Shown piece after piece: positions 1-64,000 of a stretch of DNA of 64,000 nt. The stretch spans positions 310,001 to 374,000 of the forward strand of contig NZ_JAMXMX010000005.1 in assembly GCF_024055725.1 (NCBI RefSeq), in the 5' to 3' direction. Each line of letters starts with the position of its first letter. The first letter of the stretch is position 1. Source of the DNA: Actinoallomurus spadix. GTDB lineage: Bacteria; Actinomycetota; Actinomycetes; Streptosporangiales; Streptosporangiaceae. Made by a program: the position numbers and the translations under genes. Below the pieces are notes generated by a model. It worked only from the letters and a program-made list of their open reading frames with translations, was not told the DNA's origin and ran no database searches.

Positions 1-1
1 G

Positions 2-1225
2 CTGGTGGCGGCCGAGCGGGCACGGGCGATCGCCGGCCGCCCGCCCGCCGTACGCCCGCCCCGCGACCGGCGACTCGCCGGGCTGCTCGCCGAACTGCGC
101 CGTGTCAGCGCCGAGGTTCCCGGCCGCCCGGAGCTGCAGGCAGCCCAGCGCCGTCTGGAGGGCGCCGTCCGCGCCCGGTGCCGCCACCTGTCCTCCAGCC
201 GGGACGCGGTCGCCGGGTGGGGCTGGCTCGTCCCCGCCCTCGCCGAGGCGCTGGGCGACCGGATGCTCGTCGAATTCGTCCGTGTCGGTGCGGATCTCCT
301 CGCCGTGACCCTGGCGGACGGACGCTGCCGCCGCCGCGTCCTCGGCCCGTACGACAAGGTACGGACCGACGTGCGCCTCGTGCGATTCGCCGTCTCCCGG
401 CTGGCCCACGACCCCGGCAACGCGGCGGCGCGCGCCTCGCTCGCGGCCACCGCGGGTCGCCTGCACGCCCGGCTGATCGCGCCGCTGTCCGTCGGGGAAC
501 GGCCGCTGGTCCTCGCACCGGTGGGGGCGCTGCACGGCCTGCCCTGGGCCGCCCTGCCCTCCCTGACGGGCCGCCCGGTGACGGTCGCGCCGTCCGCCGC
601 GAGCTGGCTGCGCGCGATGCGGACACCGTCGGCCGGCGGGCACGTGACGCTCGTCGCCGGTCCCGATCTCACGCACGCGGACGAGGAGATCGGCGCCGTA
701 CGCGCATCGCACCCGGAGGCTCGGGTCCTCACCGGCGCCGCCGCGACCGCCGAGAACGCCCGGTCCGCCCTCGACGGCGCCGCGATCGCCCACATCGCCG
801 CGCATGGAGCCTTCCGATCAGGGAACGCCCTGTTCTCCGGCCTCCGTCTGGCCGACGGGCCCCTGTTCACCTACGACCTGGAGCACCTGGAGCGACCCCC
901 GCGCCTGCTGGTCCTGTCCGCCTGCGACGCGGGTCGCGTGGAGATCTACGAGGGTGAAGCGGTCATCGGCATGGTCACCGCCGCCCTGGGCTTCGGCACC
1001 GCCACGGTCGTCGCCGCCGTCACCCCGGTCGGCGACGCCGCCGCCCGCGACCTGATGACGGGTTTCCACCGACGCCTCGCCGCGGGCGCGTCCCCCGCCG
1101 ACGCCCTCGCCACGGCCTCCGGGTCCCTGTCCGCCCTCGGCTTCGTCTGCTTCGGCGCCGGCCACGATGGGCACGCGTCGTCCGGATGTGACGATGGTCC
1201 CCGTCCAGGGACAGCGGCGCTTTGA
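2..1225 (+). CDS. CHAT-domain protein, C-terminal part (cut by window edge)
   Basis: The reading frame is open at the first bases, so the gene begins upstream and only its C-terminal ~407 residues are here. The second half reads as a CHAT (caspase HetF-associated with TPRs) peptidase domain. A His lies in an AAHG motif (codon 803-805) and a Cys in LSACDAG (codon 923-925), at the spacing expected of the catalytic His-Cys dyad. The first ~100 residues are Arg/Ala-rich and helical, probably the end of a TPR or linker region. CHAT proteins in actinomycetes are typically large TPR proteins of unknown substrate; some CHAT proteases act in defence or cell-death systems. The substrate cannot be inferred here. 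It is convergent with the next gene, with only 16 bp between them. Confidence 0.85.
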   Translation: MVAAERARAIAGRPPAVRPPRDRRLAGLLAELRRVSAEVPGRPELQAAQRRLEGAVRARCRHLSSSRDAVAGWGWLVPALAEALGDRMLVEFVRVGADLLAVTLADGRCRRRVLGPYDKVRTDVRLVRFAVSRLAHDPGNAAARASLAATAGRLHARLIAPLSVGERPLVLAPVGALHGLPWAALPSLTGRPVTVAPSAASWLRAMRTPSAGGHVTLVAGPDLTHADEEIGAVRASHPEARVLTGAAATAENARSALDGAAIAHIAAHGAFRSGNALFSGLRLADGPLFTYDLEHLERPPRLLVLSACDAGRVEIYEGEAVIGMVTAALGFGTATVVAAVTPVGDAAARDLMTGFHRRLAAGASPADALATASGSLSALGFVCFGAGHDGHASSGCDDGPRPGTAAL

Positions 1226-1241
1226 GCCAGGCTTCACGGCA

Positions 1242-1565
1242 TCACCCGCGAGAAGGCCACAGCCCTGTCAGCACCTCGAAGTGCTGGACGGTGGGCACCG
1301 AATCCAGCAGGGTGGCGCGGGCGGGGGACGTCACCCGCTCGCGCTCGTGATCCTCACCCGCGAAGGCCTTGACCGCGTCCATCGACGTGAACAGGGTCAC
1401 GGTCCTGATCTCCACCGACGCCCCGGTGGGGCGCGCGAGCAGACAGGCGCCGCGGAAACCGGCGACGCCGCCGAGGGCCTCGAGGACCTCCGATTCGAAG
1501 ACCTCGTGATATCGCGCGGTCTCCCGCGGCCCACGCGTCCGAGCCTGCCAGCTTCTGGCGATCAT
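1242..1565 (-). CDS. Antibiotic biosynthesis monooxygenase (ABM)-like small protein
   Basis: A 107-residue protein with the length and pattern of the dimeric ferredoxin-like ABM fold: an N-terminal strand (MIARSW), a helix ending in EVLEALGGVAGFRGACLL, a second strand EIRTVTLFTSMDAVKAFAG and a C-terminal HFEVL strand. Family members are cofactor-free monooxygenases or haem-degrading or stress proteins, and the fold alone does not fix the substrate. It lies 79 bp downstream of the AraC regulator on the same strand, so the two may be co-transcribed. A GGAA sequence sits just upstream of the ATG. Confidence 0.7.
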   Translation of the reverse strand: MIARSWQARTRGPRETARYHEVFESEVLEALGGVAGFRGACLLARPTGASVEIRTVTLFTSMDAVKAFAGEDHERERVTSPARATLLDSVPTVQHFEVLTGLWPSRG

Positions 1566-1644
1566 GTGGCGTTCCCTTCGCTACGGTTCCGGTGACCCCA
1601 CGAGTCTCGGACCGGCGCGGCCGGCGGTGCTTGAACGTCATTGC

Positions 1645-2466
1645 TCATTTCGCCGCCGCGAACAACGCCCGCAGCTCTCGCGGCGAGTGACCGCACTCTT
1701 CCCGGACCGTCCTGGTCAGATGAGCGTGGTCGGCGAAGCCGAGCCGGGCCGCCAGGCCGGCCAGATCCCGCTCGCCCGCCTCGATCGCGTCCAGGGCGGA
1801 CAGGGCACGGACCCGGTTGCGATAGCGGGTCAGGGTCATCCCCGTCTCCCGGTGGAACACACGGCTCAGATGGTACGGAGAGCAACCGGCGTGCCGGGCG
1901 ATCCGGCGCAGCCCCACGGCGCACGGATCCTGGGCCAGGAGCTCCCGCGCGGACTCGACCAGCTCCCGCCGGGCGATCGCGGTCCCCGGACGGGCCCCGG
2001 TGACCGTTCGGTCCCCGGTCTCCGCCGCGAGTCGGCACAGTTCGCCCACCACGCGGATCGTCATCTCGGTCACCTCAAAGGGGTCGGCGCACCCGGCGGC
2101 CCTGGCCGCCAGCAGCCGGTGGGCGACGGCGAGAGCACCGGAGACGAAGACCGACGGCCGCGCCGGCCGCTCCTCCGTGATCTCCGCCATCAGCGAGGCG
2201 GAGACCAGGACGACCGTGCAGACGTCCTCCCTGCCCGGCCGGTGGGCGATGCTCTGCTCCTCCCCAGGAGCCCCCAGGTAGGCGAGCGCGGGATCCGCGA
2301 ACATCACCCGCCCGCCGACCCGGGCACGGAACGCGCCGCGGCGGACGAGCACCAGCCGGTGCCGAGCGGGCACCTCCGGATCCGACCAGTCCGGGCTCTC
2401 GGCCCGGATCCTCAGGCGCTCCAGGGCGAAGCCGTCTCCTACTGCCACTGACGTCACGGTGCGCAT
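1645..2466 (-). CDS. AraC family transcriptional regulator
   Basis: A 273-residue protein. The C-terminal ~100 residues form the double helix-turn-helix of the AraC/XylS family: a first HTH around GLRRIARHAGCSPYHLSRVF, then RETGMTLTRYRNRVR, and a second HTH around GLAARLGFADHAHLTRTVR. The N-terminal ~150 residues would be a cupin-like sensor domain; the ligand is unknown. A TAACGT sequence lies about 10 bp before the ATG and no Shine-Dalgarno is visible, so the transcript may be leaderless. It is divergent from the DUF2203 gene and precedes the ABM-like gene, which is a plausible target. Confidence 0.85.
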   Translation of the reverse strand: MRTVTSVAVGDGFALERLRIRAESPDWSDPEVPARHRLVLVRRGAFRARVGGRVMFADPALAYLGAPGEEQSIAHRPGREDVCTVVLVSASLMAEITEERPARPSVFVSGALAVAHRLLAARAAGCADPFEVTEMTIRVVGELCRLAAETGDRTVTGARPGTAIARRELVESARELLAQDPCAVGLRRIARHAGCSPYHLSRVFHRETGMTLTRYRNRVRALSALDAIEAGERDLAGLAARLGFADHAHLTRTVREECGHSPRELRALFAAAK

Positions 2467-2605
2467 GACAGGACGTTAGGGCCTGTCCCGACCTGTCGGC
2501 GCGGCGGCGGCCGCCACCGGTCAGCTCCGGGTTCAGTGGCCGGTTCCAGGCGTTCCGCGGAGCGGATCCGTACGGTCGGCGCTTCGCGCCGGTAGCGTAC
2601 GGTCC

Positions 2606-2971
2606 GTGACCGACCGTGTCTTCACGCTCGGGGAGGCTCGAGCGCTGCTTCCCGAGGTGCGCCTGCACATCGATGCGATCGTCGCCGCCCGCGCCGACCT
2701 CGCCGAGCTGGCCTTCGACCTGCGCTCGGGCCGGCCGTCGCCGCTGGGCGGCACCCCTGAGCTGAAGGCGTACGAGGCGCGCATCGACGAGGCGGTCGGG
2801 TGGTTCACCATCCAGGGCATCGAGGTGAAGGGCGTCACCCCCGTCCTCGTGGACTTCCCCGCCTACCTGCGCGGGGAGTCCATCCGCCTGTGCCTGCTGG
2901 AGACCGAGACGGCGCTCACCTGGTACCACCGCGCCGACCTCGGCTTCGCCGGGCGGCGTCGCCTGCCCTAG
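2606..2971 (+). CDS. DUF2203 family protein
   Basis: A 121-residue protein starting at GTG (TDRVFTLGEARALLPEVR). The start FTLxEAxxLLPxVR, the central helix, and the C-terminal block (GWFTIQGIEVKG, then VDFPAYLRG, CLLETE and WYHRADLGFAGRR) match the DUF2203 family of bacterial proteins of unknown function. There is no signal peptide or membrane segment. A TAGCGT element 15 bp upstream of the GTG could be a -10 box, which would make the leader extremely short. It converges with the SDR gene downstream. Confidence 0.85.
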   Translation: MTDRVFTLGEARALLPEVRLHIDAIVAARADLAELAFDLRSGRPSPLGGTPELKAYEARIDEAVGWFTIQGIEVKGVTPVLVDFPAYLRGESIRLCLLETETALTWYHRADLGFAGRRRLP

Positions 2972-2985
2972 GAGTCCGCGCGCGG

Positions 2986-3591
2986 TCATCCATAGGCGCG
3001 GATGATGCGGCCGGTGTCGTCACCTTCGACGCAGTGCAGGTAGTGGCCGACGAGTTCGTCCATCGGCACCGGGCGCATACCGGGGAAGTGTTCGGCGAAG
3101 GCATCGACGGAGTCGCCGACCAACGTGGGGCTGACCACGTTGATCCGCATCCTCCGCGGTAGCTCGATCGCGGCCGACAGACCGAAGCTGTGCAGAGCGC
3201 CGCTGATGACGCCGCCGCCGGTGACGTGCGGCCATGCCCGGTCGGCGAAGATACCGGACGTCAGGGTGAAGGAGGCGCCGTCGGCGCAGTGGTGCTGGCC
3301 GGTGAGGACCAGATCGGCCTGCCCGAAGAACTTGGCCCGCATGTTCTCTTGCAGCGCCTCTGGGGTCAGCGTCGTGAAGTCGTCGAGCGCGCCGTGCGCC
3401 GCGATGCTCACGACGCCGTCGACCGCCCCGACCTCGCGGTACATGGCCTCGATGGCCGGGTGGGAGGTCAGGTCGACGTGGACGTCGCCCGAGGTTCGCC
3501 CAGCCACGACGACGTCATGGCCGCGTGATCGCAGGGCGGGCACCAGACGTCGTCCGATCGTTCCGGCACCGCCGACGACGACGATCCTCAT
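2986..3591 (-). CDS. Short-chain dehydrogenase-like protein lacking the catalytic YxxxK
   Basis: A 201-residue Rossmann protein with an N-terminal nucleotide-binding motif GGAGTIGRRL (residues 7-16) and the SIAAHG strand in place of the usual NNAG. Where classical SDRs carry S-Y-xxx-K, this one reads TSGIF followed by a GGGVISGALHSFG helix, with no Tyr or Lys. It belongs to a group of compact ~200-residue atypical SDRs, so it may bind NADP and act as a reductase by another mechanism or as a sensor. The ATG overlaps the stop of the upstream XRE regulator (ATGA) and has a strong GGAGGAGG ribosome site, so the two genes form one translation-coupled unit. Confidence 0.8.
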   Translation of the reverse strand: MRIVVVGGAGTIGRRLVPALRSRGHDVVVAGRTSGDVHVDLTSHPAIEAMYREVGAVDGVVSIAAHGALDDFTTLTPEALQENMRAKFFGQADLVLTGQHHCADGASFTLTSGIFADRAWPHVTGGGVISGALHSFGLSAAIELPRRMRINVVSPTLVGDSVDAFAEHFPGMRPVPMDELVGHYLHCVEGDDTGRIIRAYG

Positions 3592-4478
3592 CGTGCCTCC
3601 TCCTTCCGGGACGGGGTTCCTGGCGCGAGGCGTCGTTCGAAACTCTGTGCCAGCAGAATGAGCGCGTCGGCGTCGGTCGTGCCAGGACGCGCGTAGAACA
3701 GGCCGATCTGCTGGTCATCGTCAGGCAGGGTGACCGTCTCGTTCACCAGAGTCACCCGCCCGACGACAGGATGGGCGAGTTCCCGTAGGTAGGACGAGCA
3801 GGTGCGGACGGGGCGCCGCGCCCACATTCGCGCGAACTCCGGACTGTCGACGGCGAGCCGGCCGACGAGGTGTTCGAGTCCCGGGTCGGCCGGGTGCCGC
3901 GCCACCGCCTGATGCAGGGCCGCGACGGTGACCTGCGCCTTGGCATGCCAGTCGCGGTACAACGCACGGTGGTGCGGGTCGAGGAACAGCATCCGGGCGA
4001 TGTTCGGCCGAACGCGCGAGTCCGGGGCGTCGAAGTCGACATGGCCGGCGAGCAGCGCATGGCCGAGACGGTTCCACGCGAGGACGTCGGCGCGGTGATC
4101 GATCACGATCGCCGGTGATCCAGGGATGGCGGCGAGCAGGTCACGTACTGAGGGCCGCAGCTTGCTCCTGCGGGCACGAGGGCGAGTCGGTCTTCGCGGA
4201 GTGGCGAGGATCCGCAGGTGTTCATGCTCGGCCGGATCGAGTCGCAGCGCTGCGGCCAGCGCGTCGATGACAGCGTCGGAGGCACTGGTGCTGACCCCCT
4301 GCTCCAGTCGCGTGTAGTAGCCGACGCTGACCCCGGCGAGCTCGGCCAGCTCCTCCCTGCGCAGCCCCGGGACCCGCCGGCGAGTGACGCCGGGCTCGAT
4401 ACCCGCCGCATCCGGCGTCAGGCGTTCGCGCCGGCTGCGCAGGAATCCGCCGAGATCGTTCGCTCCTTTGTTGATCAC
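3588..4478 (-). CDS. XRE-type regulator with MmyB-like ligand-binding domain
   Basis: A 296-residue protein. Residues ~10-75 form a Cro/C1-type helix-turn-helix (LGGFLRSRRERL, LAGVSVGYYTRLEQG, AALRLDPAEHEHL). The rest matches the MmyB-like domain common in actinomycetes (AIPGSPAIVIDHRADVLAWN, ALLAGHVDFD, NIARMLFLDP, and RDW followed by AKAQVTVAALH). Members are single-component regulators that usually control the neighbouring oxidoreductase. The downstream SDR overlaps by 4 bp and is the likely target. The binding site is not visible, but it should lie in the ~190 bp above the start. Confidence 0.88.
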   Translation of the reverse strand: MINKGANDLGGFLRSRRERLTPDAAGIEPGVTRRRVPGLRREELAELAGVSVGYYTRLEQGVSTSASDAVIDALAAALRLDPAEHEHLRILATPRRPTRPRARRSKLRPSVRDLLAAIPGSPAIVIDHRADVLAWNRLGHALLAGHVDFDAPDSRVRPNIARMLFLDPHHRALYRDWHAKAQVTVAALHQAVARHPADPGLEHLVGRLAVDSPEFARMWARRPVRTCSSYLRELAHPVVGRVTLVNETVTLPDDDQQIGLFYARPGTTDADALILLAQSFERRLAPGTPSRKEEAR

Positions 4479-4607
4479 AACCCCATCGTCCCGCCGATCA
4501 CCGGCTTCCGCCTGCCCCGAACAGGGGCACCCTCGCGGACCTCCGTGTGTTACGTGCTCCTCTCACCGGCGGTCCATCGCATGCGCAACGAACGGGTGCC
4601 GGGGTAC

Positions 4608-4625
4608 CAAACAACCCCTTCGGGG
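4608..4625 (-). terminator. Possible intrinsic terminator after the sulfurtransferase operon
   Basis: On the minus strand CCCC-GAA-GGGG is followed by TTGTTT, about 45 bp beyond the sulfurtransferase stop. The stem is only 4 bp, but the T-rich tail is unusual in such GC-rich DNA. Confidence 0.4.
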
Positions 4626-4669
4626 CCGGCGGTGGGCCGGGGTCCGGCGGCGGAGCCCGGCCGGGACGG

Positions 4670-5557
4670 CTACGCCCCGGTCTGGTCGCCGGTCTCGATG
4701 GGACGGGTGCCGTCGGCGATCCAGTTCGACCAGGACCCGGCGTACAGGGCGGCGGGCACGCCGGCGACCGTCAGAGCGAGGACCTCGTGGGCGGCCGTCA
4801 CCCCGGAGCCGCAGTACGCGCCGACCTCGGCGGCGTCCGTGGCACCCAGCTCGGCGAACCGCTCGCGGAGCAGGTCGGCGGGCAGGAACCGGCCGTCGAT
4901 CCCGACGTTCCCCGTGGTCGGGGCGCTGACGGCGCCCGGGATGTGCCCGGCGACCGGGTCGATGGGCTCCACCTCGCCGCGGTAGCGCTCCAGCGCCCGG
5001 GCGTCGAGCAGGACACCGCTCTTGGCCAGGGCGGCGGCACCCTCCGCGTCGAGCACCGGCAGGCCGCCCGGACGGGCCGTGAAGTTCCCCGGCTCGACCT
5101 TCGGCGTCTCGGTGGTGACGGGCCGGCCGGCCTCGACCCAGGCGTGGTAGCCGCCGTCGAGGACACGGACCCGCTGATGCCCGAAGTATCGGAGGGTCCA
5201 CCAGGCGCGCGCCGCGGAGGTGGAGTCCGCCTCGTCGTAGATCACCACGAGGGCGTCGTCACGAACCCCCGCCCGCCGCATCGCGTCCTGGAACGCCTGC
5301 CGCTCCGGAAGCGGGTGCCGGCCGGCCGGGCCGGGCGGCGCCGCGAGGTCGCGATCGAGATCGACGAAGACCGCACCTGGCAGGTGGCCCCGCCGGTACG
5401 CCTCGATGCCGGGTGGACCGCCGAGTCGCCAGCGGACGTCGAGCAGGACGACGTCACCGCGGAGTTCCCGGGCGAGTGACTGGACGTCGATGAGAGATCG
5501 CACGCCGCCAGTCTGACCGTTAATCCCGCCCTCGGCGAGAGGCCTCTCGGGGTTCAT
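4670..5557 (-). CDS. Rhodanese-type sulfurtransferase (two rhodanese domains)
   Basis: A 295-residue tandem-rhodanese protein. The N-terminal inactive domain contains LLDVRWRLGG and GHLPGAVFVDLDRDLA. The C-terminal domain ends in the active-site loop CGSGVTAAHEVLAL, with the catalytic Cys. The CGSGVT loop is the form usual for 3-mercaptopyruvate sulfurtransferases, whereas thiosulfate sulfurtransferases favour CRxGxT. The expected reaction moves sulfane sulfur to cyanide or thiols. The ATG overlaps the stop of the upstream phosphodiesterase gene (ATGA), so it is the third gene of a coupled operon. An internal GTG (VRSLIDVQSL) could be an alternative start, but the overlap favours the longer form. 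Confidence 0.9.
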   Translation of the reverse strand: MNPERPLAEGGINGQTGGVRSLIDVQSLARELRGDVVLLDVRWRLGGPPGIEAYRRGHLPGAVFVDLDRDLAAPPGPAGRHPLPERQAFQDAMRRAGVRDDALVVIYDEADSTSAARAWWTLRYFGHQRVRVLDGGYHAWVEAGRPVTTETPKVEPGNFTARPGGLPVLDAEGAAALAKSGVLLDARALERYRGEVEPIDPVAGHIPGAVSAPTTGNVGIDGRFLPADLLRERFAELGATDAAEVGAYCGSGVTAAHEVLALTVAGVPAALYAGSWSNWIADGTRPIETGDQTGA

Positions 5558-6672
5558 CCTCGATCCTCCCGGGACAGGAGCGGGACCAGTTGCTCGGCGG
5601 CGACCAGCGACCCGTGCATGCCGACGAGGGTGGACTCGATCGGCTCCGCCTCGGTCGCTACCAGGGCGACGTCGGCGTACGGGATGGCGAGGACGTCACC
5701 GATCCGGGCGGCCAGAGACGCCTCGACGGGCCCGAACAGGCCCTCGGCGATCGCCTCCTCCCGCGACAGCACCCATGCCCGGCCCGCGAGGCGCTCGCGC
5801 CAGGCGGCGAGCACGTCGGCGGCGGCCCCGGGCTCGGCGTACACGTGCCGGGCCCGCGCCTCTCCGCCGAGCAGGGCCACGCCCTTCCTCAGCACCCCGG
5901 CCTCGGCGTCGATGTCGATCCGGTCGGCAGGGTCGGTCATGCCATGGTCCGCGGTGACGTGGAAGGCGGCGTCCGGCGGCATCACCTCGGCCAGCCGCCG
6001 GGCGAGCAGGTCCACGAACCCCAGCTGGTGGCGCCAGGCCGCCGACCGGGAGCCGTGGACGTGCCCGGTGGCGTCGAGGTCACCGTGGTACACGGTGACG
6101 AAGGCGCGGTCGCCCTCCCGGATCGCCTGCTCGGCACGGGCGACGAGCTGCCCGAGCGCGTCCGCGGGGAGGTATCGGGCGCCCCGGTAGACCGCGCGGG
6201 TCAGGCCGCTGTCCGCGAACGCCCGGGCCGAGACGTGCGCCGCCGACACGCCCGCCGCGACGGCCCGGTCGTAGATCGTGGGCGCGGCCTGCCAGGTCAG
6301 CGGATCGATCCCGTCGCTCCAGCGGAGGCAGTTGTGCAGCCGCCGCTCCCCCGGCACGGCGACCTGGTAGCCGAACATGCCGTGTCCGCCCGGCGGCCGG
6401 CCGGTGCCGAGGGAGGCGACGCTGGTCGCGGTCGTCGACGGGAAACCGGCCGTCAGCGGCCGGCCCGCCAGCGAGGAGAGATAGGGCGCGGCGTCCGGGT
6501 GCGCCCGCAGCAGCTCCCAGCCGAGGCCGTCGACCAGGAGCACGCAGGCACGCGGCAGGGCGGGCAGGCCCAGGACGTTCGCCTCACCCGGCACGCCCAG
6601 CGCGGCGAGCACCGACGGCCCCAGGTCGGCCAGCGACTCCCGGCCGTACGCCGGAACGGGCAGGGTGGTCAT
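5554..6672 (-). CDS. Alkaline phosphatase superfamily nucleotide pyrophosphatase/phosphodiesterase
   Basis: A 372-residue cytoplasmic protein of the type I phosphodiesterase/nucleotide pyrophosphatase family. A metal-binding Asp lies in LLVDGLGWELL. The Thr/Ser nucleophile region is FPSTTATSVASLGTG. The motifs VYHGDLDATGHVHGS and FHVTADHGMTDP supply the Asp/His metal ligands of the second site. No signal peptide is seen, so it probably acts on an intracellular nucleotide or phosphodiester. The gene overlaps both neighbours by 4 bp (ATGA), giving the operon order DUF5998, phosphodiesterase, sulfurtransferase, which is conserved in many actinomycetes. Confidence 0.88.
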   Translation of the reverse strand: MTTLPVPAYGRESLADLGPSVLAALGVPGEANVLGLPALPRACVLLVDGLGWELLRAHPDAAPYLSSLAGRPLTAGFPSTTATSVASLGTGRPPGGHGMFGYQVAVPGERRLHNCLRWSDGIDPLTWQAAPTIYDRAVAAGVSAAHVSARAFADSGLTRAVYRGARYLPADALGQLVARAEQAIREGDRAFVTVYHGDLDATGHVHGSRSAAWRHQLGFVDLLARRLAEVMPPDAAFHVTADHGMTDPADRIDIDAEAGVLRKGVALLGGEARARHVYAEPGAAADVLAAWRERLAGRAWVLSREEAIAEGLFGPVEASLAARIGDVLAIPYADVALVATEAEPIESTLVGMHGSLVAAEQLVPLLSREDRG

Positions 6673-7259
6673 CGGCCCTGCGCGGACGTGACCTCCGACA
6701 GCGCCTGCGCGAACGCGAGGACCTGCTCGACGGCGTCGGCGCCGTCGGCCGCCTCGCTCACCCGCAGTGACAGGTCGTCGGCCGTGAGCGTGCCGGTGTA
6801 GCCGTGGTCGGCCTCGCAGGACTCGTCACCGCAGGAGGCCGGCTCCAGATCGATGTGGGCGATGACGCCCCAGCCGATGGTGAGCATCACCTCGGTCGGC
6901 GGAACACCGGGGACGTACGAGGCGGGCTCGGGAACGACGCGCGTCACCGCCACCGACTGGACCCGGCCCAGGCGCACCGCCTCCGTCGTCGTGGAGGCGT
7001 GCGGATGTGGCACCGACTCGGTCGGTGGATGCTCGTCGGTGTGGCACACCAGCAGGCGTGTCGGCGACAGCACCAGGACGGTGACGTGCCGCCGGACCTC
7101 CATCGCCGGGTCGAACGTCGCCTCGTGATGGACGACGTAGGAGATGACGGTCTCATTGCCCAGGAGCGACTCGACCGCGTCCGCGACGAGCGCCGGATAG
7201 TAGCCGCTCCGCTCGATCGCGGTGCGCAGCCCCTGTGCCATCGCTCGGGTTTCCCTCAT
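6669..7259 (-). CDS. DUF5998 family protein
   Basis: A 196-residue protein (MRETRAMAQGLRTAIERSG) with the actinobacterial DUF5998 pattern: a GYYPALVADAVE helix, VRRHVTVLVLSPTRLLVCHTD, EVMLTIGWGVIAHIDLEPASCGD and a C-terminal DDLSLRVSEAADG helix. Function is unknown; the beta-rich core with a CGDxxCxADHG segment could bind metal. The frame is open to 7601, but that extension is the antisense of a proline-rich ORF. I place the start at the ATG at 7259 because it aligns with remembered homologues; ATGs at 7268 and 7241 are possible. It is the first gene of the coupled operon with the phosphodiesterase and sulfurtransferase. Confidence 0.82.
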   Translation of the reverse strand: MRETRAMAQGLRTAIERSGYYPALVADAVESLLGNETVISYVVHHEATFDPAMEVRRHVTVLVLSPTRLLVCHTDEHPPTESVPHPHASTTTEAVRLGRVQSVAVTRVVPEPASYVPGVPPTEVMLTIGWGVIAHIDLEPASCGDESCEADHGYTGTLTADDLSLRVSEAADGADAVEQVLAFAQALSEVTSAQGR

Positions 7260-7443
7260 GGCTCCCATCCTGCACTGCTCCGGCGTCCCACGCACACCCA
7301 CGGGTGGAGATGTGGATGACCGAGCGAATCGAGGGAAGCGTGAAGGACAGCGCTCGGGTCGTTCCCCCGCGCGAGGAGCCATGAGCGCACCGAGTGAACC
7401 GTGAGCACCGTGGCTCCGGTCACTCCCCGCCGAAGGAGGGCGC

Positions 7444-7644
7444 ATGACTCGACCACCCGTCCCCCCACCGCAGCCGGAACCGCCCACACCGCAGCCGCCC
7501 ATACCCGCTCCCGAGCCGCCGGTGCCGCCGCCGGAGCCACTGCCGGGACGGCCCACTCCCCGGCCGATTCCCGAACCCGACCCCAGCCCGATCCCGCCCA
7601 TGCCGGACCCGGCCCCGCCTCCGCCCCCGGCCGACCTTCCCTGA
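7444..7644 (+). CDS. Extremely proline-rich 66-aa small protein
   Basis: A 66-residue ORF in which 36 residues are proline, arranged in PxPxPP and PEPP-like periodic runs and ending in a five-proline stretch before ADLP. The start is supported by an ideal ribosome site: AAGGAGG lies 5-6 bases before the ATG. There is no hydrophobic segment and no Cys, so it would be an extended polyproline II peptide, either free or bound to a partner. The opposite strand encodes a Gly-rich frame, but that one lacks start signals. No homologue is recognised. The composition could be an artefact of GC-rich low-complexity DNA, so the call rests on the ribosome site. Confidence 0.5.
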   Translation: MTRPPVPPPQPEPPTPQPPIPAPEPPVPPPEPLPGRPTPRPIPEPDPSPIPPMPDPAPPPPPADLP

Positions 7645-7652
7645 CTGCGGGG

Positions 7653-7699
7653 CCGTCCACCCGCCCGGCCGCGACCGCGTGAGCGCGGGCCGTGGACGG
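7653..7699. terminator. Hairpin between convergent genes
   Basis: The arms CCGTCCAC (7653-7660) and GTGGACGG (7692-7699) are perfectly complementary, with a further CCGC/GCGG pairing inside. The hairpin lies between the proline-rich ORF and the convergent GNAT/acyl-CoA synthetase gene. It has no T-tract. Confidence 0.4.
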
Positions 7700-7706
7700 T
7701 GCCGGG

Positions 7707-10406
7707 TCAGGACGGCCTGAGCCGGCGCACGTTGTCGATGCGCGGACCCGGCGCTCTGGCGAGCCACAGGCGCGCGGACCGTACGGCGGCGCCGGAGGTC
7801 CGGGCGACCACCTCGAGCTCCAGCCGCGCGACCTCCGGCAGGTCGTCGGACAGCCGGGAGGCCCGGAGCAGCAGGTGCTCCAGGGCGGTCACGTCGACGG
7901 GTTCGGCGCCCCGATGTCCCAGGAGCAGCGGCGCGGCCCGGATCGCGCGGACCAGTCCCGCGGCCTCGACGTCCGTGAGCGGCGCGAGGCGGTACGCGCG
8001 GTCCTCGAGCAGCTCGGCGGTGGGATCCGCCAGCCCGAATGACACGATCGCGCCGAACGACGGGTCCTCCGCCGTCCGGATCTGCGTGACGACCCCCGTG
8101 CCGTCCGCCCGCTCCGCGCCGTGCGCGGGCTCGATGCCGTAGCAGGCGAGCAGTTCGGCGGTCCGCTGTGGGTCGATCTCCCGGCGGTCCACCGCCGCGG
8201 GGCCGGAGGAGCCCGTCGCGGGGTTCGCGGCAGGGCCGGGCGGGCCCGCCGGCGCGGCGAGAAACCCCTCGATCAGCGTACGGGCGCGGTCCCGGTCGAC
8301 GCCGGGCAGCTCGGGAATCCGGCCCGGCGGCCGGCGACGCCGCTCGGCGTACCGGACGGCGTACGCCAGGGCGCGGACGGCGTTCTCGGGGGCGGGATAG
8401 GACGGCACACTGCCGTGCAGCAGCCCCCGCTCGCCGAGGTAGGTCGCGATGACCGGTTTCGCGGCGCCTTTCGCCTGCCGGACGATCGCGGCGGCCACCT
8501 CCGGATCCAGGCCGCCCCGCACGGGCGGGGCGAACACCGTGACCACCGCGTCGGCCGTCTCGTCGGCGAGAATCTCGGCCAGCGCCGCCTCGAACTCCGC
8601 CGGGCCCGCGGCGGGACCGAGGTCCACCGGGGGCAGCGGGTCGAGATCGGCGGCGGTCGCGGCGTCCTGGGCGAGCAGCGCGATGGAGTTGGAGTTGCCG
8701 ACGATCGCGACGCGGCGGCCGGTCGGCAGGGGCTGGTAGGCCAGGATCTGCGCGACGTCGAACAGGTCCCCGAGGGTGTCGACCCGTACGACGCCGGCCT
8801 GGGCGAACAGCGCGCTGACGGCGTGGTCGGGCAGGCTCAGCGCCCGCGCGGCGTGGCCGAGCGGCACACCCTGGGTCGTACGCCCGCTCTTGACCGCGAC
8901 GATCGGCTTCGCCCGGCTGATGCGGCGCGCCAGGCGGGTGAACTTGCGCGGGTTCCCGATCGACTCCAGATAGAGGAGGATCACCTCGGTGGCGGGGTCC
9001 TCCTCCCAGTACTGCATCAGGTCGTTGCCGGACACGTCGGCGCGGTTGCCCGCCGAGACGAACGTCGACAGGCCCAGTCCGCGCTCGGCGGCCCAGCGCA
9101 GGATCGTGATGCCCAGCGCGCCCGACTGGGAGAAGAATCCGACCGGCCCGCGCCCCGGCAGAGTCGGGGCGAGCGTGGCGTTGAGCCGTACGCCCGGGTC
9201 GCTGTTGGCGATGCCCAGGCAGTTGGGACCGACGACGCGCATGCCGTTCGCCCGTGCGAGGCGCACGAGATCGTCTTGGCGGGCACGGCCCTCGGGCCCG
9301 GCCTCGCCGAACCCGGACGAGACGACGACCAGCCCGTGGACGCCCTTGGCCGCGCACTGCGCCACGACCTCGTTGACGTGCTCGCCGGGCACCGCGACGA
9401 CGGCCAGGTCGACCGGATCGGGGATCGCGGCCACGGTCGGATAGGCGCGGACGCCCGCCACGGCGGGCGCCGTCGGGTTCACCGGGAACACCGGCCCGGC
9501 GAAGTCGCCGCCGAGCAGGTTGCGCAGCACGGTCTGGCCGACGCTGTGCGCCTCGCGGCTCGCGCCGATCACCGCCACCGAGCCGGGGAACAGCAGCCGT
9601 CCGATCGAGCGGGACTCCGCGCGGTGCTCGCGGGCCGCCATGACCTCGCGCGACGTCTCGGTCGGCTCGAGGTCGAGGGTCAGCCGGATCACGCCGTCCT
9701 CGAAACGCTGCTGGGCCTCGTAGCCGGCCGCCCGGAAGACGGTGGTCATCCGGCGGTTCTCCGGCAGGACGTCGGCGATGAACCTCCGGATGCCGCGTTC
9801 GCGGGCCGCCGCCGCGATGTGCTCCAGCAGCACGGTGCCCAGGCCACGGCCCTGCTGGGCGTCCTCGACGAGGAAGGCGACCTCGGCGGTGTCCGCGGAT
9901 TCGGCCGTGGCGGCCGTGTATCCCGTGACGGCCGCGCGCCAGATGTCCCCGCCGGAGCCGCCGGTCCCACCGGACCCGGCGGGACCGGCAGACCCGGCGG
10001 AACCGCCCGATCCTGTCGACCCGGCCGAATCGCCGGCCGCCGGATCGCCGCCCGAGCCCCCAGGCGCACCGCCGGCCGCGCCGGTCGAGGTCGCGTCACC
10101 GCCCGCGCCGCCGGGCGCGTCCGGGCGGCGGCCGAGACGGTCGTAGCGCACCACCGCGACCATCGCGTCCCCGATGGTGGCGATCAGGGCGACCCGGTCG
10201 ACGTAGTCGACGGTCGTGAAGTGCTCGATCTCACGGTCGCTGAGCCGCGGCCGCGGCGAGAAGAAGCGGTAGTAGATCGATTCGGGCGACAGCCGGGCGT
10301 AGAACTCGCGCAGCAACTCGGCGTCACCCGCCCTGATCGGGCGCAGGTGCGCCGTTCCTCCGTCGGCGAGGACGACGTCGGCCTCCCAGTGATCGGGGTA
10401 CGGCAC
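7707..10406 (-). CDS. Pat-like GNAT / NDP-forming acyl-CoA synthetase fusion with degenerate ATP-grasp
   Basis: An 899-residue protein starting at GTG (VPYPDHWEADVVL). Residues ~15-215 are a GNAT acetyltransferase (LRPIRAGDAELLREFYARLS; acetyl-CoA loop QGRGLGTVLLEH), interrupted at ~92-172 by a Gly/Ser/Ala-rich insertion. Next come a CoA-binding domain (FPGSVAVIGAS, VVGPNCLG) and a succinyl-CoA-ligase-like domain (FFSQSGALG, LGHAARALS). At ~745-785 the ATP-grasp domain is collapsed: LLACYGIEP runs within ~25 residues into DPSFGAIVSFGLADP, skipping the lysine-bearing nucleotide-binding half found in full-length homologues of about 1000 residues. Related Streptomyces and enterobacterial Pat enzymes acetylate lysines of acyl-CoA synthetases and use the synthetase domain only as a regulator, which fits loss of ATP binding. 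Confidence 0.88.
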   Translation of the reverse strand: MPYPDHWEADVVLADGGTAHLRPIRAGDAELLREFYARLSPESIYYRFFSPRPRLSDREIEHFTTVDYVDRVALIATIGDAMVAVVRYDRLGRRPDAPGGAGGDATSTGAAGGAPGGSGGDPAAGDSAGSTGSGGSAGSAGPAGSGGTGGSGGDIWRAAVTGYTAATAESADTAEVAFLVEDAQQGRGLGTVLLEHIAAAARERGIRRFIADVLPENRRMTTVFRAAGYEAQQRFEDGVIRLTLDLEPTETSREVMAAREHRAESRSIGRLLFPGSVAVIGASREAHSVGQTVLRNLLGGDFAGPVFPVNPTAPAVAGVRAYPTVAAIPDPVDLAVVAVPGEHVNEVVAQCAAKGVHGLVVVSSGFGEAGPEGRARQDDLVRLARANGMRVVGPNCLGIANSDPGVRLNATLAPTLPGRGPVGFFSQSGALGITILRWAAERGLGLSTFVSAGNRADVSGNDLMQYWEEDPATEVILLYLESIGNPRKFTRLARRISRAKPIVAVKSGRTTQGVPLGHAARALSLPDHAVSALFAQAGVVRVDTLGDLFDVAQILAYQPLPTGRRVAIVGNSNSIALLAQDAATAADLDPLPPVDLGPAAGPAEFEAALAEILADETADAVVTVFAPPVRGGLDPEVAAAIVRQAKGAAKPVIATYLGERGLLHGSVPSYPAPENAVRALAYAVRYAERRRRPPGRIPELPGVDRDRARTLIEGFLAAPAGPPGPAANPATGSSGPAAVDRREIDPQRTAELLACYGIEPAHGAERADGTGVVTQIRTAEDPSFGAIVSFGLADPTAELLEDRAYRLAPLTDVEAAGLVRAIRAAPLLLGHRGAEPVDVTALEHLLLRASRLSDDLPEVARLELEVVARTSGAAVRSARLWLARAPGPRIDNVRRLRPS

Positions 10407-10548
10407 ATGTCGAGAGTAGGGGAGATCCCGATTTCGCGCCGGTTCGGGACCCACCCGGGTGGTGGGAGCTGTTAGGTTTTTCTCCGGGTCACGCAGGCAG
10501 GCCGCCGTTCGGGGGGTGGCAGCCGCAGGGAACAGGGTGGTGGACGTC

Positions 10549-11442
10549 ATGACGCGCGTGGTCGTGGTCGGCGATCTGATGACCGATGCCGTCGCGCGAG
10601 CCGCGTTCCCGCTGGCGAAAGGCGGAGACACGCCGGCCAACGTGACGATGCACGGCGGCGGTTCGGGAGCCAACATCGCGGCCTGGCTGGCCGTCGAGGG
10701 CATCGAGTCGGCGTTCATCGGACGGCGGGGGGCGGACATCGCGGGACGCAACCGCGACATGGAGCTGATGGGCTACGGCGTCGACGCCCGGCTCGTCATG
10801 GACCCGGAGCGCCCCACCGGCACGTGTGTGGTGATGGTCACCCACAAGGGCGACCGGACCATGCTGTCCGACCCGGGGGCCAACGCCGCGCTGCTGCCCG
10901 AGGACATCCCGCAGGACCTGTTCGGTCCCGGCGCGCACCTGCACCTGTCCGGCTACTCGCTGCTCAACGAGGGTTCCCGGAAGGCCGCCCTGCACGCGAT
11001 GCAGCTGGCGCAGAAGGCGCAGATGTCCATCACCGTGGACGGCGGCGCGAACTCCCATCTCAAGCGGGCCGGTGCCGAGCCGTTCCTGGAGTGGACGCAG
11101 GGCGCCGGGCTGTTGTTCGTGAACTCCTCCCAGGCCGAGGTGCTCACCGGCCGCGACAACCCGGAGCAGGCGGCCAAGGTCCTGGCCGCCTGGTACTCCC
11201 AGGTCGTCGTCAAGATGGAGGCCGAGGGCGCGCTCTGGCTCGACAATCGTGGCTCCGAGCCGGTCCGGGTGCCCGCCGAGCCGGTCGAGGAGATCGCCGA
11301 CGGCACCGGTGCCGGTGACGCCTTCATCGCCGGGTTCCTCCCGGGCTGGCTGGACGGCAAGCCGCCCGCCGAGTCCCTGGCCAACGGCTGCCGTCTGGCC
11401 GCCCGAGCGATCAGCCACCTCGGCGCCCGCCCCATTCTCTGA
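10549..11442 (+). CDS. PfkB family carbohydrate kinase
   Basis: A 297-residue ribokinase-fold sugar kinase. The N-terminus TRVVVVGDLMTDAVA and the MHGGGSGANIAAWLAVEGI signature (PfkB signature 1) are clear. Near the C-terminus the DGTGAGDAFIAGFL motif contributes the anion hole and catalytic Asp. The family phosphorylates sugars or nucleosides, and the exact substrate cannot be read from sequence. I chose the ATG at 10549 because the protein then begins at the first beta strand; in-frame GTG codons at 10537 and 10540 are alternatives. It is divergent from the Pat-like gene, with ~140 bp between the starts. Confidence 0.88.
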   Translation: MTRVVVVGDLMTDAVARAAFPLAKGGDTPANVTMHGGGSGANIAAWLAVEGIESAFIGRRGADIAGRNRDMELMGYGVDARLVMDPERPTGTCVVMVTHKGDRTMLSDPGANAALLPEDIPQDLFGPGAHLHLSGYSLLNEGSRKAALHAMQLAQKAQMSITVDGGANSHLKRAGAEPFLEWTQGAGLLFVNSSQAEVLTGRDNPEQAAKVLAAWYSQVVVKMEAEGALWLDNRGSEPVRVPAEPVEEIADGTGAGDAFIAGFLPGWLDGKPPAESLANGCRLAARAISHLGARPIL

Positions 11443-11507
11443 AACCCGCGAGAAGCGACCCGGCGCACGCCCTGGCCGGGGCACCGCACGCGCGCCGATC
11501 GTTCGGC

Positions 11508-11547
11508 GCCGAGACCTCCGGTCGTACTCACGACCAAGAGTCTCGGC
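11508..11547. terminator. Bipartite hairpin terminator between convergent genes
   Basis: An outer stem GCCGAGAC (11508-11515) / GTCTCGGC (11540-11547) encloses an inner stem GGTCGT / ACGACC with an ACTC loop. It lies between the convergent PfkB kinase and RecQ-type helicase genes and could serve both strands. Confidence 0.6.
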
Positions 11548-11599
11548 ACTGACGAGAGGCCACCGGCCGTACCGACTCCCCACCGGCGACCGGGCCGGG

Positions 11600-13717
11600 T
11601 TAGGCGACCGTTGCGAGGGCCAGCGGAAGGACGGCGGGGACGCCGTTCTCGCGCAGGAGCCGGGCCACGACCGTCATGGTCCAGCCCGTGTCGACCTGAT
11701 CGTCGACCAGCAGCACGGGGCCGGTCAGGGAGCGGACCGCGTCGGGGACGGCGAAGGCGTTCCACAGCGCGCGGACCCGCTGGGCGCTGTTGTGGCGGCG
11801 CGGGCCGGGTCCGCCGTCGACGTACGCGACCTGGCCGAGGTAGGGCAACCGGCCGATCGCGGCGACGCGCCGGGCCAGGTCGTCGATCATCCGCGGCCGG
11901 GTGGCCGAGGCCATGGCCAGCACGCCCGCGGGCCGGTCCGCCCAGTCCCAGGCCGACAGGACCTGCACGACGGCGCCGAAGACCTCCTCGGGCACCGGCG
12001 CGTCGGGGGCGCCCTCGGCCAGCAGATCCCGCAGGCGGTTGCCCCAGCCGATGTCGGTCAGCCGCCCGAGTGCCCGGCCGGGCTCGGCCTGCGACCCGGC
12101 GGGGATGCGCCCGGAGATCCCCTCGGCCTTCATGCCCGTGGGCCACATCCGGCGCGGCGTCAGCTCGGCACCGGGGCGGCTCAGCCGCTCCCGAGCGCGT
12201 ACGGTCTCATCCTCGGGAACCTCGGCGGGCAGGTGCCGCCCGGTGCAGTTGTCGCAGCGCCCGCACGGCGCGGCCTGCGGGTCGTCGAGCTGCCGCCGGA
12301 GGAACTCCATGCGGCAGGACTCCGTGGTCAGGTAGTCCAGCATGGCCTGCTGTTCGCGGGAACGCTCGGCCGCGACCCGCTCGTAGCGCTCCCGGTCGTA
12401 CGCCCAGGGGACGCCGGTCGCGGTCCAGCCGCCCTTGACCCGGCGGACGGCGCCGTCGACGTCGAGCACCTTCAGCATCATCTCCAGGCGGCTGCGCCCC
12501 AGGTCGACACGGGTCTCGAGGGCGGCGGTGGACAGTGTGCCGCCCGCCTCCTCCAGCGCGCGCAGCGCCTGGCGTACGACGGGCTCGGGAGGGAAGGCCA
12601 GGCCGGCGAAGTACGCCCAGATGTCGCGGTCCTCCCGGCCCGGCAGCAGGATCACCTCGGCCCGCTCGACGCCGCGCCCGGCGCGGCCGATCTGCTGGTA
12701 GTACGCGACCGGTGACTGCGGGGCGCCCAGGTGCACGATGAACCCGAGGTCGGGCTTGTCGAAGCCCATGCCGAGGGCGCTGGTCGCGACCAGGGCCTTG
12801 ACCTTGTTGTCGAGCAGGTCCTGCTCGGCCTGCAGGCGCTCGGCCTGCTCCGTCTGCCCGGTGTAGGCGGCGACGGCGTAGCCCCGGTCGCGCAGGAACC
12901 CGGCGACCTCGTGCGCCGCCGCGACGGTGAGGGTGTAGATGATCCCGGAGCCGGGCAGCGCGTCGAGGCGTCCGGCGAGCCAGGCCAGCCGCTGCTCGGC
13001 TCCCCGCAGGCCGACCACCGACAGGCTCAGGCTCTCGCGCTCCAGCGGGCCCCGCAGGACGAGGGCCGCCGCGTCCGAACCCCCGGTGAGCTGGTCGGCG
13101 ACGTCCCGCGTGACCCGGGCGTTCGCGGTCGCGGTGGTGGCCAGGACCGGCACGCCGGGCGGCAGCTCGGTCAGCAGCGTGCGCAGCCGCCGGTAGTCGG
13201 GCCGGAAGTCGTGCCCCCAGTCGGAGATGCAGTGCGCCTCGTCGACGACGACCAGGCCGGCCCCGGCCGCAAGGTCGGGCAGGACCTGGTCGCGGAAGTC
13301 GGGGTTGTTGAGCCGCTCCGGGCTGACCAGGAGCACGTCGACGGCGCCGGCGCGGACGTCGGCGTAGACCCGCTCCCAGTCCTCCAGGTTGGCCGAGTTG
13401 ATCGTCGCGGCGTGGATGCCGGCGCGCTCGGCGGCGGCGATCTGGTTGCGCATCAGGGCGAGCAGCGGACTGACGATCACGGTCGGGCCGGCGCCGCGCC
13501 GCCGCAGCAGGGCGGTCGCCACGAAGTAGACCGCGGACTTGCCCCACCCGGTGCGCTGCACGACCAGCGCCCGCCGCCGCTCCACGATGAGGGCGCGGAT
13601 CGCGGCCCACTGGTCCTCGCGCAGCCGGGCGTGGTCACCGGCGAGCGAGCGCAGGCACGCCTCGGCGTCCTGGCGGAGGGCGTCTTCGGCCGGGTCGGGA
13701 CGTACGTCGTCAGCCAT
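11600..13717 (-). CDS. RecQ-type DNA helicase with C-terminal phosphoribosyltransferase-like domain
   Basis: A 705-residue superfamily-2 helicase. Walker A TGWGKS lies at residues 56-61, the DEAH box is in VVVDEAHCISDWGHDFRPDY, and the conserved QxxGRAGR region reads YYQQIGRAGRGVE. A RecQ zinc module is present (a Cys in ESCRMEF, then CGRCDNC). After ~500 residues the protein continues into a domain ending in LLVDDQVDTGWTM, a phosphoribosyltransferase PRPP-binding motif, an arrangement seen in actinobacterial RecQ-like proteins. It unwinds DNA in the 3'-5' direction; the role of the tail is unknown. The ATG at 13717 is preferred because CAGGAACGC precedes it; an upstream ATG at 13729 has no ribosome site. 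Confidence 0.9.
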   Translation of the reverse strand: MADDVRPDPAEDALRQDAEACLRSLAGDHARLREDQWAAIRALIVERRRALVVQRTGWGKSAVYFVATALLRRRGAGPTVIVSPLLALMRNQIAAAERAGIHAATINSANLEDWERVYADVRAGAVDVLLVSPERLNNPDFRDQVLPDLAAGAGLVVVDEAHCISDWGHDFRPDYRRLRTLLTELPPGVPVLATTATANARVTRDVADQLTGGSDAAALVLRGPLERESLSLSVVGLRGAEQRLAWLAGRLDALPGSGIIYTLTVAAAHEVAGFLRDRGYAVAAYTGQTEQAERLQAEQDLLDNKVKALVATSALGMGFDKPDLGFIVHLGAPQSPVAYYQQIGRAGRGVERAEVILLPGREDRDIWAYFAGLAFPPEPVVRQALRALEEAGGTLSTAALETRVDLGRSRLEMMLKVLDVDGAVRRVKGGWTATGVPWAYDRERYERVAAERSREQQAMLDYLTTESCRMEFLRRQLDDPQAAPCGRCDNCTGRHLPAEVPEDETVRARERLSRPGAELTPRRMWPTGMKAEGISGRIPAGSQAEPGRALGRLTDIGWGNRLRDLLAEGAPDAPVPEEVFGAVVQVLSAWDWADRPAGVLAMASATRPRMIDDLARRVAAIGRLPYLGQVAYVDGGPGPRRHNSAQRVRALWNAFAVPDAVRSLTGPVLLVDDQVDTGWTMTVVARLLRENGVPAVLPLALATVA

Positions 13718-13780
13718 GCGTTCCTGCATACCAGGTCCGGCCGACGCTCCAGGCCGGATCGAGGGGCCGAACCCTCACGA

Positions 13781-14104
13781 TCAGCGGATGAGCTCCGGCT
13801 GCAGGACGGCGTCGAGCAGGCCGGGGAAGCGGCGGTCGAGGTCCTGGCGGCGCAGCGTGAGCAGGCGGCGGGCGCCCTGGGTCCGCGACCGGGTGATGCC
13901 CGCCTCGCGGAGGATGCGCAGGTGATGGGACATGGTGGACTTGCTGACCTCCAGCCCCGCGTCGTGCTGGATCCGGCCGCACGCCGACTCCCCGAGGCGG
14001 GCGAGCGTCCGTACGGTCGCCAGCCGCGCCGGATCGGCCAGGGCGGCGAGCACCTTCGGGAGGGTCAGCTCCTCGGCGGGGGGATGGAAGGCCTGATCGC
14101 TCAC
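13781..14104 (-). CDS. ArsR-type winged-helix regulator
   Basis: A 107-residue protein from GTG (SDQAFHPPAEELTL). The core LPKVLAALADPARLATVRTLARLGE and the recognition helix VSKSTMSHHLRILREAG are typical of ArsR/SmtB-like regulators. The two Cys-box residues of metal sensors are not in the usual ELCVCD form (here ESACGRI), so metal sensing is uncertain. The frame extends upstream to 14188, but that part is inside the next gene's 3' end. It lies about 80 bp downstream of the lactate-oxidase-family gene on the same strand, so it may belong to that transcript. Confidence 0.82.
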   Translation of the reverse strand: MSDQAFHPPAEELTLPKVLAALADPARLATVRTLARLGESACGRIQHDAGLEVSKSTMSHHLRILREAGITRSRTQGARRLLTLRRQDLDRRFPGLLDAVLQPELIR

Positions 14105-14184
14105 GCGCCGAGCATAGGTCACGACCTGGTGAGTTCGGCGGGCCTCGGCGTCATCGGCCGGCCCGCCGGCCGCTCTTCCGCGTG

Positions 14185-15315
14185 TCACCGCTGCTCGTGC
14201 AGGTCGTCCGAGGACAGGCCGGCGACGTGGTCATGGCCGGACAGCCGGAGCGTGAGCTCGAGCTCGGCGAGCAGGCAGCGCAGCACGTGGCGGACGCCGT
14301 CCTCCCCGTCGAGGGCCAGCCCGTACACGTACGGGCGGCCCAGCAGGACCGCCCGCGCGCCGAGCGCGAGGGCCTTGAACACGTCCGCGCCGGTCCGTAC
14401 GCCGCTGTCGAACAGCACCTCGATCTGGTCGCCGACCGCGTGGGTGATGATCGGCAGTGCGTCGAGGGCGGCGACGGCGCCGTCCACCTGGCGCCCGCCG
14501 TGGTTGGACACGACGATGCCGTCCATGCCCGCGTCCACCGCGCGGCGGGCGTCCTCGGTCGCCTGGATGCCCTTGAGCGCGATCGGGCCGTCCCAGTGCT
14601 CCCGGAGGAACGCCAGGTCGTCCCAGGTCAGACCCGGGTTACCGAAGACACCGGCCCAGTGGAGGACGGGGTCGTCGCCCGCCTTGGCGGTGAAGACCGG
14701 GTCGGCGAGGTAGTTCTGGATGCCGACGCGGCGCAGGAACGGCAGGTAGGCGTTGTCGAGGTCGCTCGGCCGCCAGGCCAGCGTGAACGTGTCGAGCGTG
14801 ACGACGAGGGCGGTGTAGCCGGCGGCCCGCGCGCGTTCCAGGAGACTGACCGCCAGCTCGGGGTCGCCCGGCCAGTACAGCTGGTACCAGCGTGGGCCCG
14901 CGACCTCGGCGACCTCCTCCATGGTGTGTGACGCCGCCGTGCTCAGGACGACCGGCACCCCGAGCGACCGCGCGGCCCGCGCCGCCGCGAGCTCCCCCTC
15001 CGGGTGGACGATGTTCAGCACCCCGACCGGGCCGAGCAGCACCGGGGCGGGCAGGTCCGTGCCGAGCACCCGCGTGGTCAGGTCGCCGCCCGCCACGCCG
15101 CGGAGCATGCGCGGGACGATCCGCCAGTGCCGGAACGCCTCCCGGTTGGCGACCGCGGTGTCACCGGTGCCCGCCGACCCGGCGACGTAGTCGTACGCCT
15201 CTCGCGGCAGCCTCTCCCGGGCCAGCGCCTCCAGCCGGGTCAGGTCGGTCGGCAGCGGAGGCCTGACGTCGTTCAGGCCGTTGAGGTAGATCTCGAACTG
15301 GAAGTCGGCGTACAT
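14185..15315 (-). CDS. FMN-dependent alpha-hydroxy acid oxidase (lactate 2-monooxygenase-like)
   Basis: A 376-residue TIM-barrel flavoprotein. It has the family active-site signature SNHGGRQVDGA (catalytic His and Arg), an FMN-binding LSTAASHTMEEVAE segment, YQLYWPGD, and a C-terminal DSGVRTGADVFKALALGA loop. The long N-terminal FQFEIYLNGLNDVRPPLP and the overall similarity favour lactate 2-monooxygenase, which converts L-lactate to acetate and CO2 with O2, over a membrane lactate dehydrogenase. Substrate choice among small hydroxy acids is not proven. An ArsR-type regulator follows on the same strand. Confidence 0.88.
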   Translation of the reverse strand: MYADFQFEIYLNGLNDVRPPLPTDLTRLEALARERLPREAYDYVAGSAGTGDTAVANREAFRHWRIVPRMLRGVAGGDLTTRVLGTDLPAPVLLGPVGVLNIVHPEGELAAARAARSLGVPVVLSTAASHTMEEVAEVAGPRWYQLYWPGDPELAVSLLERARAAGYTALVVTLDTFTLAWRPSDLDNAYLPFLRRVGIQNYLADPVFTAKAGDDPVLHWAGVFGNPGLTWDDLAFLREHWDGPIALKGIQATEDARRAVDAGMDGIVVSNHGGRQVDGAVAALDALPIITHAVGDQIEVLFDSGVRTGADVFKALALGARAVLLGRPYVYGLALDGEDGVRHVLRCLLAELELTLRLSGHDHVAGLSSDDLHEQR

Positions 15316-15340
15316 ACGGCGCTCCTCCTCGCGACGGGAG

Positions 15341-17149
15341 TCACGGTATCGGGCTCCGTACGGGGGCGCGCGAGGCGTCGCCCCACCATCGGAGGACGCG
15401 CAGGTGGCGTTCCCGGTGCCTCTCCTCGGTGAGGTCGTGCAGCCGGGCCTGGAGCATGTCGCGGAGGGCGACGACGCCCAGCACCCGTCCGTCGTCCGGT
15501 TCGATGACGGGCGCGCTCGTGATGGAGTGCTCGGCGAACAGATACGACACCGAGCGCAGGGTGTCGTTGGCGTAGACGATCACGGGATCGGCGACCATGA
15601 CGTCCGCCACCGTACGCGGGCCGGGCTCCTCGGCGGCGGCGCGCAGCGCGGTGTGGGTGACCACCCCGATCAGCCGGTCGTCCTCGGTCACCACCGGGTA
15701 CAGGCGTCGCCGGTCCGTTCCGGCGGCCGCCTCGGCGACGGGCCGGTCGGCGCGGAACGTCACCGGGCCGGTACGGATGACGTCGCGGGCGAAGAAGCCC
15801 TCGAGCGGGTCGATGGAGTACTCGCGGGTCAGGTGCAGGCCGCGCCGGGCGATCTTCTCGGTGAGGACGGACCGGTCGAGGATGAGCGTCGACAGGGCGT
15901 ACGCCGAGGTGGCGGCGATGAGCAGGGAGAGACCGGCCGCCCAGGCGTGCGTGAGCTCGAGGGGGAAGATGAGACCGGTCAGCGGGGAGCGCATCACGCC
16001 GCCGACCACGGCGGCCAGGCCGACCAGCGCCCAGAACCCGGGAAACGCGTGCGGGAACAGGTGCCCTTCCAGTGCCCCGAGCGCGCCGCCGATCATGAAG
16101 ACGGGGGCGAGCACGCCGCCGGACGTGCCCGAGCCGAGCGACAGCGACCAGATCAGCGTCTTGACCACCAGAATCCCGAGGATGAGGCCCGTGGTCGCCC
16201 GGCCGGTCAGCAGCTGACCGATCACGTCGTAGCCGACGCCGAGCGCCCGCGGCTCGATCAGGCCGCCCAGTCCGATGATCGCCCCGCCGATGGCCGGCCA
16301 CCACATCCAGTGCACCGGGAGCCGGTTGAAGGCGTCCTCGGCCCGGTACACCATCCAGGTGGCGGCGATCGCCAGCAGCCCGCCCGTGGCGCCGGACACG
16401 GCGCACATCGCCTGCACGCCCGTGGTCAGGTGGATGCCCGCGGTGGAGACGGGGAAGAGCGGCGCGGTGCCGAGCAGGAAGCCCCGCGCGACGGTCGCGA
16501 CCGACACGGCGCCGACCACGGGCACGAAGCTCCGGGGGCGCCACTCGAAGAGCAGCAGCTCCACGGCCAGGACGACGGCCGCGAGCGGCGAGTTGAACGT
16601 CGCGGCCATGCCGCCGGCGGCGCCCGCGACGAGCAGCGTTTTGCGCTCGTCCGCCGTCAGGTGCAGCGCCTGCGCCAGGATCGACCCGATCGCCCCGCCC
16701 GTCATGATGATCGGGCCCTCCGCGCCGAACGGCCCGCCGGTGCCGATGCTGACCGCGGCCGACACCGGCTTGAGCACGGCGACGCGCGGGGTCACGCGGC
16801 TGCCGCCGGTCAGGATGGCCTCGATCGCCTCCGGCATGCCGTGCCCGCGGATCTTCTCCGAGCCGTACCTCGCCATCAGTCCCACGACGAGTCCGCCGGC
16901 GGTCGGCGCGGTCAGGAGCAGCCACCAGGGGTGGGGGTGGAGGCCGGGGGCCAGCAGTTCGGTGCCCGGCCGCCCGTAGAAGACCAGGTCGGTGATGAGC
17001 GCGACGAGCCGGAGCAGCCCCAGGGCGGCGAGGGCGGCGACGCCGCCCACCGGCAGCGCCCACAGGGTGACGAGCAGCATTCTCGGTCCGACGGTGAAGT
17101 CACCGAGGGACGGCGGCCGGCGTACCGCTCCGGTCGGCCGTGCGCTCAC
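15341..17149 (-). CDS. ClC family chloride channel/transporter with two CBS domains
   Basis: A 602-residue membrane protein with roughly ten hydrophobic segments in residues ~20-440, followed by a CBS pair (one around FFARDVIRTGPVTFRADRPV, one around VADVMVADPVIVYAND). The selectivity motifs are recognisable: GHGMPEAIEAIL in place of GSGIPE, GGPFGAEGP with the gating Glu, and GSGTSGGVLAPVF. Whether it is a channel or an H+/Cl- exchanger cannot be decided from these motifs alone. The CBS pair suggests regulation by adenine nucleotides. The GTG start is preceded by AAGGAGG. The MarR gene lies upstream on the same strand. Confidence 0.92.
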   Translation of the reverse strand: MSARPTGAVRRPPSLGDFTVGPRMLLVTLWALPVGGVAALAALGLLRLVALITDLVFYGRPGTELLAPGLHPHPWWLLLTAPTAGGLVVGLMARYGSEKIRGHGMPEAIEAILTGGSRVTPRVAVLKPVSAAVSIGTGGPFGAEGPIIMTGGAIGSILAQALHLTADERKTLLVAGAAGGMAATFNSPLAAVVLAVELLLFEWRPRSFVPVVGAVSVATVARGFLLGTAPLFPVSTAGIHLTTGVQAMCAVSGATGGLLAIAATWMVYRAEDAFNRLPVHWMWWPAIGGAIIGLGGLIEPRALGVGYDVIGQLLTGRATTGLILGILVVKTLIWSLSLGSGTSGGVLAPVFMIGGALGALEGHLFPHAFPGFWALVGLAAVVGGVMRSPLTGLIFPLELTHAWAAGLSLLIAATSAYALSTLILDRSVLTEKIARRGLHLTREYSIDPLEGFFARDVIRTGPVTFRADRPVAEAAAGTDRRRLYPVVTEDDRLIGVVTHTALRAAAEEPGPRTVADVMVADPVIVYANDTLRSVSYLFAEHSITSAPVIEPDDGRVLGVVALRDMLQARLHDLTEERHRERHLRVLRWWGDASRAPVRSPIP

Positions 17150-17298
17150 GTGATCCTCCTTCTGTGTCCCGCCCGTTCCTCCGTGGACACGGGCGACTCG
17201 GCGACGCCCCGCGGGCGTCGCTCACCTTCCGGCTCAGGCCGTCCGTCAGGCCGGCGGCCGCCCTGGGCGGCCGCCCGGGCGCCGCCCGCCGGTCCGGC

Positions 17299-17760
17299 TC
17301 AGGGCGGGACGGACCCGTACGGCCCGTCGGCGTCCGCGCGGTCCACCGCCTCGTGGAAGCGGTGCAGCGCGGCGGCCAGGACGGCGCGGTCGGACGGGGC
17401 GAGCCGGCCGAGGATCCGCGCGAGTTCCGCGCGCCGCCACGCCATGACCCGATCGACCAGTCGCCGGCCCGCGGGCGTGAGCGCCAGCGTCACGATGCTC
17501 CGGTTGCGCGGGTCGTGGCCGCGGACCACGTGGCCGCTCGCCTCGAGGCGATCGGCGAGCCGGGTCACCGACGACGCGCCCAGGCCGAGGCCTCGTGCGA
17601 CCTTCGACGAGGGCGACGGGCCGTGGTCGGCGAGCACGACGAGCATCCGGAACTGGGAGAGGGAGACCCGCCCTTCCAGCAGTTCCAGGCTGCGGACCGT
17701 CACGCCGACCAGGTCCTTCGTGGCGGTCTGGAACGCGTCGATCTCCGCGTCCAGTGGCAT
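17299..17760 (-). CDS. MarR family transcriptional regulator
   Basis: A 153-residue winged-helix protein. Its core LSQFRMLVVLADHGPSPS, the recognition helix LGASSVTRLADRLEASG and the wing DPRNRSIVTLALTPAGRRL are classical MarR. The frame is open to 17817, but a palindrome-rich, relatively AT-rich block at 17789-17808 looks like promoter/operator DNA, so I place the start at the internal ATG (PLDAEIDAFQ). MarR proteins usually repress themselves and a neighbour and respond to phenolic or oxidant ligands. Candidate targets are the downstream ClC gene and the divergent parC. Confidence 0.8.
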   Translation of the reverse strand: MPLDAEIDAFQTATKDLVGVTVRSLELLEGRVSLSQFRMLVVLADHGPSPSSKVARGLGLGASSVTRLADRLEASGHVVRGHDPRNRSIVTLALTPAGRRLVDRVMAWRRAELARILGRLAPSDRAVLAAALHRFHEAVDRADADGPYGSVPP

Positions 17761-17788
17761 GCCCGACGGATCCGTCACGACGAAAGTA

Positions 17789-17808
17789 TTGCACAAGGCA
17801 AGACTTGC
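17789..17808. promoter_or_regulatory. Palindromic operator candidate at the MarR promoter
   Basis: Two overlapping dyads: TTGC-ACAAG-GCAA (17789-17801) and GCAAG-A-CTTGC (17798-17808, perfect). The block is far less GC-rich than its surroundings and sits between the MarR gene and parC, so it fits an autoregulatory MarR operator. Confidence 0.5.
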
Positions 17809-17823
17809 ACTCGCCAAGCATCC

Positions 17824-17886
17824 GGTCGCCGACTTACCGAACCGGTCGCGGACTCATCGGAAGAGTCCGGGCGCGGACTTGCCGAA
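17824..17886. repeat. Three direct repeats upstream of parC
   Basis: Copies of GG(T/G)CGC(C/G)GACT(T/C)(A/G)(C/T)C(C/G)GAA start at about 17824, 17844 and 17869. The middle copy also forms a dyad GGACTC-N7-GAGTCC (17850-17868). They occupy most of the space between the MarR promoter and parC and may be regulator sites. Confidence 0.5.
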
Positions 17887-17936
17887 AGAGACGGACAGCG
17901 GCCAAAGATGTCGTCCGCACCGGCAAGAATGTCCTC

Positions 17937-20453
17937 ATGGCACGACGCGGCACGCAGACCCCTCCCCCACCCGACTTCGAGGAGAACATCGTCGACGTCG
18001 ACGTCTCCGAGGAGATGCGGGGCAGTTACCTCGAGTACGCCTACTCGGTCATCTACCAGCGGGCGCTTCCGGACGCGCGCGACGGGCTCAAGCCCGTGCA
18101 GCGCCGCATCCTCTACTCGATGAACGAGATGGGCCTGCGCCCCGACCGCGGGCACGTCAAGTGCGCCCGTGTCGTCGGCGAGGTCATGGGCAAGCTGCAC
18201 CCGCACGGCGACAGCGCGATCTACGACGCGCTCGTCCGGCTCGCCCAGCCGTGGGCGATGCGGATGCGCCTCGTCGACGGGCACGGCAACTTCGGCTCCC
18301 TCGGCGGCGACGACTCCCCCGCCGCGATGCGGTACACCGAGGCCCGCATGGCCCGCGAGGCCATGCTCATGGTGGACGGCATCGACGAGGAGACCGTCGA
18401 GTTCCGGCCCAACTACGACGGCCAGGAGACCGAGCCCGAGGTCCTCCCCGCCGCCTTCCCGAACCTCCTCGTCAACGGCGCCTCCGGCATCGCGGTCGGC
18501 ATGGCGACCAACATGGCGCCGCACAACCTCACCGAGGTGATCGCCGCCGCCCGCCACCTGATCGACGCCCCCGACGCGTCACTCGACGAGCTCATGCGCT
18601 TCGTCCCCGGCCCCGACCTGCCCACCGGCGGCAAGATCGTCGGCCTGGAGGGCATCCGCGACGCGTACGAGACCGGGCGCGGCACGTTCCGCACCCGGGC
18701 CACGGCGCACATCGACCAGGTCACGCCGCGCCGCAAGGGCATCATCGTCACCGAACTGCCGTACGCCGTCGGCCCCGAACGCGTCGTCGCCAAGATCAAG
18801 GATCTCGTCAACGCCAAGAAGCTGGCCGGCATCGCGGACCTCAAGGACCTCACCGACCGCCAGCAGGGCCTGCGCCTCGTCATCGAGATCAAGAACGGCT
18901 TCCACCCCGAGGCGGTGCTGGAGGAGCTCTACCGCCTCACCCCGATGGAGGAGACGTTCGGCATCAACAACGTCGCGCTGGTCGACGGCCAGCCGCGCAC
19001 GCTGGGGCTGAAGGACCTCCTCCAGGTCTACATCGACCACCGCCTCGAGGTCGTACGCCGCCGCAGCATGTTCCGCCGCACCAAGCGCCAGGACCGGCTG
19101 CACCTGGTCGACGGCCTCATGATCGCGCTGCTCGACATCGACCACGTCATCCAGGTGATCCGCGAGAGCGACGACTCCGCCGCCGCCAAGGCGCGGCTGA
19201 TGGAGGTCTTCGAGCTGTCGGAGATCCAGGCGCAGTACATCCTCGACACGCCGCTGCGCCGCCTCACCAAGTACGACCGGCTCGAGCTGGAGAAGGAGAA
19301 GAAGCAGCTCACCAAGGAGATCGCCCAGCTCACCGCGATCCTCGAGTCGGAGCGGAAGCTGCGCAAGGTCGTCTCCGACGAGCTCGCCGAGATCGCCAAG
19401 ACGTACGGCACGCCGCGCCGCACCGTCCTGCTGGAGTCCTCCGGCGAGGCCAAGACGGCGGCGGTGCCGCTGGAGGTCGCCGACGACCCGTGCTTCGTGC
19501 TGCTGTCCTCCACCGGCCTGCTCGCCCGGACGATGTCCGCCGAGCCCCTGCCCGCCGACGGCTCACGGGCGACCCACGACGTGATCGTCTCCGCCGTCCC
19601 CGCGACCGCGCGCGGCCAGATCGGCGCGGTCACGAGCGCCGGCCGCCTGATCCGGGTGGACGTCATCGACATCCCGGCCGTGCCGCCCACCGCCGTCCCC
19701 CCGACCCTGGCCGGGGGCGCGCCGATCAGCGAGTTCATCGCCCTGGAGCAGAACGAGACGATCGTCGGGCTCGCCTCGCTCGACGGCGGCCTCACCCTCG
19801 GCACCGAGCAGGGCGTCGTCAAACGCGTCGCGCCCGACTACCCGAAGAACGCCGACGAGTTCGAAGTGATCGGCCTCAAGGACGGCGACCGGGTCGTCCG
19901 CGCCGTGCACCTGGAGTCCGAGGACGACGACCTGGTCTTCGTCACCGACGACGCACAGCTCCTGCGGTTCCCCGCCTCGTCCGTACGCCCGCAGGGCCGC
20001 GCCGCCGGCGGCATGGCCGGCATCCGTCTCGCCACCGGCGCCAAGGTGATCTGGTTCGGCACCCTCGACGGTGCCCGGGAGTCGGTGGTCGTCACCGTCG
20101 CGGGCAGTTCCACCGCGCTGCCCGGCACCCAGACCGGCGCCATCAAGGTCTCCGACTACGCCGACTTCCCGGCGAAGGGCCGCGCGACCGGCGGCGTCCG
20201 GGCGCACCGGTTCCTCAAGGGCGAGGACACCCTGCTGTTCGCCTGGGCCGGGCCGATCCCGGCGAAGGCCGCGGGGACGACCGGCAAGGCGATCGACCTG
20301 CCCACCGAGCTCGGCCGCCGTGACGGCTCCGGGGTGAGGCTCCCCGCGCCGATCGCCGCGATCGGCGGCCCGGTCACCCTCGGCACGGCGGGCGCCGCCG
20401 GTCAGGCCGGGGACGCTCCCGCCGCCGAGACGGAGGAGTCTCCGGCGGAGTAA
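17937..20453 (+). CDS. parC: DNA topoisomerase IV subunit A (ParC-type)
   Basis: An 838-residue type IIA topoisomerase A subunit. The breakage-reunion core has HPHGDSAIYDALVRLAQPW (the quinolone-resistance region) and the catalytic Tyr in AAMRYTEARM. A coiled-coil tower follows (YILDTPLRRLTKYDRLELEKE), then beta-pinwheel repeats. The GyrA-box QRRGGKG is absent and replaced by a degenerate QGRAAGG segment, which together with the partner parE gene ~4 kb downstream argues for topoisomerase IV (decatenation) over gyrase. In Streptomyces the equivalent second gyrA/gyrB-like pair also lies close to hrdB. The start is the ATG giving MARRGTQTPPPPDF; a strong terminator follows the stop. Confidence 0.92.
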   Translation: MARRGTQTPPPPDFEENIVDVDVSEEMRGSYLEYAYSVIYQRALPDARDGLKPVQRRILYSMNEMGLRPDRGHVKCARVVGEVMGKLHPHGDSAIYDALVRLAQPWAMRMRLVDGHGNFGSLGGDDSPAAMRYTEARMAREAMLMVDGIDEETVEFRPNYDGQETEPEVLPAAFPNLLVNGASGIAVGMATNMAPHNLTEVIAAARHLIDAPDASLDELMRFVPGPDLPTGGKIVGLEGIRDAYETGRGTFRTRATAHIDQVTPRRKGIIVTELPYAVGPERVVAKIKDLVNAKKLAGIADLKDLTDRQQGLRLVIEIKNGFHPEAVLEELYRLTPMEETFGINNVALVDGQPRTLGLKDLLQVYIDHRLEVVRRRSMFRRTKRQDRLHLVDGLMIALLDIDHVIQVIRESDDSAAAKARLMEVFELSEIQAQYILDTPLRRLTKYDRLELEKEKKQLTKEIAQLTAILESERKLRKVVSDELAEIAKTYGTPRRTVLLESSGEAKTAAVPLEVADDPCFVLLSSTGLLARTMSAEPLPADGSRATHDVIVSAVPATARGQIGAVTSAGRLIRVDVIDIPAVPPTAVPPTLAGGAPISEFIALEQNETIVGLASLDGGLTLGTEQGVVKRVAPDYPKNADEFEVIGLKDGDRVVRAVHLESEDDDLVFVTDDAQLLRFPASSVRPQGRAAGGMAGIRLATGAKVIWFGTLDGARESVVVTVAGSSTALPGTQTGAIKVSDYADFPAKGRATGGVRAHRFLKGEDTLLFAWAGPIPAKAAGTTGKAIDLPTELGRRDGSGVRLPAPIAAIGGPVTLGTAGAAGQAGDAPAAETEESPAE

Positions 20454-20468
20454 GGCCACACGAAGTCT

Positions 20469-20496
20469 GAGGGGCGGCCGTCACCGGCCGCCCCTC
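20469..20496. terminator. Strong hairpin terminator after parC
   Basis: A perfect 12-bp stem GAGGGGCGGCCG / CGGCCGCCCCTC with a 4-base loop TCAC starts 16 bp after the parC stop. It overlaps the end of the convergent GNAT gene, so it may serve both strands. There is no T-tract, as usual in this GC range. Confidence 0.85.
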
Positions 20497-21088
20497 ACGC
20501 ATACCACCAGGGACGCCCGTGGGAGGGCGTCCCGTCCCTCTCCTCCTGTGGCTCGCCGGCCGGCCGCCCCGCCTGCCCGGCGCCCAGGGAACGCAGCATG
20601 CAGACCCGGGGCCAGCGATCGAGACCGAGCGCGGCCTCACGCCGGCGGATCGCCCGCAGCCCCGGCGTGAGCTCGGCCTCCGTCAGCCGCCGGAACCCGC
20701 ACCGCACGTAATACGGGGCGTTCCACGGCACATCCTCGAAGGTCGTCAGCGTGAGCGCGGGCGCCCCCACGGTCTCCGCCCAGGCCGCCACGTGATCCAG
20801 CAGGGATCGGCCGATCCTCCGGCGCGCATGGTCCGGATGCACCGAGACCTGCTCGACGTGCACACCGGCGTCGATGGGTACCGCGACGAGATAGGCCACA
20901 GGACGATCGGCCGCGTCGGCTGCGACCCAGGCCATCCCGGACTCCTGGTACCGGAGGAGCTCACCGAGCGGAAACGGCTCGTCCTCGGCGATGTCCGGCA
21001 TGCCGACGTCGCGGAAGCACCGCCCGGCGGCCACCTCGATGTCCTGCAGGATCGCGAGTTCGCCGGCGCGGGCGGCACGGATGCGCAT
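20495..21088 (-). CDS. GNAT family N-acetyltransferase
   Basis: A 197-residue protein. MRIRAARAGELAILQDIE starts the fold, HVEQVSVHPDHARRRIGRSLLDHV is the acetyl-CoA-binding motif A (R-R-x-I-G), and VPWNAPYYVRCGFR is the C-terminal motif B. The substrate is unknown. The C-terminal ~30 residues (GAGQAGRPAGEPQEERDG) are low-complexity and contain a 9-bp hairpin in DNA (20510-20533). It converges with parC and is followed upstream by a repeat-rich spacer. Confidence 0.85.
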   Translation of the reverse strand: MRIRAARAGELAILQDIEVAAGRCFRDVGMPDIAEDEPFPLGELLRYQESGMAWVAADAADRPVAYLVAVPIDAGVHVEQVSVHPDHARRRIGRSLLDHVAAWAETVGAPALTLTTFEDVPWNAPYYVRCGFRRLTEAELTPGLRAIRRREAALGLDRWPRVCMLRSLGAGQAGRPAGEPQEERDGTPSHGRPWWYA

Positions 21089-21138
21089 CCGGCCATCATG
21101 GCCTCCGCGGCGAAGACCGGCATCCCGGTTTTCCCACC

Positions 21139-21250
21139 GGGCGGAGCGCGCCGGGCGGTCCGTGCCGGGCAGCGCACACCGAGCGGAGCGTGGCGGACAG
21201 AGCGCACCGGGCGGAGTACACCGAACGGAGCGCGCCGGGCGGTCCGCGCC
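21139..21250. repeat. Degenerate GC-rich direct repeats
   Basis: Between the GNAT gene and the small hypothetical gene, a motif like GCGCxCCGGGCGG(A/T)G(C/T) recurs about five times with variation. No open reading frame with start signals is seen. It resembles a decayed minisatellite. Confidence 0.45.
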
Positions 21251-21251
21251 G

Positions 21252-21608
21252 TCAGCGGCGCAGCGAACGGCCCCCGTCCCGCTGCGCGGGGATCTTGGGA
21301 GGCTGAACGGTCTCCGCGATGGCCGTCAGCAGGTCCGCCGGGCCGCCCATCACCTCCTCGTAGTGCCAGAAGCGCACGATACGCTCGGCCACCTCGTTCA
21401 GGCGGAACTCGTCACCCGAGAAACACCCGGCCGCGGCGAGACGGGTGATGACCGCCGCGTCGTCCGGAAGGTCCGCGGCGTACGCCGCGGCGTCGAGAAG
21501 GGCGACCGCGCTGCGCGCGTTCCGCCCGTCATCGCGTGCGTCGGCTCGGTTGAGTCGCCACCAGGCGTGACGACGCAGGCATTCAGCGATCATGCGGGAG
21601 TTCCGCAT
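21252..21608 (-). CDS. Small hypothetical protein
   Basis: A 118-residue protein starting MRNSRMIAECLRRHAWWRLNR. The ATG is fixed by an excellent ribosome site (AAGGAGG, 4 bases away), although the frame extends to 21707. It is predicted helical, with an Ala-rich middle (VALLDAAAYAADLPDDAAVITRLAAAGCF) and a FWHYEEVMGGP segment. No membrane or secretion signal and no known domain are recognised. It sits alone between the GNAT gene and the response regulator; function unknown. Confidence 0.7.
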   Translation of the reverse strand: MRNSRMIAECLRRHAWWRLNRADARDDGRNARSAVALLDAAAYAADLPDDAAVITRLAAAGCFSGDEFRLNEVAERIVRFWHYEEVMGGPADLLTAIAETVQPPKIPAQRDGGRSLRR

Positions 21609-21761
21609 GCGGCCTCCTTGGAAAGCATTCAGTCCGACCAATCGCGCACAGTAGTCGACAAAGGACCCACTGTCACCGCCAATACCGGCCGACCGCCGGA
21701 AACACACCGATCCCTTGCCTTCGGATGAGCCCCTGTTGCCGCTCCAACCCCGATCGACGGC

Positions 21762-22418
21762 TCACTCCGGCGAGGCGAGACCGTTCCGGTAGGCGTACGT
21801 CACGGCCTGCGCCCGGTCGCGCAGCCCCGCCTTGGCGAACAGGTTGTTGATGTGTGTCTTCACCGTGGCCTCGGTGATGAACAGCTCCCGGGCGATCTCC
21901 GCGTTCGACTTCCCCTCGGCGATCAGCGACAGGACCTCCGCCTCACGCTGGGTCAGACCGTCCGGCAGGTCGCCCTTCCGGCGGCGCTGCGGCTGCCCCC
22001 CGGCGGCGAGCGCATCGACGAGCCGGCGCTGCACGGACGGGTCCAGCTGCGCCGCCCCGTCCCGGACGGCCGCGATGGCCCGCGCGATCTCCTCCGCGCC
22101 GGCGTCCTTCGTCAGGTAGCCGCGCGCGCCCGCCTGCAGCGCGGCGAACACCGACTCGTCGTCGCTGTACGTCGTCAGCACGACGATCTGCACCGCTGGG
22201 TGGGCCGCCTTGATCCGCCGGGTGGCCTCCACCCCGTCGACGCGCGGCATCCGCAGGTCCATGAGCACGACCTCCGGGTCGTGCTCTTCGACGAGGCGTA
22301 CCGCCTCCTCCCCGTCGGCCGCCGACCCGACCACGTCGATGCCCGGCAGCAACCCGAGCAGCAGCACCAGGCCGTCGCGGACGACCGTCTGGTCGTCGAC
22401 CACCAGCACGCGCGTCAC
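21762..22418 (-). CDS. NarL/LuxR-type response regulator
   Basis: A 218-residue two-component regulator. The receiver domain starts TRVLVVDDQTVVRDGL (acidic pocket), carries the phosphorylated Asp in VVLMDLRMPRVDG, and ends with KDAGAEEIARAI. The LuxR-type DNA-binding domain is LTQREAEVLSLIAEGKSNAEIA followed by the recognition helix ATVKTHINNLFAKAG. The GTG start overlaps the stop of the sensor kinase (GTGA), so it is translated together with its partner. Promoter targets are unknown. Confidence 0.93.
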   Translation of the reverse strand: MTRVLVVDDQTVVRDGLVLLLGLLPGIDVVGSAADGEEAVRLVEEHDPEVVLMDLRMPRVDGVEATRRIKAAHPAVQIVVLTTYSDDESVFAALQAGARGYLTKDAGAEEIARAIAAVRDGAAQLDPSVQRRLVDALAAGGQPQRRRKGDLPDGLTQREAEVLSLIAEGKSNAEIARELFITEATVKTHINNLFAKAGLRDRAQAVTYAYRNGLASPE

Positions 22419-23590
22419 GATCCCGCTCCCAGCGGCACCCTGAGCAGCACTCTGAACCCCTTCTCCTGCGGTCCCGCCTCCAAGGCGCCGCCGATCAGCT
22501 CCGCGCGCTCGCGCATCCCGACCAGACCGTAGCCACTCCCGGTGGCCGCCAGCGGGCCGGGCTCCCTGCCGCCCGCGTCCCGTACCTCCAGCTCGCACCA
22601 GCGGTCGAGATAACGCAGGTCGACAGTGACATCCGCCCCCGGAGCGTGCTTACGGGCGTTCGTCAGCGCCTCCTGGGCCGTACGAATGATCGCCAGCCCG
22701 GCCTTCGGCTCCAGCTCGCGTGGCCGCCCCGTGATCGTCACCTGACAGCGGACGTCGGCGATGGACCGATGCTCCTCGGCGAGCTCCTCCAGCACCTCGC
22801 CGGTCGGCGGGACGTCGCCGCGCAGAGTCGCCAATGCCCGGCGGGTCTCCTCCAGGCCACTGCGTGCCAGACCGCGTGCCCGCTCCACCCGGTCGAGGGC
22901 CTCCTCACTCCTGCCGTTCACGATCAGCAGCCGGGCCCCTTCGAGATGGACCAGCTGCGCGGACAGCGAGTGGGCGAGGATGTCGTGGATCTCCCGGGCG
23001 AGGTGCGCCCGCTCGGCCAGCACCGCGTTCTGCTGCTCGGTCCGCTTCGCCGCCTCCTGTGTCCTGGCCGCGCGCAGCGCCGCGAACATGCCGACCAGTC
23101 CGACGATCGTCCAGAGGTCGCTGAGCGGCCGGTGCTGCAGTTCGAGGCCGATACCGATCCCGAACCCCGCCACGACGACCGTCGGCAGCGACGCGCGGGC
23201 GGGGTACTGCACCGAGACGAACCCACAGGCCGCGAACAGCAACGCGCTCGCCGGCCGGTCCGGGGCGATCAGGTACAGCACGACGCCGGCGACCGCGCTC
23301 GCCGTGTAGAGGAGGTGACCGTACGGCCAGGCGCGTTGGTAGGCCACGACGCCCAGGATGAGGGAGAGGACCCCGGCGAACACTCCCGTCACGAGAACGA
23401 GGTCCGCAGGCCGCGATCCGAGGCCGGGCCGCTCGGGCCCGTGCACCATCGCGTAGCAGAACCAGACGATCATCGCCACGAGGACGACGGTCCGGATCAG
23501 CACGCGCTCCCGGCCCTCCCTGGCGCCGAGCAGCGCGTACACCCGGCTCGCCGAGGTGCGCAGGTCCGAGACGATCCACTCTCTGATCAC
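22415..23590 (-). CDS. Sensor histidine kinase (HisKA_3 family)
   Basis: A 391-residue membrane kinase. Residues ~25-185 contain five or six hydrophobic segments (VVLVAMIVWFCYAMV, LVTGVFAGVLSLILGVVA, LYTASAVAGVVLYLIA and others), so it is an integral-membrane sensor without a large extracellular domain. The H-box HLAREIHDILAHSLSAQLVHL carries the phosphorylated His, and the ATPase domain has RTAQEALTNARKHAPG and GSGYGLVGMRERAELIGG. The GTG overlaps the stop of the preceding membrane protein (GTGA), and the response regulator overlaps downstream, giving a three-gene operon. It presumably senses a membrane or envelope state. Confidence 0.93.
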   Translation of the reverse strand: MIREWIVSDLRTSASRVYALLGAREGRERVLIRTVVLVAMIVWFCYAMVHGPERPGLGSRPADLVLVTGVFAGVLSLILGVVAYQRAWPYGHLLYTASAVAGVVLYLIAPDRPASALLFAACGFVSVQYPARASLPTVVVAGFGIGIGLELQHRPLSDLWTIVGLVGMFAALRAARTQEAAKRTEQQNAVLAERAHLAREIHDILAHSLSAQLVHLEGARLLIVNGRSEEALDRVERARGLARSGLEETRRALATLRGDVPPTGEVLEELAEEHRSIADVRCQVTITGRPRELEPKAGLAIIRTAQEALTNARKHAPGADVTVDLRYLDRWCELEVRDAGGREPGPLAATGSGYGLVGMRERAELIGGALEAGPQEKGFRVLLRVPLGAGS

Positions 23591-24063
23591 GGAGCCACGC
23601 TAACCCGCGCCGGGAGGGCGCGGGCCCGCCACATCAGTACGGCGTTCTGGGTGAGCATCCAGGCGGCGACCGACAGGAGAACGGCTCCGCCACCGGTCTT
23701 GATCCCGGCCACGTGACCGGCCGCCGCCATGCCGCCGCGTACGGCGACGGACAGGAGGAAGACGCCGAACGTCGCCCAGGTGCCGCGACTCCACAGTGCG
23801 CCGTCGGGCGCGCGCCAGACGCGCATGGTGGCGCCGAGCCCGAGGCCGAGCAGCAGCGCGGCCAGGATCTCCCCCGCCAGCAGACCGGCGCTGAGCGTCT
23901 GATGGTGGGTGCCGAGGAGGCTCCCACGGGTCAGGCCGATCACGGCGACGATCAGCGGCAGGACGAGGAACCGCGACTCGTCGACGCGCCGCGCCGTGAA
24001 CCGGCGGACGATCACGAAGACGATGACGGCGACGACGATCAGCAGGCTCTGTAGGTCGTGCAT
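23587..24063 (-). CDS. CcdC/DUF1453-like integral membrane protein
   Basis: A 158-residue protein starting MHDLQSLLIVVAVIVFVIVRRF with about four hydrophobic segments (also FLVLPLIVAVIGLT, AGLLAGEILAALLLGLGLGA, VLLSVAAWMLTQNAVL). The spacing and the RRFTARRVDESRFLVLPL block resemble DUF1453/CcdC-like proteins of actinomycetes. It is the first gene of an operon in which both junctions with the kinase and regulator overlap, so it may be an accessory sensor for the histidine kinase. The frame extends upstream, but the ATG begins exactly at the first membrane segment. Confidence 0.75.
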   Translation of the reverse strand: MHDLQSLLIVVAVIVFVIVRRFTARRVDESRFLVLPLIVAVIGLTRGSLLGTHHQTLSAGLLAGEILAALLLGLGLGATMRVWRAPDGALWSRGTWATFGVFLLSVAVRGGMAAAGHVAGIKTGGGAVLLSVAAWMLTQNAVLMWRARALPARVSVAP

Positions 24064-24895
24064 GGCTGCGACGGTAGGGGTCTGCGGGCCGGGGCGGATC
24101 GGAGCCGAGTTGGATCCCGGCCCGCTCCACCCTCGGGTGGAGACCCGCTGTGCGGGCGCCGTGCCTTGCCCGCGGCGGCCACGGGCGGATGAGAGCGCCA
24201 CCGCGTCCAGACCCGCGAGGCTTCGCCGCCGCTGCGGTCACCTTGTCGCCGCTGCGGTCACGTTGCCGCCGAGGTCGCCGGGTCGGCGATCGATTCGCCG
24301 GTCTGGTACGTCAAGAGCGACGGCGACGTGGCTGATCGATCCCGGCCTGATGGCCCGGAGCGTTGATCGGCTCGGCCTGGCGGGCGGGCGAAGACTCGGC
24401 GATCGCGTCCGCGAAACGGCACAGGCGACGCGAAGCGACGGACCCTGGCGGCCTTCACCGAGCCTTCGGTTCACCCGCCGGGCGCACGGCGCTGTACGAC
24501 CTCGCCGCGAGCGTCGGCGAGCCACTCTCCCCTCGGAGAACGAGCGTGAGTCTCCGGCGAGACCGGCGACCGGTCGCCGGTGCGGGGCGCGACGCGGACG
24601 TGGCCTCCGGGCACGGCCCGCCGAACGCGGCTCACCGGACACGGCCCGCCAGACGCGGTCCCGGACACGGCCGGCCAGGCGCGGCTCACTGGACACGGCC
24701 GGCCAGGCGCGGCTCACTGGACACGGCCGGCCCGACGCGGTCCCGGACGCGGGCCTGAACACGGCCGGCCGGGCGCGGCCGACTGGACACGGCTCTCCGG
24801 ACACGACCCGGCGGGCACCGGACGCCGCCCGCTGGGAGCGGCCCCCGCCGGACGCCGCCCGCCGGGGGCGGGCGGCCGCCGGGCGTGGTCGGGTG
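24064..24895. other. Gene-free 0.83-kb stretch between the CcdC-like gene and parE
   Basis: No ORF here has a plausible start and protein-like composition; the open frames are Arg/Gly/Pro-rich shadows. The first half is unremarkable GC-rich DNA with some short repeated CGCCGCTGCGGTCAC units near 24230-24262, and the second half is a minisatellite. The stretch must contain the promoter of the CcdC-like/kinase/regulator operon. Confidence 0.6.
24609..24819. repeat. 28-bp tandem minisatellite
   Basis: Consensus GGACACGGCCGGCCAGGCGC followed by GGCTCACT. Copies begin at 24609, 24637, 24663, 24691, 24719, 24757 and 24785 (partial). Copies 3 and 4 are identical; copies 2 and 5 are 26 bp and end in GGTCCC. 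All lie just beyond the parE stop codon, on its 3' side. Confidence 0.85.
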
Positions 24896-26989
<2,094 letters not shown>

Positions 26990-27176
26990 CGGGTGTGCTC
27001 CTCGGGGGTAGGACGTGCGGGCAGCAGGCTACCCGCCGAGACCGACACTACGCGGACCGGCGCGCCGATCCGGTACGCCCTCCACCCACAGGCGGAGACG
27101 GCCACAGGACGGTCCGATCGGGCGAATCCACCGGTAGGAGGGTGTATCGCGATCAAGGGCTCCCTAAGGTTCAGCC

Positions 27177-28079
27177 ATGCCCAACACGATTGTCGCCAGA
27201 GACCTGCGGAAGCGGTACGGCGACGTACGAGCGGTCGACGGAGTGACGCTGTCCGTCGAGGAGGGAGAGTTCTTCGGCATCCTCGGGCCCAACGGCGCGG
27301 GGAAGACGACGACTCTCGAGATCATCGAGGGACTGCGCCAGGCGGACAGCGGTGAGGTGACGGTGTTCGGCCGGTCGCCGTGGCCGCGTGATCCCGCGCT
27401 GCTGCCGCGGATCGGGGTGCAGCTGCAGGCGTCCTCCTTCTTCGAACGGCTGACGGCGCGCGAGCAGCTGCGGACGTTCGGTTCGCTGTACGGGGTGCCG
27501 GACCGCAAGGCCGACGCGATGCTGGAGACGGTCGGGCTGACGGAGAAGGCGGACACTCCCGTGGAGAAGCTGTCCGGCGGCCAGGCGCAGCGGTTGTCGA
27601 TCGCCTGCGCGCTGGTGCACGAGCCGGAGCTGGTGTTCCTCGACGAGCCGACGGCGGCGCTGGATCCCCAGGCGCGCCGCAATCTGTGGGACGTGCTGCG
27701 CGCGATCAACACGGAGGGCCGCACGATCGTCCTGACGACGCACTACATGGACGAGGCCGAGACGCTGTGCGACCGCGTGGCGATCATCGATCGGGGCCGG
27801 ATCCTGAGGAGCGGCGCGCCCGCCACGCTGGTCCGCGGCCTGGACGCCGCGACGCGGATCAGCGTGGCCGGCGGCGTGCTGAGCGAGGACGAGGCACGGG
27901 CGCTGCCGGGGGTGGACGACATCACCGATGACGGCGTCTCGCTGGTCATCGTGACCCGTGACCCGTCCTCCGTCGTGGCGGCGCTGGCCGGCCGTGGCGC
28001 GCTGGACGGCGTTCAGATCAAGGGTGCCACCCTCGAGGACGTCTTCCTCGAGCTGACCGGGCGGGAGTACCGAGCGTGA
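27177..28079 (+). CDS. ABC transporter ATP-binding protein (drug/lipid exporter type)
   Basis: A 300-residue nucleotide-binding protein: Walker A GPNGAGKTT (residues ~38-46), Q-loop IGVQLQASSFFERLT, signature LSGGQAQRL, Walker B LVFLDEPTAALDPQ and H-loop TTHYMDEAE. The C-terminal ~80 residues are the extension typical of CcmA/DrrA-type ATPases. It overlaps the permease by 4 bp (GTGA), so the two make a heterotetrameric exporter. The substrate is unknown. The 187-bp gap above the start separates it from the divergent parE gene. Confidence 0.93.
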   Translation: MPNTIVARDLRKRYGDVRAVDGVTLSVEEGEFFGILGPNGAGKTTTLEIIEGLRQADSGEVTVFGRSPWPRDPALLPRIGVQLQASSFFERLTAREQLRTFGSLYGVPDRKADAMLETVGLTEKADTPVEKLSGGQAQRLSIACALVHEPELVFLDEPTAALDPQARRNLWDVLRAINTEGRTIVLTTHYMDEAETLCDRVAIIDRGRILRSGAPATLVRGLDAATRISVAGGVLSEDEARALPGVDDITDDGVSLVIVTRDPSSVVAALAGRGALDGVQIKGATLEDVFLELTGREYRA

Positions 28080-29140
28080 GCAGTTTCCGGAGTCTGGCGC
28101 GGGCGATGTTCCTCGGGTTCCGCCGGGACCGGGGCGCGCTGTTCTTCACGATCGCCCTGCCGCTGCTGTTCCTGGTGATCATCGGCGGGATCTTCGCCCG
28201 GCAGTCGACGCCGAGGTCCAAGGTGCTGGAGATCGGGTCGGTGCCGATCGTGGACCGGATGCCGGCGGACATGCGGGCCGGGATCGACAGGTCCCTGAAG
28301 TTCACGCGGAGCTCCGACCGGAACGCCGCCCTGGAGAAGGTGCGCAAGGGCGACTACGCGGCGGCGATCGAGCAGAGCGGCGATCGGCTGGTGGTGCACT
28401 TCTCGGCCGCCGACCAGGTCAAGTCGGGGACGGTTCAGGGGCAGTTCGAGGGGCTGGTGCAGGCCGCGAACCAGGCGGCGTCCGGCCGGCCGCCGAAGTA
28501 CCGGCTGGAGGCGCAGCAGGTCGAGGACAGGTCACTCAAGCCGATCCAGTACATCACCCCGGGCCTGCTCGGGTGGGCGCTCGCCTCGGCCGGCATGTTC
28601 GGCGCGTCCACCACACTCGTGACATGGCGGACGAAGGGCCTCCTTCGCCGGCTGCGCCTGTCGCCGGTGCCGATCCGCAGCGTGTTCGCGGCGCGGGTCA
28701 CCGTCAGCCTGGGGGTCGCCCTGGTGCAGACGGCGCTGTTCCTCGGCGTGGCGACCATGCCGTTTTTCGGGTTGAAGCTCGCGCACTACTGGTGGATGGC
28801 GATTCCCATGGTGCTGTGCGGGGTGCTGGCCTTCCTCGCCCTGGGAATGCTGATCGGGTCCTGGGCCAAGACGCAGGAGGCGGCGCAGGGGGTCACGCAG
28901 ATCGTCGTGCTGCCGATGGCGTTCCTCGGCGGGTCGTTCTTCAACATCGATGACGCGCCCCGGTGGCTGCGGATCATTTCGGAGATCTTTCCGCTGCGCC
29001 ATCTGAACAGCGGGATGTTGAAGGTTCTCGTGCGCGGGGAGGGTCCGGCGTCGGTCCTGCCGCAGATGGGCGTCCTGCTGGGGTTCGCCCTTGTTGCGAC
29101 GCTGATCGCCGTTCGGGTGTTCCGCTGGGAACAAATCTGA
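28076..29140 (+). CDS. ABC-2 type transporter permease
   Basis: A 354-residue membrane protein. An N-terminal hydrophobic segment (GALFFTIALPLLFLVIIGG) is followed by a ~130-residue extracytoplasmic region, then five hydrophobic segments from ITPGLLGWALASAGMFG to GVLLGFALVATLIAVRVF. This is the ABC-2 permease layout with the conserved TWRTKGLLRRLRLSPV loop. It partners the ATPase that overlaps its start. The substrate cannot be inferred; such pairs export drugs, lipids or cell-surface precursors. Confidence 0.92.
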   Translation: MSSFRSLARAMFLGFRRDRGALFFTIALPLLFLVIIGGIFARQSTPRSKVLEIGSVPIVDRMPADMRAGIDRSLKFTRSSDRNAALEKVRKGDYAAAIEQSGDRLVVHFSAADQVKSGTVQGQFEGLVQAANQAASGRPPKYRLEAQQVEDRSLKPIQYITPGLLGWALASAGMFGASTTLVTWRTKGLLRRLRLSPVPIRSVFAARVTVSLGVALVQTALFLGVATMPFFGLKLAHYWWMAIPMVLCGVLAFLALGMLIGSWAKTQEAAQGVTQIVVLPMAFLGGSFFNIDDAPRWLRIISEIFPLRHLNSGMLKVLVRGEGPASVLPQMGVLLGFALVATLIAVRVFRWEQI

Positions 29141-29272
29141 CAATCGTCGCCACCGTGACCTTTGTCACCTGAGGGGGTATTCCGCTCTCGGCGTACACAG
29201 AACCCGCATGGGAACGTCCGCGTCAGGTTAGATGTTGTCCTAAGCGACCGACCCCGAGACGAGGAAGGCGAC

Positions 29273-29503
29273 GTGACTGGAGCTCTTGCCCCAACCAAGC
29301 CGCTGACGGCCGTGGACCGCTGCGACCGCTGCGGTGCTCAGGCCTACGTCCGCGCGGTCCTCGCGGGCGGCGGAGAGTTGCTGTTCTGTGCGCACCACGG
29401 CCGTAAGTACGGCGAGTCGCTTCGTGCGAAGGGCGCTGAGATTCACGACGAAACCGACCGGCTGCTTGAGACCCCTGCACCCCCACCGGAGGACGAGCGG
29501 TAG
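29273..29503 (+). CDS. DUF7455 small zinc-ribbon-like protein
   Basis: A 76-residue protein starting at GTG (TGALAPTKPLTAVDRCDRCGAQAYVRAVLAGGG). CDRC near the N-terminus and CAHHGRKYG further on give a Cys-Cys-Cys-His set suited to bind one zinc. It matches the DUF7455 family, which sits next to hrdB-type sigma factor genes in many actinomycetes. Function is unknown. The start is supported by GAGGAAGG 4 bases upstream. A TAGAT element about 45 bp above could be a -10 box, and a long hairpin terminator follows. Confidence 0.85.
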   Translation: MTGALAPTKPLTAVDRCDRCGAQAYVRAVLAGGGELLFCAHHGRKYGESLRAKGAEIHDETDRLLETPAPPPEDER

Positions 29504-29530
29504 GCCAGGCCAGCCGACCCGATAATCCAG

Positions 29531-29567
29531 GAGACGGCGGCCACCCAGCCTGGGTGGCCGCCGTCTC
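29531..29567. terminator. 17-bp perfect hairpin terminator
   Basis: GAGACGGCGGCCACCCA (29531-29547) and its perfect complement (29551-29567) are separated by GCC. It lies 27 bp after the DUF7455 stop and 25 bp before the yaaA start, so it isolates the two genes. Confidence 0.88.
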
Positions 29568-29592
29568 GTCACGTCCGGAGAGGAGAAGGGCG

Positions 29593-30318
29593 ATGCTGAT
29601 CCTGCTGCCCCCGTCCGAGGGCAAGTCCGGCGACGGCGACGGGCCGCCGCTGGACCTGCCGGGGCTGGGCCTTCCCGGACTGACCGCCACCCGTGAGCGG
29701 GTGCTCGGCGCGCTGGAGACCTTGTGCTCCGGCCCGGCGGAGGACGCACGGCGGGTCCTCGGGCTGTCCACCGGGCAGGCCGGGGAGATCGACCGCAACC
29801 GCGCGCTGCGCACCGCGCCCACGTTGCCCGCGTCACGGCTCTACACCGGCGTCCTGTACGACAACCTGGGCCTGCCCACCCTGGATCCGGAGCGCACCGC
29901 CCGCTCCGTCCTGATCTTCTCGGCGCTGTGGGGCGCGCTGCGGCCCGCGGACCGCGTTCCGCCCTATCGCCTGTCCATGGGCGTGCGCCTGCCGCCTCTC
30001 GGCCCTCTGGCGGCCGTGTGGCGCCCGGCGCTGACCGCGGCCCTCCCCCCGGGCGGCCTTCTGGTCGACATGCGCTCGGCGCCGTACGCCGCCGCGTGGA
30101 AGGTCCCCACCGTCCGGGTCCGGGTGTTCCGGGAGCGGGAGGGCCGGCGCACGGTGGTCAGCCACATGGCGAAGGCGACCCGGGGGACGCTCGCCCGTGA
30201 CCTGCTCGCGAACGGCGCCGACCCGGCGACGCCGGAGGAGCTCCTGAAGACCGTGCTGGACCTCGGGTACGCCGCCGAGCTGACCGGCACGAGCCTCGAC
30301 GTGATCACCCACCACTGA
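29593..30318 (+). CDS. yaaA: YaaA family peroxide-stress protein
   Basis: A 241-residue protein starting MLILLPPSEGK, the hallmark start of the YaaA/DUF328 family. Further conserved blocks are ARLYTGVLYDNLG-like SRLYTGVLYDNLGLPTLD, IFSALWGALRPADRVPPYRLSM and the C-terminal HMAKATRGTLARDLL. In Escherichia coli YaaA lowers intracellular free iron and protects DNA from peroxide, and the fold binds DNA. The ATG at 29593 has a purine-rich site (GGAGAAGGG) just upstream. It is convergent with hrdB. Confidence 0.9.
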   Translation: MLILLPPSEGKSGDGDGPPLDLPGLGLPGLTATRERVLGALETLCSGPAEDARRVLGLSTGQAGEIDRNRALRTAPTLPASRLYTGVLYDNLGLPTLDPERTARSVLIFSALWGALRPADRVPPYRLSMGVRLPPLGPLAAVWRPALTAALPPGGLLVDMRSAPYAAAWKVPTVRVRVFREREGRRTVVSHMAKATRGTLARDLLANGADPATPEELLKTVLDLGYAAELTGTSLDVITHH

Positions 30319-30343
30319 TCTTCCCGACAGGGCGGCGAACGCG

Positions 30344-30381
30344 AAAAGGGCCCGGGCGGGAACTCCCGTCCGGACCCTTTT
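30344..30381. terminator. Bidirectional terminator between yaaA and hrdB
   Basis: AAAAGGG...CGGGA pairs with TCCCG...CCCTTTT over ~18 bp, with one mismatch and one wobble. Flanking A-runs and T-runs give a U-tract on either strand, so it ends both convergent genes. Confidence 0.88.
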
Positions 30382-30406
30382 CGTTATGCGATCGTTAGGC
30401 GAGCCC

Positions 30407-32035
30407 TCAGTCGAGGTAGTCGCGCAGCACCTGGGACCGGGAGGGGTGGCGCAGCTTCGACATCGTCTTCGACTCGATCTGGCGGATCCGCTCCCGGGTC
30501 ACGCCGTAGACCTTGCCGATCTCGTCGAGGGTCTTCGGCTGGCCGTCGGTCAGGCCGAACCGCATCGAGACCACGCCGGCCTCCCGCTCGCTCAGGGTGT
30601 CGAGCACGGAGTGCAGCTGCTCCTGCAGCAGCGTGAAACTGACCGCGTCGGCGGGCACGATGGCCTCGGAGTCCTCGATGAGGTCACCGAACTCGCTGTC
30701 GCCGTCCTCGCCGAGCGGGGTGTGCAGCGAGATCGGCTCCCGGCCGTACTTCTGGACCTCGACGACCTTCTCGGGCGTCATGTCCAGCTCCTTGGCCAGC
30801 TCCTCCGGGGTCGGCTCGCGGCCGAGGTCCTGGAGCATCTGGCGCTGGACGCGGGCCAGCTTGTTGATGACCTCCACCATGTGGACCGGGATGCGGATCG
30901 TGCGCGCCTGGTCGGCCATGGCGCGGGTGATCGCCTGCCGGATCCACCACGTGGCGTACGTCGAGAACTTGTAACCCTTGGTGTAGTCGAACTTCTCGAC
31001 GGCGCGGATCAGGCCGAGGTTGCCCTCCTGGATGAGGTCCAGGAACAGCATCCCGCGCCCGGTGTAGCGCTTGGCGAGCGAGACGACGAGCCGCAGGTTG
31101 GCCTCGAGCAGGTGGTTCTTGGCCCGGCGGCCGTCCTCGGCGATCCACTCGAGGTCCTCGAGCACCTGGAACTCCAGGGTGTGCCGCTCGAGGGCGAGCT
31201 TCTCCTCGGCGAACAGACCGGCCTCGATGCGCTTGGCGAGCTCGACCTCCTGCTCCGCGTTGAGCAGCGGGACCTTGCCGATCTGCTTGAGGTAGTCCTT
31301 CACCGGGTCGGCGGTGGCGCCGGCCGCGGCGATCTGCTGAGCCGGGGCGTCCTCATCGTCGTCCCCGATGACGAAGGAGTCGTCGTCCGACGTGGGCTTC
31401 TTGTCCGGCGCCGCCGCAGGGGCCTCCTCGGCCTCCGTCTCGACCTCGGCGGCGACGTCGGCGTCGTCCCCCGTCTCCAGGTCGGCGTCGTCGGCGACCT
31501 CGTCGAGGTCGGTGAGGTCCGCGTCGTCGAGGTCGGTGACCTCGAGCTCGGCGTCGTCGGTGACCTCGTCGGCGTCCTCCGGCCCCTTGGCCGCCTTCTT
31601 GGCGACCGGAGCCTCGGTCTTCTTCTTGGGCGCTGCCTTCTTGGGCTTGGCCGCGGGCTTCGCCGCGGTCTTCTTGGCACGTGCGGGCCGCGCGGGCACG
31701 TCGACGTCGTCCTCGACGACGGCGGTGACGGTGTCCTGGTCCTTGGCGGCGGCGGTGGTCGTCTTGGGCTTCTTGGTCGCGGGCGTCGCGCGCTTGCTAT
31801 TGCGCGCGCGCTTAGGCGCCGCGGAGTCGGCAGCGCTCACCATGACGGTCACACCCTCCTTGCTAAGACTCCGCAAGATGCTCGAGGCCTTCGACACGGG
31901 AATGTCGGCCTCCTCGAACGCACGGCGCACGTCATCGGCCTCGAGGTAGCCCTGGGAACGCCCACGCTCGATCAATTGCCTGACAACGTGCTCGTGCAGC
32001 TCGGACGGCTTGGAGGTCGAACTCGCAGGCGACAC
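30407..32035 (-). CDS. hrdB: Principal RNA polymerase sigma factor HrdB/SigA
   Basis: A 542-residue sigma-70 factor. The first ~220 residues are a low-complexity Lys/Ala and Asp/Glu-rich region with an N-terminal helical region 1.1-like part, as in Streptomyces HrdB. The conserved core begins at [16 protein letters not shown] (region 1.2). Region 2 contains [21 protein letters not shown] and [19 protein letters not shown]. Region 4 ends with the [26 protein letters not shown] and stops at DYLD. I prefer the GTG at 32035 ([16 protein letters not shown]) because GAGAGG lies ahead of it; a GTG at 32041 is an alternative. It directs housekeeping transcription. Confidence 0.95.
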
Positions 32036-32233
32036 AAACACCTCTCGAACGAAACGTGTGGCTATGTTTACCCAGTGCTCTGTCGGGCGCCGGCCCTGCA
32101 GGCCCTATGCGCTGAGCAGCGTACCCCTGCTTCACTGTCGGTTTAGCAGTCTGGCACGCCCGCGTATTCCGCGCGGTGGAGTCCTGCCCGGTGACACCCA
32201 CCTTAGAGGGCACTGAGCGGTCCTTCGTACGTG

Positions 32234-34291
32234 CTACGCCGTCTTCGGCGGAACATGTAGGGCAAGTACTGTCACGTCATCATCATGGTCGTACCCGGCC
32301 AGCATCCGGTCGACCAAGAAGTCAACGAGTATCTCAGGATCGGCAAGCACCTCCGATGGGGCGGCGGCGGCGATCGACACGATCTCGTCGAGACCGGCGT
32401 CGAGCCCCCGTCTACGGTTCTCCACCAGTCCATCGGAGTAGAAGACCACAGTGTTGCCGGGTGGGACCGAAAAACTTGTCTCTTCTCGTTCGGAGGGCCA
32501 GCCGAGCGGGGTGCCCGCCTCGGCGGTGCTGACCCGCGGCGGGCCGTCCGGCAGGATCCGCAGCGGCGGCAGGTGGCCCGCGTTGCTGATCGAGCCCTCG
32601 CCGGTCGCGGGGTCGATGACGGCGTACGCCAGCGTGGTGATCTGCTCCCAGCCCTCGGTGGCGTTGAAGAGCCGGTCCAGGCCGCCGATCACCTTCGACG
32701 GGCGCGGGTCGTTGAGCGCGAGGGCGCGCAGCGCGTTGCGCACCCGGCCCATGCCCGCCGCGGCCTTGACGCCCTTGCCCATGACGTCGCCGATCACGAT
32801 CGCCACCCGGCCGTCGCCCAGCGGGAAGGCGTCGTACCAGTCGCCGCCGACCTGGACGTGCCGTGTCGCGGGGTGATAGCGGGCCGCCAGCCGGATCGGC
32901 GGCAGCTGCGGGAGGCGGTCCGGCAGGAGGCTGCGCTGGAGGGCCTCCGCGGTCTTGTGCTCCCGCTCGAACAGCGTCGCCCGCTCGACCGCGAGCGCGC
33001 ACTGACCGGCCAGGGCCTCGAGGAAGACGCGCTCCTCCTCGGTGATCTCCCGCGGCCGGGTGAAGGAGAACCGCAGCGCGCCGAGGGCACGGCCCGCGGC
33101 CAGCAGCGGCAGGCCGACCCACGCGCGCTCGTCGGTGCGCCGGACGAAGTCGGCGATCTCCTCGCCCCGGAGCTGCAGGCGCAGGCTGGTCGGGTTCTCG
33201 GCGAGGAACGGACGCCGCTCGCGGACCGCGATCGACATGACGCTGGCGCCGTCGATGCCGATCTCCTCGCGGGCGGGGCCGGGCAGCTCCGGGATGCCGC
33301 CGGGCGTGATCATGCGCAGGCGGAGCTTGTCCTCCTCCAGGAGGGCGACGGCGGACCGGTCGGCGCCGATCGCGGACCGGCCGACCTCGGTGATCACCGA
33401 GACGACCTGGTTGACGGTCAGCGCCTCGGCCAGCATGGACGTCGCCTGCTGGAGCCGCGCGGTGCGCAGCGCCGCGGCCGACAGCTGCTCGGTGAGCCGG
33501 CCGCGCATCTCCTCGGCCTCGCGCTTGCCGGTGACGTCGATGTTCGCGCCGACCCACTCGACGATCTCGCCGTCGCGGCGGATCGGCACGGCGCGCACGT
33601 CGTAGTTGCGGTAGCCGCCCGCGCGGGTGCGGATGCGGTAGGTGGCCTCGAAGATCCGGTCGTTCGTCACGCAGGAGTGCCAGGTCTCCTCGATGCGCGG
33701 CCGGTCCTCGGTGTGGAAGGCGCCCAGCCATCCCTCGGTGGCGTACTCCTCGTGCGTCTGGCCGGTGATGGCGCGCCACTCGGGCGCGTCGTCGACGACC
33801 TCGCCGGCGGGCGTGGTCACCCAGACGATCTGGGAGCTGGCCTCGACGAGGGAGCGGTAGCGCTCTTCCTTGCGGCGGATGGACCGCTCGGCCAGGACGC
33901 GGTCGGTGACGTCGACCGCGACCATGACGACCCCGGACACCTCGCCCTCGGCCGTGTGGGCGGGGAACCAGGAGTGCGCCCAGTGCCGGTCGCCGACGGG
34001 CAGGTCGACGTCCGGGACCGGCCGGTCCTCATCGAGGACCTTGCGGGCGGACGCCTCGATGACGCCGCCGAGCTCTCCGGGGATGACCTCGGCGGGCCGG
34101 CGGCCCTCCAGGTCGGCGACGCTCACGCCGTGCATGCGCGCCAGTGCGTCGTTGGCCCGCGTGAAGCGCAGGTCGGTGTCGAACAGCGCGAAGCCGATCG
34201 GAGCCTCCCGAAGCAACGTGGTGAGCAGCGCCGAATCCGACGCGTCGAAGCCAGAGATCCGGGGCTGCGGCACAGAAGTATCGGTGCTCAC
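32234..34291 (-). CDS. PAS-PAS-GAF-SpoIIE protein phosphatase
   Basis: A 685-residue cytoplasmic PP2C-type phosphatase. Residues ~15-130 and ~145-270 form two PAS domains (APIGFALFDTDLRFTRANDA; VEASSQIVWVTTPAGEVV), then a GAF domain (~300-450), then the SpoIIE phosphatase with metal ligands in GGDWYDAFPLGDGR, IGDVMGKGVKAAAGMG and DDDVTVLALH. Such proteins dephosphorylate anti-sigma-factor antagonists in sigma-B-type partner-switching networks. No kinase or antagonist gene is nearby, so its partner lies elsewhere. The start is set at a GTG 8 bases after GGAGG; an ATG at 34333 lacks a site. hrdB lies downstream on the same strand. Confidence 0.92.
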   Translation of the reverse strand: MSTDTSVPQPRISGFDASDSALLTTLLREAPIGFALFDTDLRFTRANDALARMHGVSVADLEGRRPAEVIPGELGGVIEASARKVLDEDRPVPDVDLPVGDRHWAHSWFPAHTAEGEVSGVVMVAVDVTDRVLAERSIRRKEERYRSLVEASSQIVWVTTPAGEVVDDAPEWRAITGQTHEEYATEGWLGAFHTEDRPRIEETWHSCVTNDRIFEATYRIRTRAGGYRNYDVRAVPIRRDGEIVEWVGANIDVTGKREAEEMRGRLTEQLSAAALRTARLQQATSMLAEALTVNQVVSVITEVGRSAIGADRSAVALLEEDKLRLRMITPGGIPELPGPAREEIGIDGASVMSIAVRERRPFLAENPTSLRLQLRGEEIADFVRRTDERAWVGLPLLAAGRALGALRFSFTRPREITEEERVFLEALAGQCALAVERATLFEREHKTAEALQRSLLPDRLPQLPPIRLAARYHPATRHVQVGGDWYDAFPLGDGRVAIVIGDVMGKGVKAAAGMGRVRNALRALALNDPRPSKVIGGLDRLFNATEGWEQITTLAYAVIDPATGEGSISNAGHLPPLRILPDGPPRVSTAEAGTPLGWPSEREETSFSVPPGNTVVFYSDGLVENRRRGLDAGLDEIVSIAAAAPSEVLADPEILVDFLVDRMLAGYDHDDDVTVLALHVPPKTA

Positions 34292-34764
34292 CGTCGACAC
34301 CTCCGTCGCGCGCTCGGCCCTACTGCGAGGCATTTCCGCATCACTATGGGTGAATGGGAGCAGGCTAGCGCTCCCGCCTCCATCACAACACCGCTCGGAG
34401 TCAGGTTTTCATCATCTCGATGCTTCGGCGCCGACGGAAGCCCCGCCCGGCAACGTTATTCCGGCGACCGCGCGAACGCGTCCTCCGGTCACCCTCCGGG
34501 CACCCGGCACGAGGCCGCGTATCCGGCGGGAAGCATGATGATAGGGGCCGATCGGCATCGGGCGGGCGACATCCCCGATCTCGGCGAGTCACGTGTCGTA
34601 CGGGCGGCGCGGTGAACGGAGCGCAGGCGGTCTTCGGAAGACCTGTCACCTTCGCGGCACATTTCCCGGTTTGACAAGCTTTGTAAATCGCCCGCTCTCT
34701 CCGTTCCACGCCCCAGGAGTGAGCGACGTCTCCCGGATCTTCACTCCGGGGCAGGGGCCTCGTC
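34292..34764. other. Gene-free stretch upstream of the SpoIIE-type phosphatase
   Basis: No credible ORF. It holds an AT-rich imperfect dyad TTTGACAAGCTTTGTAAA at 34670-34687, which on the minus strand reads TTTACA-N17-AAATGT and might be a weak promoter for the phosphatase gene, plus a hairpin at 34711-34751. Otherwise nothing is recognisable. Confidence 0.45.
34711..34751 (-). terminator. Hairpin after the HhH-GPD gene
   Basis: CCCCAGGAGTGA (34711-34722) pairs with TCACTCCGGGG (34741-34751), leaving one bulged base and an 18-nt loop. It lies 14 bp past the stop of the minus-strand HhH-GPD gene. No T-tract. Confidence 0.4.
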
Positions 34765-35337
34765 TCAGGCGCGTGCCTTGGCGGCGGCCTTCATCTCCTG
34801 CTTGTAGGCGCGGACCCGGCCCAGGGACTCCTCGTCGACGATGTCGGCCACCGAGCGGTACGCCCCCTCGTCGCCGTAGGGGCCGGCCGCCTCGCGCCAG
34901 CCCTCCGGCCGTACGCCGAGCCGCTTGCCGAGGAGCGCGACGAAGATCCGGGCCTTCTGGTCGCCGAAGCCGGGCAGATCGCCGACCCGCTTCAAGAGCT
35001 CCCGGCCGGTCGCCGCCTCCGTCCAGACGCGCTCCGCCACACCGTCGTACCGCTCCAGCACCGCGCGGCTGAGAGCCTGCACACGGCCCGCCATCACCTT
35101 GGGGTACCGGTGAAGCGCGGGACGATCGCCGAAGACGGCCACGAGCGCGTCAGGGTCGTACCGGGCCAGATCCTCGGCGTCGAGGTCGCGCCCGAGCCGC
35201 CGCGCCAGTTCGTACGGCGCCGCGAACGCCCGTTCGAGGGGCACCTGCTGGTCGAGCAGCATGGCGATCAGCAGTGCCAGCGGGCTGCGCTCGAGCAGCG
35301 CGCCGGCCTCGGGATCGATGGGCAGCGAGATCGGCAT
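34765..35337 (-). CDS. HhH-GPD-type base-excision DNA repair protein
   Basis: A 190-residue protein. LALLIAMLLDQQVPLERAFAAP matches the start of the HhH-GPD fold, and LLKRVGDLPGFGDQKARIFVALLGKRLG is the helix-hairpin-helix with its GPD-like loop. The expected catalytic Lys is QK in GFGDQKAR, but the fold position of the catalytic Asp is unclear, so glycosylase activity is not certain. The family is common in actinomycetes and has been annotated as DNA repair. The ATG at 35337 is supported by AGGAGG. The gene is convergent with nothing and transcribed towards the phosphatase. Confidence 0.82.
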   Translation of the reverse strand: MPISLPIDPEAGALLERSPLALLIAMLLDQQVPLERAFAAPYELARRLGRDLDAEDLARYDPDALVAVFGDRPALHRYPKVMAGRVQALSRAVLERYDGVAERVWTEAATGRELLKRVGDLPGFGDQKARIFVALLGKRLGVRPEGWREAAGPYGDEGAYRSVADIVDEESLGRVRAYKQEMKAAAKARA

Positions 35338-35497
35338 GGGGTCCTCCTGAAACGTTCGCCCCTCATCCTGCACCGTCCGGATCCCGCCGCTCACCCCGGG
35401 TCACGGTGTCGTGGCCCGGCGTCGTAGATGTGACGGTTCGCGAACGTGTCGCCCGCCGCCGTTCCGCGGACCGCCGCGACGGTGCTCGAATGGGGGC

Positions 35498-36184
35498 ATG
35501 ACCGGTGAGGGAACACCAGTGGGCCGGCGCGTCGTCCTCGGCATGGTCGGCCTCGGCGCCGTGGGCGTGGCGGTCGGCGCGCGCGTGCAGAGCGGCGTGA
35601 ACCGCGCCGTCGGGCCGGTCGGCGCCCGGGTCTCGGGGCTGATCCCGGCGGCCGGCGGCTTCCGTTTCTACTCCGTGGTCGACTCGGTGCGCCGCGTCGC
35701 CCCGGCGGACTACCGGCTCACCGTCGGCGGGCTGGTGGAGCACCCGCGGACGTTCCGGTTCGCCGACCTGCGGGCGCTGCCGCAGACCCGGAGGACCGAC
35801 GACTTCCACTGCGTCACCGGCTGGACGGTGCCGGACGTCGCCTGGGCGGGCGTGGCCCTGCCCGACCTCCTGGACGTGGTGGGCGTACGGCCGGAGGCCA
35901 GGGGCGTCCGGTTCACCTCGTTCGACGGCGCGTACACCGAGACGCTCACGCTGGAGCAGGCGCGCCGCCGGGACGTGATCGTCGCCACGAGCATGCAGGG
36001 CGGTCCGGTGAGCCACGAGCACGGCGGCCCGGTGCGGATGTACGTCGCGCCGATGTACGGCTACAAGTCGATCAAGTGGCTCGGGGGGATCGACCTGGTC
36101 GACCGGGTCCGGCCGGGGTACTGGGAGACGCGCGGCTACGACGTCGACGCCTGGATCGGCCGCTCGAACGGCTACACGTCATGA
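35498..36184 (+). CDS. Molybdopterin-dependent oxidoreductase (sulfite-oxidase fold, YedY/MsrP-like)
   Basis: A 228-residue protein. The N-terminus GRRVVLGMVGLGAVGVAVGARV is a twin-arginine-type signal or anchor. The domain contains DYRLTVGGLVEHPRTFRFADLRALP and the molybdenum-coordinating Cys in DFHCVTGWTVPDVAWAGV, and ends with MYGYKSIKWLGGIDLVD, all typical of the SUOX fold. It should act outside the membrane on a sulfoxide- or sulfite-type substrate. The downstream cytochrome b gene overlaps or abuts it, giving the usual MsrP/MsrQ-like enzyme plus membrane haem partner. Start ATG at 35498; a ribosome site is not obvious. Confidence 0.88.
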   Translation: MTGEGTPVGRRVVLGMVGLGAVGVAVGARVQSGVNRAVGPVGARVSGLIPAAGGFRFYSVVDSVRRVAPADYRLTVGGLVEHPRTFRFADLRALPQTRRTDDFHCVTGWTVPDVAWAGVALPDLLDVVGVRPEARGVRFTSFDGAYTETLTLEQARRRDVIVATSMQGGPVSHEHGGPVRMYVAPMYGYKSIKWLGGIDLVDRVRPGYWETRGYDVDAWIGRSNGYTS

Positions 36185-36207
36185 CCGGGCGAAGCGAAGG
36201 AGGGTTC

Positions 36208-36945
36208 GTGATCCGCTTCGCCCGCGCCGTACGGGGCGTGCACCACGTGACAGCGCTCCTCATGCTCGTCTGCCTGGTCACCGCGGCCATGCTGTACGTT
36301 CCGGCGCTGGCCGAGGCGGTCGGCCGCCGTCACCTCGTCCGGACGATCCACGTGCTCGCCGGGTTCGGGCTGCCGGTGCCCGCGCTGCTGGGCTGGGCCT
36401 CGCGGGCGTTCCGGGAGGACGTACGCCGGCTCGACCGGTTCTCCCCCGACGACTGGCGGTGGCTGCGGGGACGGGACCGGCGGGCGACCGTCGGCGGCCG
36501 CGGGATCCACCCGGTCGGCAAGTTCAACGCGGGCCAGAAGCTGAACGCGGCGTTCGTCGCCGGGGCGATCCTCGTGATGCTCGGCACCGGGTGGATCCTC
36601 GCGTTCCCGCACCCGTGGCCGGACACCTTCCGCACCGGCGCGACCTTCGTGCACGACTGGCTGACCCTGGCGGTCTTCGCCGTGATCCTCGGCCATCTCT
36701 GGTACGCCCTCCGGGACCCCGGGGCCCTGTCCGGAATGTTCATCGGGCGCGTGACGCCGGAATGGGCGGCCCGCCATCACCCGGCCTGGCTCGACGAGAC
36801 CGCGGCGGCGGGTACGCGCGGGATGGCCGGTCCTGACCAGCCAGATCCCTCTTCGAAGGGAAATCCGGGTAGATCTGGTGAGCTCACGGCCCCCGCCGGG
36901 AACACCGAGGAGGGCAAGGACGACCTGTCCCCCCGGAGGTCTTGA
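36208..36945 (+). CDS. Cytochrome b/b6-type membrane subunit
   Basis: A 245-residue protein with four hydrophobic segments and His residues suited to haem b: HHVTALLMLVCLVTAAML, TIHVLAGFGLPVPALLGWA, AFVAGAILVMLGTGWILAF and VHDWLTLAVFAVILGHLWYAL. This resembles the formate dehydrogenase gamma/cytochrome b561 fold. It would pass quinol electrons to or from the molybdoenzyme encoded just upstream. Two starts are possible: an ATG at 36181 that overlaps the previous stop (ATGA), and the GTG at 36208 preceded by AAGGAGG, which I prefer. The C-terminal ~60 residues are a polar tail. Confidence 0.85.
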   Translation: MIRFARAVRGVHHVTALLMLVCLVTAAMLYVPALAEAVGRRHLVRTIHVLAGFGLPVPALLGWASRAFREDVRRLDRFSPDDWRWLRGRDRRATVGGRGIHPVGKFNAGQKLNAAFVAGAILVMLGTGWILAFPHPWPDTFRTGATFVHDWLTLAVFAVILGHLWYALRDPGALSGMFIGRVTPEWAARHHPAWLDETAAAGTRGMAGPDQPDPSSKGNPGRSGELTAPAGNTEEGKDDLSPRRS

Positions 36946-36970
36946 CACTTCTTCGGGGGAGGATCGAGAT
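36942..36970 (+). promoter_or_regulatory. Candidate promoter with consensus -35
   Basis: TTGACA at 36942-36947 is followed 17 bases later by CGAGAT (36965-36970). It sits at the end of the cytochrome b gene, ~60 bp before the start of the next small gene. Confidence 0.4.
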
Positions 36971-37026
36971 TGGGCGCTGAGCGGGACGCAGGTGGACTGA
37001 CATCGTCTGGTGCGAGAGGTGTCCGC

Positions 37027-37278
37027 ATGACCTCCACGCAGCTGGTCTGGCAGGCCGACGTACGAGATCCGGTGGTCGGGCGGCTCCGCCGGGAGTTCTC
37101 CTCGATCCCCGCCGACACCGTGGAGCGCTGCGTCCGCGACGTCCGGCTGCGGGCCCGGCACCTGGGCGTCGACCTGACGCCGAGGCTGGTCGAGGCGGTC
37201 GCGCGCGAGCACCTGATGTCGATGATCAAGTCCGAACCGCCCTCGGGACGCCGACCCGAACCCCTGCCGGGCGAGTAG
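37027..37278 (+). CDS. Small hypothetical protein
   Basis: An 83-residue protein starting MTSTQLVWQADVRDPVVGRLRREF, predicted mostly helical, with a basic Arg-rich middle (ERCVRDVRLRARHLGVDL) and the C-terminal LVEAVAREHLMSMIK. A GAGAGG site precedes the ATG. It resembles short actinobacterial proteins with a three-helix region but no family is firmly recognised. It stands between the cytochrome b gene and the 499-residue unknown gene; function unknown. Confidence 0.6.
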   Translation: MTSTQLVWQADVRDPVVGRLRREFSSIPADTVERCVRDVRLRARHLGVDLTPRLVEAVAREHLMSMIKSEPPSGRRPEPLPGE

Positions 37279-37399
37279 GGTGAGTGGTCGGACACTGGAC
37301 CACTAATCCCTCGCGCACCCTCCTCGGGCGCGCTTCGGGACGTACTCCGAAAAGGTAGACCGTGAGCGACCTGCGCGAGGTGGGCCCCGGGGAGGCCGG

Positions 37400-38899
37400 A
37401 TGACACGGCGCCCCACGCCGCCGCCGGACGCCGTGTTCGCCGAGATGCTCCGCGCGGCCCGTGAGCTCCTGGCCGTCCGCAGCCCTCTCGACGCCGAGTT
37501 GATCGTCAGCGAGATGCTCGGGGCCTGGTGGGGCAAGCGGCTCGTTCACGACGACGTGGAGAAGGTCATCGGGGAGGCGCTGGTCGACCACGCGGCCATG
37601 GCGCGCACGCCGGCCGCGCTGGCCCTGCTCACCGGCATCGCCGCCCTCGGCACGCCGCGGCAGGCCGCCAAGGCCGAGCGGGCCGCGCTGCCGCTGATGG
37701 AGGCCGGGGTCGCGCGCCCCGGCTGGGCCGGCCGCGTCGGGATGGTCGTCTGCGAGGAGTGCCACGTCTCCCGCGACGTCTACGGGGACCAGGACTCGAT
37801 CGTCTGCATCTACAGCTACGGCGGCGAGGAGCGCCACGCGCTGGTCGTGGTGATCGACCACAACGAGCGCGGGATGGTGGTCGACGCCTGGGTGTCCTCG
37901 CAGGTGGACAAGCTGCTCGGTCTCTGCCGCAAGGAGGCCGAGGAGAACCCCCTGATGCGGTTCGAGCCGATTCCGCCGGCGACGGCCCGCGCCCGGCTGG
38001 AGCGCGCCCTGGCGGTGACGGACGACACCGAGGACCCGCCGGTCAAGGAGACCTTCGGCAACTACCACGCGTTCGTACGGGCCCGGGTGCGCGCGCTGCC
38101 GCCCGGCGGCCGTCTCCCCGCGACCCCGGTCTTCGGCCACGACCGCCGGGCCACGATGGCGGCGCGGTTCCTCGCGTCGGACGAGGCCGAGGAGCTGTCG
38201 GACCGTTCCGCCGCGAGCCGCTGCGTCGACCGCATCATCGACTACGGCTGCGACCACGACTTCGGCCGCCCGCTGCGGGTCAGCCCGGTCAAGTGCGAGA
38301 CGTTCCTGCTGCACTGGCTGCCGCGCAAGGTGATGCTGTCGCCGGCGGAGCAGGAGGCGATGCCGCACGTGCTCGCGGCGTGGGTGCGCTGGGCGAGCCG
38401 GCGGACCGGGCTGCCCGAGGATGGCGTCCGCCAGACCCTCGACAAGGTCTGGGACATCACCGGGAAGTTCGCCAAGGCGTACCGCGATCCGACGACGTTC
38501 GGGCTCGACCGGGAGCTCTTGGAGCGGCTCCTGCCGGACGGCGACCTGGAGGCCCTCGCCCGGCGGGCGTTCGCGTTCCCCTTCCTGACCGGCGGCAACG
38601 CCGACATCGACCTGACCCGCCTGAACCCGTCCGTCGACGCGGACCGGCGCCTGCTCCTGGCGTTCGAGCACCCGGACGCCGACCCGGCGCACATCGAGGC
38701 CCACCTCCGGCTCGCCGCCCGCATCTGGGACGGCGACCCGCCGCAGCTGTGGACGGTGGCCGAGCGCCTGCTGGACCGCGGGCACGACCGGCACTCGATC
38801 CTGCACCGGTTCATGGCGATCCTCCGGGAGACCGACGGCGATCCCCGGGCGCTGCGCGCCGCGCTCCTCGCGCTCCGGGACGCCCCCGACCTGTCCTGA
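37400..38899 (+). CDS. Large hypothetical protein conserved in style with actinobacterial unknowns
   Basis: A 499-residue soluble protein with no recognised domain. The N-terminal ~110 residues are helical, with FAEMLRAARELLAVRSPLDAE and a GAWWGKRL segment. Residues ~115-170 form a beta-rich block that includes CEECHVS and VVIDHNERGMVVDAWV. A third block contains CVDRIIDYGCDHDFGRPLRVSP, then LLHWLPRKVMLSP and a helical HVLAAWVRWASRRTG. The tail LHRFMAILRETDGDPRALRAALLALRD is helical. The ATG follows GGAGG by 4 bases. Cys and His clusters could bind metal, but no catalytic motif is evident. The gene stands alone. Confidence 0.75.
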   Translation: MTRRPTPPPDAVFAEMLRAARELLAVRSPLDAELIVSEMLGAWWGKRLVHDDVEKVIGEALVDHAAMARTPAALALLTGIAALGTPRQAAKAERAALPLMEAGVARPGWAGRVGMVVCEECHVSRDVYGDQDSIVCIYSYGGEERHALVVVIDHNERGMVVDAWVSSQVDKLLGLCRKEAEENPLMRFEPIPPATARARLERALAVTDDTEDPPVKETFGNYHAFVRARVRALPPGGRLPATPVFGHDRRATMAARFLASDEAEELSDRSAASRCVDRIIDYGCDHDFGRPLRVSPVKCETFLLHWLPRKVMLSPAEQEAMPHVLAAWVRWASRRTGLPEDGVRQTLDKVWDITGKFAKAYRDPTTFGLDRELLERLLPDGDLEALARRAFAFPFLTGGNADIDLTRLNPSVDADRRLLLAFEHPDADPAHIEAHLRLAARIWDGDPPQLWTVAERLLDRGHDRHSILHRFMAILRETDGDPRALRAALLALRDAPDLS

Positions 38900-38990
38900 G
38901 GGCGGGGAACCGGCGCCGGCGTACCCGCGGCGGCCGGGAACGGACGCCGCGGGTACGCGGTAAACGGCGCGCAGTGGGCATGAAGCCGCC

Positions 38991-39785
38991 ATGACGACCA
39001 TGGAGCAACCCGCGATCCTCACCCCCTCCCAGGCCCGTGAGGTGTTCCGCACCGGTGAGACGCCGGTGACCACGAGCGGCTGGTGCCGGGGCTACGTCCA
39101 GGCGAACCTCCTCGCCGTCCCCCGCGACCTGGCCTTCGAGGCCCTGCTGTTCGCGGTGCGGAACCCGGCGGCCTGCCCGATCCTCGAGATCACCGATCCC
39201 GGCGACCCGTACGCCCGCGAGGTCGCCGCCGCCGACCTGCGGACCGACCTGCCCGCCTACCGGATCTACCAGGATGGCGCGCTCGTCGCCGAGGTGCCCG
39301 ACGTCACCGAGTACTGGCGGGAGGACCTCGTCGCGTTCCTCATCGGGTGCAGCTTCACGTTCGAGACGGCGCTCGCGACGGCGGGCGTGCCGCTCCGCCA
39401 CATCGAGCAGGGCCGGAACGTCCCGATGTACGTCACCTCGCGGGAGTGCCGGCCCGCCGGCCGGCTGGCCGGGCCGCTGGTCGTGTCGATGCGGCCGGTC
39501 CCCGCCGACCTGGTCGACGTCGCCGTCGAGGTGACCGCACGGTATCCGGCGATGCACGGTGCTCCGATCCACGTCGGCGACCCGGCGGAACTCGGCATCG
39601 CCGACCTCGCGCTCCCGCAATTCGGCGATAGCGTGGAGTTCGAGATCGGTGACGTCCCGGTCTTCTGGGCCTGCGGCGTGACGCCGCAGGCCGCGGTGAT
39701 GGCGAGTGCCCCGCCGTTCGCGATCACCCACGCGCCGGGACGGATGCTGATCACGGACCGGACCGAGGAGACCTTGGTTACATGA
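38991..39785 (+). CDS. Putative hydro-lyase, DUF1445 / D-glutamate cyclase family
   Basis: A 264-residue protein. The family pattern is clear: [26 protein letters not shown], then [53 protein letters not shown] and the C-terminal [18 protein letters not shown]1445 proteins are annotated as hydro-lyases, and a mitochondrial homologue is a D-glutamate cyclase making 5-oxo-D-proline. It is the first gene of an operon with pxpA, pxpB and pxpC, whose start overlaps its stop, so the operon may first form 5-oxoproline from D-glutamate and then hydrolyse it. Confidence 0.88.
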
Positions 39786-40525
39786 TCGATCTCAATGCCG
39801 ACCTCGGGGAGGGGCTCGGCCCCTGGCGCCTCGGCGACGACCTCGCCCTGATGTCCATCGTGAGCAGCGCGAACGTGGCGTGCGGCTTCCACGCGGGCGA
39901 CCCGGTGATCATGCGCCGTACGTGCGCGGCGGCGGTGGAACGCGGCGTGGTCATCGGCGCCCAGGTGTCCTACCGCGACCTGTCCGGGTTCGGCCGCCGG
40001 GAGATGGACGTCGCCCCGGAGGAGCTGACGGCCGAGGTGCTCTACCAGATCGCCGCGCTCGACGGCATCGCCCGGGCCGAGGGCGACCGGGTCCGCTACG
40101 TGAAGCCGCACGGCGCCCTGTACAACCGGATCGTCCGCGACCCGGTGCAGGCCGAGGCCGTGGCCGCCGCCGTCGAGGCGTACGACCCGGGGCTGCCGGT
40201 GCTCACCCTTCCCGGCTCGGCGCTGCACCAGGTGACGGACCTGACGATCGTGAACGAGTGCTTCGCCGACCGCGCCTACACGCCCGCCGGCACGCTCGTG
40301 TCCCGCAGGGAGCCCGGCGCGGTGATCGAGGACGTGGCGCAGGTGACCGAGCGGGCCCTGCGGATGGCCGTCGAGGGCGTGGTCGAGGCCACGGACGGCA
40401 CGCGGATCCGGGTGGACGCCCGGTCGATCTGCGTGCACGGCGACACTCCCGGCGCCGTCGGGCTCGCGCAGGCCGTCCGCCGCTCCCTCGAAGAGGCCGG
40501 TGTCCCCCTGAAGGCGTTCGCGTGA
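39782..40525 (+). CDS. pxpA: 5-oxoprolinase subunit PxpA (LamB/YcsF family)
   Basis: A 247-residue protein starting [20 protein letters not shown], the family signature, followed by [17 protein letters not shown] and [10 protein letters not shown]. With PxpB and PxpC it forms the bacterial ATP-dependent 5-oxoprolinase that opens 5-oxo-L-proline to L-glutamate and clears this damage product. The ATG overlaps the stop of the DUF1445 gene (ATGA), and its stop overlaps the GTG of pxpB, so the three genes are tightly coupled. Confidence 0.93.
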
Positions 40526-41181
40526 GAATCCGGCGGGCCGGCGACGCGGCGCTACTGATCGAGACCGAGGCACCGCACCGCGTGCACGCCGCCGTGCGCG
40601 CGCTCGCGCTGCCGGAGATCGTGGGCGTGGTGCCGGGGGCCCGGACGGTGCTGGTCACGGTCCGGCCCGGCACCGCGGTGGACCGCCTCGGGCCGCTGCT
40701 GGACGACCTGCGACTCCCGGAGCTCGACCAGGTCGCCGCGGAGCCGCTGTGCTTCCCGGTCGTCTACGACGGCGCGGACCTGGACGAGGTCGCCGCGCTG
40801 ACCGGGCTGTCCCGTGACGCGGTGGTCGCGCGGCACGTGAGCGCCGAGTACGTCGTCGCCTACCTCGGGTTCTCGCCGGGCTTCGGGTACCTCACCGGCC
40901 TGGACGAGACCCTGCACGTACCCCGCCGGGACTCGCCGCGCACGGCGGTGCCGGCCGGTTCGGTCGCGATCGCGGGCCCGTACGGCGCGGTGTATCCGAC
41001 GGCGTCGCCGGGCGGCTGGCGGCTGCTCGGGCGTACGACGATGACGCTGTGGGACGTCGACCGGGACCCTCCGTCGCTGCTGCAGCCCGGCACCCGCGTC
41101 CGGTTCGCCGCCGAGCGGGCGGAGGTCCGGGCGGTGACCCCGGCCGGCTCCGGGCGGGCCGCGGCCGGCGAGGTGGGGTGA
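40522..41181 (+). CDS. pxpB: 5-oxoprolinase subunit PxpB
   Basis: A 219-residue protein starting at GTG ([13 protein letters not shown]), overlapping the pxpA stop (GTGA). Family blocks are CFPVVYDGADLDEVA, VAYLGFSPGFGYLTGLDETLHVPRR, PAGSVAIAGPYGAVYP and GGWRLLGRTTMTLWD. It forms with PxpC the carboxylase-like half of the enzyme (KipI/allophanate hydrolase subunit 1 family). In some bacteria the homologue KipI inhibits a sporulation kinase, but gene order here argues for 5-oxoprolinase. Confidence 0.92.
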   Translation: MRIRRAGDAALLIETEAPHRVHAAVRALALPEIVGVVPGARTVLVTVRPGTAVDRLGPLLDDLRLPELDQVAAEPLCFPVVYDGADLDEVAALTGLSRDAVVARHVSAEYVVAYLGFSPGFGYLTGLDETLHVPRRDSPRTAVPAGSVAIAGPYGAVYPTASPGGWRLLGRTTMTLWDVDRDPPSLLQPGTRVRFAAERAEVRAVTPAGSGRAAAGEVG

Positions 41182-41190
41182 GGTGACGTC

Positions 41191-42030
41191 GTGACGATCG
41201 AGGTGCTCCGTCCCGGCCCGCTCTGCACGGTGCAGGACCTGGGCCGTCCCGGCTACGCGCACCTCGGCGTGCCGCACTCCGGGGCGGCGGACGCCGCGAG
41301 CCTGCGGCTGGCCAATCGCCTGGTCGGCAACCCGGAGGACGCCGCCGGCCTGGAGCTGACCTTCGGCGGAGCCGCGCTGCGGTTCCACGCGCCGGCGTGG
41401 ATCGCGGTGACCGGCGCGCCGGTGCGGATGACTCCCGGCGGGATGAACGCCCCCTGCCACGTTCCGGCCGGCGCCACGGTGGAGTTCGGCGTCCCGTCCG
41501 CGGGGGTCCGCACGTACGTCGCCGTCCGGGGCGGCGTCGACGTCCCGCCGGTCCTCGGGAGCCGCTCGACGGACCTGCTGTCCGGGCTGGGGCCCGACCC
41601 GCTGCGGGCCGGGGACCGGCTGGCCGTGGGACGAACGTCCGAGCCGATCATCGTGGACTGCGCGCCCGGCTACCAACCCGAGGACGAACCGGTCCTGCGG
41701 GTGCTGGCGGGGCCGCGCGACGACTGGTTCGAGAGCCTCGAACCTCTCGCCCGGGGAAGCTACGAGGTCAGCGCGCACAGCAACCGGATCGGCGTGCGCC
41801 TGGAGGGGCGGCCGCTCGTACGGCGGCGGGCGGGCGAGCTGCCGAGCGAGGGGATGGTCGTCGGCGCGCTGCAGGTGCCGCCGAACGGCCTGCCGATCAT
41901 CTTCCTCGCCGACCATCCCACGACCGGCGGCTACCCGGTCGCGGCCGTCGTCACGACCGCCGACCTGAGCCGGGCCGCGCAGCTCCGCCCGGGGCAGCGT
42001 GTCCGCTTCCGCCTGATCGCCCGTTCCTGA
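41191..42030 (+). CDS. pxpC: 5-oxoprolinase subunit PxpC
   Basis: A 279-residue protein starting at GTG (TIEVLRPGPLCTVQDLGRPGYAHLGVPHSGAADAAS). This is the biotin-dependent carboxylase-like/allophanate hydrolase subunit 2 fold, with LGSRSTDLLSGLGPDPLRAGD, SNRIGVRLEG, SEGMVVGALQVPPNGLPI and ADHPTTGGYPVAAVV. It sits 9 bp after pxpB and completes the operon for 5-oxoproline opening. A short wHTH gene follows on the opposite strand, convergent with it. Confidence 0.92.
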   Translation: MTIEVLRPGPLCTVQDLGRPGYAHLGVPHSGAADAASLRLANRLVGNPEDAAGLELTFGGAALRFHAPAWIAVTGAPVRMTPGGMNAPCHVPAGATVEFGVPSAGVRTYVAVRGGVDVPPVLGSRSTDLLSGLGPDPLRAGDRLAVGRTSEPIIVDCAPGYQPEDEPVLRVLAGPRDDWFESLEPLARGSYEVSAHSNRIGVRLEGRPLVRRRAGELPSEGMVVGALQVPPNGLPIIFLADHPTTGGYPVAAVVTTADLSRAAQLRPGQRVRFRLIARS

Positions 42031-42042
42031 CCTGTCCCGCGG

Positions 42043-42387
42043 TCAGTCGCGGGGGGACGCCGCCGGGCGGGCGCCGCGGACGTCCCAGTCGTTGTCTCCG
42101 ATGACGATCCCGTCGGCGCCGTCGACGATCATTTCGCGTTCCGCGAGGGTGCGGAGGCAGGCCCGTACGGCCTCCTCGTCCATGCCGGTGGTCGCGGCGA
42201 CGTCGCCGGCACTCATCGGCCGCCGCACGGTGGCGAGCGCCTCGTACACGATCAGCTGGTCCTCGGTCAGCGCCTGGGTGTCGCGACGGGCCAGGGCGGG
42301 GTCCGGCCCGCTCGCCCGCGGCGCCCCCTCCTGGTTCAGGGCCTCCGGATCACGGTGCGCCGCCGGTCCGCCTTCGGGTCCGTTCAT
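42043..42387 (-). CDS. Small winged-helix-like protein
   Basis: A 114-residue protein with a disordered N-terminus (~35 residues, Gly/Pro/Asp-rich). The ~60-residue winged-helix-like part has LTEDQLIVYEALATVRRPMSAGDVAATTGMDEEAVRACLRTLAEREMIV. This would bind DNA or mediate protein contacts; no effector domain is present. The ATG follows AGGAGGG. It converges with pxpC and is divergent from the DUF5709 gene. It could be a regulator of either, but nothing in the sequence shows a site. Confidence 0.7.
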   Translation of the reverse strand: MNGPEGGPAAHRDPEALNQEGAPRASGPDPALARRDTQALTEDQLIVYEALATVRRPMSAGDVAATTGMDEEAVRACLRTLAEREMIVDGADGIVIGDNDWDVRGARPAASPRD

Positions 42388-42545
42388 GAGAGCCCTCCTG
42401 GTCGATCTCGGGTCGCCGACGACATGTCCGGGTGCCCGTGACGCGCCGTCTCAAACCTCCCCCAAAGCCTCCGCTCGAAGGTGAGAACGGTCGATTCGTG
42501 GGCATGGGCGGGGAGTCGACCGCAATGAGGACGATGGAGACACCG

Positions 42546-42998
42546 ATGACACATCCACATCCGGATCCCGATCCGTACTCGGAGTTCGAGGAGGAGGGGA
42601 TCCCCGACCTGGAGGACTCCTACCCCCAGCGGCAGTGGGCGGAGGACCCGCAGCGCGCGCCGGTTCCCCGGGACGAGCCCGTCGGCCTCGAGGAGTTCGG
42701 GACCACCGCCGAGGAGCAGCGGGAGGGCGAGTCCCTGGACCGGCGGTTGAGCAGGGAGCAGCCCGACCCGGCGCTCGGCGTCCCGCACCGGGGCGAGGAC
42801 CGGCCGGAGTCGGACGAACGCGAGTTCGACCAGGTCCGGGAGGAGGAGGTGCCGCGCCGGGCCGGCCGCCTGGTCGAGCCGGACGAGGGCGTCCGTACCG
42901 ACACGGAGAAGGACGCCATCGCCGAGGACGTCGGCCCCGACATGGCGGGCTTCTCGCCCGAGGAGCAGGCCATGCGCGTCGAGGACGAGGGCCCCTGA
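42546..42998 (+). CDS. DUF5709 family acidic disordered protein
   Basis: A 150-residue, strongly acidic, low-complexity protein. It begins MTHPHPDPDPYSEFEEEGIPDL and contains short conserved blocks: YPQRQWAEDPQRAP, EQREGESLDRRLSREQPDP, RRAGRLVEPDEGVRTDTEKDAIAEDVGPDMAGFSPEEQAM. This is the DUF5709 pattern. Family members are often found near stress genes; their function is unknown. It lies just upstream of the catalase operon region, separated by a repeat array. The ATG at 42546 has GGAG 6 bases before it; the frame extends further upstream. Confidence 0.82.
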   Translation: MTHPHPDPDPYSEFEEEGIPDLEDSYPQRQWAEDPQRAPVPRDEPVGLEEFGTTAEEQREGESLDRRLSREQPDPALGVPHRGEDRPESDEREFDQVREEEVPRRAGRLVEPDEGVRTDTEKDAIAEDVGPDMAGFSPEEQAMRVEDEGP

Positions 42999-43068
42999 CC
43001 CCACCGCTCCGGCCGCCCCCTCTCCCGCCGCGCCGGCGGGCCCCACGGGCGCGGCGGGGCCGCGCTCC

Positions 43069-43178
43069 AAGCCCGCGTAGCACGCTCTGCGAGGTCGTAC
43101 ATCAGGCCCGCGGAGCACGCTCTGCGGGGCCGGACATTAGGTTCGTGGATCGCGCTTAGCGAGGTCCTGAACGGACAT
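43069..43178. repeat. Three 35-bp tandem repeats upstream of the catalase gene
   Basis: Copies begin at 43069, 43104 and 43139 (the last diverged). Each contains a near-palindrome such as GCGGAGC-AC-GCTCTGC. The array ends ~45 bp before the catalase start and looks like a regulator-binding array. Confidence 0.65.
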
Positions 43179-43221
43179 GGCTCCCTCTGACCGGTCGTTA
43201 CGAGACCCTCGGAGGGACGTC

Positions 43222-45312
43222 ATGACAACGCCTGACGACAAGGACCGCCGGCTCGGCCGCTTCCGCGTCGACCCGGACCATGGCTCGCGGCTGACGACCG
43301 ACCAGGGGATCCCGGTCGACGACACCGACAACTCCCTCCGGGTCGGCGAGCGGGGTCCCACACTCATGGAGGACTTCCACTTCCGTGAGAAGCTCACCCA
43401 CTTCGATCACGAGCGGATCCCGGAACGGGTCGTGCACGCCCGGGGCACGGGCGCCTACGGGTACTTCGAGGTGACGGACCCGCTCACCGAGTACACGTCG
43501 GCGGAGTTCCTCCGGGACACGTCGCTGCGCACGCCGGTGTTCGTGCGCTTCTCGACGGTCGCCGGGTCGCGGGGGTCGGCCGACACGGTGCGCGACGTCC
43601 GCGGGTTCGCGACGAAGTTCTACACCCGGCAGGGCAACTTCGACCTCGTCGGCAACAACATGCCGGTGTTCTTCATCCAGGACGGGATCAAGTTCCCCGA
43701 CTTCGTGCACGCGGTGAAACCGGAGCCGCACAACGAGATCCCCCAGGCCTCCTCGGCCCATGACACCCTGTGGGACTTCGTGCACCTGCAGCCCGAGACC
43801 ACGCACATGATGATGTGGCTCATGTCGGACCGGGCGCTGCCGCGCAGCTTCCGGATGATGCAGGGATTCGGCGTGCACACCTTCCGTCTCGTCGACGAGG
43901 AGGGCGCCGGCACGTTCGTGAAGTTCCACTGGAAGCCGAGGCTCGGCACGCACTCGCTGGTGTGGGACGAGACGCAGAAGATCGCCGGCAAGGACCCGGA
44001 CTTCAACCGCCGTGACCTCTGGGAGGCGATCGAGGCCGGGCAGTACCCGGAATGGGAGCTCGGCGTGCAGCTCGTCCCCGAGGAGCGCGAGCACGCCTTC
44101 GACTTCGACCTGCTCGACGCCACGAAGATCATCCCGGAGGAGGAGGTGCCCGTGCGCCCGGTCGGGCGGCTGGTGCTCGACCGCAACCCGGACAACTTCT
44201 TCGCCGAGACCGAACAGGTGGCCTTCCATCTGGGCAACGTCGTCCCGGGCATCGACTTCACCAATGATCCGCTCCTGCAGGCCCGGTTGTTCTCCTACCT
44301 CGACACGCAGCTGATCCGCCTCGGCGGCCCGAACTTCACCCAGCTGCCGGTGAACCGGCCGGTCGCCGAGGTGCGCAACCACCAGCGCGACGGCTACCAC
44401 CAGTCGGCGATCCACACGGGCCGGGCCGCCTACCATCCGAACTCGCTGAGCGGCGGATGCCCCGCCGTCGTCCCGGAGGGCGCGTTCACGCACTACCAGG
44501 AGCGCGTCGACGGGAACAAGATCCGCAAGCGGAGTGAGAGTTTCGCCGACCACTACTCCCAGGCGACGCTGTTCTGGAACAGCATGTCCGACTGGGAGAA
44601 GGAGCACATCATCGCGGCGTTCCGCTTCGAGCTCGGCAAGGTGGAGCACCGGCACATCAGGCAGGGCGTCGTGGCCAACCTGAACAACGTCGACCACTAC
44701 CTGGCCGTCTCCGTCGCGGAGGGCGTCGGGGTCGAGCCGCCCGCGCAGCCGGCGACCCCGAACCACGGGCGCAGCTCCCCCGCGCTGAGCCAGGCGAACG
44801 CGCCGCGCGACTCGGTCGAGACCCGCAAGATCGCCATCCTGGTCGCCGACGGCGTGGACACCGGCGACGTCCAGACGATCCGGGAGGCGCTGTCGGCCGT
44901 CGGCGCGATCCCGGAGGTGCTGGCCGCGCGGGACGGCGAGGCCGAGGGCTCCGAGGGGCCGGTCGAGGTGACGCGGGCGCTGCCGACCGTCGGCTCGGTG
45001 CTGTACGACGCGGTCGTCGTCCCCGGCGGGAAGGAGTCGGTGACGGCGCTGGAGGCCGACGGCAGCGCCGTGCAGTTCGTCACGGAGGCGTTCAAGCACG
45101 GCAAGGCGATCGGGGCCGTCGGGGACGGGATCCGCCTGCTGTCGAGCGCCCGGCTGAACGGCGTGAACGACCGCGGCGAGGCCCTGACCGCCGACCAGGG
45201 TGTCGTGCTGCAGTCGGCGTCCGGCGTGACCGGCGAGTTCATCGAGCAGTTCGTCGTGGCAGTGGCGGCGCACCGCCACACCAACCGCGACCTCGCCCCG
45301 GTCCCGGCCTGA
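43222..45312 (+). CDS. katE: Large-subunit (clade 2) catalase with C-terminal DJ-1-like domain
   Basis: A 696-residue haem catalase. The catalytic His lies in [12 protein letters not shown], the Asn in [10 protein letters not shown] and the haem-ligand Tyr in [15 protein letters not shown]. The C-terminal ~170 residues ([37 protein letters not shown]) form the DJ-1/PfpI-like domain that marks large-subunit HPII-type catalases. It destroys H2O2. The ATG at 43222 has GGAGGG 5 bases ahead; an upstream ATG at 43177 is inside the repeat region. A 25-bp tandem repeat follows the stop. Confidence 0.94.
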
Positions 45313-45348
45313 TCCAGGACGGGGACGCGTGACGGCCCGCGCCCTTTC

Positions 45349-45423
45349 CCGGGCACTGGCCTGCGCCCGTCTTCCGGGCACTGCCCTGCACCCGTCTCCC
45401 GGCCGCCGGCCTGCGCGCGTCTC
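45349..45423. repeat. Three 25-bp tandem repeats downstream of katE
   Basis: Copies at 45349-45373, 45374-45398 and 45399-45423, with consensus CCGGGCACTGGCCTGCGCCC then GTCTT/C. They lie between katE and the convergent phosphoesterase and contain no ORF. Confidence 0.8.
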
Positions 45424-45449
45424 CGGGCGCGGACCGCCGCGGGCGTGCG

Positions 45450-46211
45450 CTACGCGGTCGCGCCGACGGTGTCGTCGGTGGCGCACTCCACGTCGCCGGG
45501 ACCACCGAGGCAGTACACCGCGTAGGCGCGCTCGATGACGGGCATGGCGGCGTTCCGTACGGGGATCCCGCCCGGCGTGATCCCCTTCTCCACGCCGCGG
45601 TGGGCGTGACCGTGCACGGCGAGGTCGATCTCCGCCCTGTCCATCACCTCGGCGAGCAGGTAGCTGCCGAGGAAGGGGTAGATCTCCGGGGGCTCGCCGT
45701 CGAGGGTGTCCTTGACCGGTGCGTAGTGGGTCAGGGCGACGCGCGCGTCCGCGTCCAGCGCGCCGAGCGCCTCGCCGAGCCGGGCCGCGGTGGCCTTCGT
45801 GTGGCGGATGAACGCCTTCATCTCCGGCTCGCCGAAATCGGAGCCGCAGCGTCCGGCGAACCCGCCGCCGAAGCCCTTGGCGCCGGCGACGCCGAGGCGC
45901 CGGCCGTGGCAGTCGATCACCGTCGACTCGCCCTCGAGGACGGTGACCCCCGCGTCCTGGAGGGCCTTGGTGATCTCGGTCTCCGCGTCGGAGTGGTAGT
46001 CGTGGTTGCCGAGCACGGCGATGACCGGAACGCCGATGTCGCGGAGCTCCTCCGCGACCATGCGTCCCTCCTCGGCCGTGCCGTGCTGGGTCAGATCGCC
46101 GGCGACGAGCAGGATGTCGGCGTCGTCGGCGATCCCGGTCAGTCGGTTGCGGTACAGGCCGCGCACATCCTCGCCGACGTGGATGTCGCCGACCGCGGCC
46201 ACGCGAATCAT
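45450..46211 (-). CDS. Calcineurin-type metallophosphoesterase
   Basis: A 253-residue cytoplasmic enzyme. Metal ligands are AVGDIHVGE, VAGDLTQHG, VLGNHDYH and HGHAHRG. The Asp-His-Asn-His set is complete, so it should be active; the substrate is unknown. The stop lies at the end of the catalase spacer, and its start overlaps the stop of the BON protein by 4 bp (ATGA), so the order phosphoesterase <- BON <- nucleotidyltransferase is one operon. Confidence 0.9.
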   Translation of the reverse strand: MIRVAAVGDIHVGEDVRGLYRNRLTGIADDADILLVAGDLTQHGTAEEGRMVAEELRDIGVPVIAVLGNHDYHSDAETEITKALQDAGVTVLEGESTVIDCHGRRLGVAGAKGFGGGFAGRCGSDFGEPEMKAFIRHTKATAARLGEALGALDADARVALTHYAPVKDTLDGEPPEIYPFLGSYLLAEVMDRAEIDLAVHGHAHRGVEKGITPGGIPVRNAAMPVIERAYAVYCLGGPGDVECATDDTVGATA

Positions 46212-46465
46212 GAGGGCGTTTCCTCCGTTTTCGGGGGGCGGATGTCGACGACGGTCACATCGTTGGAGATCCGTCGTCCGCCGGCCGCCTCCCGGGCGAC
46301 CGTCTCGATGAGTTCCCGCCTCCGTGGGGTCGCCACCTGGCCGCGCAGGAAGACGACGTCACCGCGGACGTCGACCTGGATGCCGAGTTCGACCGTGCGG
46401 GCGTCCTCGGCGAGGCGGCTCTTGATGCGGGCGGCGAGGTAGTGGGGCGGGTCGCTGGGCGTCAT
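46208..46465 (-). CDS. BON domain small protein
   Basis: An 85-residue protein with a single BON fold: AARIKSRLAEDARTVELGIQVDVRGDVVFLRGQVATPRRRELIETVAREAAGGRRISNDVTVV (in pieces of the typical beta-alpha-beta-beta-alpha-beta order). BON domains bind membranes or lipids and some act in stress tolerance. There is no signal peptide. It overlaps both neighbours by 4 bp (ATGA), which points to co-translation with a nucleotidyltransferase and a phosphoesterase. Confidence 0.88.
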   Translation of the reverse strand: MTPSDPPHYLAARIKSRLAEDARTVELGIQVDVRGDVVFLRGQVATPRRRELIETVAREAAGGRRISNDVTVVDIRPPKTEETPS

Positions 46466-47049
46466 CCGTCACTCCTCTCGTACGGCGGCCCGTAGTCGAT
46501 CACACGCAGGCGGTGCAGCAGCGTCAGGTAGGCGTAGGCGTACGGGGAGTCCGCCGTCTCGGCGATCACCCGCGGCCAGTCGATCTGCTCCCGCAGCGCC
46601 CGCGACACCGGCAGGTATCCCCCGAAGTCGCTGGCCTTCTCGTCGAACGCGAGAAGGCGCAGAATCGTCAGGTCGGTGGCGGTCAGCACCGGCATGGCGA
46701 CCGCCTCGACGTTCATCTCCTCGGCGCGGGAGAGCAGGGCGGCGTCCACGGCCCGTCCCGACGGGCGGAAGATCAGATCGACCGTCCGGCCCTCGTCGTA
46801 CACCTTGGCCAGCCATCCCTCGGGGATCTCGGCGCGCCGCATCCCGGCCGACTCCAGCGCCGCGAGCGCGACGTCGACCTCATCCTGGGTCAGGACGAAG
46901 TCGACGTCGTGCGTCGACGGCGCCGCGCCACGCGCGTACGCGGCGAATCCGCCGGCCAGGGCGAACTTGACACCGTTGTCGGTCAGCGCGGCCGCGGCCT
47001 TCCTGAGGGTCTCCAGCAGCTCTCCGGGCGCGGCCTCGACGTCAGCCAT
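46462..47049 (-). CDS. Nucleotidyltransferase-fold protein
   Basis: A 195-residue protein starting MADVEAAPGELLETLRKA. GGFAAYARGAAPSTHDVDFVL carries the nucleotidyltransferase G-G...D-V-D signature, followed by VLTQDEVDVALAALESAG and VDLIFRPSGRAVDAAL. The same fold occurs in MNT-like antitoxins and in sugar or antibiotic nucleotidyltransferases. No HEPN partner is adjacent, so a toxin-antitoxin role is not indicated. The start is supported by GGAGG 8 bases ahead; it lies 33 bp downstream of the hemerythrin gene on the same strand. Confidence 0.82.
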   Translation of the reverse strand: MADVEAAPGELLETLRKAAAALTDNGVKFALAGGFAAYARGAAPSTHDVDFVLTQDEVDVALAALESAGMRRAEIPEGWLAKVYDEGRTVDLIFRPSGRAVDAALLSRAEEMNVEAVAMPVLTATDLTILRLLAFDEKASDFGGYLPVSRALREQIDWPRVIAETADSPYAYAYLTLLHRLRVIDYGPPYERSDG

Positions 47050-47082
47050 CGCGCAGGCACCTCCGGGCATCGCTCGGCATGC

Positions 47083-47655
47083 TCAGTCGCCGCGTCCGGT
47101 GACGGCGTCGCGGACCCGGTCGGCCGCGGCGACCGCGGGGCCGGCCGCCTTGAGGATGCCGGGCTTGGGCGGCGTGTGAGGGTGCGGCCGGGTCGGGGCC
47201 AGCTTCTTGCCCTCTTCCAGCTTGGTGCCCAGCTTGTCCGCCTCCTCGGCGCTGAGCACCCCTCGCAGCGGCGCCCAGACGCGCTCCTCCTCGTAGACGA
47301 TGTGCTCACGCCCGTCCGCGATGAACTTGCCGAGAAGCTGCTCGAACTTCGGGTCGTCCCCCTTGAGGTCCTTCAGCTCGTCCAGGACGTACTTGGCCTT
47401 CTGCTCCTGGTCGGTTGCCTCGTCGGCCAGGCGATCGCCGTCCGGCAGCTTGTCCCGGACCGCCGGCCAGAAGTACTCCTCCTCGACCGCCTCGTGCTTG
47501 GACTCCTCGATGATCAGCTGTTCGACCAGCTTCTCGCGAATCTGCAGCTGCTCGGGGCTCGCTCCCGTGGCCGCCGTCGGCCCCCGCTCGAGCTCGGCGA
47601 GCGCCTTCTTGACCTCTTCATGGTCCTTGCGGAGCACGTCGAATACGTTCGGCAT
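47083..47655 (-). CDS. Hemerythrin-type (HHE) iron-binding protein
   Basis: A 190-residue helical-bundle protein. The diiron ligands are recognisable: VLRKDHEEVKKAL, EESKHEAVEEEYFWP and ADGREHIVYEEERVW. The C-terminal ~40 residues are a basic, Pro-rich tail (HPHTPPKPGILKAAG). Hemerythrin-like proteins bind O2, NO or iron and are frequent in stress loci, which fits the nearby catalase, BON and DUF5709 genes. It is the most upstream gene of the minus-strand cluster and divergent from the glycosyltransferase pair. Confidence 0.88.
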   Translation of the reverse strand: MPNVFDVLRKDHEEVKKALAELERGPTAATGASPEQLQIREKLVEQLIIEESKHEAVEEEYFWPAVRDKLPDGDRLADEATDQEQKAKYVLDELKDLKGDDPKFEQLLGKFIADGREHIVYEEERVWAPLRGVLSAEEADKLGTKLEEGKKLAPTRPHPHTPPKPGILKAAGPAVAAADRVRDAVTGRGD

Positions 47656-47813
47656 GGTTCCTCCCCTGGGTAGCCGACGCGCCCTCCCTGCCCGCGACGT
47701 CCGGTTCGAAACCGCCGCCCGGGGGCCGCTCGGCGCGGCCGCCGGCGGCCGATGATTCGACGATCCGCGGGCGGGTAGTCGACCGGTTACTCCATTGACG
47801 GGGAGGTCGATCG

Positions 47814-48680
47814 GTGAGCCGCGTCACCGTCGTGATCGCCACCAGGAACCGGCGATCGGAGCTGCTGCGCACCCTTGACCGGCTGGCGGCCCTGCCGGAC
47901 CGGCCGGTCGTCGTGGTGGTCGACAACGGCTCCGAGGACGGCACGGTGCGGGCGGTGACGGCCGCCCACCCGGGCGTACGGGTCGTGCCCCTGGGCCGCA
48001 ACCGGGGGGCCGCCGCCCGCAACGTCGGCGTCCACCTGGCCCGCACGCCGTACGTCGCGTTCAGCGACGACGACTCGTGGTGGGAGCCGGGGGCGCTGAC
48101 CCGGGCCGCCGAGCTGTTCGACGCCCATCCCCGGCTGGGCCTGATCGCGGCGCACACCCTCGTCGGCCCGGACCGCGAGCCCGACCCGATCAACGCGGCG
48201 ATGGCCGAGTCACCGCTGCCGCCCGACCCCGGACTGCCCGGACCGCCCGTCCTCGGCTTCCTGGCCTGCGCCTCGATCGTCCGGCGCGAGGCCTTCCTGG
48301 CCGTCGGCGGGTTCTCGTCCCTGCTGTTCTTCATCGGCGAGGAACGCCTGCTGTCCTACGACCTCGCCGCCGCCGGCTGGGGCCTGTGCCACGTTCCCGA
48401 GGTGGTCGCGGTGCACGAGCCGTCGGCGAACCGGCCGCCGTCGCACCGGCGCCGCCGCAGCGAGCTGCGCAACACCGTGCTCACGGCCTGGATGCGCCGC
48501 CCCGGCCTCGTCGCGGTCAGGGAGACCGCGCGGCTCGGGGCGCGGGCGCTGCGGGACTGCGACTCCCGCGCGGCCCTCGCGGCCGCCGCCGTACGCCTCC
48601 CCTCAGCACTGGCGGCGCGGCGGCCCGTCCCGGCGACCGTCGAGGGCGGCATCCGACGGCTGGCCGGGGACGCGCGGTGA
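47814..48680 (+). CDS. GT2 family glycosyltransferase
   Basis: A 288-residue GT-A enzyme starting at GTG ([23 protein letters not shown]). [23 protein letters not shown] and the DDD metal motif ([13 protein letters not shown]) are complete. Later blocks are [19 protein letters not shown] and [15 protein letters not shown]. It is a cytoplasmic inverting transferase; the sugar is unknown. A GGGAGG site precedes the GTG. The next gene is a close relative, overlapping by 4 bp (GTGA), so they arose by tandem duplication. Confidence 0.9.
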
Positions 48681-49576
48681 ACCCGGACCCGCGGATCACC
48701 GTCGTCGTCATCACCCGCGACCGCCGGCCCGAGCTGCTGCGGACCCTGGACCTGCTGACCCGGCTCCCCGAACGCCCGCCGGTCATCGTCGTCGACAACG
48801 CCTCCTCCGACGGCACCGCGGACGCCGTCGCCGAGGCGTACCCGCGGGTCCGGCTGATCCGCGCCGCGCGCAACCTCGGCGCGGTCGCCCGCAACCTCGC
48901 CGTCGAGGAGGTGACCACCCCGTACGTCGCGTTCTGCGACGACGACACCTGGTGGGAGCCGGGCGCGATGGCCCGCGCGGCGGACCTCCTGGACCGGTAC
49001 CCGCGGCTGGCGACGGTCACCGGCCTGATCCTGGTCGAGCCGGGCCAGGAGGAGGACCCGATCACCCCGGAGCTGCGGCACTCCCCCGTGCCCGCCCCGT
49101 CCTGGATGCCGGGGCCCGCCCTGATGAGCATCCTGGCCGGGGCCTCGATGCTCCGCGTCGCGGCGTTCCGCGAGGCTGGCGGGTTCTCCCCCCGCCTGGT
49201 GCTGGGCGGCGAGGAGGAGCTGCTCTGCATGGACCTCGCCACCCGGGGCTGGTGGATGTGCTGGGCCGAGGACGTCGTCGTGCACCACGCAGCGTCCACC
49301 GCCCGCGACCCCCGCGAACGCCGCCGGGTCGGCATCCGCAACACCCTCTGGACGACCTGGCTGCGCCGCCCGCTCCCCTCGGCCGCCCGCAGGACGCTCA
49401 CCGTCCTGCGCTCGGTCCCCCGCGACCGTACGAGCCTGTCCGCGGTGGCCGAGGCCGTCGCGGGCCTGCCCTGGGTGCTCCGGGAACGCCGCCCGGTCCC
49501 CGGCCACGTCGAACGCGACCTGCGGCTGCTGGAGGAACCCCAGCGCCACTCCCCCGCCCGCCGCTACGTCGGCTGA
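48677..49576 (+). CDS. GT2 family glycosyltransferase (paralogue of the preceding gene)
   Basis: A 299-residue protein starting at GTG ([20 protein letters not shown]). It shares with its neighbour [38 protein letters not shown] and [24 protein letters not shown]; the length and order match, and the divergence is moderate. The two probably add sugars to the same acceptor in succession. It is followed immediately by the truncated ABC ATPase stub, which marks the beginning of a decay zone. Confidence 0.9.
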
Positions 49577-49578
49577 CA

Positions 49579-49761
49579 GTGAGCGTGCGGGTGCGCGCGG
49601 GCGGGCGGCCCTGCGCCGTCCACGCCCTGCGCGGCGTGACCGTCGCCTTCGCACCGGGGACGTTCACGGCCGTGATGGGGCCCTCCGGATCGGGCAAGAC
49701 GACCCTGCTGCACTGCGTCACGTGTGCTCATCGACCGGCAGCGGGTGGTCCACGCTCGTGA
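49579..49761 (+). pseudogene. ABC transporter ATPase, N-terminal stub
   Basis: Sixty residues from a GTG ([26 protein letters not shown]) keep the beta strands and Walker [13 protein letters not shown] of an ABC ATPase. The frame then leaves the family ([11 protein letters not shown]) and stops; the Q-loop, signature and Walker B are missing. It starts 2 bp after the GT2 stop, so it was once translated with that operon. The break is near 49715. Confidence 0.7.
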
Positions 49762-49813
49762 CGCCGTGCGCCGCGTGAATCTCCCGGCCACCGGTGGTCG
49801 GCGATCCGCTCAT
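49718..49813 (-). pseudogene. Short stub ORF coupled to the TetR-like tail
   Basis: A 31-codon ORF ([20 protein letters not shown]...) whose ATG overlaps the stop of the TetR-like stub (ATGA). It ends at the position where the opposing ABC ATPase stub loses homology, so it looks like the first codons of a lost gene. No family is recognised. Confidence 0.4.
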
Positions 49814-49955
49814 GGTCCGGCCGCCTTCGGGTGCAGGCCGTCGAGCAGGACGCGGATCAGGGCGCCGGGGAAGCTCGGGTCGTTGTCGGCGCCGGCGAGG
49901 GCGACGATGCCGTCGAGGACCTGTCCAAGGCCGTCCGCATCGCGCTCTGAGCACA
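49810..49955 (-). pseudogene. C-terminal stub resembling a TetR-type regulator
   Basis: In one minus-strand frame the sequence reads ERDADGLGQVLDGIVALAG and then ALIRVLLDGLHPKAAGP before a stop, a pattern like the last helices of TetR regulators. There is no N-terminal HTH, because upstream the DNA belongs to the phosphodiesterase-like stub in another frame. The assignment is tentative; the break lies between about 49955 and 49982. Confidence 0.35.
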
Positions 49956-49981
49956 CCGCCTCGCCACCGGTCCACCTCGGG

Positions 49982-50164
49982 GCCGTGCCCGCTCGGCGGC
50001 AGGCCGGTGAGAAGGCTCGCCTGTACGGAGCAGGTGACGGCGGGCAGCACCGGGGTCAGCGCGGCGTGGGAGCCGGCCTCGGCCAGGGCCCGCAGGTTCG
50101 GCGTGTGCGGCAGCAGTCGCGGTGTCAGGCCGGCGACCTCGATCACGAGCAGCGGCGTGGTCAT
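49982..50164 (-). pseudogene. Alkaline-phosphatase-superfamily gene, N-terminal stub (ebo-linked)
   Basis: About 61 residues from ATG match the start of alkaline phosphatase family phosphodiesterases: PLLVIEVAGLTPRLLPHTPNL and the TPVLPAVTCSVQASLLTGLPPSGHG nucleophile region. The reading frame then runs into unrelated Arg-rich sequence. The ATG overlaps the stop of eboE (ATGA), which is the order seen in ebo clusters, so it is a deleted member of that operon. Confidence 0.65.
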
Positions 50165-51357
50165 CCGGCCGGCACCGTGAGGCCGCGCGCGACGAGGGCG
50201 TCCCGTACCCAGGCCAGTTCCCCGGCGATCCCCACCGCGAGGCCCGCGTCGCCGTCCGGGCGCGCCGCGGCGGGAAGGACACCCCAGGTGTAGGTCTCCA
50301 CCTCAACGTGGTCGGTGAGCGTACGGTCACCGAACAGCGCGTCGAGGCAGGACAGCAGCTCGGTGCTCGTGGCGCGCAGCGGCGGGCGCGGCCGGGCGTG
50401 CAACGGCAGGTGGAAGTGCACCCGCCACGGCCCGCGGGCGGACGGCGGCCGGGAACCGGCAAGCGCGTCCGGGAGATCGTCCCAGCCGTCGCACCGGCGG
50501 GCCTCTCCGTCGCCGGTCCGGCCGTCGGCCGATTCGCGGGTCTGGTGGAGGAACCGGTCCTCGGCGAACGCGGCCAGGGCGGCGCGGGTGGCCGGATCGC
50601 CGGGACGGTCGGCGTGCAGGGCGGCGGACGCCTGGAGCTTGACGACCGGGAGGCCGGCGGCCGCGAGCCGGGCGGCGGCGGCCTGTGGGTCCTCGGCGGC
50701 GACGGCCAGATGGCAGGCGTCGAGGCACACGCCGAGCCACCGGGTGTCGACGCCGGTCAGGAGGGCGACCGCCTGGTCGGTCGTCTCCACCACGCAGCCC
50801 GGCTCGGGTTCGATGCCCACACGCACCGGGCGGCCCGAGACCGCGGCGATCTGGGAGAGGCCCTCGGTGAGCCGGTGCAGGTTCGCCAGCGCGGCCGTGT
50901 GCTGCCGCCGTGACCACGGCGTCCGCCAGGCGAAGGGCAGCGTCGAGACGCTGCCGCGGGCGGCGTCGTCGGGCATCAGCCGGGCGAGGACGGCCGCCAG
51001 GTCGAGTGTGTAGGTGAGCCGTTCCGGCCGTGACCAGTCGGGCCGGTAGACGGCGTGCTTGACGCGAGCGGTGTGGAAGCCCCGGTACGGGAAACCGTTG
51101 AGCGTCACCACCTCCAGACCGTGCCGGTCCAGGGCCGTGCGCAGCCGGTCGACGGCGCGCGGGTCCGCGGCGAGCGTCGCGGCGGCGCGGTGCGCCAGCC
51201 ACAGGCCGAGCCCGAGTCTGTCGACGCCGAGGTGGCGCCGCACCGGCCTGGCGAAGCGGCGCAGCTGGTTCAGGACCCCGTCCAGGTCCTCGGCCGGGTG
51301 GACGTTCGTGCAGTAGGCCAGATGCACCGTCCGGCCCCGCTGGTCCAGCAGCCGCAC
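50161..51357 (-). CDS. eboE: EboE-type metabolite traffic protein
   Basis: A 398-residue TIM-barrel-like protein from GTG (RLLDQRGRTVHLAYCTNVHPAEDLDGVLNQL). The start, the LGLGLWLAHRAA segment, VVTLNGFPYRGFH, VKHAVYRPDWSRPERLTYT, VRVGIEPEPGCVVETTDQAV and LGVCLDACHLAV follow the EboE family, and the length is complete. In Pseudomonas fluorescens and cyanobacteria the ebo genes deliver a membrane-derived precursor to the periplasm. Here it is flanked by a truncated phosphatase gene downstream and a deleted eboB upstream, so whether it still functions is doubtful. GGAGG lies 8 bases before the GTG. Confidence 0.82.
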   Translation of the reverse strand: MRLLDQRGRTVHLAYCTNVHPAEDLDGVLNQLRRFARPVRRHLGVDRLGLGLWLAHRAAATLAADPRAVDRLRTALDRHGLEVVTLNGFPYRGFHTARVKHAVYRPDWSRPERLTYTLDLAAVLARLMPDDAARGSVSTLPFAWRTPWSRRQHTAALANLHRLTEGLSQIAAVSGRPVRVGIEPEPGCVVETTDQAVALLTGVDTRWLGVCLDACHLAVAAEDPQAAAARLAAAGLPVVKLQASAALHADRPGDPATRAALAAFAEDRFLHQTRESADGRTGDGEARRCDGWDDLPDALAGSRPPSARGPWRVHFHLPLHARPRPPLRATSTELLSCLDALFGDRTLTDHVEVETYTWGVLPAAARPDGDAGLAVGIAGELAWVRDALVARGLTVPAG

Positions 51358-51360
51358 CGG

Positions 51361-51726
51361 TCAGTCCTCCGGCTCGCCGCGCACGACCGAGTTGCCGCCG
51401 TGCGTCTTCGTCTCCGGGTAGATGGAGAAGCCCATGGTGTCCAAGCCGACCTCGCCGACGGCCACGACGCCGTCCTTGGCGAGGTGGCGCGGCAGCAGCT
51501 CCAGCACGTCGGCGCAGCGCGGGTCGTTGGCCTCCTTCGGGTTGAGCCCGATCGCGTAATGGTGCCGGACGCGCGACCACGCCTCGTCCGTGGCGGTGCC
51601 GCCCGTCACACCGGCCGCCCCGTCGTCCGCCCCAGGGCCCGGCACGCCGCCCACCCCGCAGCCCGACGCTCCGGCCGGCACGTCGGCCGCCCCACAGCGC
51701 GGCGCGCCGCCCGTCACGTCGGCCAT
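51361..51726 (-). pseudogene. EboB/TatD-family hydrolase remnant with internal deletion
   Basis: An ATG-initiated 121-residue frame. The first ~50 residues are Gly/Ala-rich low-complexity sequence. Then comes RHHYAIGLNPKEANDPRC, with a PRHLAKDGVVAVGEVGLDTM block that matches the EboB/TatD core. It jumps directly into GFSIYPETKT, which in full-length proteins lies ~70 residues further on, and stops. The catalytic His and Asp motifs are missing. Its ATG overlaps the stop of the epimerase gene by 13 bp, so it stayed in the operon order. Confidence 0.7.
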
Positions 51727-52646
51727 CCCGCTGGCATGGTGTCGGCCTGGGCGAGGGCCGCGCGCAGGAACCGCAGCGACCGGGCGGCGACGGCCGGAGC
51801 GTCGTGAGAGTGCCGGGGCAGTTCGACCGCGACCAGCCCGGAGTAGCGGGCCGCCAGGAGTTCGCGCAGGACGGGCGAGAACTCGACCTCTCCCGTGCCG
51901 AACTCCAGGTGCTCGTGGACGCCCCGGCGCATGTCGTCGATCTGGACGTGCGCGAGCAGCGGCGCGGCCCGGCGGACGCAGGCGTCGGCCGGCTCGCTCT
52001 CGTTGCAGCGGCAGTGGCCGATGTCCAGGGTGAGCCGCAGCGCGGGCGGCTCACCGAGGTGACGCCACAGGTCGAAGGCGCCGTCGAGGGTGTTCACGAG
52101 CATGCCGGGCTCCGGCTCGAACGCGAGCGTCACCCCGCGGTGTTCGGCCGCCGTGACGACCCGCGCGCAGCGGGTGACCAGGCGTTCCCAGCCGGTCTCG
52201 GGCGACAGGCCGGGGGGAAGCGCGCCGGACCACAGGGACACCGCCTCGGCGCCCAGTTCGGCGGCGACGTCCACCGCCCGCCGCAACAGGTCGAGGCGCG
52301 GCTCGGGATGGTCGGACAGCAGCGTCGGCTGGTGTTTGCGCCGGGGGTCGAGCAGGTACCGCGCCCCGGTCTCGACGACCACGCCGAGGCCGAGGAGGTC
52401 GAGCCGCCGGGCGAGCGCCGTGGCGCGCCGCCGCAGTTCCGGGAGGAACGGGTCGAGGTGGTGGTGGTCGAGAGTGATCGCGACCCCGTCGTAGCCGAGG
52501 TCGGCGAGGACGGCGACCGCGTCGTCGAGCCGGTGCCCGGTGAATCCGTTCGTGCCGTACGCGAATCGCAGGGCCGGCGGCGCGTCGTGAACCGGGCCGG
52601 GCGCACCGACCGGCCACACCCCCGTACGCCCAGGCGCGTCGTCCAT
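51714..52646 (-). CDS. Sugar phosphate isomerase/epimerase family TIM-barrel protein (ebo-linked)
   Basis: A 310-residue protein starting MDDAPGRTGVWPVGAPG. LRFAYGTNGFTGHRLDDAVAVLADLGYDGVAITLDH, YLLDPRRKHQPTLLS, VTLAFEPEPGMLVNTLDGAFDL, LRLTLDIGHCRCNE, VQIDDMRRGVHEHL and FSPVLRELLAARYSGLVAVELPRHSH are the xylose-isomerase-like TIM barrel with its metal ligands. In actinobacterial ebo clusters a protein of this kind precedes eboA and eboB. eboA is absent here. It appears intact. The start is uncertain: an upstream GTG (52691) is possible. Confidence 0.78.
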   Translation of the reverse strand: MDDAPGRTGVWPVGAPGPVHDAPPALRFAYGTNGFTGHRLDDAVAVLADLGYDGVAITLDHHHLDPFLPELRRRATALARRLDLLGLGVVVETGARYLLDPRRKHQPTLLSDHPEPRLDLLRRAVDVAAELGAEAVSLWSGALPPGLSPETGWERLVTRCARVVTAAEHRGVTLAFEPEPGMLVNTLDGAFDLWRHLGEPPALRLTLDIGHCRCNESEPADACVRRAAPLLAHVQIDDMRRGVHEHLEFGTGEVEFSPVLRELLAARYSGLVAVELPRHSHDAPAVAARSLRFLRAALAQADTMPAGWPT

Positions 52647-52792
52647 AGAACCCCCCGTTCCGGCCCCGGGGCGTACCCGTGCCGTTCGCACCGGAAACGG
52701 CGCGCCGGGCCCGCCGGACGCCCGCCGTGCGCGCGCCCACGGCCACTCCTCACCGACGTGATGACCTGGTCAAATCCGGTTCCGCGCGGGTT

Positions 52793-52812
52793 CCCGTGCC
52801 CAGTGGCACGGG
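52793..52812 (-). terminator. Hairpin downstream of the GT9 operon
   Basis: CCCGTGCC-CAGT-GGCACGGG, a perfect 8-bp stem with a 4-base loop, ~115 bp after the minus-strand GT9 stop and ~145 bp before the epimerase start. No U-tract. Confidence 0.5.
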
Positions 52813-52926
52813 TACGCAACGCGCCGTGTCGGTACGCACCGCCCCGGCGGCGACGGGGCTCTGCAACGGCCCTCGTCGACGAACGGTCGCGGCGGGTCAC
52901 GGACCGGCACCGGACGGAACGGCCGG

Positions 52927-53865
52927 TCAGGCCGCCGGCTCGCGGAGGGACGTCAGGGCGGCGAGGACCTCCTCGACGGTGATCTGGAGCAGGCGCGGAT
53001 CGGTCTCGGTGCCGTGGGCGTTCCCCGGGCGGCCGCCGGTGCCGTGCCACAGGGCGACGTGCGGTCCGCCCTCCGGCGGGCCCCACAGCGCCGGGGACAC
53101 CGGGCCGAACAACGTCACGGACGGCACGCCGTACGCCGTGGCCAGGTGCGAGACGCCGGTGTCGTTGCTGACCACGACGGCGGCGTCGGCGACGAGGGCC
53201 GCCAGGCCCGTCAGGCCGGTCGTTCCGGCGAGCACCGAGGCGGCGGGCAGCCCGGCGGCCTCGGCCACGGCCGCCGCCAGGTCGCGTTCCCCGGCGGTCC
53301 CGGTGATCACCACGGGGCGGCCCTCGCCGGCCAGCGCGCGGGCGACGGCCGCGAAGCGATCCGGCGGCCAGCGGCGGGCGGGGTAGGCCGCGCCCGGGTG
53401 CACCACGGCCGCCCGGCGGACCGGCGGCTCCTCCGCCGGGACGCGCAGGCGCAGGTCGCCCGGGTCGGCCGGGATCCCCCACCGCCCGACGAGACGGCAC
53501 CACCGCGCGACCTCGTGCTCCTCCTCGTCCCACCACGGCCCGTCGACGTCCGGGGCGGCCGCGGAGGCGTACATCATGCGGACCGCCGCGCCGGTCGCGT
53601 CGATCAGCCGGTGGCTGGCGGGGCCGTTGCCGTGCAGGTCCACGGCGACGTCCGGCGGCGGCCAGTCCCACGGGATCGGGCGCAGCTCGCCGGCCGGCAG
53701 GAGCCGGTCGATCGCCCCGGTCAGCGCCGCGAGGGGCCGCAGCGCCTCCGGGGCCGCCAGGACCGTCTCGGCGCGCGGGTACGCCCGGCGCAGCGCGCGG
53801 TAGGCGGGCACGCCGGTGAGGAAGTCGCCCAGGCCGAGGGCGCGCAGCATCAGGACGGACGTCAC
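52927..53865 (-). CDS. GT9 family (heptosyltransferase-like) glycosyltransferase
   Basis: A 312-residue GT-B enzyme. It begins from GTG with TSVLMLRALGLGDFLTGVPAYRAL, an ADP-heptose:LPS heptosyltransferase start. The C-terminal half has AAVVHPGAAYPARRWP, VVITGTAGERDLA and SNDTGVSHLATAYGVPSVTLFGP. It should transfer heptose, or a related activated sugar, to a cytoplasmic acceptor. It is the last gene of the minus-strand operon, its start overlapping the stop of the GT4 gene (GTGA). A weak hairpin follows at 52793-52812. Confidence 0.9.
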   Translation of the reverse strand: MTSVLMLRALGLGDFLTGVPAYRALRRAYPRAETVLAAPEALRPLAALTGAIDRLLPAGELRPIPWDWPPPDVAVDLHGNGPASHRLIDATGAAVRMMYASAAAPDVDGPWWDEEEHEVARWCRLVGRWGIPADPGDLRLRVPAEEPPVRRAAVVHPGAAYPARRWPPDRFAAVARALAGEGRPVVITGTAGERDLAAAVAEAAGLPAASVLAGTTGLTGLAALVADAAVVVSNDTGVSHLATAYGVPSVTLFGPVSPALWGPPEGGPHVALWHGTGGRPGNAHGTETDPRLLQITVEEVLAALTSLREPAA

Positions 53866-54821
53866 CGGGTCACCTCGGCCAGGATCCGCTCCCAGTCGGC
53901 GAGGAAGCGCTTCAGGCCGTAGCGTTCCAGCGCGGCGGCGCGGGCGGCCTTGCCGAGCTGAGCGGCCTCCTCATGGTTGGCCAGCAGCCGCCGCAGGCCC
54001 TCGCGGAGCCGGTCGGGGCGGGTGGAGATGATGCCCGCCTCGCGGGGCACCGCCTCGACGACCTCGGTGGTGGCCAGCACCACGACCGGCATGCCGAGGT
54101 GCATGGCCTCCAGCAGCGACAGGCCGAGGGAGGTCCACCGGATCGGGTGCAGGTAGACGCGCCGCCGGGCGAGTTCCTCGTGCATGTACTCCTGGGGCAG
54201 GTCCTCGTACGCGCGGGCGCCGGGCAGGCCGAGCCGGCCGGGCAGCTCCTCGACCTTCATCCCGAAGACGTCCAGGCCGGCACCGTCGGCGAAGTACGGC
54301 AGCAGGTCGGTGCCGACGTACCGGCCGCGCCGCAGCGGTTCGTTGACGACGACGGCCGCCCGCTCGAGCTCCCCGGTCCACCGGGGGCCCGGGTCGACGA
54401 TGCCGTGCTCGACGACGGCGGTCGGCGTGCGCCCGTTGTCCCACATCAGCCGGTTGAAGTGGGTGACGTGGACGAGAAGGAGCTCCGGCCGGTCGGCCAT
54501 CGGGTGCCGGGTCAGCGGCACGTCGCCCCACGGCGCGTCGTGCTCGACGTACACCGCGGGCAGGTCCACGCCGGGCCGGCGGCCCAGCCACTCCTCGACC
54601 AGCCTCTCCTCGTGGGGCCGCTGGAGGACGACGACGTCGATCTCCTCGTCGCGGAGCCGCTCGGGCGGTACCTCGACGGCGTTCGCCGGCCACTCCCACG
54701 TACGGGCCCGGCCGAGACCGTCCGGTCCGCGGTCCGGCGTCACGGGCAGCACGTACGTGTGCGGCCCCTGGACGAAGGCGGTCGCCCACGACCCGTGGAC
54801 GTGCCAGATCAGCACCCTCAT
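53862..54821 (-). CDS. GT4-like glycosyltransferase
   Basis: A 319-residue GT-B protein starting MRVLIWHVHGSWATAFVQGPHTYVLPVTP. VEHDAPWGDVPLTRHPMADR, HVTHFNRLMWDNG and the C-terminal SLGLSLLEAMHLGMPVVVLATTEVVEAVP (with the conserved E-x-M glycosyltransferase motif) identify it. The first ~30 residues resemble those of transferases that act on a surface glycan, but the donor is not clear. The gene overlaps both neighbours by 4 bp. Confidence 0.85.
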   Translation of the reverse strand: MRVLIWHVHGSWATAFVQGPHTYVLPVTPDRGPDGLGRARTWEWPANAVEVPPERLRDEEIDVVVLQRPHEERLVEEWLGRRPGVDLPAVYVEHDAPWGDVPLTRHPMADRPELLLVHVTHFNRLMWDNGRTPTAVVEHGIVDPGPRWTGELERAAVVVNEPLRRGRYVGTDLLPYFADGAGLDVFGMKVEELPGRLGLPGARAYEDLPQEYMHEELARRRVYLHPIRWTSLGLSLLEAMHLGMPVVVLATTEVVEAVPREAGIISTRPDRLREGLRRLLANHEEAAQLGKAARAAALERYGLKRFLADWERILAEVTR

Positions 54822-55888
54822 CGGTTCACCTCGATGGCCAGCTTTTCGACGGCGTCGGCCACTTCCTGCGCCGTGACCTCCGTCAGGCAGGGATGTCCGT
54901 CAATGGGGCACTCGCGTGCCCGGGTGTCGCGGCAGGCGGCGTTCTGGTCACCGAGCAGGACGTACGGCACGCCGTAGGGCGCCCACCGCGCCGCCGGGAC
55001 GACGGGCGCGAACAGCGACACGACCGGCGTCCGTACGGCGGCGGCCAGGTGCGCCGGGCCGGTGTTGCCGACGACGACCACGGCCGCCCCGGCGAGGACG
55101 GCGGCGAGTTCGGCCATGCCCGTACGGCCGCCCAGGTCGACGCCGGTGTCCCCCGCGACACGGTCCGTCAGGTCGCGTTCGCCGGCGGTGCCGGTGACGA
55201 GGACCCGCCACCCGCGTCCGGTCAGCTCCTCCACCGCCTCGGCGCAGCGCCGGCCGGGCCAGGCCCGCGCCGGGACCGACGCGCCCGGGTGGAGGACGAC
55301 GTACCGGTCCTCGCCGGTCAGGTGCCGCACGTCGGGCAGCGGCGTGCGCACGGCCAGGCGGCCGTCGTCGCCCGGCGGGAGCGCGAACCCGGCCGCGCGG
55401 GCCAGTGACAGGCCGCGCTCGGCCTCCGGGACGTCGTCGTCCAGCCGGTGCCGTACGTCGAGCAGCGCGCCGGGGTAGTCGACGCTGATCGCGGCCGTCC
55501 GCGTGACACCGGCGAGCCGCAGCAGCAGCGCGGTCGGCAGCGGCGACTGGTGGAAGGACGTCAGGATCAGCGCGTCGTCGAAGCGCCCCGCGGCCAGCCG
55601 GTCCACGAGCGCGTCGATCTCGCCGCGGTGGACCGGCGGCGGCTGGAGGTCGACCCACGGGGCGCGCCACACGACGACCTCGTCGACGCCGGGCAGGAGC
55701 CGGGCCGCGGCCTCGCCGCGCGGCCCCACGAGCATGGTGACGTGCGCGGAGTGCGCGGCGACGGCGCGGACGGCCGGGCCGGCGAGCAGCACGTCACCGG
55801 CGTTGTCCAGGCGCACGACGAGCGAACGCCGCGCCTCCCGGCCGCCGCCCACGGCGAGCGAGCGCCGCGCCGCCCCGTCGTCACTCAT
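54818..55888 (-). CDS. GT9 family (heptosyltransferase-like) glycosyltransferase
   Basis: A 356-residue GT-B protein starting MSDDGAARRSLAVGGG, then RRSLVVRLDNAGDVLLAGPAVRAVAA. The C-terminal part has VVLHPGASVPARAWPG, LVTGTAGERDLTD and VVVGNTGPAHLAAAVRTPVVSLFAP. It is the second GT9 of the operon; two such enzymes suggest two successive heptose additions, as in the inner core of LPS, but here in a Gram-positive. Its ATG overlaps the stop of the GT2-GmhB gene by 8 bp, and its own stop overlaps the GT4 start. Confidence 0.9.
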   Translation of the reverse strand: MSDDGAARRSLAVGGGREARRSLVVRLDNAGDVLLAGPAVRAVAAHSAHVTMLVGPRGEAAARLLPGVDEVVVWRAPWVDLQPPPVHRGEIDALVDRLAAGRFDDALILTSFHQSPLPTALLLRLAGVTRTAAISVDYPGALLDVRHRLDDDVPEAERGLSLARAAGFALPPGDDGRLAVRTPLPDVRHLTGEDRYVVLHPGASVPARAWPGRRCAEAVEELTGRGWRVLVTGTAGERDLTDRVAGDTGVDLGGRTGMAELAAVLAGAAVVVVGNTGPAHLAAAVRTPVVSLFAPVVPAARWAPYGVPYVLLGDQNAACRDTRARECPIDGHPCLTEVTAQEVADAVEKLAIEVNR

Positions 55889-57455
55889 GCCACACCGCCG
55901 CGCCGGTACCGCCGGCAAGGCCGTAGCGGACGGCCTCCTCCAGGCCGGCCGACCGGCGTACGCCGTCGGTCTCCTCCGGCCGGGTCTGCGGCGTCGGGAT
56001 GAGGACACTGCGCGCCCCGGCGGCCCGCGCCGCCGCGACGTCGGCGCCGATGTCGCCGACGACCAGGCACTCCTCGGGCGCGACGCCGAGGTCGGCCGCC
56101 GCCCGCAGCACCATGCCCGGGGCCGGTTTGCGGCAGTCGCAGCCGTCGTGCTCGCCGTGCGGGCACTGCTGCCACGTGTCGAACGGGCCGAGCAGTTCGG
56201 TCACCCGCGCGTTGACCTTGGCGACCTCGGCCTCGGTGGCCAGGCCGCGGGCGATCGCGGACTGGTTCGTGATGACGCCGACGCGCAGCCCGGAGCGCCG
56301 GGCGAGGTCGAGGGCCTCCTTCGCGCCGGGCACCGGCTCGACCTTGCCGGGATCCCCGTTGTACGGGACGTCGTGGATGAGGGTGCCGTCCCGGTCGAAC
56401 AGCACGGCCTTCACCGGCGGCGGCCAGGGGGCGGCGGACCGCGCCGCGACCAGGCCGCGCAGCCAGTGCCAGGTGGCGGCGGGCGGGATCGCCAGGCTCG
56501 TCGCCGTCATCACCGCGACCTCGCGCGGCGTGCGGGGCCCCGGCTTGACGCGCGCGGCGGCGAACTCCGCGACGCCCGCGAGGGCGCCGGCCGCCGCGGC
56601 CAGCGCGAGGCGCCGGCGTCCGGCGGCGGCCAGGGCCGGCGCGGCGAGCCCGGCGACGGTGATCGCCAGGTGCCGGGGCCGCCGCCCGCGGATCTCCCCG
56701 GCGCGTTCGTACCAGTCCGGGCCGTGCAGGGCGCGCATCAGCGCGTCGTCGGCGTTGCCGGCCTGGGTGCGGACGCTGATCCAGGGTGATGCGGGCCGTA
56801 CGGGATGGGTGGTGGTGCGCTCGCCGCGCTCCATCAGCCAGCCGGCCCGCAGGACCCGGAGCGCGAGGTCGGCGTCCTCCCGGAACGCGCGGGGGAAGCG
56901 CTCGTCGAAGCCGCCGCACTCCACGAGAGCCTCGCGGCGGTAGGCCAGATCCGCGGTGATCCACCGGGCCTCGGCCAGCCCCGCCGTCCCCCGCTCCCAG
57001 TCCGTCGGCCGCCGGTCCTCGGGCAGCGGGACCCGGATCCGGCCCTGCACGCCGCCGACGCGCGCGGGCCGCTCCGCGAGGTCGGCGGCGAGGCGGTCCC
57101 GCCAGTCCGGGCCCACGCGTACGTCGTCGTCGAGGAACACCACCCACGGGGCGGACGTGCGCCGCCAGCCGAGGTTGCGCGCCGCCGCCGGTCCCCGCCC
57201 GCCGGCGGCGACCACCCGCGTACGGGACAGGAGCGGCTCGGGAACCCGGATCGGCGTGCCGCCCTCGGCGGAGCGCCGGTCGTCGACCAGGACGATCTCG
57301 GCGGGGAGCGGCCCGGACGCCGTGGCCAGCGCCTCGAGGCAGGCGTCCAGGCAGGGGCGGACGAGCGTGGGGATCACGACGGCGTACGTGACGCCGGTCT
57401 CCTCGTCCGTGCTCGCGGCGCGGGCCCGCGCCGCGTTCTCCAGTCCCGCGCTCAC
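55881..57455 (-). CDS. Fusion of GT2 glycosyltransferase and GmhB-type heptose bisphosphatase
   Basis: A 524-residue bifunctional protein. Residues ~20-350 are a GT2 enzyme (TYAVVIPTLVRPCLDACLEAL, GRGPAAARNLGWR, FLDDDVRVGPDWR, RREALVECGGFDERFPRAFREDADLALRVL). A hydrophobic Ala-rich region follows (LAITVAGLAAPALAAAGRRR). The last ~170 residues are a HAD-IIIA phosphatase: VLFDRDGTLIHD (nucleophile Asp), VITNQSAIARG and the zinc loop CPHGEHDGCDCRKPAPG, which is diagnostic of D,D-heptose 1,7-bisphosphate phosphatase GmhB. Start GTG (SAGLENAARARAAS) overlaps the carbamoyltransferase stop (GTGA). The fusion ties heptose activation to a transfer step. Confidence 0.9.
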   Translation of the reverse strand: MSAGLENAARARAASTDEETGVTYAVVIPTLVRPCLDACLEALATASGPLPAEIVLVDDRRSAEGGTPIRVPEPLLSRTRVVAAGGRGPAAARNLGWRRTSAPWVVFLDDDVRVGPDWRDRLAADLAERPARVGGVQGRIRVPLPEDRRPTDWERGTAGLAEARWITADLAYRREALVECGGFDERFPRAFREDADLALRVLRAGWLMERGERTTTHPVRPASPWISVRTQAGNADDALMRALHGPDWYERAGEIRGRRPRHLAITVAGLAAPALAAAGRRRLALAAAAGALAGVAEFAAARVKPGPRTPREVAVMTATSLAIPPAATWHWLRGLVAARSAAPWPPPVKAVLFDRDGTLIHDVPYNGDPGKVEPVPGAKEALDLARRSGLRVGVITNQSAIARGLATEAEVAKVNARVTELLGPFDTWQQCPHGEHDGCDCRKPAPGMVLRAAADLGVAPEECLVVGDIGADVAAARAAGARSVLIPTPQTRPEETDGVRRSAGLEEAVRYGLAGGTGAAVWHE

Positions 57456-59083
57456 GGTCGCCTCACCACGAACGGGCCGATGGCGAGCAGGTCGATCGGG
57501 GTCGCGCCGAAGCATTCCAGGACGTCCTTGATGTCGTCGACGATCGGCCGCCCTGCGGTGTTGAGGCTGGTGTTGACCAGCACCGGCAGGCCCGTGCGCC
57601 GCTCGAAGGCGGTCAGCAGGCCGGCGACGAGCGGCTCCCGGCCGGAGTCGACGGTCTGGACGCGCGCGGTGCCGTCGACGTGGACGACGGCCGGGATGCG
57701 GTCCTGCCACTGCGGCGCGACGTCGTGCACGAACAGCATGTACGGGCTGGGGATCGGGCCCCGCGTGAAGATCTCTGGGGCGCGCTCCAGCAGCACCATC
57801 GGGGCGACCGGCCGGAACTGCTCGCGGCCCTTGACGTCGTTGAGGCGTTCGAGGTTGGCCTTGCGGCCGGGGTGAGCGAGCAGCGAACGATGCCCGAGAG
57901 CGCGCGGGCCGTACTCGGCGCGGCCCTGGAACCAGGCGACGACGCCATCGCCGGCGAGGACCTCCGCGACCGTGTCGGCCAGGTCGGCGGGCCGCTCGTA
58001 CGGCAGTCGCGCGGTGCGCAGCGCCCGTTCGATCTCCTCGTCGGTGAAGCCGCGGCCGAGGTCCGCGCCGGGCATGGGATCCAGGGGCTCGCCCTCGGTG
58101 GCGGCCACGTGGAGGGCGGCTCCGAGGGCGGTGCCCGCGTCGCCGGCGGCGGGCTGCACCCAGACCTCCTCGAACGGGCCCTCGCGGTGCAGCACGGTGT
58201 TGGCGACGCAGTTCAGCGCGGTGCCGCCGGCCATGGTGAGGATCCGGTCGCCGGTGCGCCCGTGCAACCAGTGGGCGAGGTCGAGCAGGACCTCCTCGAG
58301 TCGGCGCTGCACGCTGGCGGCCAGGTCGGCGTGCGCGCTCGTCCAGTCCTCGTCGGAGCGGCGGCGCGGCGCGAGCTCTGCCCAGTCGATCCGCTCGGTG
58401 ACGAACCCGCCGTCGCCGGTGGCCCGGACGGCGGCACGCAGCTGGTCGAGGAAGCGCGGCTTGCCGTACGACGCGAGCGCCATGACCTTGTACTCGTCGG
58501 AGGAGCGCAGGAACCCGAGGTGGGCGGTGAGGTCCTCGTACATCAGGCCGAGCGAGTGCGGGAGCCGCTGACCGGCCAGCACGTCGAGCCGGCCGCCGTC
58601 GTACCGGCCCGCGAGGTGGGAGGCCTGCTCGCCGCGCCCGTCGCACACGAGGACGCTGCGCGGTTCGGCGGTGGAGACCGCGAGCCCGCCGGAGGCGGCG
58701 TGCGCGACGTGGTGCGGCACGAACCGGACCTTGCCGGGATCCAGGCCCGGCAGCGCGTCGGCGAGGAAGCCCGGCGCCTCCTTCGCGTACATCGTGCGGA
58801 GGTGGTCCCAGGGGTCGTCGACGCCCATCTCCTCGGGTGGGAGGACGAGCGACGGGTCGTAGGAGTAGCCGACGAGGTCGATCCGGTCGGGCGTCAGCCC
58901 TGCCTGCCGCAGGCACCAGCGGGCCGCTTCCACCGGCTGCTCCCAGGCGGAGAACGGCACCGGCCGTTTGCCGTGCTTGCGGCGGCTGAACCGCTCCTCC
59001 TCCGCGGCGGCCACCACGTGCCCGTCGACGACGAGCGCCGCCGCCGGGTCGTGGAAGACGGCATTGACGCCGAGCACTCGCAC
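57452..59083 (-). CDS. Carbamoyltransferase (NodU/CmcH family)
   Basis: A 543-residue O-carbamoyltransferase. The N-terminus from GTG (RVLGVNAVFHDPAAALVVDGHVVAAAEEERFSRRKHGKRP) is the family signature, and HHVAHAASG supplies metal ligands. VMALASYGKPRF and the C-terminal YGPRALGHRSLLAHPGR / DVKGREQFRPVAPMVL block follow. It would make a carbamoyl-adenylate from carbamoyl phosphate and ATP and transfer it to a sugar hydroxyl. The GTG at 59083 follows GAGGAGGGA by 4-6 bases, so I prefer it to the ATG at 59104. It is the first gene of the minus-strand operon and points to a carbamoylated glycan or metabolite. Confidence 0.92.
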   Translation of the reverse strand: MRVLGVNAVFHDPAAALVVDGHVVAAAEEERFSRRKHGKRPVPFSAWEQPVEAARWCLRQAGLTPDRIDLVGYSYDPSLVLPPEEMGVDDPWDHLRTMYAKEAPGFLADALPGLDPGKVRFVPHHVAHAASGGLAVSTAEPRSVLVCDGRGEQASHLAGRYDGGRLDVLAGQRLPHSLGLMYEDLTAHLGFLRSSDEYKVMALASYGKPRFLDQLRAAVRATGDGGFVTERIDWAELAPRRRSDEDWTSAHADLAASVQRRLEEVLLDLAHWLHGRTGDRILTMAGGTALNCVANTVLHREGPFEEVWVQPAAGDAGTALGAALHVAATEGEPLDPMPGADLGRGFTDEEIERALRTARLPYERPADLADTVAEVLAGDGVVAWFQGRAEYGPRALGHRSLLAHPGRKANLERLNDVKGREQFRPVAPMVLLERAPEIFTRGPIPSPYMLFVHDVAPQWQDRIPAVVHVDGTARVQTVDSGREPLVAGLLTAFERRTGLPVLVNTSLNTAGRPIVDDIKDVLECFGATPIDLLAIGPFVVRRP

Positions 59084-59434
59084 AGAGTCCCTCCTCGTCC
59101 GCATTCGTTCCCGCAGGCCAGTGCCCTGGGGCTCGGGCGGTAAACCGCGCCTGTCAGTTCCATTGCCGGGAGCATCCCGGGTAGGCGTCCGGACGGTAAT
59201 GATTTGTTAAGGCTTCCGAGAGCGGGTGACTGGCCCTCAGCGGCGTCCTGGACGCGGCTGAGGGCCAGCTCACGGTGCGTTTCCGCAGTTACACAAGGCG
59301 TCTCGGGGCTTGACACGAACTGGACGAAGTCCCAGTTCCGCACGTCGCGCCCCTCTTTGCTGCGTTCAGTCAGTGTTTGAGGCAGCGCTCCTCGGCAACG
59401 GCGTCCGTATGGCCCGCTGATAAAGGAGTGACTC
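59084..59434. promoter_or_regulatory. Divergent promoter region of the heptose locus
   Basis: This 351-bp non-coding region separates the two operons. It holds a 12-bp stem hairpin CTGGCCCTCAGC (59230-59241) / complement (59257-59268) with an inner GCGTCC/GGACGC dyad. TTGACA lies at 59310-59315 and an inverted repeat GAACTGG-N8-CCAGTTC at 59317-59338, immediately after that -35, as expected for an operator. An AT-rich patch GTAATGATTTGTTAA (about 59201-59215) may carry the minus-strand promoter. No ORF. Confidence 0.55.
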
Positions 59435-60661
59435 TTGAACATCGACATGGTCTCGGAGCACGCCAGTCCGCTCGCGACGCTGGGCGGCGCCGATGCGGGA
59501 GGCCAGAACGTCCATGTGGGAGCGCTCGCCGTCGCGCTGGCGGAGCGCGGCCACGAGGTCGTCGTCCACACGCGCCGCGACGACGCCGACCTGCCGGACT
59601 CGGTGCCCTTCGCGCCCGGGGTGACGGTCGAACACGTACCGGCGGGCCCGGCACGACCGATCCCCAAGGACGACCTGCTGCCGTACATGACCGACTTCGC
59701 GGCGCACTTGGGGCGGCGATGGCTGAGCAGACCCCCCGACATCGTGCACGCCCACTTCTGGATGAGCGGGCTCGCCGCCCTCGGCGGCGCCCGTGACCAC
59801 GGCGTGCCGGTGGTGCAGACGTTCCACGCCCTCGGCCGGGTCAAGCGCCGCTACCAGCGGGACGCCGACACGAGCCCGGCCGGCCGGGTGCGCCTGGAGG
59901 GCCAGGTCGGGCGCGACGCCACCGCGGTGGTGGCGACCTGCACCGATGAGGTCCGGGAGCTGGGCGCGTACGGCGTGCCGCCGGACCGTGTCTTTGTCGT
60001 GCCCTGCGGGGTCGACACCGAGCGTTTCCGCCCGGACGGTCCCGTGTCCGAGCGTGACGGCGCCCGGCCGCGCGTCCTGACGGTCGGCCGGCTGGTCCCC
60101 CGCAAGGGCGTCGACACCCTCCTCGAGGCGATGCGCCGCGTCCCGGACGCGGACCTGCTGATCGCGGGCGGGCCGGAACGCTCCAGGCTGGGCGACGACC
60201 CGGAGGCGCGCCGGCTGATGAGCCTGGCGGAGGAGTACGGCGTGACCGACCGCGTGGTCTTCCTGGGCCGGGTCGCGCACGACGAGATCCCGGCGCTGGT
60301 CCGCTCGGCGGACGTCGTCGTCTCCGTCCCCTGGTACGAGCCGTTCGGCATCGTCCCGATCGAGGCGATGGCCTGCGGCGTGCCCGTCGTCGCCTCGGCG
60401 GTGGGCGGGCACCTCGACACGGTCCTCGACGGCGTCACCGGACTGCGCGTGCCGCCCCGGCGGCCGGACGAGCTGGCCGCGAGCCTGCGCCGGCTGCTCG
60501 GCGACGCCGGGCTACGGCGTTCCCTGAGCCGCGCGGCGGCCGAGCACGCCCACGGCCGGTACTCGTGGGACCGGGTCGCGGCCGAGACGGAGTCCGTCTA
60601 CGAGCAGGTCATCGAGACGGCGCGGGAACGGCTGGCCTTCGCGGAAGGAGCACGGTCATGA
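59435..60661 (+). CDS. GT4 family glycosyltransferase
   Basis: A 408-residue GT-B enzyme starting at TTG (NIDMVSEHASPLATLGGADAGGQNVHVGALAVALAERGHEVVVHTRRDD). AAGGAGTG lies 6-7 bases ahead of the start. IVHAHFWMSGLAALGG, QTFHALGRVKRRYQ, VPCGVDTERF, LTVGRLVPRKGVDTLLEAM and the EPFGIVPIEAMACG motif (E-x7-E) are all present. The N-terminus resembles sucrose synthase/sucrose-phosphate synthase-like transferases, but the donor is unknown. It is the first gene of the plus-strand operon with gmhA, hldE and the SDR. Confidence 0.9.
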   Translation: MNIDMVSEHASPLATLGGADAGGQNVHVGALAVALAERGHEVVVHTRRDDADLPDSVPFAPGVTVEHVPAGPARPIPKDDLLPYMTDFAAHLGRRWLSRPPDIVHAHFWMSGLAALGGARDHGVPVVQTFHALGRVKRRYQRDADTSPAGRVRLEGQVGRDATAVVATCTDEVRELGAYGVPPDRVFVVPCGVDTERFRPDGPVSERDGARPRVLTVGRLVPRKGVDTLLEAMRRVPDADLLIAGGPERSRLGDDPEARRLMSLAEEYGVTDRVVFLGRVAHDEIPALVRSADVVVSVPWYEPFGIVPIEAMACGVPVVASAVGGHLDTVLDGVTGLRVPPRRPDELAASLRRLLGDAGLRRSLSRAAAEHAHGRYSWDRVAAETESVYEQVIETARERLAFAEGARS

Positions 60662-61461
60662 TCGATTCACATCTCACCGCGCTCGAAGAGGCGCTGCGGC
60701 GATTCCAGGCCCAGACCCCCCGCCTCGAGAGCTGGGGGCGGCGGCTGGCGACCGTCCTGGAGGACGGCGGGCGCCTGCTCGCCTGCGGAAACGGCGGCAG
60801 CGCCGAACAGGCCCAGCACCTGACCGCCGAGCTCGTCGGCCGGTACCAGACCGAGCGGCGGCCGTTCGCGGCGATCCCGCTGCACACCGACATCTCGGCG
60901 CTGACCGCGATCGGCAACGACTACGGCCACGAGGAGATGTTCGCCCGGCAGGTGCGGGCGCACGGCCGGCCCGGCGACGTGCTGATCTGCCTGTCCACGA
61001 GCGGCAGCAGCCGCAACGTCATCGCCGCCGCCAGGGCCGCCGCCGAGGTCGGTGTGCGGGCCTGGGCGCTGACCGGTCCCGGCCCGAACCCCCTGGCGGG
61101 GGTCTGCGCCGAGGCGGTCACGGTCGAGGCGCCGTCGACCGCCACCGTCCAGGAGGTGCACCTGGCCGCGATCCACATGCTGTGCGCCGCGATCGACGCG
61201 GTCGTGTGCGGCACCGCCGACGGCACGGTGAGGTGCGCGACCGGTGACGGCTCGACGGCGCACCGCGCCGGTGACGGCGCGAGGGCGCGCGGGACCGGTG
61301 ACGGGGCGATGCGGCGGGACACCGCCGACGGGGCGATGGCGCACGGGACCGGTGACGGCTCGACGGCGCACGGCAGCACCGACGGAACGAGCGTGCGCGG
61401 CGCCGCCGACGGCGCGCGCCGCGTGCTGGGCCTGGGCCGCGAAGCCGAGGAGGCCGTATGA
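60658..61461 (+). CDS. gmhA: Sedoheptulose 7-phosphate isomerase with repetitive C-terminal tail
   Basis: A 267-residue SIS-domain enzyme. Residues 1-~185 carry the GmhA motifs: CGNGGSAEQAQHLTAELVGRY (substrate loop and zinc-ligand His/Glu), HTDISALTAIGNDYGHEEMF, LSTSGSSRNVI and VQEVHLAAIHMLC. It converts sedoheptulose 7-phosphate to D-glycero-D-manno-heptose 7-phosphate. The last ~80 residues are unlike any GmhA: eight degenerate 8-10-residue units built on TGDG/ADG followed by a basic or polar residue pattern (see repeat). The ATG overlaps the stop of the GT4 gene (ATGA) and AAGGAG precedes it. Confidence 0.9.
   Translation: MIDSHLTALEEALRRFQAQTPRLESWGRRLATVLEDGGRLLACGNGGSAEQAQHLTAELVGRYQTERRPFAAIPLHTDISALTAIGNDYGHEEMFARQVRAHGRPGDVLICLSTSGSSRNVIAAARAAAEVGVRAWALTGPGPNPLAGVCAEAVTVEAPSTATVQEVHLAAIHMLCAAIDAVVCGTADGTVRCATGDGSTAHRAGDGARARGTGDGAMRRDTADGAMAHGTGDGSTAHGSTDGTSVRGAADGARRVLGLGREAEEAV
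61210..61427 (+). repeat. In-frame minisatellite coding the GmhA tail
   Basis: About eight 24-30-bp units, e.g. ACCGGTGACGGCTCGACGGC followed by GCAC, with every insertion a multiple of three. Two copies of TGDGSTAH are identical at protein level. It lies inside gmhA after the last structural helix. Confidence 0.75.
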
Positions 61462-62894
61462 GGGGCGGCCCGCTGGTCGTCATCGGCGACGTCCTGCTCG
61501 ACGTCGACCTCGAGGGATCCGCCGAACGGCTGACCCCGGACGCCCCCGTCCCCGTCGTCGACTGCCAGCGTGAGCGACATCGCGCGGGCGGCGCCGGGCT
61601 GGCCGCGACGCTGGCCGCCCGCCTGACCGGCCGGGACGTCGTCATGATCACCGCGCTCGGCGACGACCGGTCCGGGCGGCGCGTCCGCGACCTCCTCGCC
61701 TCGCGCGTCGAACTCGTCCCGCTGCCGATGAGGGGCACGACGCCCAGCAAGATCCGCGTCCGTGCCGCCGGGCAGTCGCTCGTCCGCCTCGACACCGGCG
61801 ACGGGCGCGCGGCCGACGGCCCGGTCGGCCCGCGGGTCGCGACGGCGCTGGAGCGGGCCGGCGCCGTCCTCGTCTCCGACTACGGGCGCGGGGTGACCGC
61901 CCACCCGGAGATCCGGCGGCTGCTGGCAGGCATGTCCGGTCGCACGCCGATCGTGTGGGACCCGCATCCGCGCGGGGCCGCGCCGCTGCCCCGCACCCGC
62001 CTCGTGACGCCGAACCGCGCCGAGGCCCGCGCCTTCGCCGGCGACGAGCCGGCCGCGGGCGACGAGGGGTTCGCCCAGGCCGCCCGGGACGCCGCCACGC
62101 TCGTGGCACGCTGGGAGGTCGGCGGTGTCGCCGTGACCCTCGGTGACCGCGGCGCGCTGCTGTCGGTCGGCGACGGCGTGCCGTTCGTGGCGCCCGCCCC
62201 GGAGACCGGGATCACCGACCGGGCCGACACCTGCGGAGCGGGCGACTCGTTCGCGGCCGCCGCCGCCCACGTGCTGCACGGAGGCGGCCTCGTCACCGAG
62301 GCGGTCACGGAGGCGGTGCGGTACGCGAGCGCGTTCGTCGCCGCCGGTGGCGCCGGAGCCGTCTCCGGCACGGAGACCCGACCGGCGGCCCCGGAGCCGC
62401 CCGCGGCGCCGGCCGGCGGTGAGCCCTGGGAGGTCGTCCGGCGGGTCCGCGAGCGCGGCGGCCGGGTCGTGGCCACCGGTGGCTGCTTCGACCTGCTGCA
62501 CGCCGGTCACGTCAGCATGCTGCGGGAGGCCCGCCGTCTCGGCGACTGCCTGGTGGTCTGTATCAACTCGGACGCGTCCGTACGCGCGCTGAAGGGTCCC
62601 GACCGGCCGCTGGTGCCAGTCAGCGACCGTGCCCGGGTGCTGTCGGCGCTGGAGTGCGTCGACGCGGTGGCGGTGTTCGACGAGCTGACGCCCGTCGAGC
62701 TGCTGGAGCGCCTGCGCCCCGACGTGTGGGTCAAGGGCGCCGACTACTCGGGCGGTGACCTGGTGGAGGCGGGCGTCGTCCGCCGCCACGGCGGAGAGGT
62801 CGTCCTCCTGCCCTATCTCGATGGTCGTTCGACGAGCCGTCTGGTCGCGCGGGTCCGCGAGACGGCGAGCACTCACGGAGGTGAGACCCGATGA
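61458..62894 (+). CDS. hldE: Bifunctional heptose 7-phosphate kinase / heptose 1-phosphate adenylyltransferase
   Basis: A 478-residue fusion, the same length as the Escherichia coli enzyme. Residues 1-~310 are a PfkB-type kinase: [51 protein letters not shown], and [17 protein letters not shown] with the catalytic Asp. Residues ~330-478 are a nucleotidyltransferase: [25 protein letters not shown] (HxGH), [27 protein letters not shown]. It phosphorylates heptose 7-phosphate at C1 and later makes ADP-heptose from heptose 1-phosphate; GmhB acts between the two steps. The ATG overlaps the gmhA stop (ATGA). Confidence 0.93.
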
Positions 62895-63859
62895 CGGAAC
62901 GAGCGGTGGTCACCGGCGGGGCGGGGTTCCTCGGTTCGCACCTCTGCGAGCGCCTGCTCGCGCAGGGCACGTCGGTCATCTGCCTGGACAACTTCCTGAC
63001 CGGCTCCCCGCAGAACGTCGCCCACCTGATGGGCCGTCCCGGGTTCCGGCTGATCGAGTGCGACGTCACCGGCTTCGTGCACGTCCCCGGCGACGTGGAC
63101 CTCGTGCTGCACTTCGCGTCGGCGGCGTCGCCCATCGACTACCTGAAGCTTCCGCTGGAGACGCTGAAGGTCGGCGGGCTCGGCACGCTGCACGCGCTCG
63201 GCCTGGCGCGGGAGAAGGGCGCGCGGTTCATCCTGGCCTCCACCAGCGAGGTGTACGGGGACCCGCTGCGGCACCCGCAGCGCGAGGACTATTGGGGCAA
63301 CGTCAACCCGGTCGGCCCGCGCAGCGTGTACGACGAGGCCAAGCGCTACGGCGAGGCGCTGACGACGGCGTACCGCAACAGCCGGGGCGTGAACACCGGC
63401 ATCGTCCGGATCTTCAACACGTACGGCCCGCGGATGCGCCCGCACGACGGCCGGGCGATCCCGACGTTCATGCGCCAGGCACTGCTCGGCGAGCCGCTCA
63501 CGGTCGCCGGGGACGGCGGCCAGACCCGGTCGATCTGCTACGTCGACGACACGGTGAACGGCATCCTCGCGCTGGCCCGCAGCGACCTTCCCGGGCCGGT
63601 GAACATCGGCAACCCGGAGGAGATGACGATCCTGGAGCTCGCGGAGAGCATCCGCGACCTGGCCGGTTCGGACTCGCCGATCGAGTTCGTCGACCGGCCC
63701 GTCGACGACCCCGGGGTGCGCCGCCCCGACACGACCCTGGCCCGGGAACGGCTCGGCTGGCGGCCGGCCGTGCCGCGCGACGCCGGCCTGCGGCGGACCC
63801 TCGACTGGTTCGCGGCGGAGCTCGGCGTCGGGGCCGCCGCGCGCGCCGCCGGAACGTGA
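62891..63859 (+). CDS. Extended SDR, UDP-glucuronate decarboxylase-like epimerase/dehydratase
   Basis: A 322-residue extended SDR. The N-terminal [15 protein letters not shown] binds NAD, and the catalytic motifs are [14 protein letters not shown] and YDEAKRYGE (YxxxK). [37 protein letters not shown] and [14 protein letters not shown] resemble UXS/UDP-glucuronic acid decarboxylases more than HldD epimerases. It is the last gene of the operon, overlapping hldE by 4 bp, and may modify the nucleotide sugar co-used by the glycosyltransferases. The donor is unknown; a role as C6 epimerase of ADP-heptose is possible but not shown. A terminator follows. Confidence 0.88.
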
Positions 63860-63910
63860 GAACCGCCCGCCCGCCGGCGTGCTCGACGGGGACGGCGGCG
63901 GGCGCGTAAG

Positions 63911-63940
63911 AGGCCGGTGCGGGAAGTTCCGCACCGGCCT
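63911..63940. terminator. Terminator after the heptose plus-strand operon
   Basis: A perfect 12-bp stem AGGCCGGTGCGG / CCGCACCGGCCT with loop GAAGTT, 52 bp after the SDR stop, followed by CGTCTC. Confidence 0.75.
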
Positions 63941-63942
63941 CG

Positions 63943-64000
63943 TCTCACTCCTGCCGAGGGGCTTCGTCCCTCTTCTCATTCCTGCCGAGGGGCCTCGTCG
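63943..64000. repeat. Two 31-bp direct repeats at the right edge
   Basis: TCTCACTCCTGCCGAGGGGC at 63943 recurs at 63974 as TCTCATTCCTGCCGAGGGGC, both followed by T/C-TCGTC. The array may continue beyond the window. Confidence 0.6.

Follow-up and report, generated by a model that had tools for sequence, protein, structure and literature searches.

A putative NDP-heptose, xylose and carbamoyltransferase gene cluster of Actinoallomurus spadix related to the Streptomyces cwg operon

Results

The window, as we call the whole stretch of 64,000 nucleotides of Actinoallomurus spadix DNA that was analysed, contains at 52927-63859 nine open reading frames without internal stops, arranged as two divergent operons (Table 1). 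As a first-pass annotation made from the letters alone had described, every internal junction overlaps (7/7), by 4, 8, 4 and 4 nt in the minus block and by 4, 4 and 4 nt in the plus block. Each of the nine gene assignments is backed by Pfam and NCBIfam, which agree with that annotation on GmhA, HldE, two GT9 proteins, two GT4 proteins and a carbamoyltransferase. Two of its other calls were corrected: the GmhB of the fusion is joined to a GT2 glycosyltransferase, and the short-chain dehydrogenase/reductase (SDR) is a predicted UDP-glucuronate decarboxylase, not a heptose epimerase. Scans of the window for tRNAs and Rfam families returned no matches. The cluster is adjoined by an ebo block that has decayed.

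Table 1. Features of the cluster and its surroundings (window coordinates)
Feature	Position	Strand	Basis or remark
GT2 glycosyltransferase, probably displaced tenth member	47814..48680	+	Pfam GT2
GT9a, heptosyltransferase-like	52927..53865	-	Pfam PF01075
GT4-like glycosyltransferase	53862..54821	-	Pfam Glycos_transf_1, C-terminal half only
GT9b, heptosyltransferase-like, cwgE/SCO6183 position	54818..55888	-	Pfam PF01075
GT2-GmhB fusion (putative D,D-heptose 1,7-bisphosphate 7-phosphatase half)	55881..57455	-	Pfam/NCBIfam
Putative O-carbamoyltransferase (CT), NodU/CmcH/TobZ family, first minus-operon gene	57452..59104	-	Pfam Carbam_trans_N + _C
Divergent promoter region between both operons	59105..59434	.	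39-bp imperfect palindrome at 59230-59268
GT4 glycosyltransferase, MshA/sucrose-phosphate synthase-related, TTG start	59435..60661	+	NCBIfam, PDB matches
GmhA, putative sedoheptulose-7-phosphate isomerase	60658..61461	+	NCBIfam gmhA, residues
HldE, putative heptose-7-phosphate kinase / heptose-1-phosphate nucleotidyltransferase	61458..62894	+	NCBIfam rfaE_dom_II
Predicted UDP-glucuronate decarboxylase (UDP-xylose synthase, UXS), cwgA position	62891..63859	+	UXS1 structures

Among the heptose enzymes, the nucleotidyltransferase domain of HldE scores above its NCBIfam cut-off (191.5 versus 181.5 bits, rfaE_dom_II), and the HldE kinase domain, full-length HldE, GmhA (161 bits versus 209 for gmhA) and GmhB are recognisable at scores below the NCBIfam equivalog cut-offs. 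We compared these proteins with their E. coli counterparts at positions that we take to be catalytic or metal-site residues, nearly all of which are conserved in GmhA, HldE and the GT2-GmhB fusion. The E. coli GmhA residues E65, D94, H180 and Ser55/121/124 recur in 77/77 sequences (the protein of the window also bears a low-complexity tail), the GAGD and HxGH motifs of HldE are invariant across 17 aligned proteins, and the GmhB half retains the nucleophile and the Cys/His metal-site residues, with E. coli K137 replaced. For the fusion, GmhB structures top both the sequence matches and the matches to the predicted fold. Homology and active-site residues support a complete predicted pathway from sedoheptulose 7-phosphate to an NDP-D,D-heptose. 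The earlier claim that all steps to ADP-D-glycero-D-manno-heptose are present is supported as to the pathway. As to the nucleotide, ADP may not be the only one, since HldE carries Arg at the motif position 5 that a commentary ties to CTP/UTP use (PMC11461863). A genome scan for an HldD epimerase gave no hit above cut-off.

The SDR aligned with the UXS1 structures 2b69/4gll over residues 3-313 (E 8e-104) and has the TSE and YxxxK motifs in common with UXS1, which identifies it as a predicted UDP-xylose synthase and adds xylose to the predicted product. An HldD identity was rejected, given 57.5 bits with the HldD model (cut-off 274.6) and the far better match to UXS1. The carbamoyltransferase is full length with both of its Pfam domains, and its nearest solved relatives are 7xb6, the decarbamoylnovobiocin carbamoyltransferase 9s2t, GdmN and TobZ.

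A survey of gene neighbourhoods, which the first-pass annotation had suggested, found the gene set in other genera; the set is thus not a product of chance, and the cluster is not specific to the window's organism. Orthologs of the carbamoyltransferase occur in about a fifth of the sampled genomes of the class (80/394). HldE accompanies the carbamoyltransferase in 73 of these 80 genomes, within 20 kb in 65, and 19 of 92 genomes with HldE are without the carbamoyltransferase, in counts that leave aside HldE matches below 147 bits and an 81st genome, G050, whose carbamoyltransferase match has 45% identity. All ten families are found together in 40 of the 63 loci not cut by contig ends; counts over 80 loci include those that are cut. 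The set is not fixed, as seven Geodermatophilaceae loci are without the carbamoyltransferase and two loci (L040 and L097) have only three of the ten families each. The block is also intact in a sister genome (G001), where its DNA is ~92% identical. Three recurrent neighbour families were scanned by Pfam, namely a UDP-glucose dehydrogenase, a pyruvyl transferase-like protein and a classical SDR. Homologs of the first, which beside GT9a would supply the UXS substrate, are present in 33/80 loci, 30 of them on the same strand and just after GT9a. EboE is found in 41/80 carbamoyltransferase genomes and in 94 of all 394 (odds ratio 5.2, Fisher p 2e-9, with shared ancestry ignored); the window's own genome is the only one in which EboE and the carbamoyltransferase share a contig at a distance of up to 50 kb. 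EboE also lies inside five of the 80 named loci (L044, L046, L047, L076 and L092). A functional link between the cluster and the ebo genes is at most weakly indicated.

Both GT9 proteins exceed the PF01075 cut-off, and their best score against the NCBIfam WaaC/WaaF models is 73.6 bits (cut-off 134.6). In a tree with only four E. coli references, too few to place them among all heptosyltransferases, the window-type GT9s form a separate clade on long branches. The best solved match of GT9a is WaaF (1psw, E 1.4e-16). An AlphaFold model of GT9b has WaaF (Z 30.9), a Veillonella GT9 and WaaC (Z 28.4) as its nearest folds, with TibC following after plant NDH subunits (Z 24.5); the match to the latter means that the fold is no proof of the donor. 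Of 11 WaaC positions checked, GT9a conserves 6 and GT9b 5, compared with 6 in WaaF, 4 in WaaQ and 5 in WaaU. When hits spanning more than 200 residues were tabulated, D13, E222, D261 and H266 of WaaC were conserved in 71/71 GT9a sequences (70 loci and the window), Asn replaced Asp261 (WaaC numbering) in 72/72 GT9b sequences, and Arg stood for Lys192 in both proteins; two hits that one residue scan assigned to GT9a (in L036 and L037) fall on GT9b and are outside the GT9a counts. The first-pass annotation had made its glycan interpretation depend in part on the GT9s not grouping away from heptosyltransferases: they do miss the cut-offs of WaaC/WaaF and branch as a clade of their own, yet GT9b has the predicted WaaF/WaaC fold, and both conserve about as many of the WaaC positions checked as WaaF, WaaQ and WaaU. 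We infer from this resemblance to WaaC/WaaF that the GT9s may transfer heptose.

The plus-strand GT4 scores below cut-off with both the NCBIfam MshA model (255 versus 462.5 bits) and the sucrose-phosphate synthase domain (108 versus 576 bits), and its PDB matches are 6kih, 3c4q and 3c48. The minus-strand GT4-like gene has an ortholog in 67/80 loci. GT2 and GmhB share one reading frame in 52 of the 65 loci with both parts and are separate in 13. The outlying GT2 has homologs directly before the GT4 gene in three Actinoallomurus loci (L035, L036 and G005) and, as in the window, beyond the minus block in a fourth (L034). The nine cluster genes include no flippase, polymerase or ligase.

The first-pass annotation had pointed to a related, uncharacterised cluster of Streptomyces coelicolor. 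The relative is real: by gene content, the cluster is orthologous to the already known, sigma-E-controlled cwg operon of Streptomyces (SCO6179-6190), which is described as a sigma-E target induced by vancomycin (PMC6767563) and is thus partly characterised. Streptomyces loci run UXS-CT-GT2-GmhB-GT9b-GT4x-GT4m-GmhA-HldE-GT9a, in many cases with a GT2 behind; this order agrees with the labels given for SCO6180-6183 and SCO6185-6188 in PMC5839063, S. coelicolor itself being compared through these labels alone, and PMC5882110 calls sco6183 (cwgE) a putative heptosyl transferase.

In S. coelicoflavus (L101), the sequence ahead of UXS contains an exact copy of the initial 16 nt of the sigma-E promoter published for cwg (PMC6767563). 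With a strict sigma-E pattern, the divergent region 59105-59434 gave no match, against 35 over 128000 window positions. The sequences upstream of UXS from 11 Streptomyces loci, just 94 bases long in one case, likewise gave none, and the 32 upstream regions taken from 16 further loci gave two (L043 and L047). Because the -10 element of L101 differs by one base, the strict pattern misses this promoter and is too strict for proof of absence. When the pattern was relaxed, the window's divergent region, G001 and L036 still gave nothing, and G005 gave a single hit, ahead of its GT4 gene. Sigma-70 and terminator scans of 59000-59500 returned nothing.

Discussion

Heptose is best known as a sugar of lipopolysaccharide (LPS). 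The genome had no match to LpxC (matched in 4/14 control genomes) or to the Kdo-transferase N-domain family (3/14), which rules out LPS as the product, in line with the first-pass annotation. Building on the observed gene content, orthology and catalytic residues and on the predicted folds of GT9b and of the fusion, we propose that the locus is probably the Actinoallomurus version of the cwg operon and makes a carbamoylated envelope glycan or glycolipid with D,D-heptose and xylose. GmhA, HldE and the GmhB half would convert sedoheptulose 7-phosphate to NDP-D-glycero-beta-D-manno-heptose (ADP-linked, possibly CDP- or UDP-linked, with no 6-epimerase), and UXS would convert UDP-glucuronate to UDP-xylose. 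From these donors, GT2, the two GT4s and the two GT9s would assemble an oligosaccharide that the carbamoyltransferase would O-carbamoylate, perhaps on heptose. The analogy to the Streptomyces operon under sigma-E control suggests an envelope product that is made under wall stress. Donor use, sugar order, the site of carbamoylation, envelope location and regulation in the window's organism are what we infer here.

That the product is instead a small glycoside containing heptose or xylose, whether secreted or intracellular, and thus a natural product akin to the heptose antibiotic septacidin, seems unlikely to us, even though septacidin of Streptomyces fimbriatus is named as a case of NDP-heptose use (PMC11461863), one GT4 resembles the small-molecule glycosyltransferase MshA and the nine genes hold none for polymer export or ligation; the orthologous operon is an envelope-stress target of sigma-E, and the Pfam-scanned neighbours belong to the three families named above. 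An envelope product would also be compatible with a real heptose pathway in which the GT9s transfer another sugar, such as xylose, and GT2 or a GT4 adds the heptose. The sub-cut-off scores and separate clade of the GT9s, the D261N exchange of GT9b and the UDP-xylose synthase within the same operon speak for this arrangement, which we likewise consider improbable in view of the WaaF, Veillonella GT9, WaaC and, behind the plant NDH subunits, TibC folds closest to GT9b, and of the four WaaC residues that GT9a conserves throughout, albeit with Arg for K192. Partial decay or silence of the locus in this strain, as the decayed ebo block and the GmhA tail might suggest, is very improbable: each of the nine reading frames is open, the catalytic residues compared are conserved almost throughout, and the sister genome has kept the block.

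For the carbamoylated envelope glycan that we favour, the gene assignments predict D,D-heptose, xylose and carbamoyl as building blocks of the cwg product and hence the exact sugars to seek. A literature search, with subscription journals mostly outside its coverage, found no title on heptose in actinobacterial walls. If the proposal is true, heptose would be a regular envelope component of many Gram-positive soil bacteria, with a bearing on antibiotic stress responses and on the innate sensing of NDP-heptoses.

With the LPS inner core of Gram-negative bacteria (waaC, waaF, hldE, gmhA, gmhB) the window shares the NDP-heptose pathway and the GT9 fold; it differs in a genome without LpxC, the Kdo-transferase family or HldD above cut-off, in GT9s that are not WaaC/WaaF equivalogs and in the presence of UXS. 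The Pseudomonas LPS core likewise involves a carbamoyltransferase (WapO, likened here by description, not sequence), and Pseudomonas cores are described as bearing a carbamoyl group on heptose (PMC8005017). We suggest, tentatively and with some doubt, that the product of the cwg operon might be to Gram-positives what the LPS inner core is to Gram-negatives, an O-carbamoylated D,D-heptose/xylose envelope oligosaccharide whose synthesis responds to wall stress. Septacidin-type pathways of Streptomyces are another instance of NDP-heptose use by a Gram-positive (PMC11461863); compared by description, the window differs from them in its five glycosyltransferase domains, its carbamoyltransferase and the wide conservation of the set. 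Relative to cwg of Streptomyces, the window has two divergent operons rather than one, no detected sigma-E-like promoter, an extra GT2 displaced beyond the ebo remnant, and a GT2-GmhB fusion like that of most loci examined outside Streptomyces; the GmhA, HldE, GmhB, two GT9s, two GT4s, GT2, carbamoyltransferase and UXS of the Streptomyces loci are all present.

Cluster architecture and heptose-pathway enzymes

The nine genes lie exactly where the first-pass annotation had placed them, and the overlap that it described at every internal junction was confirmed (7/7, by 4 or 8 nt). A divergent region of 330 bp separates the two operons, and the 39-bp palindrome at its centre is a possible operator. 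The source genome comprises 8.02 Mb in 71 contigs (completeness 98.3%).

Features of the heptose-glycan cluster and its flank (window coordinates)
Feature	Position	Remark
GT2 homolog	47814-48680	beyond the minus-strand block
Decayed ebo gene block	49614-52870	
EboE	50161-51357	still open
TatD gene	51361-51726	shrunk to a short ORF
TIM-barrel gene	51714-52691	still open
Nine-gene cluster	52927-63859	
Minus-strand operon		gene order: carbamoyltransferase, GT2-GmhB fusion, GT9b, GT4-like (GT4x), GT9a
Plus-strand operon		gene order: GT4 (GT4m), GmhA, HldE, SDR
Imperfect palindrome, 39 bp	59230-59268	mid divergent promoter region; two differences in the copy of the sister genome (G001)
Low-complexity repeat tail of GmhA	about 61250-61395	DNA alignment to G001 interrupted here

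The nucleotidyltransferase domain of HldE scored above the cut-off of its NCBIfam model (TIGR02199), GmhA and GmhB matched theirs below the equivalog cut-off, and the carbamoyltransferase gene contains both carbamoyltransferase Pfam domains. With E. coli K-12 as reference, GmhA residues S55, E65, D94, S121, S124 and H180 are retained in 77/77 proteins (76 loci plus the window); in the 70 GmhB domains compared, C92, C107 and C109 are invariant, D11, D13 and H94 are retained in all except one or two, and K137 is substituted. The roles of these residues in the E. coli enzymes are presumed. The window GmhA is 267 aa long, including its repeat tail; those of three relatives (L036, L091, L116) measure 195-215 aa. 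D,D-heptose bisphosphate phosphatases were the top matches of the GmhB half of the fusion in sequence and fold searches, and fold matches of the N-terminal half include GT2 folds such as chondroitin polymerase.

The HldE GAGD and HxGH motifs are invariant across 17 aligned proteins. In its C-terminal (F/L)xxGxSTT-type motif, the window HldE carries Arg at position 5; a tally with a loose motif pattern among the best 80 of 574 relatives gave Arg in 38, Tyr in 31 and His in 10, with one unmatched. A commentary (PMC11461863) that discusses Tang et al. 2024 ties Arg at this position to CTP/UTP use.

The SDR is a UDP-glucuronate decarboxylase

The SDR gene of the first-pass annotation is present and can be named more precisely: residues 3-313 align to UDP-glucuronate decarboxylase (UXS1) structures with E 8e-104. 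Given this match and an HldD model score of 57.5 bits against a cut-off of 274.6, an HldD identity was ruled out. Since none of the 18 HldD-model matches in the window's genome exceeds the cut-off, the end product of the heptose pathway should be D,D-heptose. UDP-glucose dehydrogenase homologs, two of them confirmed by Pfam, occur at 33 of the best 80 (of 574) loci, and 30 of the 33 have the gene directly after GT9a on the same strand; the window's genome encodes five members of this family, none within the cluster.

The GT9 proteins group apart from WaaC and WaaF

Pfam detected PF01075 in both GT9a and GT9b, and the solved structures closest in sequence were WaaF and a Veillonella GT9 (3tov), followed by WaaC. 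The AlphaFold model of GT9b (pLDDT 88) matched WaaF with Z 30.9 (305 residues, 3.2 A), 3tov with Z 30.8 and WaaC with Z 28.4; the heptosyltransferase TibC (Z ~20) and remaining GT-B enzymes (Z <=15.2) ranked lower, and plant NDH subunits reached Z values of up to 24.5, which calls for caution with the fold evidence. In a 147-sequence alignment (71 GT9a and 72 GT9b counted), WaaC D13 and H266 are conserved in 143/143 and K192 is replaced by Arg throughout. The E222 position is Glu in 71/71 GT9a and in 63/72 GT9b (Asp in 9/72), and D261 is Asp in 71/71 GT9a and Asn in 72/72 GT9b. At 11 WaaC positions, the window GT9a retains 6 and GT9b 5, compared to 6, 4 and 5 for E. coli WaaF, WaaQ and WaaU. 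In a tree that included just four E. coli references, GT9a and GT9b split off jointly from these (support 1.0), with GT9a monophyletic (1.0) and GT9b monophyletic with poor support (0.11). These results identify both as GT9 proteins that are not members of WaaC/WaaF.

Conservation and local variation

Relatives were collected by HldE profile scan, and the best 80 of 574 were compared. Counting each hit at a single place, the families number HldE 80, GmhA 79, GT9a 72, GT9b 72, GT4m 71, UXS (the decarboxylase) 71, GT2 69, GmhB 69, GT4x 67 and carbamoyltransferase 66. The complete ten-family set occurs at 40 of 63 untruncated loci; the carbamoyltransferase is the only family absent from seven Geodermatophilaceae loci, and L040 and L097 have just three families apiece. 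GT2 and GmhB share a single reading frame at 52 of 65 loci with both parts, the 13 with separate frames being 12 Streptomyces and one Blastococcus. Near the operon, a classical short-chain dehydrogenase recurs at 49/80 loci, mostly between HldE and GT9a (L057:11392-12081 and homologs), and a polysaccharide pyruvyl transferase-like gene at 33/80 (L071:3323-4225 and homologs); neither belongs to the window's nine.

Across 394 class genomes, TIGR02199 is above cut-off in 80, and a carbamoyltransferase ortholog is likewise found in 80 (one distant match excluded). Seventy-three of these 80 carry an HldE domain of at least 147 bits, 65 having both genes <=20 kb apart on one contig; 19 of 92 HldE genomes have no carbamoyltransferase (Fisher p 9e-53 for co-occurrence, shared ancestry ignored). 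Seven genomes of this sample (G078, G096, G112, G237, G270, G373, G389) encode two HldE genes ~10-11 kb apart on opposite strands without a carbamoyltransferase ortholog, apparently a different cluster.

Within Actinoallomurus, the blocks are divergent in the window and G001 and convergent in G005. In L035, L036 and G005 the GT4 gene is immediately preceded by a homolog of the GT2 found at 47814-48680 in the window; L034 resembles the window in GT2 placement, and neither carbamoyltransferase nor GT2-GmhB was seen at that locus. Between the displaced GT2 and the cluster sits the ebo remnant, which lacks several stretches of the larger G001 version; the latter still includes genes for UbiA, TatD, a TIM-barrel protein and a phosphodiesterase.

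Correspondence to the Streptomyces cwg operon

No sigma-E-like site was found in the window's divergent region with a strict pattern that also failed on the Streptomyces loci tested; a relaxed pattern gave a single match, in G005. Among the best 80 of 574, Streptomyces loci are ordered UXS-carbamoyltransferase-GT2-GmhB-GT9b-GT4x-GT4m-GmhA-HldE-GT9a, often with GT2 next. Excerpts of PMC5839063 label SCO6180, 6181, 6183, 6185 and 6188 of the S. coelicolor "cell wall glycan" (cwg) operon as transferases, 6182 as dehydratase, 6186 as phosphoheptose isomerase and 6187 as bifunctional synthase/transferase; part of PMC5882110 gives SCO6183 as a putative heptosyl transferase. The two orders agree at each position provided that 6182 is, as we infer, a HAD phosphatase, the SCO side being taken from the published labels. 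Upstream of UXS, the S. coelicoflavus locus, 1 of the best 80 (of 574), has an exact copy of the initial 16 nt of the cwg promoter printed in PMC6767563. The same source describes the orthologous Streptomyces operon as a vancomycin-induced sigma-E target with only partial sigE dependence. Because of this sigma-E control, the wide conservation and the parallel of carbamoylated heptose in Pseudomonas (excerpts of PMC8005017), our analysis favours an envelope glycan as the cluster product.
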